Shown in pieces: positions 1 through 34,022 of a DNA stretch of 34,022 nucleotides (positions within the stretch are counted from its first letter, which is position 1; the number at the start of each line of letters is the position of its first letter). The notes under the pieces are model-generated. The model worked only from the letters and a program-made list of their open reading frames with translations, had not been told where the DNA came from and did not search any database. Made by a program: the position numbers and the translations under genes. Source of the DNA: Balneolaceae bacterium (GTDB lineage Bacteria > Bacteroidota > Rhodothermia > Balneolales > Balneolaceae); assembly GCA_007693745.1 (NCBI GenBank), contig REDA01000034.1:1-34022 (forward strand). The letters run 5' to 3'.

Positions 1-979
1 GTAAGGCGAGTTCGCGGTCAAATTCATCCTGCATATAGAGCACGCGGGAGATACAATCCACGCAGAATTGTTGCGATGTTTCGTCACTAATGTTTGCGTG
101 GGAGTCTTTAAAAGCCTTAGAAGCACCTTCAAGTAAAGAGTTTATGTTGCCGTTCATTATGCGTATGTAATCACCCTCGGGAACATTATCTACAATATGC
201 AGCCAACCGTTATTTGTGGCATAAGGGTCACGAATCGTCATTTCTGAATCCAGCCTGATGAGCCCGAGTGGGTAGGATTTGGCAACATCAAAGAAATTTT
301 CAGGAGAGATTTCCACACCCGAGTGACGTAAAATTTGCTCTCTGTACACATCGAAAGCGGGCTCCCAGTTCAGGCTGATGATGGAATTGCCCTCTGTTTC
401 TGTGACTTTAATCGCCTCGCTTACGGGCGCCCAGCCGTGGGCAACACCTATGTTAACTGTCACATCTATAACACCAATAACAGCGGCATTTCCCACCATT
501 GTATGCTGATGGATGATGCATGGTAACGGTTTAAAACTAAGCGAGCCTGCCCCGGCACCCACATAGTTGGCTTCAGGGCCCCATGAATCATACAGCAGAT
601 CAATCATGGTGGTTTTTTCAGAGGTAAGAGCATCCGTAATACAGAATAAACTCACATTTTTAACCGCCTCCTGTTGAGCATGGGTGTGTATCGATTTTTT
701 TATTTCAGATACATCGAGGCTCAGATCAACTAAAACAGTGTTAAGTTTATTAAAGAGGGGAAGCACTAAAAAACCGGTTTCCCGACGCTCACCATCCGCA
801 ATGATTTCCGGAAAAACGCCTCCCATCAGTGGCTTGGTAAACTGCTTCAATACAGGTTCGATTGTTTTTTTGTCCGGATGGCCTTTGTCAGCCACAAACA
901 AAAGGACGGATTGTACTTTCGGCTGCTGTTGCAGTTCAGAGAGTGTTGATGTCAAGGACTCCAAATTGTTACAATACAT
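1..979 (-). CDS. FIST-domain signal transduction protein (partial, C-terminus beyond left edge)
   Basis: I translated this stretch by hand from the ATG at 977-979, because the gene has no stop inside the window. About 326 residues are visible. The N-terminal half carries a FIST_N-like core (LMGGVFPEIIADGERRETG near residues 59-77). The C-terminal half carries FIST_C features, including VGAGAGSLSF, a segment beginning HGWAPVSEAIKVTETEG, and FCVDCISRVLYMQDEFDREL at the edge. FIST proteins usually have some 370-400 residues, so most of the protein is here. FIST is a predicted intracellular ligand-binding sensor domain, often encoded beside two-component or chemotaxis genes; its ligand is generally unknown. 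No signal peptide or membrane segment is seen. The start lies only 9 bp after the stop of the sigma-54 activator gene, so the two are probably cotranscribed and the FIST protein may feed that regulator. The domain assignment is strong; the functional link is inference. Confidence 0.82.
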   Translation of the reverse strand, partial: MYCNNLESLTSTLSELQQQPKVQSVLLFVADKGHPDKKTIEPVLKQFTKPLMGGVFPEIIADGERRETGFLVLPLFNKLNTVLVDLSLDVSEIKKSIHTHAQQEAVKNVSLFCITDALTSEKTTMIDLLYDSWGPEANYVGAGAGSLSFKPLPCIIHQHTMVGNAAVIGVIDVTVNIGVAHGWAPVSEAIKVTETEGNSIISLNWEPAFDVYREQILRHSGVEISPENFFDVAKSYPLGLIRLDSEMTIRDPYATNNGWLHIVDNVPEGDYIRIMNGNINSLLEGASKAFKDSHANISDETSQQFCVDCISRVLYMQDEFDRELAL

Positions 980-988
980 GGATTTTGT

Positions 989-2338
989 TTATTTAGTAGT
1001 AATCTCACCGCTTTTGAGCAGGTTATAGATCGTTGACTTACCGATGTCAAGAATTTCAGCGGTTTTTACCACGTTGTCATCATTTTTTGAGAGGTAGTAT
1101 TGTATGATGTCGTTGGTATGTTCGCGGAGTGTTTTTGTTCCACTAATTAGCATGTCACTACTTAAAGCATTATAGAAGGTGATGTCATCCGGCAGGATTT
1201 CATCACCATCGCACATGACAACAGCAAGTTCCAGCACGGCTTTAAGCTCACGCACATTCCCCGGGAAAGGATATGATGCGAGTTTTTCACGGGCACCGGA
1301 CGATAGGGCCGGTGCTTTTATTCCATTTTCCTTTGAGGCTTCTGCAATAAAGTGTTTGGCAAGGAGGAAAAGATCATTTTCCCGTTCACGCAGTGGTGGG
1401 AGTTCGATAGGCAGGCCAATGATTCTGAAATAGAGATCTTCCCTGAAATTCCCCTTTTTTACCTCCTCGGCTAAATTTTTGTGTGTGGCTGAAATCAGGC
1501 GAACATCAAAGGGGATGGCCTTGTTCCCTCCAACACGAACCACTTCACGTTCCTGTAACACCCGAAGGAGTTTTACCTGCAGGTTAACATCCATTTCGCC
1601 GATTTCGTCCAGAAAAATGGTACCGCCACTTGCGTCTTCAAACTTCCCTTTTTTCATACTGTCGGCACCCGTAAAAGCGCCTTTTTCATGACCAAAAAGT
1701 TCACTTTCTGCCAAATCTTTTGGTATGGCAGCCATATTGATCGCTATGAACGGTTTTTTCCTGCGATCACTATTGTAGTGGATGGCTTTGGCAAACACCT
1801 CTTTTCCGGAGCCTGTTTCTCCCGTGATGGATACATTAATATTGGTTCGGATAGCCTTTTCGAGAAGTTTGAAGGTTTTCTTTATGGCTGTACTGTTGCC
1901 AATGATATTTTTTTCAAAGCTGTATTTGGAGCTGAGCTGCTCCTTGAGTGCATCAACCTCATCACGCAGATTTTGGTTTTCACGAATATTAATTACTGAG
2001 CGCCAAAGCAGATCTTTAGCATGAGCGTCTTTGATAATGTAGTCACGGGCACCCAATTTGAGGAGGTTTACAGCAACCGAAATCTCTTCCTGTCCGCTGA
2101 TTACAACCACAGGAATTGTATTGTTTCTTTTTTGAATTTCCTTGAGAAGGGTTTCGCCTTTCATATCCTGCAGGCCAAAATCCATACAGATCAGATCTGG
2201 TTTTTGGTACAGTTTTGAAAGCATTTCTTTTCCCTTTTCGAAAAGCGTAATATCAAAATCCGGATTCAGACCAAGATGGTGCGTGAGTAACTGTCCATAC
2301 CATGGATCGTCCTCAACGATAAATATTTTATATGACAT
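989..2338 (-). CDS. Sigma-54-dependent response regulator, NtrC family
   Basis: A cytoplasmic enhancer-binding activator of about 449 residues. The receiver domain covers residues 3-120, with the acidic pocket ED at 9-10, the phospho-acceptor Asp53 (CMDFG) and Lys103 (YIIKD). An AAA+ domain follows with Walker A GETGSGKE, the sigma-54-contacting GAFTGA loop, Walker B GGTIFLDEIGEM and the arginine-finger region LPPLREREND. A Fis-type helix-turn-helix (VVKTAEILDIGKSTIYNLLK) closes the protein. I chose the ATG at 2336-2338, which places the receiver strand directly at the N-terminus; a TTG 18 codons upstream is less likely. It sits 177 bp downstream of the WecA-like gene, so it may have its own promoter, and is followed after 9 bp by the FIST gene. 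No partner histidine kinase lies in the window. The two sigma-54 promoters upstream in the same locus are its most obvious targets, which is inference. Confidence 0.93.
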   Translation of the reverse strand: MSYKIFIVEDDPWYGQLLTHHLGLNPDFDITLFEKGKEMLSKLYQKPDLICMDFGLQDMKGETLLKEIQKRNNTIPVVVISGQEEISVAVNLLKLGARDYIIKDAHAKDLLWRSVINIRENQNLRDEVDALKEQLSSKYSFEKNIIGNSTAIKKTFKLLEKAIRTNINVSITGETGSGKEVFAKAIHYNSDRRKKPFIAINMAAIPKDLAESELFGHEKGAFTGADSMKKGKFEDASGGTIFLDEIGEMDVNLQVKLLRVLQEREVVRVGGNKAIPFDVRLISATHKNLAEEVKKGNFREDLYFRIIGLPIELPPLRERENDLFLLAKHFIAEASKENGIKAPALSSGAREKLASYPFPGNVRELKAVLELAVVMCDGDEILPDDITFYNALSSDMLISGTKTLREHTNDIIQYYLSKNDDNVVKTAEILDIGKSTIYNLLKSGEITTK

Positions 2339-2432
2339 AAATTCTTCAGATAAGGTTAAATAAGAGCCTTGCACAGACGCTCTTCTTAACAAACTTATCT
2401 CTAAGGATGTTGATTTCCAATTTTTAAAATGC

Positions 2433-2447
2433 GTCCAGATTTTGGAG
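2433..2447. promoter_or_regulatory. Imperfect copy of the TTCCA-N5-TGGAA palindrome before the activator gene
   Basis: The sequence reads TCCA-GATTT-TGGA with G in both outer positions, so four of five arm bases match the perfect palindromes at 4926-4940 and 17711-17725, with the same 5-bp spacer. A further TTCCA half-site lies at 2415-2419. It lies about 100 bp upstream of the activator ATG at 2338. I could not find a -24/-12 element between it and the gene. It could be an autoregulatory site of the activator, but the match is weak. Confidence 0.3.
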
Positions 2448-2515
2448 GCATTACATAATCGAATGCGAGCAGCCAGTTCAATCTACTGATGCCGGTATTT
2501 GCAAATTTAAAAAAA

Positions 2516-3589
2516 TCATCGTTTTTCCATGGCCAGCACTTTCTCTTTCCAGTCCATCACTTTGCTGTTTAAACTGAGGATCCAGGAGATCGCAATGAAG
2601 GCTGTCATTAAGGCGAGTATCATAAATGTGAAACTTGTGAGTGAGCCAATGGTAATACTCAGTGCGATCAGTATTGCGGAGACGAAGATGACCAGAAGTG
2701 TTGCGGAGCGATGCTTGATGCCAAGCTGAAGAACGAGATGGTGGAAGTGGGTCCGGTCGGCCCGAAACGGACTAAAGCCGTCTTTCGCTCTGCGCCGGTA
2801 GACACGAAGTGAATCAAGAACAGGAAGAGCCAGTACACCGATTACGACCGGAAATACCAGCCGGATCTCGGATGTTCCCTGAGCAGCCTGAATAAGGCTG
2901 ATGGCTGAAAGCACCATGATCAGACCGATAAAGAGGGATCCGGCATCACCCATAAACACTTTTACCTTGCTGCTGAAATTGAATCGCATGAACCCGACCA
3001 GTGCACCAATAAGCGCCAGAAAGAGATTCAGCAGCATAAACTGACCGGTGATATATGCCATCCATCCAAAGAGGGTACATGCAACAATGGCGAGTCCGGC
3101 AGCAAGACCGTCAATTCCGTCCATCAGGTTGAATGCATTCACCACACCGGTTATGACGATCAGTGTAATGAAATACTGCGCGAGAACCGGAATTTCATAA
3201 ATTCCCAGGATGCCGTGGAAGGTCTCAATTCGTATACCATTGGCAAATGCAAAATAAGCCAGTGCAATCTGAATGGTGAGTTTCATGGATGCGCGGAGAT
3301 CGGATTTATCATCAATTACACCGATTACCAGTAAGATACCACCGGCAAGGAGAATGAAGGAAATGCCGGAAAATTCACTCCAGGAAGTAGTGCTTACAAG
3401 CAGTGTAAGCATAGTGGCAAAGCTGATGGCCAGTCCGCCCGCAAGCGGTATCTGTCCGTTATGGGCTTTGCGCCCACTGGGTTTGTCAACCAGCTGCAGT
3501 TGGATAGCCACAATTCTGAGAAGCGGCATTATCGTGAGTACAATGGCCAGTGAAATGGCCGGGATTATGATGAGATTGAGGGCGGACAT
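2516..3589 (-). CDS. WecA/TagO/MraY-family polyprenyl-phosphate sugar-1-phosphate transferase
   Basis: An integral membrane enzyme of about 357 residues that starts a glycan by moving a sugar-1-phosphate (usually GlcNAc-1-P or a relative) from a UDP-sugar onto undecaprenyl phosphate. The family landmarks appear in order: GVIDDKSDL (the Asp-Asp Mg-binding motif), NAFNLMDGIDGLAAG, FMGDAGSLFIG, and RADRTHFHH, the histidine motif of the WecA/TagO branch. About ten hydrophobic helices are spread through the sequence. The length fits the family. I chose the ATG at 3587-3589, 12 bp after the preceding stop; a TTG three codons upstream would also work. No WbaP/WcaJ-type initiating transferase is seen in the cluster, so this is the likely priming enzyme for the exopolysaccharide repeat unit. 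It is the last biosynthetic gene before the regulatory pair. The exact sugar cannot be told. Confidence 0.9.
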   Translation of the reverse strand: MSALNLIIIPAISLAIVLTIMPLLRIVAIQLQLVDKPSGRKAHNGQIPLAGGLAISFATMLTLLVSTTSWSEFSGISFILLAGGILLVIGVIDDKSDLRASMKLTIQIALAYFAFANGIRIETFHGILGIYEIPVLAQYFITLIVITGVVNAFNLMDGIDGLAAGLAIVACTLFGWMAYITGQFMLLNLFLALIGALVGFMRFNFSSKVKVFMGDAGSLFIGLIMVLSAISLIQAAQGTSEIRLVFPVVIGVLALPVLDSLRVYRRRAKDGFSPFRADRTHFHHLVLQLGIKHRSATLLVIFVSAILIALSITIGSLTSFTFMILALMTAFIAISWILSLNSKVMDWKEKVLAMEKR

Positions 3590-3601
3590 AAGTTTCAATA
3601 A

Positions 3602-4810
3602 TTATCGTTGTGTGTAGAATCCTTCGGTGTATTTGATGTGTGAAAGTCCCATGTCGAGTAACTGATCGTAGGACAACTCTTCAACGGATGCAGCCACTTT
3701 CGGTTTTTTACTCAGTTGCAGAGCTTCCTGAACCAGACCGTCATACTTGCCTGCAATGAGGCTCCAACGGTATCGGCGTCTTGCGATTTCACCCATGGTT
3801 CTGCCCAAATCCCTGATAGAGCTAAGCTTTGTATTTTGTATGATGGCCTTTAGCTCCGCCTCATTGTGAAAATAGAGGGCCTTGTTCTCGGTTGTAACGC
3901 GATTGTAGGATACACCAAATGCGAGCACCGGCAGATTCAGATACATGGCTTCAACCAGGGAGGGGTTTGTGCCTCCGGCAGAATGGCCGTGGATATACAA
4001 GACTGCTTTTGATCGGATCAGGTCGAGTTTTTCCTGATCATAAATGGGGTCAAGAATGGTGATATTGGGGTATGGGCTGTAGGCAGCCTTCAGGTTTTGA
4101 CCGTACGGACTCTTGTCCCAGTTCCCTACCATGACAAGACGGTATTCCGGCATTTCCGAAAAGGCCTTGAGTACGATGTGCACATTATTTTCCGGTTCAA
4201 TGCGACATACTTTAAACGCATAGGGGTGTGCCATGAATGGCAATCCGGGATGTGTGGTCTCTTTTTTCGACGGCAGGGTATGATCAGCACCATATTCAAT
4301 AATCCGGCTTAAGGTATTGTAACGCTGCGCCGTGTAATCCTGAATCGCTTCATTGTCGGAGATATCTATGTGGGAATATTTCACAGCCAGACCCTCCGCC
4401 CAGAAAAGGTACCACTGTGCCAGCTTATTCCATTTATTTCGTTTCCATTCGATTCCGTCGATAGAGATGATGATCCTCTTATTTGTGAAAAGTTTAACGA
4501 AGGGAAGCAGCCAGGCCCCGGAAACCCCGAGAATAAGCAGTACATCAGCAAAAAAGAGGGCATGCAGGATTGACCAGGTATCATAGGGGATACTTTGCAC
4601 ACCATTGGCATCCAGCGGTAAATAGTGCAACCTGGCATTTTTATAGGTCTCTTTGCGTTCCTCTTTGGAATACTTTTTACCGGAGCAGTATACATGCATG
4701 GAATACTTGTCTCCAATTTGTTCTATCAGGTGTTCAGCCAGTGTTTCAAATCCACCATAATTCGCCGGAACACCAACGGTTCCAATAATTGCGACTGACT
4801 TCTTCTTCAT
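3602..4810 (-). CDS. DUF1972-type GT4 glycosyltransferase (rhamnosyltransferase-like)
   Basis: A 402-residue cytoplasmic GT-B glycosyltransferase. The N-terminus has the DUF1972 signature (IIGTVGVPANYGGFETLAEH, residues 8-27). The C-terminal donor lobe has HGHSAGGTNPSLVEAMYLN, the EX-type donor-binding region typical of this subgroup. Characterised relatives with this N-terminal domain (WchF/Cps2T-like) are rhamnosyltransferases that add an early sugar of a capsule repeat, but the donor here is not proven. It is preceded by an unusually long gap (4811-5120) with a sigma-54-type promoter, so its expression may be separately boosted from the rest of the operon. The following WecA-like gene is 12 bp downstream, so the priming enzyme and probably an early glycosyltransferase would be induced together. 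Confidence 0.85.
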   Translation of the reverse strand: MKKKSVAIIGTVGVPANYGGFETLAEHLIEQIGDKYSMHVYCSGKKYSKEERKETYKNARLHYLPLDANGVQSIPYDTWSILHALFFADVLLILGVSGAWLLPFVKLFTNKRIIISIDGIEWKRNKWNKLAQWYLFWAEGLAVKYSHIDISDNEAIQDYTAQRYNTLSRIIEYGADHTLPSKKETTHPGLPFMAHPYAFKVCRIEPENNVHIVLKAFSEMPEYRLVMVGNWDKSPYGQNLKAAYSPYPNITILDPIYDQEKLDLIRSKAVLYIHGHSAGGTNPSLVEAMYLNLPVLAFGVSYNRVTTENKALYFHNEAELKAIIQNTKLSSIRDLGRTMGEIARRRYRWSLIAGKYDGLVQEALQLSKKPKVAASVEELSYDQLLDMGLSHIKYTEGFYTQR

Positions 4811-4854
4811 ATTTTTTGAAAGTTTAATTTCGATTTGGGCATATGAATGTTTGT

Positions 4855-4871
4855 TGCAACCCTTATGCCAA
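4855..4871 (-). promoter_or_regulatory. Sigma-54 (-24/-12) promoter before the DUF1972 glycosyltransferase
   Basis: Read on the minus strand, the element is TTGGCATAAGGGTTGCA. Against the consensus YTGGCACGrNNNTTGCW it keeps TTGGCA, the purine and TTGCA with exact GG-GC spacing; only the C and G after TGGCA differ. The predicted transcription start is near 4844, leaving a leader of about 34 nt before the ATG at 4810. A TTCCA-N5-TGGAA palindrome is centred about 89 bp upstream of that start, a usual distance for a bEBP enhancer site. The match is seen in the sequence; its activity is inference. Confidence 0.65.
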
Positions 4872-4891
4872 AAACTATTTCATGAAAAGAA

Positions 4892-5134
4892 TCAGTTATT
4901 TACGGCTTTTTTAAAATCCTGAGATTTCCAGAAATTGGAATGGGTTTCCTGTGTCGGGAGAAGTGATTCCAGATAGAATACCGATCCGTTGACCGGCATG
5001 TGATCTGTGGTTGCTTTGAGGATGCCGGTAAACTCAAAAAAATTACGGGCCGATCGCAGGATGACAGATTTTACAGGGGAATAGCTTCGCAAAGTGAATC
5101 GGTTAGAGAACTGGCAGAGCTTATCCGGTACCAT
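4892..5134 (-). CDS. Small open frame of 80 codons, doubtful
   Basis: The ATG at 5132-5134 overlaps the last codons of the upstream glycosyltransferase (stop at 5121) by 14 bases, as would fit translational coupling in this tightly packed operon. I do not recognise the predicted 80-residue product. It has no signal peptide, no clear membrane helix and no known motif. Its 3' part overlaps the palindrome at 4926-4940, which belongs to the sigma-54 promoter region of the next gene. It may be a real small protein, the remnant of a deleted gene, or a chance frame in a regulatory spacer. The last two seem at least as likely as the first. Confidence 0.3.
   Translation of the reverse strand: MVPDKLCQFSNRFTLRSYSPVKSVILRSARNFFEFTGILKATTDHMPVNGSVFYLESLLPTQETHSNFWKSQDFKKAVNN
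4926..4940. promoter_or_regulatory. TTCCA-N5-TGGAA palindrome, candidate enhancer site
   Basis: The sequence TTCCA-GAAAT-TGGAA has perfect 5-bp arms around a 5-bp AT-rich spacer. The same arms and spacing occur at 17711-17725, and both lie upstream of a -24/-12 promoter. The centre is about 64 bp from the -24 element at 4855-4871. It is a candidate binding site for the Fis-type helix-turn-helix of the activator encoded at 989-2338; that assignment is inference. Confidence 0.5.
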
Positions 5135-6203
5135 GCAGAATTTTTAAGCTGCTATCAATAAACGCTTTTTCACGAAATTCCCTGAGTTTGACAGTTGCAT
5201 TTGCACTTAACTGTTGGTACAGCTGAGAATTTAGAAATAAACTCTGTACCGTTTTTTCGAGTGTGTCAATATTGAGCGGGTCTGCATGATAACCGTTAAA
5301 ACCGTGTTCAACAACTTCGGTTATTCCGCCAACGGGAGGTACGATAGCAGGCATCCCGAAGGCCATGCCCTCAATAATGGTGAGCCCGAACGTTTCAACC
5401 CATCCATCGGGATGGGAGAGATTCATGATCAGGTCGGCCCAGGCGAAGTGTGGTATCACATCCCGCTGTGTGGGATAAATCTCCAGATTACCGGGGAGGT
5501 CAGTTCCCTTAAAGAATGCTTCAATCTCTTCAGTGGGTGCATTGATCACCATTCTGAAACGGAACTCTTTGAGCCGTTTAGCCACTTTTGTGAATTCGTG
5601 AAGGCCTTTATAGATTTTCAGTGAGCAGACCATGAGTACATTTTGGGGCATCGTGATATCACGCGTAATCCTGCCTGCACGGTTTATAAACTCTTCCGGA
5701 ATTGCATTGTGCAGTACATGGGTTTTTATACCCTGCATGGGCTCTTTATCTGCAAGAAATTCTGATACATAAATCACCTCGTTTGCGGTGAATTTTACAA
5801 TGCCAAACAGAACTTTTTTCAGAATGGCCGGCTTCATGGTTGTCTCATGAAGGTGATAGATTATCCGGCAGCCTTTCAGTTTTCCAAGAAGTGCTGCACC
5901 AAACGGCAGCACTGTATTGACATAGATAATGTCTTCTTTTTTTACAAGGGTTAGAAATCCTGGAATCAGAAGCAATTGACTCAACATCAGCGCAGCGAAC
6001 CTGAGTAATTTGTTCTCATAGAATCGATACCAGACCGGATGTCGGGTTATCCATGGTGAGAGCCCCGATAAAATCCCCTGATTTTGAAAGCTGCTGCACA
6101 CATGCACGTCAATACCGTTTTCATCCCAGCCTTTAATAAGTTGACTTAGCACTTTGGGACTTCCGCTGAAATCATTCAGTAAGTGAAACGCATAGATTTT
6201 CAT
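5121..6203 (-). CDS. GT4 family glycosyltransferase
   Basis: A 360-residue retaining GT-B transferase. The acceptor lobe begins MKIYAFHLLNDFSGSPKVLS and contains IIYVNTVLPFGAALLGKL and YHLHET. The donor lobe has the GT4 EX7E pattern in ETFGLTIIEGMAFGMPAIVP, followed by GGITEVVEHGFNGY. The middle hydrophobic stretch (around LLIPGFLTL) may help it lie at the membrane. It starts 12 bp after the upstream glycosyltransferase stop, inside a short tandem repeat, and has no Shine-Dalgarno sequence. It probably adds one sugar of the lipid-linked repeat unit on the cytoplasmic face. Donor and linkage cannot be told from sequence alone. Confidence 0.88.
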   Translation of the reverse strand: MKIYAFHLLNDFSGSPKVLSQLIKGWDENGIDVHVCSSFQNQGILSGLSPWITRHPVWYRFYENKLLRFAALMLSQLLLIPGFLTLVKKEDIIYVNTVLPFGAALLGKLKGCRIIYHLHETTMKPAILKKVLFGIVKFTANEVIYVSEFLADKEPMQGIKTHVLHNAIPEEFINRAGRITRDITMPQNVLMVCSLKIYKGLHEFTKVAKRLKEFRFRMVINAPTEEIEAFFKGTDLPGNLEIYPTQRDVIPHFAWADLIMNLSHPDGWVETFGLTIIEGMAFGMPAIVPPVGGITEVVEHGFNGYHADPLNIDTLEKTVQSLFLNSQLYQQLSANATVKLREFREKAFIDSSLKILHGTG

Positions 6204-6224
6204 AGGTTCATAGGTTCAAAGGTT
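6201..6224. repeat. Tandem 8-bp repeat (three copies) at a gene junction
   Basis: The plus strand reads CATAGGTT, CATAGGTT, CAAAGGTT in a row. On the coding strand it runs through the TGA stop (6216-6218) of one glycosyltransferase and ends in the ATG (6201-6203) of the next. Unit number therefore sets the stop-to-start distance. The middle copy also offers an ATG that meets a stop after two further codons. Confidence 0.7.
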
Positions 6225-7436
6225 AGCGTAGATTGATTTCAGTTGTTCACCTCGTCGGTCCCAATGGAAATAATCCATAAAGTGTTTGCGCGCTGCTTTT
6301 CGCTTCTTCTGTATCAGCGAAGGGTTTTGATAGAGAGTGCCAATACTTCCGGCCAGTTGCTGTACAGTATCTTCATAACTACCTCTTTTTACTGCGATAC
6401 CACATTCCGGTGTAATGAATCCGCCGGGGCCTTCATTATCAAGTGTGATCACCGGAACCCCAAAAGAGAGTGCCTCAGGAACCACCATTCCGGCTCCTTC
6501 ATGAGATGGAAAAAGAAAGGCGGAAGCAGTACGAAACAGTTTCATCACATCGCTGCGGTCAATCCAGCTGATAAAAGTTACGCAGTCTGAAATTCCTTCA
6601 TCTTCGGTTATTTTTTTGAGAAACGCCTCTTCAGGTCCGCTCCCAATGATCTTCAGATGGACGCCGGCTCTCTCAGGCGCGGGTAAACTTTTTACAAACA
6701 ATGCAAATGATCGGATGGTGAGATCAAATCCTTTCAAGGGAACCAGCCTGCCAACCGACATCAGTGAAAAGGAACCGGTTTCTGCTTGTTCATCCCAGCC
6801 AAAATCCTGGGTAGCCACGGATGCGGAGATAATATGCTCGTTTTGGCCGATGTCAATCACGTCTTTAACGGAGGGATTCATCGCCCAGATATACCCGGCT
6901 CTTTTTACTGTATTTTGCAAAGCCCCGGAAAAATTCCAGAACAGTTTCTTGATCAGCCAGGTAAGGCGATCTTTGATCAGATATTTTTTTGAGTATGGCT
7001 CCAGATAGGCAGAGGGTATGAGAGGATGATGCCCGATGGGGCCCCATACAAATGGTTTCTCAAGCTTCCATAAATGACTGGGTGACCAGTCATTATGAAA
7101 GTTGAGGTTATGTACGATATCAAAGTCGATATTTTTCTCCCGAATGAAGGATACGACCATTCGTTGCCAAAGAAGATAATAGAGCATTGCACCCCGCCCG
7201 CCTTTTTTCCAGAAGCGTGTCCAGTATGGGGTGTCGAAATAGAGGAACGTGATATTTTTGTAATGGTCTGAAGGATTATCCTGCATGTACGTTTCGATAT
7301 GCGGACGATTGTTTTCTCTCGTAACGGCAATCACCTTATTAAAGCGAGAGATCTGCATCACAAAATTCCATCCCATTCCGTCTTCAGAACCTTTCAGAGG
7401 GTTGATTGCATACGCTGTGGCAAGAATGGTTTTCAT
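6216..7436 (-). CDS. GT4 family glycosyltransferase
   Basis: A 406-residue GT-B glycosyltransferase. The N-terminal lobe starts MKTILATAYAINPLKGSEDG, a glycine-rich acceptor loop common in GT4 enzymes, and contains HNLNFHNDW and FVWGPIGHHP. The C-terminal lobe shows FSLMSVGRLVPLKGFDLTIR (the start of the donor domain), then SHEGAGMVVPEALSFGVPVI with the EX7E residues. Its start overlaps the stop of the acyltransferase gene in an ATGA arrangement, which implies translational coupling. It lacks membrane segments and probably works at the inner membrane on the lipid-linked glycan. The sugar specificity is not visible. Confidence 0.88.
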   Translation of the reverse strand: MKTILATAYAINPLKGSEDGMGWNFVMQISRFNKVIAVTRENNRPHIETYMQDNPSDHYKNITFLYFDTPYWTRFWKKGGRGAMLYYLLWQRMVVSFIREKNIDFDIVHNLNFHNDWSPSHLWKLEKPFVWGPIGHHPLIPSAYLEPYSKKYLIKDRLTWLIKKLFWNFSGALQNTVKRAGYIWAMNPSVKDVIDIGQNEHIISASVATQDFGWDEQAETGSFSLMSVGRLVPLKGFDLTIRSFALFVKSLPAPERAGVHLKIIGSGPEEAFLKKITEDEGISDCVTFISWIDRSDVMKLFRTASAFLFPSHEGAGMVVPEALSFGVPVITLDNEGPGGFITPECGIAVKRGSYEDTVQQLAGSIGTLYQNPSLIQKKRKAARKHFMDYFHWDRRGEQLKSIYANL

Positions 7437-8131
7437 ACTGTTGAGAACCGGTTTTTTATCTGTTTCGCCGGAACGCCCCCGATGATGCTGTTTGCCGGAA
7501 ACGATTTAGTTACGACCGCACCGGCTGCAATAACGGATCCATCCCCCACATGTACACCGTCGAGTATGGTTACCTTACTGCCAATCCAGCAGTTGCTGCC
7601 GATGTGAATTCCTTTTCGGTTTACACCCTGCATACGGATCGGAAGCTCCGCACTTTCATAATTGTGGTTTTCCGGGTGACAACTGAAATATTGCCCAATG
7701 ATGCAATCATCCCCGATTTCAAGGCCTCCGGCGCCACCAAGATACGCGTATTCGCCGATGCCGACGTTGTTTCCGATGCGGATATGCGTGCCAATTTGAT
7801 TCAGGGATGTGGATACAATCACCCGACTGTAAGCGCCGATCCCGACATTGTCGCCAATCGATATTCCTTCACTTCCGAGCGCACTCAGGAAGACCCGGTC
7901 ACCAAGCTTCATGAATCGGCCAAACCTGATTTTAGCGAAGTTAAAGAAGCTCACATGTTTGCCAAGCATTGTCATCCGCGGATTGCGAAAACGAAGCAGC
8001 AGCTTCCACCCGCGAAACAGGCTTCTTGACTGAGCCCACAGAAAGCTGATGAGCGCACCGCTGTTTAGGTTTTCATCAAACCGAAACTGCGGATTCCGAA
8101 GTCGGATGATCGTTTCTGCAATCTTTTTCAT
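7433..8131 (-). CDS. Left-handed beta-helix acyltransferase (hexapeptide repeat)
   Basis: A 232-residue protein with a helical N-terminus and then a run of hexapeptide repeats (GISIGDNVGIGAYSRVIVS, IRIGNNVGIGEYAYL, GLEIGDDCIIGQYFSCHPEN, IHIGSNCWIGSKVTILDGV, VHVGDGSVIAAGAVV) ending in the usual GVPAKQIKNRF cap. The His in SCHPENHNYE is in the place of the catalytic His of the WcaF/NodL/LacA-like O-acetyltransferases. It probably adds acetyl groups, from acetyl-CoA, to a sugar of the repeat unit or to a nucleotide-sugar precursor. It follows the fusion kinase gene with a single base between stop and start and overlaps the next glycosyltransferase by 4 bp, so it is embedded in the operon. The family is certain; the substrate is not. 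Confidence 0.9.
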   Translation of the reverse strand: MKKIAETIIRLRNPQFRFDENLNSGALISFLWAQSRSLFRGWKLLLRFRNPRMTMLGKHVSFFNFAKIRFGRFMKLGDRVFLSALGSEGISIGDNVGIGAYSRVIVSTSLNQIGTHIRIGNNVGIGEYAYLGGAGGLEIGDDCIIGQYFSCHPENHNYESAELPIRMQGVNRKGIHIGSNCWIGSKVTILDGVHVGDGSVIAAGAVVTKSFPANSIIGGVPAKQIKNRFSTV

Positions 8132-8132
8132 T

Positions 8133-10541
8133 TCAGGCTGCCCTTTTTTGAGTGGTATTCATAATCGTAAGAATGGTGGCATCAAGATCGATATTTAAAA
8201 CGGGCAGATATTTACCTGCAGAGGGCCTGCCGGAATCCAGTTTTCTGAATAGATCGATGTACTTGCTGGTCAGTTCAGTGATCGTTTCTTTGTCCAGTTC
8301 CTGCTTCCTCGCCAGGATGGTGGCAGCATCGGCATAGAGAAAGAAGTTGAAGTCCGGTTTCATCAGGAAGAGGTATCCGGCCCGAAGGAGTGTTTCGGGC
8401 AGATGGATGTTACTTCGAACACTGTCGTTGATAAAGTCGAAATAGTAGCGATCATACAGCACAACATCCCCGCGGAGCACATGCCGGAAATAGACAACAA
8501 ACTGACCGGCAAGATAATCGGTATAATAGTAGAGAAACCGCAGCAGTGAGCTGATGACGTTCCGATTTGATCCCTGCCGCGGAAGGGTGTTGGCTGCATC
8601 CTGCTCGGCTATTACTTTTCCTTTTGTCCAGGCGCTTAAAATGGGCAGAAGAGAGGGTCGGTGCCTTAATATGACTACCCTCTTTCTCAGCTTTTTGTCA
8701 AATTCCCTGTGAATATGCTCAATGACGGTGGACTTTCCCGCACCATCCACTCCGCTGAATGTGATGATCATTCCTTTGGATCGGAAAAGGCTTTTCAGGA
8801 TGTCGCGCAGATAATGAACACGCTGTATAACTCTGCTCAGTCCTTGATTGACCGATCTGCTTTCAACGCTTTCGAGAAGTTCTCTTCGGGGAATTCTGCC
8901 ATCTGCATTGCCAGTTAAAATGAGCCGGGTTAATGAATCCCCGGTAGTGTTGACTGAGGTGAGATACATTGCCTGTTTATCCGGGATCAGGGATCCGTTC
9001 AGCCCATAGAAGAGTCCGAGATAGTGAACCAGATCAGACGGGTGCATCGTTTTTATCCCGTAGCGATTTCGCTGCGATCGATGCAGTACCCCTTCGGCCG
9101 ACATCATCTCCAGATGTTTCCATTTGAACTGCCAGATAAGATCGAGATTCAGAATGTCATTATTTTTGAGTTGAATCTGAACAGAGGCCATAAAGGAGCT
9201 TCTTTTCACCAGCACTTTGTCAGCCAGAGTATGTCTTTTCAGGTATTCGATCAGCTGCCCGGCCGTTTCCTTTTTCAGACAGAGATCGATATCCGAGTAG
9301 GCATCCAGTTCGGAGGGTTCCTTCTCCGGAAACTTGATTGCCGAGTAGGGTTTGTTGTTCAGTTTGCAAAAGAGATCCTCAATCAGCAGACCTCTCGCTT
9401 CCCTGTTATCGGAGAGTATTTCTGAAAGTGCCTCATTCCAGGTGTCCAGGAGCCAGTCTATCTGTTTATGCCACTTCTCCTGACGGCTGTAGAGATACAG
9501 ATGATTACTGATGTTCATGAAGAGGTAAAATTTCAGGCATAAACTCCAGCTAACACCATATTTCTCACTCAGGGAATGTCCCCATTTACCGGTGAGTATG
9601 TCTATCTCATTGCGGATCTCTTTCCAGGATTTATGATCAATCAGTACTCCCTTTTGTATGATAAAATGGAAGGCATCAAATCCCAGAGGGGTGGAGTCAT
9701 CCGCCAGTTCCCAGTCATATACGGCAAGTTTCCCGTCGGTGATGAACATATTCCACGGGGTGAAGTCGCCATGACTCATTGTGAAAACCATCTTCGATTT
9801 TGCCAGTTCGGAACCGAGCTGTGACAGGCGGTTAATGAGGGCGCGCGGGATCCGTTCATCCCGGGTGGCCTTTGCACTGCCGAGCCGTTTCAGGCTCTTA
9901 TTGAAGCCAGGGCTTTCTGAGGTTTCAAGCTTTACTGCGGTCTTTGTGCAGATCTCAGTTAGCATGGACTTGTGCAGGCCGGAAAAAATATTGGACCGGG
10001 TACCGCTGCTCCCTGCATCTTCCAGTTCGAGGATGCCATTTTCGTAAAGAGTGGCAGCCGGAATCGTAACATGTTCAGGATTTAGGGAACGAATACCGGA
10101 GGTACCTGAAAATTCACGTTCCACAGTTTCGCATGCTTCGCCGGTAACCGGAATTTTCAAAAAACGGGATCCATTTTCAGATTCAGTATAAAGAACCATT
10201 TTGTTATTTGGTCCTGGTGTTCCCGTGAAAAGAGCCCATGTATCTGTGATCAGATCTGTTCGGGGAGTTTCATCTCCTTTTGGGCGGGTTATGAACAGAT
10301 GGTTCTTTTGATAGACGAAATGCTGCAGTCTCAAATGAAAAACTATTGAAGAGACGAGAGCAAATAGTTTTGAGCGCCATCCTTCCACATGGTAGAATTT
10401 TAAAAAAAGTGGTGAATCTGCATGAACAGGAAAGATCCAGCGGGGCGATCCGTCTGGATTTACGATGGTGTAATACTCCAGTTTTTCCCCTTCATCAGAA
10501 GTTGCTGTTGAGTAATTGAGTTTATTTAAAAAAGATTTCAT
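8133..10541 (-). CDS. Three-domain fusion: APH-type kinase, nucleotidyltransferase-like and thymidylate-kinase-like domains
   Basis: An 802-residue protein of unknown function with three nucleotide-using folds. Residues about 110-385 resemble an aminoglycoside/choline phosphotransferase: Lys129 in RFLKIPVTG, the HGDFTPWNMF loop (His257, Asp259, Asn264), and YDWE with Asp276. Residues about 405-580 look like a pol-beta-type nucleotidyltransferase, with YSDIDLCL (Asp417, Asp419) and a later acid in LNLDLIW (Asp467). Residues 594-802 form a P-loop domain close to thymidylate kinase: FSGVDGAGKST, then VVLYDRYYFDF, the DR motif of that family. I chose the ATG at 10539-10541, one base after the wzy stop; the TTG four codons upstream is unlikely. 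Its place between wzy and the acyltransferase suggests a phosphate or nucleotide modification of the polysaccharide or its precursor. Which of the three domains is active is unknown. Confidence 0.85.
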   Translation of the reverse strand: MKSFLNKLNYSTATSDEGEKLEYYTIVNPDGSPRWIFPVHADSPLFLKFYHVEGWRSKLFALVSSIVFHLRLQHFVYQKNHLFITRPKGDETPRTDLITDTWALFTGTPGPNNKMVLYTESENGSRFLKIPVTGEACETVEREFSGTSGIRSLNPEHVTIPAATLYENGILELEDAGSSGTRSNIFSGLHKSMLTEICTKTAVKLETSESPGFNKSLKRLGSAKATRDERIPRALINRLSQLGSELAKSKMVFTMSHGDFTPWNMFITDGKLAVYDWELADDSTPLGFDAFHFIIQKGVLIDHKSWKEIRNEIDILTGKWGHSLSEKYGVSWSLCLKFYLFMNISNHLYLYSRQEKWHKQIDWLLDTWNEALSEILSDNREARGLLIEDLFCKLNNKPYSAIKFPEKEPSELDAYSDIDLCLKKETAGQLIEYLKRHTLADKVLVKRSSFMASVQIQLKNNDILNLDLIWQFKWKHLEMMSAEGVLHRSQRNRYGIKTMHPSDLVHYLGLFYGLNGSLIPDKQAMYLTSVNTTGDSLTRLILTGNADGRIPRRELLESVESRSVNQGLSRVIQRVHYLRDILKSLFRSKGMIITFSGVDGAGKSTVIEHIHREFDKKLRKRVVILRHRPSLLPILSAWTKGKVIAEQDAANTLPRQGSNRNVISSLLRFLYYYTDYLAGQFVVYFRHVLRGDVVLYDRYYFDFINDSVRSNIHLPETLLRAGYLFLMKPDFNFFLYADAATILARKQELDKETITELTSKYIDLFRKLDSGRPSAGKYLPVLNIDLDATILTIMNTTQKRAA

Positions 10542-10542
10542 A

Positions 10543-11844
10543 TCAGGCTTCAAGCAGGTCAGGTCTTTTAATTTTCAGATGAAGTTTTTGTGCGGTTGTA
10601 AGCAGTGTACTTCGTTTAAATGTGATGTAAAGCAGGATCAACTGATAAAAGAGAATGCCAAAGTTGGATTCGCCGAAAATGCCAAACTCGGTAAAGGAGT
10701 TGATCATGATGGGAATCATGATGCTTAGCAGCATCATTTTTTTCTCTTCTTCTTCCCGGAAGATTCCTCTGAAGGTGAAAATCATCTGGAAGCTCACAAT
10801 TACAAGACCCACAAAGCCGAGGTTCATCAGAACCTGAATGAAGGTGTTGTGAGTCATTAAACCGGGGTAACTGTGTCTCGACTGAAAGTGGTCGTTGTAG
10901 TCGATCCGCATGAAACCAAATCCGAGCCAGGGTTCACGCGGAAGCCCCTCATTGATCAGTCCCTGCCAAAAGGGAAGCCGGCCGGTCATGCTTAGAACTT
11001 CCTCAACCCGGTCAGCATCCCCGTCTTTCAAAATAACCGAGTGTACGACTAAAGGCAGGAAAAGGAGCATGGAACCGATGATGGCCAGCTTCAGGTGTAT
11101 ATTATCCGTTTGTTTGATGTAGTAGAGAATAATGAAAACGGCACCAATCAGAGAGGAACGGGACCCGGTAAGGTAGAGAGCGTAGAAAAGGATGATAATT
11201 TTTAAAATGGTAAGCCACTTATGATGATTTCGCTTCACATCAAATAGAAAGCCGGCAACTCCAACTCCGGCCAGCATACCGAGTTCGTTGGGATTCATGA
11301 TAAAACCTCCCAGACGGGCCTCTGTACCTCCATGTGTAAAGCGGATAAAATCATCGGGGTTTAACCACATTCCGATCAGAAATATGAGAATGATTGCAAG
11401 GATTGAGTTACCCAGTATGTTGTAGAGCCGGATGGTGTGCCCCGGGAAGTATTCATCCAGCAGATAGAGACTTTTAATGAAGAAGAAACAGAAGATGAGA
11501 GTCTGAGAAGTCATGAACCATTGCAAGGCGCTTACGCCGAGATCGGATGTCCACAGAAATGATGCAAGCCCGAGCCCCAGGTAGCCGAGGTAGAGCCCGA
11601 TAGCCAGAGTATTGTGTGGTTTCAGGGAGTCGATCGCACCATAGTTTACGATCTTGACGTATACCAGCCAGGAAGCGCCGAGCATTCCCATCCGTCCGAT
11701 CACTTTGATAACCCTGGTAATGGTGATGTTCTCACTCCAGGAAAAAAAAGCCGCAATCATCATAAACATGATGGCGATCAACATCCAGTTGATGGTTTTC
11801 AGAAATTGAGAATGATCGGTAACATCTTGTCGGGTTCTGTTCAT
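10543..11844 (-). CDS. wzy: Wzy-type polysaccharide polymerase / O-antigen ligase family
   Basis: A polytopic inner-membrane protein of about 433 residues with roughly ten to twelve hydrophobic helices. It has the family's usual landmarks: a short segment ending in GGFIMNPNELGMLAGVGV, then LYLTGSRSSLIGAVFIILYY, a larger periplasmic loop with a WLGFGF and HNTFIQVLMNLGFVG pattern, and a cluster of helices at the end. Proteins of this type (PF04932) join lipid-linked repeat units in the periplasm. I place the start at the ATG 11842-11844, which lies 4 bp after the preceding stop; a TTG 11 codons upstream is in frame. Since wzx, wza and a wzc-like gene are in the same operon, a polymerase is more likely than a ligase. 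Confidence 0.85.
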   Translation of the reverse strand: MNRTRQDVTDHSQFLKTINWMLIAIMFMMIAAFFSWSENITITRVIKVIGRMGMLGASWLVYVKIVNYGAIDSLKPHNTLAIGLYLGYLGLGLASFLWTSDLGVSALQWFMTSQTLIFCFFFIKSLYLLDEYFPGHTIRLYNILGNSILAIILIFLIGMWLNPDDFIRFTHGGTEARLGGFIMNPNELGMLAGVGVAGFLFDVKRNHHKWLTILKIIILFYALYLTGSRSSLIGAVFIILYYIKQTDNIHLKLAIIGSMLLFLPLVVHSVILKDGDADRVEEVLSMTGRLPFWQGLINEGLPREPWLGFGFMRIDYNDHFQSRHSYPGLMTHNTFIQVLMNLGFVGLVIVSFQMIFTFRGIFREEEEKKMMLLSIMIPIMINSFTEFGIFGESNFGILFYQLILLYITFKRSTLLTTAQKLHLKIKRPDLLEA

Positions 11845-11848
11845 CTGA

Positions 11849-12952
11849 TCAATGGTACATTTCGTCAAATTTATCAATCAACCGATCCCATCCGAACTCT
11901 TCAGATACCATCCGTGCGGCATTTTTTGAAATTTGTTTCATAGTATCTCTATCGGCATTCCTGAATTCAGTGAAGGCTTTGGTTAAGTCTTCTGCAGAGT
12001 TATTTACAAGCGCCGTGCCAGCTTTATACCGGCTCACAGACTGCGCAACGTTTGTAGCCTTTGAGACAATGACCGGGATGCCCAACCCAGCCGCTTCAAG
12101 AACGGATGCGGGGAGGCCTTCATTTCTTGAAGGATGAGCAAAAACATGCATTTGAGAAATTAATTCATCCTTTTCACTCCCGAATTTGCTCCCGTAAAAA
12201 ACCACATTCCGCACCTTGTTCTTTGTGATAAGGTTTTCCAGATCAGATCTGTCCGGACCATCGCCCACAATCCATAAAGTGGATTGTGGTTCCATTTTAT
12301 GGAATTCCTGGAATGCATGAATCAGGAGGTCCAGTCCTTTTGTCCAGCTAGTTAAGCGGCCTACAAAGCCAATTGTAAAACTGTCAGGATTAGGTATGAC
12401 TGGAAAAGCAGCTTTCTGAAGCTGAAAACCATAAGGCAGGAGTACGTTTTTATCATTTTGATAGATCAGGCTAAGACCCTCAACTTCGCTCTGCCCGATA
12501 CTGTGAATCTTGCAGGCCCGTTTGAGCAGTGTTTTTTCGAACAGCCGGAAATAGGCTTTTTTGAGCCATTTGCTTCGGTTCATGGCGATGGTATTATATG
12601 CGCCATGACCTGTAATGACAAACCGGATATGGAGCTTTTGGAACAGACCTGAGAGTGTGGTGTAGACTGGAATCCACCCGCCGTGCAGGTGGAAAACGAC
12701 ATTGCTGCCGGCTTTATTCCGGATGGCGTTACGTAAGAGGGAGTGTACGCCAAAAGGGTTTTTGGAAGCCGGGAACAGGAGTGTTTCAAACACTCTCTCT
12801 TCAAAATTTCGGGAAAGATCGTTGGTGATTCCCCAAACCGCAACATCCCTTCCCTGTCGCTGTTGATGAGTGGCAAGCTGAGAAACCACCTTGTTTACGC
12901 CATTCATGCGTTCCGGATTGGCTTTGCCAAGTATGAGATGAATTATTTCCAT
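11849..12952 (-). CDS. GT4 family glycosyltransferase
   Basis: A 367-residue GT-B transferase. The acceptor lobe contains VVFHLHGGWIPVYTTLSGLF and FVITGHGAYNT. The donor lobe opens with FTIGFVGRLTSWTKGLDLLI and carries SRNEGLPASVLEAAGLGIPV with the EX7E acids. Its ATG lies inside the end of the wzx gene (10-bp overlap), and its stop is 4 bp before the wzy start, so it is part of the transport/polymerisation core of the operon. It should add one sugar to the undecaprenyl-linked repeat unit. Donor unknown. Confidence 0.88.
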   Translation of the reverse strand: MEIIHLILGKANPERMNGVNKVVSQLATHQQRQGRDVAVWGITNDLSRNFEERVFETLLFPASKNPFGVHSLLRNAIRNKAGSNVVFHLHGGWIPVYTTLSGLFQKLHIRFVITGHGAYNTIAMNRSKWLKKAYFRLFEKTLLKRACKIHSIGQSEVEGLSLIYQNDKNVLLPYGFQLQKAAFPVIPNPDSFTIGFVGRLTSWTKGLDLLIHAFQEFHKMEPQSTLWIVGDGPDRSDLENLITKNKVRNVVFYGSKFGSEKDELISQMHVFAHPSRNEGLPASVLEAAGLGIPVIVSKATNVAQSVSRYKAGTALVNNSAEDLTKAFTEFRNADRDTMKQISKNAARMVSEEFGWDRLIDKFDEMYH

Positions 12953-14178
12953 AGCAGAAAGTGCTTTTTTTGAAGTTCTGATTGCCAGTAGATCAGTAAA
13001 ATGAGTTGAGAGAAAATGAGTCCGGCGATTGCTCCTGTGAGCTGAAAAAAAGAGAGCAGCAGATAAGAGCTCAGCAGCCCAAAAAGGAAGGTTAGCAGAT
13101 ATCCTTTAAAGAAAATTTTATTCATCACCAGTGCCCGAATGGCAATTCGAATTGGATACCCTGTAAAAATAAGCGCGTAAAGCAGTGCCATTCCTTTCAC
13201 GAGAAAGCCGTATTCCCGAAACTGTTCACCGCCGGCCAGAACAATGATGAAATCTGAGAAGATGAACAGAATGAGTAAAAGCAATGAGACGGCAAAAAGA
13301 GATTGCCCTCCAATCTTCCAGAGAAACCGGCGCCCTTCATCCATAGACTTGTGCAGGCGGCTGGCTGTTTGGGGAAGTACATAGTTTTCAAAAGTCTGGA
13401 ACAGTACGTTCAGCACGCCAAAAACGGATTGTACAAGTCGCAGTGCTCCAAGTGCTGCGGCTCCCAGAAAAAAACCGGATGCTACAACAAAGAGATTTCC
13501 GCCCCACCACTGAACCAGTGCTGTATAAAAGAGCCATTTACCTTCGTTCAGATGAAGTTTCAGGAAGCCGGGCCAGTGTTCAATACCGCTCCAGGTTGGT
13601 TTTGAAAAGATCAACCCGGTCAGAAAGGAGGGCAGATAGCCCAGTGCGAGCAGAAAAAGAACCGGAACCAATGAGGCAGAGCCCGCAATGAGGAGATAAC
13701 CGGCTGCGAGAAGATGAGCTGCCATAAGTTGTAAATCCAGCAAGAAAGTATCGGTAACACGGTCTTCGGCCAGAAATCGTTTCCGGTAGTAATCGTGCAT
13801 CACAAACCCGGCTGAGATAAGAATAGCCGGCAAAGCGAGATCTTTGTGCTGTGCGATCAGATCAAAAGGAAGCATCAGTAGCAGAGGTATCCATGTGATG
13901 AGAAAAGTGCTCAATGCCAACTGAAACCAAAAGGTAAATGAGAGATAGTCAATTTTATAAAATGAAGAAGGGAGGTTTACCTGCAGCGGCTGCACGACAA
14001 ATGCACTGATCAGACTGGTGATCAGGTATAAAACAAGTACGAGCCCGGCATATACCCCAAAGTCTTCCAATGAGAGCGTTCTTGCCAGGAGTATCGTTAC
14101 CAGAAAGCTGGTTCCGCTAAACACAGCCTGGTCCAGTAAGATAAGAGGGGCTTTGAAATGATTGAGGAGATTACGCAT
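12943..14178 (-). CDS. wzx: Wzx-type flippase (MATE/MVF superfamily polysaccharide exporter)
   Basis: A 411-residue membrane protein with about twelve hydrophobic helices and very few charged residues between them. The N-terminus (FKAPLILLDQAVFSGTSFLV, then LARTLSLEDFGVYAGLVLVL) shows the usual first two helices of Wzx/RfbX proteins with the conserved GxY-type turn. It is at the short side for the family, which usually has 420-480 residues. It would move the undecaprenyl-linked repeat unit across the inner membrane. The ATG overlaps the stop of the wzc-like gene by 8 bp, and the next glycosyltransferase overlaps its end. Identification rests on topology, local motifs and context. Confidence 0.85.
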   Translation of the reverse strand: MRNLLNHFKAPLILLDQAVFSGTSFLVTILLARTLSLEDFGVYAGLVLVLYLITSLISAFVVQPLQVNLPSSFYKIDYLSFTFWFQLALSTFLITWIPLLLMLPFDLIAQHKDLALPAILISAGFVMHDYYRKRFLAEDRVTDTFLLDLQLMAAHLLAAGYLLIAGSASLVPVLFLLALGYLPSFLTGLIFSKPTWSGIEHWPGFLKLHLNEGKWLFYTALVQWWGGNLFVVASGFFLGAAALGALRLVQSVFGVLNVLFQTFENYVLPQTASRLHKSMDEGRRFLWKIGGQSLFAVSLLLLILFIFSDFIIVLAGGEQFREYGFLVKGMALLYALIFTGYPIRIAIRALVMNKIFFKGYLLTFLFGLLSSYLLLSFFQLTGAIAGLIFSQLILLIYWQSELQKKHFLLWK

Positions 14179-16378
14179 AGGTTAGTCCCTCAAATTTGTT
14201 TTTCTTCAATCCGGCTTTTTTGATGAGCCAGTTCGCAATTTCTGTTACAATGTTTGGATTGTATTGGATTCGGTTTAAAATGAAAAAGATGTTCTCAATG
14301 CTGAATTCATCTTTCAGGATGTCCACACCAGGAATCTGTTTTGCTGGTGTCAGCCGGCTGTCTGCGACAACAAAGTTGGTATCGGATGCTTTCATAATTT
14401 GAAGTGAAAGCTGTGTTTCGATCATGTCGTTGTTGATGATGGTGTTGTCGAAACTTTCGGCCACGCTTTTAATGAGTTCTGCAATTTGATTGTTTGTAAA
14501 AAAATCGTAGCCGGGATGAAGAAAATGAAGAACTGACAGCGTTTCAGTAAGGTGGTGGATCTCTCCCGGTCCGGCAGGGCTCAGTTTCATTCTGTTGCGG
14601 GCGTCTATGAGGAGAACGCGGTGGTTCTGCTGGGAGAGTGCTTCAGCAGTATGAAGAGCGTGAAAATCGGCTCCGTCACCAAGGCCGAAAGCATTGAACA
14701 CGGCGACACTCTTCGGTTTTATCAGGTTCTTAATCTCAAGCTGATTCACAAGGTGTAGAAAATGTGCTTGCAGCTGTTCCTTCTTCTTGAGGTTCGGGGT
14801 TGAGGCCACAACCGCTATTGAAGAATTTGTCTGAATTGTGAACTTATCGTTAACTCTTGCTTTAATCGTATGCACAAGAAAAATAAGTGCGATTGCTCCG
14901 CCCCCGGCAAGCAAGGCAGCTACGATCTTCAGGATTACATAGTTTGGTGAGAATGGTGATTGAGGTACCCGTGCAAAATCGATAATCCGATGGAAGGAGA
15001 TGGTAGCAGCACGGGCTATCTGTGCTTCTATTCTTTTTTCGTTTAGAAAATTGTACGATGCCTGATAGATCTCAAACTCACGTTCCAAAATTGTTAAAAG
15101 CCTCTCTTTTTCCGGATAGTTGATCAGCTGAAGTTCAGTGAGTTCAATATCGCGGGAGAGGTTTTCATACTTGATTTCCAGATTTCTCCGGGTGTTGGAG
15201 ATGCTCTCTGTCAAGTAAGCGTAAATGTCATTCAGTTTCTCATCCACTACCGAAATGATCGGTTCCTGAGGAGTATAAATGAGGAGAAGGTCTCTTTTTT
15301 CGGCCCGAAGTTCCTTTATCTTTTTGATCAGCTCCGTGGATAAAAGATCGGTGAAAGCCTCAAAATTGGGAGCAAGTTCTTCAAATTTTTCATTGCCCTC
15401 CTGCACATAGCGGTAAAGTTCATTCATCGCTTCAAGGCTCATGAAGAGATTCGTCTGCTGAATCTTCATCTGAGAGATCTCTCTCAGAATTGTTTCTGAC
15501 TCCTGCCGAATATTTGTGATCTGTTCAGCATTTCTGTAAGCCTCTATCTCCAGCTCAATCTGTGAAAGCTTCTGCATCACCTCCTTCACCTGTTCATCCA
15601 GAAAATCCATGGTTACGCTCGCAGCCCCTGATTTGGTTGAAATGTAATCCTCGATATAGGTTTTGGCCAGCATGTCCGGTAACACGGCTGCCTTTTGTGG
15701 GTGTGGAGAGGCGAAAATTAAACGGATCACTGCAACGTCCCTGTCAACCGGCAGAATGGAAAGATTGCTCTGAATCTGTGAGATGAGTTGAGGCCTGCTC
15801 AGTTTCTTGAACTGATAGTGATCGGCAATATCTGTATTGTTACGTGAATTTACATAGGGTTCGTTTAAGGAGAGAATGAGTTTGGTTCCTGAAAGATCGA
15901 GCGTATCGCCCAGAGACGCCCGGAACTCTTTTCCCCCGGGTTCGATGAGTGTGTAAGAGAGGTTGTCACGAAGATGTAAGTGAAACGGTCTGTTGTAATG
16001 AGAATTATCCGCAGTGAGAAATTGAACAGTAAACGGGGAGTCATGATAAAGTTCTGTTGTTCGCATTTTGCCAACACGAAACTTTTCAATATCAAAGTCA
16101 AGATGATTCAGGGCTTCATCGATCAGCATCTGAGATTTCAGCACTTCCACTTCAGCAGCGAGTTTATTGGCAGTCGCAAAGACATCAAAATCTTTATAAA
16201 GATTACTGTTGGGCACACCTTCATCGATATCTGCAAGGCGTAAACGAGTCACGCTCTCATATTTCGGAGTTACATAATTGAGGTATTGAGCCATGATCAG
16301 ATAACCGACAATCATCGATACAGCGATCAGCGGCAGGCCTCTCAGATAGGGTTTTAATATGCGCAGGCTCTCTTCCAT
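14171..16378 (-). CDS. Wzc-like polysaccharide co-polymerase with degenerate BY-kinase domain
   Basis: A 735-residue inner-membrane protein. It has one membrane helix at about residues 14-34, a large periplasmic Wzz/GNVR region with coiled coils (about residues 250-450), a second helix near 480-505, and a cytoplasmic ATPase-like domain to the end. In active BY-kinases a Walker A lysine follows EG; here the equivalent place reads GLGDGADF (about 565-572), with no lysine or serine/threonine. Walker A' is partly kept (VLLIDARN), Walker B is lost (DNTIINND), and there is no C-terminal tyrosine cluster. It therefore probably shapes polymer length and couples to the Wza-like exporter without autophosphorylating. 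It starts 11 bp after the wza-like gene. I saw no separate BY-kinase or Wzb-type phosphatase in the window. Confidence 0.88.
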   Translation of the reverse strand: MEESLRILKPYLRGLPLIAVSMIVGYLIMAQYLNYVTPKYESVTRLRLADIDEGVPNSNLYKDFDVFATANKLAAEVEVLKSQMLIDEALNHLDFDIEKFRVGKMRTTELYHDSPFTVQFLTADNSHYNRPFHLHLRDNLSYTLIEPGGKEFRASLGDTLDLSGTKLILSLNEPYVNSRNNTDIADHYQFKKLSRPQLISQIQSNLSILPVDRDVAVIRLIFASPHPQKAAVLPDMLAKTYIEDYISTKSGAASVTMDFLDEQVKEVMQKLSQIELEIEAYRNAEQITNIRQESETILREISQMKIQQTNLFMSLEAMNELYRYVQEGNEKFEELAPNFEAFTDLLSTELIKKIKELRAEKRDLLLIYTPQEPIISVVDEKLNDIYAYLTESISNTRRNLEIKYENLSRDIELTELQLINYPEKERLLTILEREFEIYQASYNFLNEKRIEAQIARAATISFHRIIDFARVPQSPFSPNYVILKIVAALLAGGGAIALIFLVHTIKARVNDKFTIQTNSSIAVVASTPNLKKKEQLQAHFLHLVNQLEIKNLIKPKSVAVFNAFGLGDGADFHALHTAEALSQQNHRVLLIDARNRMKLSPAGPGEIHHLTETLSVLHFLHPGYDFFTNNQIAELIKSVAESFDNTIINNDMIETQLSLQIMKASDTNFVVADSRLTPAKQIPGVDILKDEFSIENIFFILNRIQYNPNIVTEIANWLIKKAGLKKNKFEGLTYA

Positions 16379-16389
16379 GTGGGGGTGTC

Positions 16390-17145
16390 TTATAATGCAT
16401 TAAACAAGATGGCAACTGCTGTCGCAACGGATGTAAAGGGAATGATGTTGGAGAGCTGCCGGTCAATTCTTTTGCTGTTTTTTGCGGGTACAATAACGAC
16501 ATCCCCCGGATAGAGAGCGATATTTCGTTTCAGAATGGAATCGGATTGAGTGAGATCAATAGTGGCCATATGCACGTCCGGACCTATTTGTCTGAGTACC
16601 CTTATCCTCTTTGTGTCGGCATAGAACTCAAAGCCGTTGGCCCTGGCAATAACATCGAGAAGTCGGGACTGTTCAGTATCCAGGGTAACAACCTGCGGGT
16701 TGCGCACTTCACCCAGAATGCTGATCTCCTTGTTCATGATTTTAACATCCACTATCGGATTGACGAGATATTCTCCAAAACGGGCAGACAGTGAATCCTT
16801 CAATGAAATGACCGTCATGTGCTCTACATTGACTGTACCAAGACGAGGTATTTCAATGTTTCCGCCGGCATCCACAAGCAGCCACTTTCCATACACTTCA
16901 TTCGAGTTGTAAATACCATAAACCGAACCAACACTCAGTTCATCCTGCTGCCAAACACTGATGCTTACCTTGTCATCCACCTGAATGTGGTACTGGTAAT
17001 CAGGGTTGTTAAGAAAAATATTGTCAAGAGCAGATACAGACGTGTCTGGTTTTCCGCCAGGTTCGGTAAAAAGATTGGTAACGCTGCAGCCCTGAAGAAG
17101 TGCGCCTGCGAGTAAAAAGAAAATAAAGTGATATAATGGTTTCAT
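16390..17145 (-). CDS. Wza-like outer-membrane polysaccharide export lipoprotein
   Basis: A lipoprotein of 251 residues. The signal peptide (MKPLYHFIFFLLAGALLQGC) ends in a clear lipobox with Cys20. A poly_export domain follows (YQYHIQVDDKVSISVWQQDE), then an SLBB-type region (ISILGEVRNPQVVTLDTEQS to LYPGDVVIVPAK). A hydrophobic C-terminus (SVATAVAILFNAL) may be the outer-membrane helix. It is smaller than E. coli Wza (about 380 residues), having one SLBB-type repeat, as is common in Bacteroidota. I place the start at the ATG 17143-17145, 4 bp after the preceding receiver gene. Together with the Wzc-like protein it should form the channel that takes polymer from periplasm to surface. Confidence 0.92.
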   Translation of the reverse strand: MKPLYHFIFFLLAGALLQGCSVTNLFTEPGGKPDTSVSALDNIFLNNPDYQYHIQVDDKVSISVWQQDELSVGSVYGIYNSNEVYGKWLLVDAGGNIEIPRLGTVNVEHMTVISLKDSLSARFGEYLVNPIVDVKIMNKEISILGEVRNPQVVTLDTEQSRLLDVIARANGFEFYADTKRIRVLRQIGPDVHMATIDLTQSDSILKRNIALYPGDVVIVPAKNSKRIDRQLSNIIPFTSVATAVAILFNAL

Positions 17146-17149
17146 ACAA

Positions 17150-17584
17150 TTAAACAAGACTGAAGATGGATTTTAGAATACCCGGTTTGTTGCGGGATTG
17201 CAGTTCCTTTACCTGAGCAATTTTTTCAATTACAGCATTGATTTTCTCACTGTCATTGCCCGACTTCAGGATGTAATCAAACGCTCCATGTTTTAGTGAA
17301 TCTACAGCCGTCTTGATGTCCTCCTGACCTGAAACCATTACTACAAAAATGTCAGGATTCTGACGTTTGATCTTTTTCAGCACTTCATAACCGGAAAAAG
17401 TGTCCATGTTGTGATCCAGGAAAATGATATCCGGCTTCTGATCCAACGCATTGAGGCAGTCGACACCGTTGGTGAAGGTGGATATCTGCTGATATCCGGA
17501 GTTCGTCAGCTTTTTGTGGAGAAGCGAAAGGTAGAAAGGGTCGTCATCGACGAGAAACAGATTGTAAGATGTTTGAATTGTCAT
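17150..17584 (-). CDS. Single-domain response regulator (CheY-like receiver)
   Basis: A 144-residue receiver with no output domain. The acid triad is DDD at 13-15, the phospho-acceptor is Asp57 (IFLDHN), the conserved Ser is in VSGQED, and Lys107 sits in YILKSG. It closely resembles the receiver of the sigma-54 activator at the other end of the operon (both have SGQE, then AV, LK, GA and DYI in the same register), so they may share a phosphodonor. About 25 residues after the receiver are basic and end hydrophobic (KSIFSLV). I chose the ATG at 17582-17584; a TTG 12 codons upstream would fall within the predicted leader. It is the first gene after the sigma-54 promoter and lies 4 bp before the wza-like gene. 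It may set the activity of the export machine or compete for phosphate; this is inference. Confidence 0.9.
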   Translation of the reverse strand: MTIQTSYNLFLVDDDPFYLSLLHKKLTNSGYQQISTFTNGVDCLNALDQKPDIIFLDHNMDTFSGYEVLKKIKRQNPDIFVVMVSGQEDIKTAVDSLKHGAFDYILKSGNDSEKINAVIEKIAQVKELQSRNKPGILKSIFSLV

Positions 17585-17620
17585 AGCTAAATAGATTGAT
17601 TTAGGATTTACCTTATACAA

Positions 17621-17636
17621 TCAATCCATGTGCCAA
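17621..17636 (-). promoter_or_regulatory. Sigma-54 (-24/-12) promoter of the exopolysaccharide operon
   Basis: On the minus strand the sequence reads TTGGCACATGGATTGA. The -24 half is a perfect TTGGCAC and the spacing to the -12 half (TTGAT against TTGCW) is exact; only the C of GC is replaced by A. The predicted transcription start is near 17609, giving a leader of about 25 nt to the first ATG at 17584. Two palindromes lie 78 and 109 bp upstream of that start. The promoter call is based on my reading of the bases and not on a scored search. Confidence 0.62.
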
Positions 17637-17678
17637 CTTTCAAACTCCCAATATTTTCAATATTTTATGGGATTCACT

Positions 17679-17696
17679 CTGGAAAAAATCTTCCAG
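17679..17696. promoter_or_regulatory. CTGGAA-N6-TTCCAG inverted repeat, candidate enhancer site
   Basis: Perfect 6-bp arms flank a 6-bp AT-rich spacer. The centre is about 78 bp upstream of the predicted sigma-54 transcription start, and about 30 bp (three helical turns) from the centre of the next palindrome at 17711-17725. Paired sites in helical phase are typical of NtrC-family enhancers. The half-site TGGAA is shared with the other palindromes, but here the arms are in the opposite order. Confidence 0.45.
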
Positions 17697-17710
17697 AAAT
17701 GATTATTTAA

Positions 17711-17725
17711 TTCCATAATTTGGAA
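17711..17725. promoter_or_regulatory. TTCCA-N5-TGGAA palindrome, candidate enhancer site
   Basis: The sequence TTCCA-TAATT-TGGAA has the same arms and spacing as 4926-4940. It is centred about 109 bp upstream of the predicted start of the exopolysaccharide operon. The shared palindrome beside two independent -24/-12 elements is the main reason to consider it a real site. Confidence 0.5.
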
Positions 17726-17744
17726 AAGTGATCACCCCAATCCC

Positions 17745-17948
17745 TTAGCGGAGAATTTTCTGAATAATCTCATCCAGACGGGTGTATGAGAGGGGTTTCT
17801 GGAGATAATGATCCTGCAATCCAAACTCTTTTGCTGTCTGAAAATCAGCTTCACTAAGCGAGCTGGTGAGAATGTAGGTGACTACGGAATCGTGTCCCTG
17901 CAGCTTTCGGAAGGAGCCTTTCTGTTCTGTTTGTTCTGATCTTGAACC
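17745..17948 (-). pseudogene. Remnant of a response-regulator receiver domain (C-terminal half)
   Basis: Reading the minus strand towards the TAA at 17745-17747 gives 67 codons that match the second half of a receiver: VVTYILTSSLSEADFQTAKE, then FGLQDHYLQKPLSYTRLDEI. These are strand 4 with its TSS, helix 4, the lysine-proline pair of strand 5 and helix 5. There is no start codon in frame, and a TGA lies two codons upstream of this stretch (17952-17954). The first half with the phospho-acceptor Asp is missing; I did not find it in neighbouring frames. It is therefore a truncated or frameshifted gene. It lies on the same strand just upstream of the sigma-54 promoter, so the exopolysaccharide locus probably once had another regulator here, lost by deletion. 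The remaining 17949-18129 shows nothing I recognise. Confidence 0.65.
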
Positions 17949-18129
17949 GGATCAGGATTTCACTCTCGTTTGTCAGCTTTTATTAAACCGTTTGAATATA
18001 TTGAAGTAACTGAAGGTGAACATGAGGGGGCTTTGAAAACTGTTCTTTTGCCAGCTGTCTTTGTTGTCGCAACGTTAAAATCCTCAAGGTTGGTAAACAG
18101 GCTGCGGTTTTAAAGTTGTTTCCGCATTG

Positions 18130-18143
18130 ATTTTGTACAAAAT
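18130..18143. promoter_or_regulatory. Perfect 14-bp palindrome upstream of the hydrolase
   Basis: ATTTTGTACAAAAT is a perfect inverted repeat ending 37 bp before the chosen start codon (18181). It could be an operator for a dimeric repressor, but AT-rich palindromes of this length arise by chance and no regulator gene is adjacent. Confidence 0.25.
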
Positions 18144-18180
18144 TCTGGTTTTTCAAAGTCCCCATGTAATGATTTTTGGT

Positions 18181-19113
18181 ATGTTGAGTAAGAGGGGTTG
18201 TTTACCGGTTCTGTTTTTCGTTTGCCTCTTCCCATTCGGGTGCAGCAAGAGCAGTGAGGTTTCCTTCGAGGGAATGCTTTCGGTGAATGGTACAGACTTG
18301 TTTGTCAACATTCTTGGCGCCGGTGAACCGCTGTTTGTACTGCACGGCGGACCCGGATTCAGTCACGATTATTTTCTGCCCCACCTGGAACCTCTTGCAG
18401 ATGATGTGAAACTGGTACTGTTCGATCAACGGGGTATGGGTCGTTCATCGGTTGAGCTGGATTCGGCATCTTTCTCACAGGATTTGCTAATTGAGGATAT
18501 TGAAGCCCTGCGGGAGGAACTGGGGTTTGAAGCCATCCATCTGATGGGGCACTCCTGGGGTGGTATCATTGCCATGCATTACGCAGCCGTCTATCCGGAA
18601 AACCTGGCCTCTCTCATTTTATGCAACAGCATGCCGGCCACATCCGAGTTTGATGAACTCCTCGGCATTAATTTTGCCCGTGTATATGAACGGCAGACCA
18701 CAGAGGATCTGGAACCGCTGCAAAAGGCGGTGGAAGCGGGAAGCAGGGACATTGCCCTGCATGAACGGCTCATGCAGCTTCATTTTCGCCCCTCTTTTTA
18801 TGATACATCCGATGTGAACAAGCTTCACCTGAATCTTTCAGATCAGTTTTTCAGAACGCAGGCACTTCTGCCGTTTCTGGAACCCCGGGAGGAACCCCGG
18901 CCGCTGCTGCCGGAACTGAAGAAAGTTGATCGGCCGGTTTTGATTATCCGCGGTGAAATAGAAGCGATACCGCTGGAATCAGATCTCAGGCTGAAAGAGA
19001 CTTTTCAAGATGCAAAACTCGTGAATATCGCTGAAGCGGGACATTTTCCTTTCATTGAGCAGCCGGAGCTGTTCAGGGAGGTGATCACAGAGTTTTTGAA
19101 CCGAACGCCCTGA
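18181..19113 (+). CDS. Alpha/beta hydrolase, proline iminopeptidase-like, predicted lipoprotein
   Basis: About 310 residues. The N-terminus (MLSKRGCLPVLFFVCLFPFG followed by Cys21) is a lipoprotein-like signal, with a less usual Pro-Phe-Gly before the cysteine. The hydrolase core has the oxyanion loop HGGPGFSHD, FDQRGMGRS, the nucleophile elbow GHSWGG (Ser125) and the catalytic His in AGHFPFIEQP. Where most relatives have Asp after strand 7 this protein has Glu (RGEIEAIPLES), a conservative but uncommon change. HGGPG and DQRGMGRS are typical of the S33 proline iminopeptidase group, so it may cut N-terminal proline from peptides at the envelope; other ester or amide substrates are possible. 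Alternative starts exist at 18169 (ATG) and 18127 (TTG); I favour 18181 because it places basic residues right before the hydrophobic run. It converges with tex, 12 bp between stops. Confidence 0.82.
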   Translation: MLSKRGCLPVLFFVCLFPFGCSKSSEVSFEGMLSVNGTDLFVNILGAGEPLFVLHGGPGFSHDYFLPHLEPLADDVKLVLFDQRGMGRSSVELDSASFSQDLLIEDIEALREELGFEAIHLMGHSWGGIIAMHYAAVYPENLASLILCNSMPATSEFDELLGINFARVYERQTTEDLEPLQKAVEAGSRDIALHERLMQLHFRPSFYDTSDVNKLHLNLSDQFFRTQALLPFLEPREEPRPLLPELKKVDRPVLIIRGEIEAIPLESDLRLKETFQDAKLVNIAEAGHFPFIEQPELFREVITEFLNRTP

Positions 19114-19125
19114 AACAGACCTTCG

Positions 19126-21309
19126 CTACTCACCGGCCGGTTTCAGGCCGATGCGTCCCCGCTCTGTATCCACAGAGGTAATCTCCACCTGCAGGATATC
19201 GCCCACGGCCAGCACCTCGTGCGGATCGGTGATACGCCGGCGGCCGCTGCCCATCTGTGAGATATGCAGCAGGCCGTCCTGTTTTACGCCAATATCCACA
19301 AAAGCCCCGAAATCGACCACATTCCGAACGGTACCCTCCAGTCTCATCCCCGGCGAAAGATCTTCCATGTTCAGAACATCCTCACGCAGAAGAGGCTTGG
19401 GCAGCGATTCGCGCGGATCGCGTCCCGGTTTGAGCAGGTTTTCCAGTATCAGTTCCAGAGTGGGCACGCCAACGCCAATCTTCTCTGCAATATCACTTTT
19501 TCCGGAACCGGCCATTATTGACTCAATCTTTTGCTTTGAGGCCTCCGGGTTTTCGATATCAATCCCAAAGAGATTGCAGAGTGTTTCGGTGGCTTCGTAA
19601 CTCTCGGGATGGATGGCTGTGTTGTCCAGCGGGTGCTCACTCCCCGGGATGCGGAGGAATCCGGCCGCCTGCTGAAAACGGAATTCCCCGAGTCCGGCTA
19701 CGGCCTTGATCTCTTCCCGGCTGCGAAAGCGCCCCTTTTTCTCCCTTTGTGCCACAATGTTTCGCGCCACAGCAGGTGTAAGCCCGGAGATATGGGTCAG
19801 CAGCGACGCACTTGCGGTGTTCAGGTTCACGCCCACCTCGTTTACACAGCTCTCCACCACATCGGCCAGCTTGCCCGCCAGACGTGTCTGGTTCAGGTCG
19901 TGCTGATAGAGGCCCACCCCGATCGATTTGGGATCGATTTTGACGAGTTCGGCCAGCGGATCCTGTACCCGCCGCGCGATGGAGATATTTCCGCGCTGCG
20001 CTGCGTCCAGATCCGGAAACTCCTCCCGGGCCACTGTCGAAGCGGAATAGACGGATGCTCCCGCCTCACTGGTGATGAGATAACTGAGTTTCTCCCCGCG
20101 ATTCTTTTCCCGGCGCTCCTGTATCACGCCGGCGATAAACTGCTCTGTCTCCCGGCTTCCGGTACCATTTCCGATTGCGATGAGTGTCACTTTATATTTC
20201 TCAATCAGATGGTGCACAACCGCGGCGCTCTCCGCGATCTTTTTTTGTGGGGGAGTAGGATAGATGGTAGTTCCGTCGAGATAGCTGCCCGTCTCATCAA
20301 TCACGGCAACCTTGCAGCCGGTCCGGAAGGCGGGATCGATCCCCATTACCACCTGATCCTTAAGAGGCGGCTGAAGCAGCAGGTTTTTCAGATTGGTGGC
20401 AAAGGTCTGAATGGCGTGTTCATCGGCCATATCGGTCAGCTCCCGCCGCAGTTCCCTCTCCAGTGAAGGCAGCAGAAGCCGTTTGAAGGCGTCCTCCACG
20501 GCGTCCTGCAGCCATGGGGTAAAGATGGAGTGATCGTTGGTGATCACCACATTATCCAGCTGATCGAGGGTTCGTTCTTCCTGCAGGTCGAGCGATACAA
20601 AGAGAATCACTTCCCGTTCGCCGCGATTCAAAGCCAGGGTCTGGTGCGGTTTCAGATGGGGGATCCGTGCCGAAAACTCGTAGTAGTCTTCATAATTGGA
20701 GCGCTGCTTTACAGCCGGGTTCTTTTTCGAGGAGATCAGCCCGTGTTTGCGGATGATACCGCGCAGGGCATCCCGTACCGGAACCGATTCGTTGATCCAC
20801 TCCGCGACGATATCGAGGGAGGATTTCAGGGCTGTTTCTGCATCGGGAAGATCGTGTTCCTCACTGATAAAAGGCGTTGCCAGTTCCATAGCATCACCTT
20901 TTTCTGTTTTTTGCTCCCAGATCAGCAGAGCAAGCGGTTCGAGTCCCTTCTCCTTGGCCATATCGCCGCGCGTTTTCTTTTTGCGCTTGTAGGGAAGGTA
21001 GAGATCTTCCAGTGTTTTAAATTCGGTACAGGTCCGGATCTGCTCTTCCAGTTCAGGTGTCAGTTTCTCCTGTTCCCGGATCGCTTTCAGGATGGTCTCC
21101 TTTCGCTCTTCCAGAGTACGGTGATAGTCGAGCAGTTCCCGGACCGAGCGAAGCTGCTCTTCATCCAGTCCGCCGGTAGCCTCCTGCCGGTAGCGGGCCA
21201 GAAAAGGGATGGTGGCACCCTCATCCAGAAATCCGGCTACGGCGGAAATCTGTTTCAGGGAGAAGGAGAGGTTTTTGGCGATCAGGGAAAAAATGGCGGA
21301 ATCGGTCAT
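19126..21309 (-). CDS. tex: Tex, S1-domain RNA-binding transcription accessory protein
   Basis: A 727-residue cytoplasmic protein with the full Tex layout and the usual length. It has an N-terminal helical Tex_N region (FLARYRQEATGGLDEEQLR), a central YqgF/RNase H-like domain (VVMGIDPAFRTGCKVAVIDE, with ALIGNG-like IAIGNGTGSRETEQF), helix-hairpin-helix motifs (LLTHISGLTPAVARNIVAQR and following), and a C-terminal S1 domain (LEGTVRNVVDFGAFVDIGVK, then DGLLHISQMG). Tex binds RNA and affects transcription and RNA turnover; in several bacteria it is non-essential but affects stress fitness or virulence genes. The protein ends in the stop TAG at 19126. It is a conserved housekeeping-type gene, unrelated to its neighbours. 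Long open frames on the opposite strand are shadows of this gene. Confidence 0.97.
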   Translation of the reverse strand: MTDSAIFSLIAKNLSFSLKQISAVAGFLDEGATIPFLARYRQEATGGLDEEQLRSVRELLDYHRTLEERKETILKAIREQEKLTPELEEQIRTCTEFKTLEDLYLPYKRKKKTRGDMAKEKGLEPLALLIWEQKTEKGDAMELATPFISEEHDLPDAETALKSSLDIVAEWINESVPVRDALRGIIRKHGLISSKKNPAVKQRSNYEDYYEFSARIPHLKPHQTLALNRGEREVILFVSLDLQEERTLDQLDNVVITNDHSIFTPWLQDAVEDAFKRLLLPSLERELRRELTDMADEHAIQTFATNLKNLLLQPPLKDQVVMGIDPAFRTGCKVAVIDETGSYLDGTTIYPTPPQKKIAESAAVVHHLIEKYKVTLIAIGNGTGSRETEQFIAGVIQERREKNRGEKLSYLITSEAGASVYSASTVAREEFPDLDAAQRGNISIARRVQDPLAELVKIDPKSIGVGLYQHDLNQTRLAGKLADVVESCVNEVGVNLNTASASLLTHISGLTPAVARNIVAQREKKGRFRSREEIKAVAGLGEFRFQQAAGFLRIPGSEHPLDNTAIHPESYEATETLCNLFGIDIENPEASKQKIESIMAGSGKSDIAEKIGVGVPTLELILENLLKPGRDPRESLPKPLLREDVLNMEDLSPGMRLEGTVRNVVDFGAFVDIGVKQDGLLHISQMGSGRRRITDPHEVLAVGDILQVEITSVDTERGRIGLKPAGE

Positions 21310-21609
21310 ACGTAAAGAGAAACAGTTTTTGAATCAGATTTCGGGCGAAAGATACAGAGAATGTGGAAACCTGTGGAAAAAATCTGATTCGAATTCGGGC
21401 TTTGGCAGAGTTTGATTCTGAACAGTAGAAGGAACTCCGCATCCATCCGGCTTTTCTACGTAAACTCTCTGCAGTCCATCCGGATTCAGCACATGAATCT
21501 TGCTGCCGGCGCATTCCCTTATCATCAACTTAAATTTGTGGTTGGGGTTCTTGGATATACTCTTCAGCAGTGGTAATATCCGGCGATATAATGCATAAAT
21601 CGATATACC
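21310..21609. other. Intergenic region upstream of tex
   Basis: This 300-bp stretch probably holds the tex promoter on the minus strand. A TATAAT hexamer occurs near 21586-21591 on the plus strand, ahead of the small frame at 21610, without a clear -35 partner. I see no RNA gene, no strong hairpin and no insertion-sequence ends. An open minus-strand frame through it (21334-21621) has no recognisable protein features. Confidence 0.4.
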
Positions 21610-21720
21610 ATGATGGGACACAAAACCGGAAAAATTGCAGTACTGGCAGGAGTTGCGTCACTTCCATCTGCATTTGCAGGGAGTTATCTGGGCCTTCTTC
21701 TTAAGAAATTTTTAAAATAA
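21610..21720 (+). CDS. Possible 36-residue hydrophobic peptide
   Basis: The frame opens with ATGATG and encodes a peptide starting MMGHKTGKIAVLAGVASLPS and ending GLLLKKFLK. It has basic residues at both ends and a hydrophobic middle of about 20 residues, as in a single-pass membrane peptide. It ends 15 bp before the ATG of the S15-type peptidase, so it could be a leader or a small partner. It has no evident Shine-Dalgarno sequence, but that is true of most genes here. I do not recognise it. It could be a chance frame. Confidence 0.35.
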   Translation: MMGHKTGKIAVLAGVASLPSAFAGSYLGLLLKKFLK

Positions 21721-21735
21721 CTTGCCGTCAACTCT

Positions 21736-23616
21736 ATGACTCAAAATCATTTAACACCCTCCTCTGTCAGAATTGCATTTAAATTAGAAAAAGTTCTGAT
21801 TATAATTCTTTTATGGGCCACATTATCCGGTCCGGGCTTCGCACAAAACGGCTCCGAAACACTTACCGTCCCGCTGATTGTGGACGGTCAGGCACAGATC
21901 ATTGAAGCCTTTTCAGACCCGGAGAGCTGGATTCGTCACGATCTCTGGGTGGAAACCGATTTTGACACCGATGGCGATGGGAAACCGGACCGGATGCATG
22001 TAGCTGTGACCCGGCCGGCTCAAACCGAGAGCGGGGAGCTTCAATTGCCTGTGATCTATGAAACAAGCCCCTATTACTCCGGAGTGGCCAGCGATCTGAC
22101 CGACTTTTTCTGGGATGTGCGCCATGAGCTTGGCGAAACACCTCCTCCCCGGAATGAGGCGCCACAGGTGATTCGGACCGGTACGCGTCCGGTGATCTCC
22201 AATAGCCACATCCGAAGATGGGTACCGCGTGGGTTTATTGTGGTTCACTCGACATCACCGGGCACGGGATTATCCGATGGTGCCCCTACCGTTGGCGGAC
22301 CGAATGAATCCCTGGCTCCCAAAGCGGTGATCGACTGGCTCAACGGACGTGCGCCCGGCTACTCCACCCGGGATGGATTTGAACAGGTTGAGGCCTTCTG
22401 GGCCACCGGTAAAGTGGGAATGACCGGAACTTCCTACAACGGAACCCTGCCGCTGGCTGCAGCAGCAACAGGTGTGGAAGGGCTCGAGGCGATCATTCCG
22501 GTTGCACCCAATACCTCCTATTATCACTACTACAGAGCCAATGGGCTTGTTCGCTCCCCCGGAGGATATCTTGGAGAGGATATTGACGTACTGTATGATT
22601 TTATCCACAGCGGAGATGAGGAGAAACGAGAGTACAATAACCGAACCGTACGGGACACCGAGATGGCTCAGGGTATGGATCGAATCACAGGAGACTATAA
22701 CGACTTTTGGGCAGGGCGTGACTATCTCAACCAGATCGATTCGGTTCGGGCCGCTGTTTTTATGGCTCACGCCTTCAACGACTGGAATGTGATGCCGGAG
22801 CATAGCTACAGAATTTATGAAGCGCTGAGAGCGAGGGGCGTGCCTTCAATGATCTACTATCATCAGGGAGGACACGGCGGCGAACCGCCTCTTGAGTTGA
22901 TGAACAGATGGTTCACCCGCTATCTTTTTGGGGTTGAAAATGGTGTGGAGGAGCTGCCGAGAGCCTGGATTACCCGGGAAGGTGACGAACGGGATCAGCC
23001 CACTCCCTACGAGGACTATCCCAACCCCGCTGCATCTCCGGTGACGTTTTATCTCACTCCGGGAGCACCGGAGCGAGGCGGGCTGGTTACAACCTCAACA
23101 GCGGGTAACGGAACCGAGACTCTGATGGATAATGTATCTTTTTCCGGTTCGGCACTGGCAGAGGCCGAATGGACAAACCACAGGCTCATCTATCTGACCC
23201 CGGAGCTTACACAAGATCTGCATATCTCGGGAGTGCCCTCTGTAACGGTAACACTTGCAAGCAGTAAACCGGCGGCAAACTTGTCGGTCTGGCTGGTGTC
23301 TCTGCCCTGGAATCACGGAAGAAATGCTCAGATCTATGACAACATCATCACCAGGGGCTGGGCGGATCCGCAGAATATTCACTCCATCTCCGAAAGTCAA
23401 CCACTAAACCCCGGCGAGTTCTATACCCTTACATTTGATCTGGAACCTGATGATCAGATCATCCCTGCCGGGCAGCAGATCGGAATGATGATTTTTTCGA
23501 GTGACCGGGAATTTACCCTCTGGCCCCGGCCTGGAACCGAACTCACCATCGACCTGGACAGAACTCATCTGACTCTGCCGGTAGTGGGCGGCAATTCTGC
23601 GCTCTCCTTTGAATAG
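21736..23616 (+). CDS. Secreted CocE/NonD-type hydrolase, S15 family Xaa-Pro dipeptidyl-peptidase
   Basis: A 626-residue exported serine hydrolase. A basic start and the hydrophobic stretch VLIIILLWATLSGPGFAQ form a signal peptide with a likely cut near residue 36-37. The catalytic alpha/beta-hydrolase domain has the nucleophile in GMTGTSYNG (Ser233), the acid in AHAFNDWNV (Asp349) and the His in YHQGGHGGE (His380), all in the arrangement of S15/CocE enzymes. The C-terminal part (about residues 430-625) is a jelly-roll PepX_C-like domain with typical GMMIFSSDREFTLWPRPGTE. Such enzymes remove Xaa-Pro dipeptides or hydrolyse esters, probably in the periplasm or outside the cell for peptide scavenging. 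The nearby proline-iminopeptidase-like gene might hint at proline-peptide use, which is only suggestive. It converges with the Aer-like gene. Confidence 0.9.
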   Translation: MTQNHLTPSSVRIAFKLEKVLIIILLWATLSGPGFAQNGSETLTVPLIVDGQAQIIEAFSDPESWIRHDLWVETDFDTDGDGKPDRMHVAVTRPAQTESGELQLPVIYETSPYYSGVASDLTDFFWDVRHELGETPPPRNEAPQVIRTGTRPVISNSHIRRWVPRGFIVVHSTSPGTGLSDGAPTVGGPNESLAPKAVIDWLNGRAPGYSTRDGFEQVEAFWATGKVGMTGTSYNGTLPLAAAATGVEGLEAIIPVAPNTSYYHYYRANGLVRSPGGYLGEDIDVLYDFIHSGDEEKREYNNRTVRDTEMAQGMDRITGDYNDFWAGRDYLNQIDSVRAAVFMAHAFNDWNVMPEHSYRIYEALRARGVPSMIYYHQGGHGGEPPLELMNRWFTRYLFGVENGVEELPRAWITREGDERDQPTPYEDYPNPAASPVTFYLTPGAPERGGLVTTSTAGNGTETLMDNVSFSGSALAEAEWTNHRLIYLTPELTQDLHISGVPSVTVTLASSKPAANLSVWLVSLPWNHGRNAQIYDNIITRGWADPQNIHSISESQPLNPGEFYTLTFDLEPDDQIIPAGQQIGMMIFSSDREFTLWPRPGTELTIDLDRTHLTLPVVGGNSALSFE

Positions 23617-23634
23617 GGGGAAAGTTTAGTCCGA

Positions 23635-23660
23635 CGTCCTGCATACCGCCTCCGCAGACG
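23635..23660. terminator. Weak hairpin between convergent genes
   Basis: CGTCCTGC and GCAGACG can pair as a 7-bp stem with one bulged C and an 11-base loop. It sits between the stops of the S15 peptidase (23616) and the Aer-like gene (23668). There is no T-run on either side, so it is not a standard intrinsic terminator. It is the only structure I see in the 51-bp gap. Confidence 0.25.
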
Positions 23661-23667
23661 TTCCGAT

Positions 23668-25245
23668 TTACTTCTCCAGCTGTTTCCAGAAATGGGCAGT
23701 AAGATCTTTGATCCCTGAAATCGTTTCACTGATTCGGCCGGTAGCTGCTGCATTCTCATCCACCTGCTGCATGTTATGATGTGACAACGAAGTGATGGAT
23801 GCCAGGCTTTGATTGATTTCATCGGCTGCGTAACGCTGCTGCTCAACGATATATGCCACTTCCTCACTTCCCCGTGTAATATCTTGCAGAGTGGTGAGTA
23901 TTTCGTCGAAAATGGCCACCGATTTTGAATTCTCTGTGCTGCTCTGCTTTACTTTTTCCTGCGCATTCTCCATCATATTCACAGCGTTTTCCATGCCGGA
24001 TTTAAGCTGATGAATAAAATTTCCGATTTCATCGGCAGATGATTGGGTCCGGCCCGACAATGAGCGGACCTGATCGGCTACTACTGAAAAACCTTTACCT
24101 GCAGCGCCTGCGCTTGCGGCTTCGATGGTGGCATTCAGTGAGAGCAGACGGGTCTGCTCGGATATTTCTTTAATGACATCAAGGATTGTGGTCACGCCAT
24201 GGGCTATTTCAGCTACATCTTTCACGGCCTCAGCGGCCTGTGTGATGTCATTCTTGAGGTAATTCAATCGCTCTGCATTGTTATCCAGTACCCTTTTGCC
24301 GTGCCGGGTCTGCTCCAGACTGCCCGAGGCGGATTGAGAGGTTCTTTGGGCATTGTCGGAGACATCCCTGATTGTAGCTGACATCTCTTCTACCGCTGCA
24401 GCCACCCGCTCAATATCCGAGACCTGCGCTTCGCCGCGATCCCGGGCTGAATTCATTGCCTGATCCAGTTCCATCGCAGAGGCTGAGAGTCGTTCAATCA
24501 TGTCATCAATACGGCCAATAATCGCCATTTTCTCGGATTCAAGGATATGGAGTGCCATCTCAATTTTGCCGGAGTCGTTGTTCTTTCCGGTAAATGCAAA
24601 TCGTGCAACAGGATCATCAGCAATTTGGGATGCACGGTCGATGACTTTTTGAAATGGCTCAAAGATGGAAATTACGCGATGATACATGTATCCGGCAGAG
24701 AGCAGAATCAGCAAGGCCACCATCCAGCCGGCCGGAAGAATCAAACTGCCAGCTGCACAAATTGCCATGGGTAACAGAGTGTTCAATAATAGTGATTGGC
24801 GTAAAGGAGCTTCTTCCTTCAGTTCGGGGGTGGGTTCCCCCCGGGTGAGTTTACCATAGAGTGATTCAGCTCGTTTTACTGATTCTGCTTCGGGACGGCG
24901 ACGGACTGACTGATATTCTGAGATTTTATCCTGCTTCCGGATCGGGCTTACAAAAGCATTCACCCAGTAATGATCTCCATTTTTACATCGGTTCTTCACA
25001 ATACCGGTCCAGGAGCGGCCGGATTTAATTGTGTCCCACATACCCTTAAATGCGGCAGGGGGCATGTCCGGATGTCGTATGATATTGTGCGGCTTACCAA
25101 TCAGCTCCTCGGTGTCAAATCCGCTTACATCTGTGAATGTGTTGTTGACAAAGGTAATTTTTCCTTTCAGATCAGTCGTGGAGAGGATGTTCGCATTAGC
25201 CGGGAACATCCGGTCTTTTTGGGTGACGGGCAGATTCATTCTCAT
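23668..25245 (-). CDS. Aer-like PAS-domain methyl-accepting chemotaxis protein
   Basis: A 525-residue chemoreceptor. The N-terminal PAS domain (about residues 15-115) is of the Aer type, with KITFVNNTFTDVSGF, then PHNIIRHPDMPPAAF and a VKNRCKNGDHYWV segment. In Aer this fold binds FAD and reads redox or oxygen state. Two close hydrophobic helices (about residues 155-200) anchor it without a periplasmic domain, as in Aer. A short HAMP-like stretch leads to the signalling coiled coil, whose tip has [20 protein letters not shown], with Ser where many receptors have Arg (EAAR). No C-terminal CheR-binding pentapeptide is present. Its ATG overlaps the cheR stop (ATGA), so both are translated together. 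It likely feeds internal energy or redox status to the CheA encoded upstream. Confidence 0.9.
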   Translation of the reverse strand: MRMNLPVTQKDRMFPANANILSTTDLKGKITFVNNTFTDVSGFDTEELIGKPHNIIRHPDMPPAAFKGMWDTIKSGRSWTGIVKNRCKNGDHYWVNAFVSPIRKQDKISEYQSVRRRPEAESVKRAESLYGKLTRGEPTPELKEEAPLRQSLLLNTLLPMAICAAGSLILPAGWMVALLILLSAGYMYHRVISIFEPFQKVIDRASQIADDPVARFAFTGKNNDSGKIEMALHILESEKMAIIGRIDDMIERLSASAMELDQAMNSARDRGEAQVSDIERVAAAVEEMSATIRDVSDNAQRTSQSASGSLEQTRHGKRVLDNNAERLNYLKNDITQAAEAVKDVAEIAHGVTTILDVIKEISEQTRLLSLNATIEAASAGAAGKGFSVVADQVRSLSGRTQSSADEIGNFIHQLKSGMENAVNMMENAQEKVKQSSTENSKSVAIFDEILTTLQDITRGSEEVAYIVEQQRYAADEINQSLASITSLSHHNMQQVDENAAATGRISETISGIKDLTAHFWKQLEK

Positions 25246-26189
25246 AACTGTGAGATTAAAGATGGTTTATAGTTTATTGGGTGGTTCGTTTGAGTGCTCT
25301 GAGAAGCAGATGGCTGCCTGTTGAAGTCAGCAGTGGTTTTCTTTTTATAAAAAACTGTCCGAAGGTGGCGCATTTCCTCCAGATCGAGGCTGAAAGCCGC
25401 TACTGTTTCGGTGGATCCGATGATAAGTGCACCGTCGTCTTTAAGCAACAGACCCATATTTTGAAATAATTTATGGCGGTCGTCCTGATTAAAATAGATA
25501 CCTACATTTCGGCAGAAGACGATATCAAATTTGCTGCTCACAGCCATGGGTTGCAGTAAATTTCCCTTTCTGAAGCTCGCGAGAAAGCGGAATTCATCCT
25601 TGATTTTATACCCCTCAGGAGTGGGGTTGAAAAAGCGTGAAAGGCGTTCCGGACTCAGCCCGCGGGAGACTTCCATATTCGAAAAGATACCACTGCTTGC
25701 CTGTGAAACAGCACGGTCTGATATGTCTACTCCTGTAACAAGGATATCGTATTCATCCAGATTCCCCAGAAGTTCTTTTAGTGTAATGATTGTGCTGTAG
25801 ATTTCCTGGCCTGTAGAGCAGGCTGCTGAGAAAATCCGTATGGGTATTCTCCGATATCCCTCACGGGCCCGTCGGTCGATCAGATCAGGGATGAGCTTAT
25901 TGCGAAGAAGCTCGAAGGGGGTATGATCACGGAAAAAGGATGTTTCGTTCGTAGTTATGGAATTGATAAGTTCATTTCTGAGTTCTCCGCCGGCATCGTA
26001 CCGGACTTTTTGCAGCAGCTCTGACCAGCTGTTACTGCCGGTTTTTCTCAGGAGTGAGCCTGCCCGGGACTGGATGAGGTAGGCTTTGCTCTGATCCAGA
26101 AACACGCCGCTGATTTCCTGAATAAACCTGCTCCAGGACGCCATTTCGGAGGAGCTGAGGGGTGGTATTGAAGCATAACCCTGCTGCAT
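25242..26189 (-). CDS. cheR: CheR, chemoreceptor glutamate methyltransferase
   Basis: A 315-residue enzyme that methylates glutamates of chemoreceptors with S-adenosylmethionine. The N-terminal helical domain includes SITTNETSFFRD, the usual CheR motif. The SAM-binding core has IFSAACSTGQEIYSTII and DIVFCRNVGIYFNQDD, and the last strand contains LIIGSTETV. Some family positions are slightly changed (AACSTGQE for AGCSTGEE) but key residues are kept. It begins 3 bp after cheB and its stop overlaps the next ATG. The C-terminal tail after GSTETV is about 50 residues of low-complexity character without a TPR domain. Confidence 0.95.
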   Translation of the reverse strand: MQQGYASIPPLSSSEMASWSRFIQEISGVFLDQSKAYLIQSRAGSLLRKTGSNSWSELLQKVRYDAGGELRNELINSITTNETSFFRDHTPFELLRNKLIPDLIDRRAREGYRRIPIRIFSAACSTGQEIYSTIITLKELLGNLDEYDILVTGVDISDRAVSQASSGIFSNMEVSRGLSPERLSRFFNPTPEGYKIKDEFRFLASFRKGNLLQPMAVSSKFDIVFCRNVGIYFNQDDRHKLFQNMGLLLKDDGALIIGSTETVAAFSLDLEEMRHLRTVFYKKKTTADFNRQPSASQSTQTNHPINYKPSLISQL

Positions 26190-26192
26190 AAT

Positions 26193-27383
26193 CTATGATC
26201 TTTTCATAATTCGGGTTATGGTTTCTGCAATTCGGTCCAGAGGCAGAATGAGGTCTGCCAGGCCTGCATCCGCTACGGCTTTAGGCATCCCGTAAACAAC
26301 GCTGCTTGATTCGTCCTGCACAAGAGAAATGCAGCCGGTTCGCTTTAGCAATCGAACGCCAAGTGCACCATCGCTGCCCATTCCCGTTAATATTACTGAT
26401 AGTGCACGTCCCGGAAAGTGCTGTGATACGGAGCGGAAGAGGTAATCAACGGAGGGACGGCAGTTGTTTTCAGCAGCATCATCGGTGATTTTTATGGTGA
26501 TCTCCCCTGCGGCACCCGGCTGAAGACGCATATGGCTACCGCCAGGAGCGATGTAAACACAATTTGGTTTGGCCAACCCGTTATGCACTGCCTCGGTTAC
26601 TGTAAGAGCCGATTTTTTTTCCAGGCTGTTGGCCAGCGACTGAGTGAACAGCGGGGGCATATGCTGCACGATGAAAACCGGCACGCCGATTGTATCCGGC
26701 AGCGCCGGGATGAGAAAAGCCAGTGCGTTGGGGCCACCGGTAGATACGCCAATAACAATCATCTCCGGTTTGATGGGTGCTATCGGTATGGTTCCGGGTT
26801 TTACAGGTATAGAACCTTCTGAAGCGGAATGAACAACCCGGTGTTCTTTCCATGCGAATGGTGATCCATTGGTATTCTCCCTGATTGCGCCATCTCTTCC
26901 TGGCGAAACGTCCGGCAGCTTGGCTCCGGTAGGGTCACCTGAATCAGGAACCATCGGTTTTCGGAGTATGTCCCTGACATTATATCGCAGTGACAATGCC
27001 CTGACACGGGGTTCCATAGCTGCTTTTAGCTCTTCCCTGGCCGAATCCATGGAGCCTGTCTGTGGTTTGGTGAAGAAATCGAACGCTCCCAGCTTCAGAG
27101 CTTTAAGTGTGAGTTCTCCGCCACGTTCAGTAAGTGAGCTCACCACAAGTACAGCGGGGGGTTTTGCCACTTTGCGAAGAGCCTCGAGAACCTGGAGTCC
27201 GTCCATTTCGGGCATTTCCATATCCAGCGTAAGGATATCCGGTTCAAGCTGTTCAACTTGCTGCATGGCAACCTTGCCATTGTGAGCCTGCCCGACAACA
27301 GTGCATCCTTCGAATGTACCTGCCACGTCGCTCATCAGGCGGCGGAAAACAATGGAATCGTCTGCGATTAAAATGCGGGGCAT
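26193..27383 (-). CDS. cheB: CheB, receptor methylesterase response regulator
   Basis: A 396-residue protein with a receiver domain (residues 1-120; acid pair Asp8-Asp9, phospho-acceptor Asp54 in LTLDMEMPEMDG, Lys in FFTKP), a linker, and a C-terminal methylesterase/deamidase domain. Catalytic residues are visible: Ser in GVSTGGPNA, His in VQHMPPLF, and Asp in GMGSDGALG. It removes methyl groups from receptors when phosphorylated by CheA and so allows adaptation. The linker between the domains (about 125-200) is longer than in E. coli CheB. It is followed 3 bp later by cheR. With CheR it implies that this chemosensory system adapts by methylation. Confidence 0.96.
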   Translation of the reverse strand: MPRILIADDSIVFRRLMSDVAGTFEGCTVVGQAHNGKVAMQQVEQLEPDILTLDMEMPEMDGLQVLEALRKVAKPPAVLVVSSLTERGGELTLKALKLGAFDFFTKPQTGSMDSAREELKAAMEPRVRALSLRYNVRDILRKPMVPDSGDPTGAKLPDVSPGRDGAIRENTNGSPFAWKEHRVVHSASEGSIPVKPGTIPIAPIKPEMIVIGVSTGGPNALAFLIPALPDTIGVPVFIVQHMPPLFTQSLANSLEKKSALTVTEAVHNGLAKPNCVYIAPGGSHMRLQPGAAGEITIKITDDAAENNCRPSVDYLFRSVSQHFPGRALSVILTGMGSDGALGVRLLKRTGCISLVQDESSSVVYGMPKAVADAGLADLILPLDRIAETITRIMKRS

Positions 27384-27499
27384 CGTCTTATATCGGTGGT
27401 ATCATAGAGGCTTTTGAAAAACCCTGATTCATGAAGGAATCCGGTGTCTGTATCAGAGGGAAACCGGCCGGATCCCGTTTAACTTGCATAACTGGCCGT

Positions 27500-29233
27500 T
27501 CAGGTAACGGCAAACCGGAACTTGTTTACCATAGACTTTAGCTGATCAGTCAATCTGGTAAGTTCATGCGCACTCATCTCCACCTGTTCTCCACTTGTTC
27601 GGATTTCATCAGCTGAGGTATTAAAAAGCACGATATCTTCGGCTGTTGCTGTTGTCAGATTCGCTGTTTGGGCTACTTTTTCATTGGCATCCTGCACACC
27701 AAGACTGGCCTGAGAAATATTCACAGCCACATCACGAGTTACAACCGACTGCTCTTCAATAGCTGAGGCGATACTGTTCACCAGATGTCCTACCTCTGCG
27801 ATTACATCTGTGATGTTATGGATATCTTTAATCGCATCAGAAGCCGACAACTGAACCCCTTCAATTTTACCCCGGATGTCTTCGGTTGCTGAAGCTGTTT
27901 GGCGGGCCAGTTCCTTGATTTCATTGGCAACTACAGCAAAGCCCTTGCCGGCGGCTCCGGCGCGGGCAGCTTCGATGGTTGCATTCAGGGCCAGGAGATT
28001 GGTTTGAGATGAAATATCTATGATGGTATCTGTAACCTGTCCTATTTCCTGCGCAGACCGATCGAGTCTCTGCATCAGGTCTGAAACGGTTACTGCACGA
28101 TGAGCAGCTTCATTACTGATCGCCCTCGCTTTCTCTGAGCTGGACGCAATTTCACCAATAGTTACGCTCATCTCCTCGGTTGCCGTGGCTACCGACCCCA
28201 GATTCGCACTTGCCTGCTGCATACCCGATGCCACCGACATGGCATTGGAACTTGTTTCCTGGGCGGCGGCGGCAACAGCAGAGGTGCGGTCACTCATTTG
28301 CTGTACACTCTGTGAGGTTTGTGCACTGATAGCGGAGAGCTGTACGGCCGAAGATGCTACGGATTCTATGCCGCTGGACATTCCTGTCAGGATATTCCGG
28401 GTACTCTCTACCATACCCTGGATTGCTCTGCCCAATACCCCCAGTTCGTCCCTGAGATCCAGGACCGAGCGAGGTAAATCCGTTGAAAAATCGCCGGCTG
28501 CTACGGCGTTCGAAAACTTTACCGTTTCTAACACGGGTGTAACCACACTTCGGTTAATCAGGAAGCCCAGTCCTGCTGCAATCACGACTGCGAGCAAGAT
28601 CATCACAGCGATACCAAGAGCAAAATTTCGGGTCATTGCATTGTCACTTATCAGCATTTGGTCGGTAACGGTCGAATTATGGTTTATGAGCGAAACCAGA
28701 TTCGAAGCCAGAGCCTCTGAGTAAGGGATCATTTCCATAACCATTCTGTCGTATTCTGAATAGAGCGGATCCAGAACAACCGGGTCGGTGGTCTGTGTCA
28801 TCAAATTCATGATTTCATGAAGTTCCGTATAGACGCTGCGTAAGCTTAAATAATCTTCTTCCAGATCAGCAACCATCTGCCGGCCTCTATCGGTTGCTCT
28901 TGGCATGGCCAGGATCCGGTCCAGAGCGGCACGGGCCTTTTCCCAGCTCTCCATCTGCTGTCTCTGCAGTTCATGGATTTTTTCCGTCGCCATTTCATGG
29001 CCTCTGATCTGATAAACGGAAAGTGTCTGTGCGTGAATGGCCATTCTCTCAAAATTCAGATCGGTCATTGAGCGTACTCCGGGAATGCGTTCATTGCTGA
29101 TAACATTCATGTTGTTGGCGAGCATTCTGTTGCCGGCCATGCCCAACCCACCGGTTATCAGTAACAAGAGGATAATTGTACCATAACCGAAAGTTAGTCT
29201 GGTGGCGATTTTGTAGTGATTCAGATTAAACAT
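27500..29233 (-). CDS. Transmembrane methyl-accepting chemotaxis protein
   Basis: A 577-residue chemoreceptor with a classic layout. TM1 is at about 11-31, followed by a helical periplasmic ligand domain of about 170 residues that looks like a 4HB_MCP bundle, TM2 at about 205-228, HAMP (about 229-281) and a cytoplasmic signalling coiled coil. The hairpin tip reads [20 protein letters not shown], continuing [10 protein letters not shown]; the usual Glu after EAARAG is Ala. The end ([12 protein letters not shown]) carries no CheR-tethering pentapeptide. It lies 57 bp after cheW and 116 bp before cheB. The ligand cannot be inferred. Confidence 0.93.
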
Positions 29234-29290
29234 CTCAGGTCCCTCATTGTGTTCTGTTAAAGGTTTTGTAGTATAAAATCAGTGCAATCA

Positions 29291-29761
29291 TTAATTTTCA
29301 TGAGCTTCCGGCCAGCAAAAGATTTCCTGGTTATCAAGTATGGATACCATCTCGTTTCCATTGCGCCAGAGCCCCCGAAGCCGTTGTGCGAAATCAGCAT
29401 CAAGATTTCCGGTTGGCGGAGCAATATCTTCTTCGGGAATCAAAACGGCCTCAGAAACGCTGTCGACCAGAAAACCGTACGAGTCACCGTGATGATCTAT
29501 CAGGATGAGGCGGTTGTCAGGATTTCGCTGATCCGCTTCCACTCCGAGATGGGTGGCCATATCGATAACAGTGATGATCTTGCCTCGTAAATTGCGAATT
29601 CCGACGATATCAGCAGGTGCGCCGGGTACAGCGGTGAGGTTGCCAACCCTTACCACTTCCTGAATCAGTGTAGTATCAAGCCCGTAAAAGGATCTCCCGA
29701 TACGAAATAGCATAGTAAGGGTGGTATTATAAGTAGTTGAATGATCGTTCCAGGTGTTCAT
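29291..29761 (-). CDS. cheW: CheW, chemotaxis coupling protein
   Basis: A 156-residue CheW-domain protein that links CheA to receptors. The expected segments are present: MLFRIGRSFYGLDTTLIQEV, AVPGAPADIVGIRNLRGKII (with the conserved G-x-x-N-L-R-G-x), VIDMATHLG, and GFLVDSVSEAV. The N-terminal ~17 residues are an extra hydrophilic arm. It sits 41 bp after cheA and 57 bp before the membrane receptor, inside the chemosensory operon. Confidence 0.94.
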   Translation of the reverse strand: MNTWNDHSTTYNTTLTMLFRIGRSFYGLDTTLIQEVVRVGNLTAVPGAPADIVGIRNLRGKIITVIDMATHLGVEADQRNPDNRLILIDHHGDSYGFLVDSVSEAVLIPEEDIAPPTGNLDADFAQRLRGLWRNGNEMVSILDNQEIFCWPEAHEN

Positions 29762-29802
29762 AGTTCTATCAGATAGAGAGGATCATGATTGGGAAAAAAA
29801 GT

Positions 29803-32634
29803 TTATGCCATTGAAATTTCAGCCAGAGAATCAATACTGGAGAGTAGTTTTTCGCGATCCAGTTTGATCTGATATTCAGTTACACCGGCCTCTATTCCCC
29901 GCTCTATGTCTTCGTCGGCAGCAAGGGAACTGACCGCAATCACAGGCAATGTGGCTGTGCGGTGATCCGAGCGGATTCGGCGGGTCAGTTGAAGTCCGTC
30001 GAGGAGTGGCATTTCAACATCTGTAACCACCAGCTGAATTTGGTGCAGGTTTTCAAGTAAAAGTGCCCAGGCCTTTTCACCATCCGGAGCTTCGATAACG
30101 TGATACCCGTTATCAGTTATGCTCTGCTTGATTTTGGATCGGAAAAAATCGGAATCCTCGGCAAGAAGTACAGCTCCTCTCAGAGCAGTTATATCTTCAG
30201 ATTCGCCGGAAATTGAACTTTCGCCATTTTGATCAGAAGGTTCCTTAACCGTACGGTTTATCCCAGGGATTAAATCACCGGGCTGGGTGGTGCTCTGCTG
30301 CACGATTTCATTTATATCAGCCAGCAGAGTGGTTCGTCCCTCGATTATCATAGATCCCCGTATTCCGGTCTGTCGGTGCATAACCGTGTTCAGATTCGGT
30401 TCCAAATGCACAACATTCACCGGTGTGGTTCCGAGAAGACCGATCGTTTTGCCTTCAGTGTGAGACACCACCACGACCGGAGTTGCTTCTCTATCAGGAG
30501 CCTGAACGTTAGCCACGTCATCGAGTGTAAACAGTTCCAGCAGGCCTTCACGATACTTCATGGAACGCTTGCCTCCAAAATATTCGACATCACACCATTG
30601 AATCCGCTCGATTCGTCCTACTGCATCCAGAGGTATGGCAAATTGCTCTCCGGGTCCGTTCCCAAACAACAGGAAAGATGTTAATTCACTGGCTTCTTCA
30701 TCTGCATCAAGACCCCTTTCCTGCTCAATTTCTGAGGCAACATGGCTTACCCTGCCTTTTGCCGCCAGGCCGTTCACATCCAGAATCAGAGCTACTGAGC
30801 CGTCACCAAGTATTGTGGCTCCGGAATATTCGCTCAGGTGTTTGAGGCGACGGCTCAGCGGCTTTACCACCACTTCTTCCGTATTTTCAAACCAGTCTAC
30901 CTCAACAGCAAAATTAATTTCACCGTCTGTTACCACCACAATCTCATTTGCGTTTTTATGTGCGCCGGCGGTGTTGGGGGAATCGATTCCGGCAAGATCC
31001 CGGAAACGGAGCAGTGGCAGTGTAGTGTCCCGCAGAAGAAGTACTTCTGAGTTGCCGATATACTCAATCTGGTTTGTATCCTGATCTTTACGCAGGCTGA
31101 TGAGTTCCCGGATATTTGACTGTGGAATGGCAAATCTTTCTGTGCCCACCAAAACAATCAGAGAAGGAATAATCGCTAGTGTAAGAGGGAGTTTAATTCG
31201 GAAGCTGGTACCAGATCCCGGTTCAGAATTGATTTCAATCTGTCCGTTCAGCCGATTCAGATTCGTCTTCACTACGTCCATACCGACCCCTCGCCCGGAA
31301 ATATCCGATACTGCTTTGGCTGTACTTAGTCCTGCATGGAAAATCAGGTAGAGTTTTTCCTTCTCTGACATCTCCCAGGCCTGTTGTTCAGTGATCAGGC
31401 CCTTTCGTACAGCTGACTCGGCTATAGAGCCGCCATTCAACCCTTTTCCATCATCGGATATCTCGATAATTACCTGACCGGCTTCGTGTTTTGCTTCAAT
31501 TCGAATCGTACCGGTTGCACTCTTGCCAGCCTTCAGCCGTTCGTGTGTTGTCTCGATACCATGATCCACTGCATTTCGAACCATATGCATCAATGGATCT
31601 GAGATTCCTTCAATCAGAGTCTTGTCCAGCGCCACTTCCTTGCCAACGATATCCAGCTCAACATCCTTGCCCATCTGCTTCGCCAGATCCCGCACCACTC
31701 TTGGAAACTTGTTAAACACATTTCCAATAGGCTGCAGGCGCGTCTGCATGATTACATCCTGAAGTTCCGTTGTAACCTGATTGATCCTCTGTTCAGCAGA
31801 GTTTAGCAGATGGGTGTTATCCTTCGATACAGCAGAGCGCAACTGATTCCGGCTGAGTACCAGCTCACCTGCCAGATTCATCAGATTTTCGAGCATTCCC
31901 ACACTGATGCGAAGTGTCTCATCCGACAAATTGCCGGGCTTGGAGCGGGCAGGGGTGTCTGTTCGCTTCAGGCTCTCATCTGCAGGTTTTGAAAGATGAT
32001 CGGGATGCTGTGAAGAGTCGCCGGAGGAGCCGTTAGTACAGAGTACCCCATTCTCCTGCTGAATATCAGGACCCCGATTCACCATGCTTTCCTCTTCATC
32101 TGCCAGCCTGATCGTGTTCGATTCTGACGGGTCGGAACTACCTTCCCCGGATTCGGAAACGCTGCCTGAAGTACGATCCGGGAGGTCAGGATCTGATACT
32201 TCTTCACTCTCTTCAGGATGGCTGCCCCTATCCGATTCTCCGGGTTCAGTCTGATCAGAAGAGGAAACAGATTCGAGCCCCTCCATGATTCCGGAAATAT
32301 CTGTTGTGGAGACTGAATCCGGACTGTTCACCATGTCGCGCAGTTGATCAAAAGCTGCGAGAAGCAGGTTCGTAACCTGATCATTAGCGATAATTTTCCT
32401 GGTTCGGAGCAGATCCAGAACGGTTTCAGACTTATGAGCCAGCAGAGTCATGTTCTCCAGCTCAAAAAAACCACTGCCGCCCTTTATTGTGTGCGCTGCC
32501 CTGAAAACCTTATTGAGCAACTCATCATCGAGTGCTTCACCTTGTTCTTCAAGGGTTAATAAATCACTTTCAATACCATCCAGAAGCTCTAAAGCCTCAT
32601 CAGTAAATTCCTTCAGGAAATCATCATCAGTCAT
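29803..32634 (-). CDS. cheA: CheA hybrid histidine kinase with two CheW-like domains and a C-terminal receiver
   Basis: A 943-residue cytoplasmic kinase. The Hpt domain has His48 in FRAAHTIKGGSGFFELE. A very acidic, Ser-rich linker (about 125-240) takes the place of a folded P2 domain. The dimerisation helices (ISVGMLENLMNLAGELVLSR) and the ATPase follow, with N-box HMVRNAVDHGIE, ISDDGKGL and GRGVGMDVVKTN. A first CheW-like P5 domain is followed by a second (from about 680: FLLFGNGPGEQFAIPLDAVG). A receiver closes the protein, with phospho-acceptor Asp872 in VVTDVEMPLLDG and Lys924. The fused receiver recalls FrzE-like CheA-CheY hybrids. It starts the minus-strand operon. No free cheY is found in the window, so this receiver may act as output or phosphate sink. 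Confidence 0.95.
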   Translation of the reverse strand: MTDDDFLKEFTDEALELLDGIESDLLTLEEQGEALDDELLNKVFRAAHTIKGGSGFFELENMTLLAHKSETVLDLLRTRKIIANDQVTNLLLAAFDQLRDMVNSPDSVSTTDISGIMEGLESVSSSDQTEPGESDRGSHPEESEEVSDPDLPDRTSGSVSESGEGSSDPSESNTIRLADEEESMVNRGPDIQQENGVLCTNGSSGDSSQHPDHLSKPADESLKRTDTPARSKPGNLSDETLRISVGMLENLMNLAGELVLSRNQLRSAVSKDNTHLLNSAEQRINQVTTELQDVIMQTRLQPIGNVFNKFPRVVRDLAKQMGKDVELDIVGKEVALDKTLIEGISDPLMHMVRNAVDHGIETTHERLKAGKSATGTIRIEAKHEAGQVIIEISDDGKGLNGGSIAESAVRKGLITEQQAWEMSEKEKLYLIFHAGLSTAKAVSDISGRGVGMDVVKTNLNRLNGQIEINSEPGSGTSFRIKLPLTLAIIPSLIVLVGTERFAIPQSNIRELISLRKDQDTNQIEYIGNSEVLLLRDTTLPLLRFRDLAGIDSPNTAGAHKNANEIVVVTDGEINFAVEVDWFENTEEVVVKPLSRRLKHLSEYSGATILGDGSVALILDVNGLAAKGRVSHVASEIEQERGLDADEEASELTSFLLFGNGPGEQFAIPLDAVGRIERIQWCDVEYFGGKRSMKYREGLLELFTLDDVANVQAPDREATPVVVVSHTEGKTIGLLGTTPVNVVHLEPNLNTVMHRQTGIRGSMIIEGRTTLLADINEIVQQSTTQPGDLIPGINRTVKEPSDQNGESSISGESEDITALRGAVLLAEDSDFFRSKIKQSITDNGYHVIEAPDGEKAWALLLENLHQIQLVVTDVEMPLLDGLQLTRRIRSDHRTATLPVIAVSSLAADEDIERGIEAGVTEYQIKLDREKLLSSIDSLAEISMA

Positions 32635-33123
32635 ATGTATATCTATTTTAATATCACACTATTTACCGGTGACAAGCTCTTCTTTACATTTTATTTATGC
32701 CAGCCAACATATCAGAAACCGTCGGATGCCGGTTTAAATCTATTTCTGATTTCTCTCCCCAGTCTTTATTATATGACTGAAAGAAATAGAGTTATCGGAC
32801 TTTTGTTTTTCTACTTAAATGGAATTGTGGCGGTGATTTAATTTTAAGATGAAGTGATCAATTCCATCTGTTTCCCGGGATATCCGGGACACCGGTCATG
32901 GAGAATTCGGAAACAGGATCTGCTGTGGCGGGTACAACATGACCCGTAACCTTCATGCACGTATTTATCAGCACGTTACCGGAGAAACAAGTAGCCGGAT
33001 CGTATATGAAGGCTTATAATGCTGCGTGAAAGCTCTTGTATAACTTGTCGCAGGAGAATATATTGGCAAAAAGACAGTACTGTCAGGGCCGGATATGGAT
33101 AATCAGAACCAAAGGAGAGAATC
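32635..33123. other. Divergent promoter region between cheA and the tip-Cache gene
   Basis: A 489-bp gap with no convincing gene. It should hold the cheA promoter on the minus strand and the promoter of the plus-strand gene at 33124. On the plus strand a TATAAT hexamer lies at 33016-33021 without a good -35 box. A short hairpin (TCCCGG-N5-CCGGGA) lies at 32873-32889. I looked for -24/-12 elements in both directions and found none with correct spacing. Confidence 0.5.
33073..33084. promoter_or_regulatory. Perfect 12-bp palindrome GACAGTACTGTC
   Basis: This perfect inverted repeat lies 39 bp upstream of the ATG at 33124, where a repressor or activator site would be expected. The GACAGTACTGTC core is GC-balanced and therefore less likely than an AT-rich one to be casual. 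No regulator gene is adjacent. Confidence 0.3.
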
Positions 33124-34022
33124 ATGCAGGAAAAACAAAACTTCACTGTGAACCCAGAGCGTATAAATGAACTGGCACAGCTTATTCAAATGCGTATTAC
33201 CAATTCAGTGAAACAGATTGATGATATTAACCTGGAAACAAAGTTGCTGTCGATCAATGCTCAGGCAGAGGCCGCCAGAGCGGGGGAGGCCGGTCGCGCA
33301 TTTGGTGTTGTAGCTTCTTCAATCGTTGAACTTTCTGAGAGTACATCTGGTGTTGCAAAAGGTCTGATTGATGATGTACAGCCTGTGACCAGAGAGTTGC
33401 TTGACATCAGTAAGCGGTTGTCTTCCGATGTTCGCGGACAGCGGCTCACGGATTTAGCACTGAACAATATCGAATTGATCGACCGAAATCTCTATGAGAG
33501 GACCTGTGATGTGCGCTGGTGGGCAACCGATTCAAGTTTTGTAGAAGCATGTGAGAATACAGAGGATCGGGCCGGAACAGACTTTGCAAGCAAGCGCATG
33601 GGAGTTATTCTCAATGCCTATACAGTTTATTTTGATCTTGTTCTCTGTGATACAGCCGGCCGTGTGCTGGCCAATGGACAGCCCATGTCTTACAGTTCAG
33701 CCGGAAAAGATGTTTCCAATAGCCATTGGTTTCAGGAAAGCTTGAAATCGGTATCCGGCGATCATTTTGGTATGGAATCTGTCCACCGGTCTGAGTTAAC
33801 TGATATGAAACGGATTCTTGTTTATTCTTGTGCCGTCAGAGCCGGAGGAGAGATGAATGGGAAAATTATTGGCGTGCTTGGTATTCTTTTTAATTGGGAT
33901 TCTCTGGCGCAAACGATCGTCAAACGCACTGCTATTACCAAAGATGAGTGGAAATATACCCGCGCGATGATTGTGGACGATAACGGACGGATCCTTGCGG
34001 ATACGGACGAACGTATTTTGGA
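33124..34022 (+). CDS. Soluble receptor with N-terminal MCP-like tip and Cache-like domain (partial at right edge)
   Basis: I translated this gene by hand because its stop is beyond the window; 299 complete codons are visible. The ATG at 33124-33126 is preceded by AAAGGAGAG, a good Shine-Dalgarno sequence and the only obvious one in the window. Residues about 10-95 form a short helical hairpin with an MCP tip: LLSINAQAEAARAGEAGRAF, then GVVASSIVELS. Residues from about 110 on (LALNNIELIDRNLYERTCDV, then RWWATD) lead into a Cache/PDC-like sensor: YFDLVLCDTAGRVLANGQP, DVSNSHWFQESL, GVLGILFNWDSL and AMIVDDNGRILAD. No membrane segment is seen, so the Cache-like domain seems cytoplasmic. It is divergent from cheA, so it likely joins the array or interacts with CheA/CheW. 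The order tip-then-sensor is the reverse of common MCPs. Confidence 0.85.
   Translation, partial: MQEKQNFTVNPERINELAQLIQMRITNSVKQIDDINLETKLLSINAQAEAARAGEAGRAFGVVASSIVELSESTSGVAKGLIDDVQPVTRELLDISKRLSSDVRGQRLTDLALNNIELIDRNLYERTCDVRWWATDSSFVEACENTEDRAGTDFASKRMGVILNAYTVYFDLVLCDTAGRVLANGQPMSYSSAGKDVSNSHWFQESLKSVSGDHFGMESVHRSELTDMKRILVYSCAVRAGGEMNGKIIGVLGILFNWDSLAQTIVKRTAITKDEWKYTRAMIVDDNGRILADTDERIL

Follow-up and report, generated by a model that had tools for sequence, protein, structure and literature searches.

A probable sigma-54-type switch before an exopolysaccharide gene cluster of a Balneolaceae bacterium, with counterparts across much of Bacteroidota

Introduction

Little is known about the control of exopolysaccharide synthesis in Bacteroidota. 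The locus described here, carried on a 34,022-nucleotide contig of a Balneolaceae bacterium (the window, which is the whole stretch analysed), raises the question of what turns on such a polysaccharide cluster. Sigma-54 has been proposed to govern the cell exterior, and exopolysaccharide production under its control is an established theme in other phyla (PMC3162934). In Flavobacterium psychrophilum, a member of the Bacteroidota, -24/-12 promoters (motif SM4) were mapped and the one of remFG-sprCDBF was validated by mutagenesis; these promoters are thus functional in the phylum (PMC9723704). A preliminary description of the window had read the entire Wzx/Wzy locus as one sigma-54-controlled unit. 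As judged from its sequence and that of its relatives, the region before the first polysaccharide gene is very probably a sigma-54-type on/off switch with a docking site for an activator. The features discussed are listed in Table 1.

Table 1. Positions of the polysaccharide genes and candidate control elements in the window
Feature	Position	Strand	Basis or remark
P1 candidate enhancer (UAS) palindrome, TTCCA-AATTA-TGGAA	17711..17725	.	Exact in 26 of 38 orthologs
Proximal partial enhancer site, TAATCATTTCTGGAA	17691..17705	-	TGGAA half alone conserved, invariant in five Balneolia
IHF-like site, TAAAATATTGAAA	17655..17667	-	One mismatch to YAANNNNYTGATW; read from the sequence and the Balneolia alignment
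P1 -24/-12 element, TTGGCAC-ATGGA-TTGA	17621..17636	-	TTGGCAY-N5-TTGA in 7 of 7 Balneolia upstream regions compared
First gene, stand-alone response-regulator receiver, 144 aa	17150..17584	-	Acceptor residues, Asp57 among them, conserved
Outer-membrane polysaccharide export protein (Wza/OPX type)	16390..17157	-	PF02563, SLBB
Wzz/Wzc-like chain-length/copolymerase protein	14171..16378	-	PF02706, PF13807
Probable Wzx-type flippase	12943..14178	-	PF13440 at 20.4 bits, cut-off of 23 not reached; position in conserved cluster
Glycosyltransferase	11849..12952	-	Domain scan
Wzy-type polymerase / O-antigen ligase family	10543..11877	-	PF04932
806-aa protein with phosphotransferase-like (APH) and thymidylate-kinase-like regions	8133..10553	-	Weak matches, below cut-off
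Hexapeptide acyltransferase	7433..8131	-	Domain scan
Glycosyltransferase	6216..7436	-	Domain scan
Glycosyltransferase, end of probable P1 unit	5121..6203	-	Followed by a 310-bp gap
P2 candidate enhancer palindrome, TTCCAATTTCTGGAA	4926..4940	.	Conserved in G004 and G041
P2 -24/-12 element, TTGGCATAAGGGTTGC	4856..4871	-	Predicted +1 near 4845
Glycosyltransferase, first of P2 unit	3602..4810	-	Domain scan
WecA-like undecaprenyl-phosphate sugar-phosphate transferase	2516..3598	-	PF00953
Near-palindrome before activator gene, CTCCAAAATCTGGAC	2433..2447	.	Two mismatches; G004 and G041 have it at the corresponding position
Activator (bEBP): receiver, AAA+ (GAFTGA, Walker A GETGSGKE), C-terminal helix-turn-helix LDIGKSTIYNLL	989..2338	-	
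FIST-domain protein, cut by contig end	1..988	-	Adjoins activator also in G004, G041 and Flavobacterium

Results

The preliminary description had placed TTGGCAC-N5-TTGA about 25 nt before the first codon of the receiver gene, and direct reading of the minus strand located it, as TTGGCACATGGATTGA, at 17636-17621 (P1). The G of its -12 element is at 17622; therefore, the predicted +1 is near 17610 and the leader to the ATG at 17584 measures 26 nt. A TTG at 17620, given as the start of this gene in the list of open reading frames, would overlap P1. The pattern GG at -24, ten bases and G at -12 can be read directly in P1 and in P2, a similar element further into the cluster, and the -12 dinucleotide is GA in the former and GC in the latter. 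The -12 element of P1 reads TTGA and not TTGC, as it does in all seven Balneolia; the C of the -12 GC varies among natural sigma-54 promoters. In the 34-kb window there were one exact match to TGGCAC-N5-TTGA and four with up to one mismatch, compared with 2.7 expected, and four were reached in 25 of 100 shuffles of the window. The -24/-12 match of P1 is therefore not significant by itself and, since it does not rise above the chance level, the case for P1 rests on its relatives.

The candidate enhancer of P1, TTCCAAATTATGGAA at 17725-17711, is centred 108 bp upstream of the predicted +1, and from its start to that of the -24 element there are 89 bp. Its pattern, TTCCA-N5-TGGAA, has five exact copies in the 2.87-Mb genome, three of which are on the 34-kb contig analysed here (binomial P about 1.6e-5). 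Just two of the five are non-coding, and they precede P1 and P2 at 89 and 69 bp. Both copies located off the contig are inside genes, identified by their translations as those of an acetyl-CoA carboxylase subunit and a glycerol-3-phosphate dehydrogenase. The third copy on the contig (12290-12304) lies within a glycosyltransferase gene without a conserved partner and was taken as chance; the TGGCACGGCGCTTGT at 12006 is likewise internal to a coding region and was regarded as a coding coincidence. To our knowledge, TTCCA-N5-TGGAA is not the enhancer word of any characterised activator. Just upstream of the enhancer, the minus strand at 17740-17950 holds a remnant of a receiver-like domain, ending in LQDHYLQKPLSYTRLDEIIQKILR and a stop, that lacks an intact start and may be left over from a kinase gene.

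The first gene has orthologs (73-77% identity) in just four of the 58 related genomes searched, not counting the genome of the window. In the alignment of the five upstream regions the invariant blocks are the TCCA and TGGAA of the first palindrome, a TGGAA half-site two turns downstream of it, the ATTG of the IHF-like site, TTGGCA, and TTGA. A scan of named genomes extended the comparison to loci in Balneolia, Flavobacterium, Chryseobacterium, Spirosoma, Fibrivirga, Hymenobacter, Chitinophaga and others. Those at about 45% identity or above mostly share the order receiver, export protein, Wzz/Wzc, Wzx, glycosyltransferase, Wzy, 806-aa protein and acyltransferase; 20-kb pieces of the closer loci add further glycosyltransferases and the WecA-like gene, with the activator close by. 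By eye, the C-terminal kinase-like part of the Wzz/Wzc-like protein of the window (14171-16378, minus strand) seems to have no Walker A motif.

The comparison covered the upstream regions of 38 orthologs, drawn from Balneolia, Flavobacteriia, Cytophagia and Chitinophagia, and, as a control, those of 25 receiver genes that are more distantly related. The exact palindrome was present in 26 of the 38 (shuffle mean, 0.025), and 34 had it with at most one mismatch (0.55 in shuffles). The best match to the published sigma-54 consensus averaged 8.26 of 12 in the orthologs and 6.64 in shuffled sequences, and the highest of 200 shuffle sets reached 6.95. No exact palindrome occurred in the 25 controls, whose sigma-54 score equalled that of shuffles. 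The IHF consensus, from which the site in the window deviates by one mismatch, was found in 17 of the 38 (1.0 in shuffles). Since these upstream regions are related by descent, the counts are not independent events. GG-N10-G is present in all 33 promoters aligned, in a register that was itself picked by eye under that rule, and the T two bases before the -12 G, which is outside the selection rule, is also invariant in the 33. The base that follows this G among the aligned orthologs is A in 14, C in nine, T in nine and G in one.

Of the 31 promoters used, 29 have a distance of 57-58, 67-69 or 86-89 bp from the start of the palindrome to the start of the -24 element; the other two have 74 and 100 bp. 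The spacing thus changes by whole helical turns of about 10 bp each (P = 0.002 when clades are collapsed). The intervening sequence is free to change while the two elements stay on one face of the helix, which fits an activator that contacts the polymerase by DNA looping. By these comparisons the same predicted arrangement precedes the same gene cluster across much of Bacteroidota. Taken together, the loci contain 62 exact palindromes in 810 kb (about 0.9 expected), a figure to which some duplicate loci contribute. In Flavobacteriia and others (L084-L088 and L095-L111; for example, L097:16999) an additional exact palindrome is located some 110 bp ahead of the gene for the 806-aa protein; in many cases TTGGCA or AGGCACGATTTT comes after it, with a -12 element that is poor. 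A scan of 394 genomes for the motif alone (palindrome plus TTGGCA) barely separated those with the activator (9 of 24) from those without it (79 of 370), and this composite pattern was rejected as a genome-wide finder because it is too permissive and its association with the activator is weak.

The palindrome could instead be the target of another protein, such as a repressor of a housekeeping promoter, in which case sigma-54 would be unused and the -24/-12 look incidental. The Chryseobacterium upstream regions, where the palindrome is perfect and the -24/-12 match is weak (AAGGTAY...TGG), are in agreement with this idea, and the AT-rich housekeeping promoters of Bacteroidota are difficult to exclude by eye. 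Nonetheless, we consider it improbable, since the orthologs match the sigma-54 consensus better than every shuffle, the T before the -12 G is invariant without having been selected, and phasing maintained over 57-89 bp suits a distant activator and not a repressor. No E. coli-type sigma-70 promoter was detected on the minus strand at 17560-18130 either, in a scan confined to that promoter type, to which those of Bacteroidota do not belong.

The preliminary description had seen two TTCCA/TGGAA repeats, 78 and 109 bp upstream of the predicted start and about three helical turns apart, as paired enhancer-like elements of a single sigma-54 unit that would cover the locus. Both repeats do occur in the window: the second, TCTGGAAGATTTTTTCCAGA at 17697-17678, is centred 78 bp upstream of the predicted +1 and about 30 bp from the first. 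However, it is the first repeat that is conserved as a palindrome. From the second, TGGAA-N6-TTCCA, the relatives keep the TGGAA arm, and the right arm is absent from all four aligned Balneolia relatives, for which reason it was rejected as an enhancer. The conserved second element is the half-site, which starts 20 bp (two turns, and not three) downstream of the start of the first palindrome; in another locus, L092, the second site is likewise at exactly 20 bp. TGGAA-N6-TTCCA also scores as a terminator-like hairpin on the plus strand, where the list of open reading frames has no gene ending at it.

The single unit is also at odds with P2, a second sigma-54-like promoter that the sequence places within the cluster. 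Its element starts 69 bp downstream of the start of its palindrome, and both are kept in G004 (element, TTGGCACCGGTATTGC) and G041 (TTGGCATAAGGATTGT). Because this conserved pair at 4856-4940 precedes the last two biosynthesis genes, the cluster probably consists of two units. P1 would drive ten genes that are adjacent or overlapping, from the receiver gene through the glycosyltransferase gene at 5121-6203, and P2 would drive the remaining two. An undivided locus with two full palindromes as enhancers is, in our estimation, even less probable than binding of the palindrome by another protein. As for chance, an AT-rich leader might carry both the palindromes and a sigma-54-like match by accident. 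The lack of significance of the -24/-12 match within the window would fit this view, but the view is contradicted by the orthologs and by the genome-wide distribution of the palindrome and is hardly credible. Beside the polysaccharide locus, at 23668-32634 of the minus strand, the translations show by eye a chemotaxis-type cluster with two methyl-accepting proteins, CheR, CheB, CheW and CheA with a receiver.

A lack of rpoN, which would have refuted the preliminary description, is excluded: the gene is present in the genome (PF04552, E 4.8e-56; C-terminal ARRTVSKYRE box) as well as in the ten relatives tested. The NtrC-family activator proposed to be within the cluster is indeed encoded there (989-2338, minus strand). 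It is intact, and the receiver, AAA+ and helix-turn-helix parts of an NtrC-type bEBP are all present, the last of them with a weak Pfam match (PF12728, below cut-off). The recognition-helix region, GKSTIYNL, hardly varies between Balneolia and Flavobacterium, and the three other activators of the genome differ from it there. In the Crocinitomix-type loci L116 and L128 it is replaced by VGKSTIYRMI, and L116, which has the cluster, is without the palindrome before the receiver gene. Indirectly, the conserved helix and the location of the gene within the cluster suggest this protein as the likely binding partner of the palindrome. HU/IHF-family genes are present too.

Near-palindromes with up to two mismatches also precede activator genes elsewhere, in 9 of 25 (against 2.0), a modest excess that is no more than suggestive of autoregulation, possibly negative, by way of the near-palindrome before the activator gene of the window. 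At 2411-2447 this near-palindrome and a TTGGAA half-site overlap a Bacteroidota-like TTG...TAnnTTTG promoter.

The protein encoded next to the activator has both the FIST_N and FIST_C domains. Its gene also adjoins that of the activator in G004, G041 and Flavobacterium and is thus a conserved neighbour of it. In G004, G017, G041 and G042 the FIST gene is followed by a gene of about 1070 codons, which in G041 encodes a hybrid kinase with the order PAS-GAF-PAS-HisKA-HATPase-receiver-Hpt; in Flavobacterium the activator gene is followed by the FIST gene, a hybrid kinase gene with an Hpt-like end and the receiver/export operon. A FIST gene and an Hpt hybrid kinase also adjoin the activator at L097:5695-9866, L242 and L243.

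The cluster of G041 (L070) was compared with positions 989-17584 of the window. The two genomes share 52% identity in rpoN and 84%, 79% and 87% in the activator, export protein and Wzy, respectively; with G004, of the same genus, the values are 69% for rpoN and 87%, 80% and 84% for the same three proteins. The 79-87% identity of the cluster against 52% for rpoN, together with its patchy presence, suggests horizontal transfer of the whole cluster, promoters included, from one family of the order to another.

Discussion

We consider it highly likely that P1 is a sigma-54 promoter fired by the activator encoded in the cluster from the palindrome and the half-site, and that P2 functions in the same way. 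The FIST protein, together with the Hpt hybrid kinase, would take in the signal and is the likely input of a phosphorelay. Once phosphorylated, the activator would bind TTCCA-N5-TGGAA at 17711-17725, aided by the half-site at 17691-17705, and an IHF/HU-like protein at 17655-17667 would probably bend the intervening DNA. The AAA+ ring would then open the sigma-54 polymerase at P1, and we infer that expression of the receiver and the export/Wzx/Wzy genes depends on rpoN. At P2 (4856-4940) the same activator would turn on the last glycosyltransferase gene and the WecA-like gene, the starter of repeat-unit synthesis. The receiver, which would be made first from P1, could serve as a phosphate sink or as an effector of the export machinery.

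The conserved enhancer, activator and sensor operon constitute a defined, testable switch for a polysaccharide cluster that occurs in Balneolia and as far afield as Flavobacterium, Chryseobacterium and relatives of Spirosoma. Targets in other genomes could be sought by looking for TTCCA-N5-TGGAA at a phased distance from a -24/-12 element, if the search also takes account of the gene context. A far more tentative proposal, which we regard as rather doubtful, is a self-contained and transferable Bacteroidota module. In it a FIST-type sensor, possibly of NO or heme, and an Hpt hybrid kinase would feed a dedicated sigma-54 activator that has an enhancer code to itself and turns on the conserved exopolysaccharide cluster at no fewer than two promoters, the receiver acting as a phosphate competitor that provides feedback.

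Control of exopolysaccharide by sigma-54 is of a known kind, and the present regulon appears to be undescribed: our search, mostly outside subscription journals, found no published description of it or of its enhancer. A survey of sigma-54 regulons published in 2025 is silent on exopolysaccharide (PMC12316311). The systems reviewed earlier have the same type of target genes, and neither "Bacteroid-" nor "Flavobact-" appears in the text of that article (PMC3162934). The published selection of F. psychrophilum promoters includes chaperone, gliding and envelope genes and no such exopolysaccharide cluster (PMC9723704).

P1 shares with the sigma-54/NtrC promoters of glnA, nif and psp the -24/-12 element, the upstream dyad, a candidate IHF-like site in between, an NtrC-type activator and rpoN. 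It differs from them in its TTGA at -12 and in the word of its candidate enhancer. The PrsK/PrsR system of PEP-CTERM/XrtA loci likewise has an NtrC-type response regulator inside an exopolysaccharide cluster. The activator is not PrsR by TIGR02915 because its score, 362.1 bits, is below the cut-off of 502.6, and no exosortase was found among the window proteins scanned. In the NosP-NahK-HptB system of Pseudomonas aeruginosa a FIST-type protein is also found beside a phosphotransfer hybrid kinase, with a link to biofilm (PMC11784011). The resemblance to NosP/NahK is weak (51.7 bits for the Flavobacterium FIST protein against the NosP cut-off of 450), and, unlike in that system, the neighbour of the FIST protein here is a sigma-54 activator.
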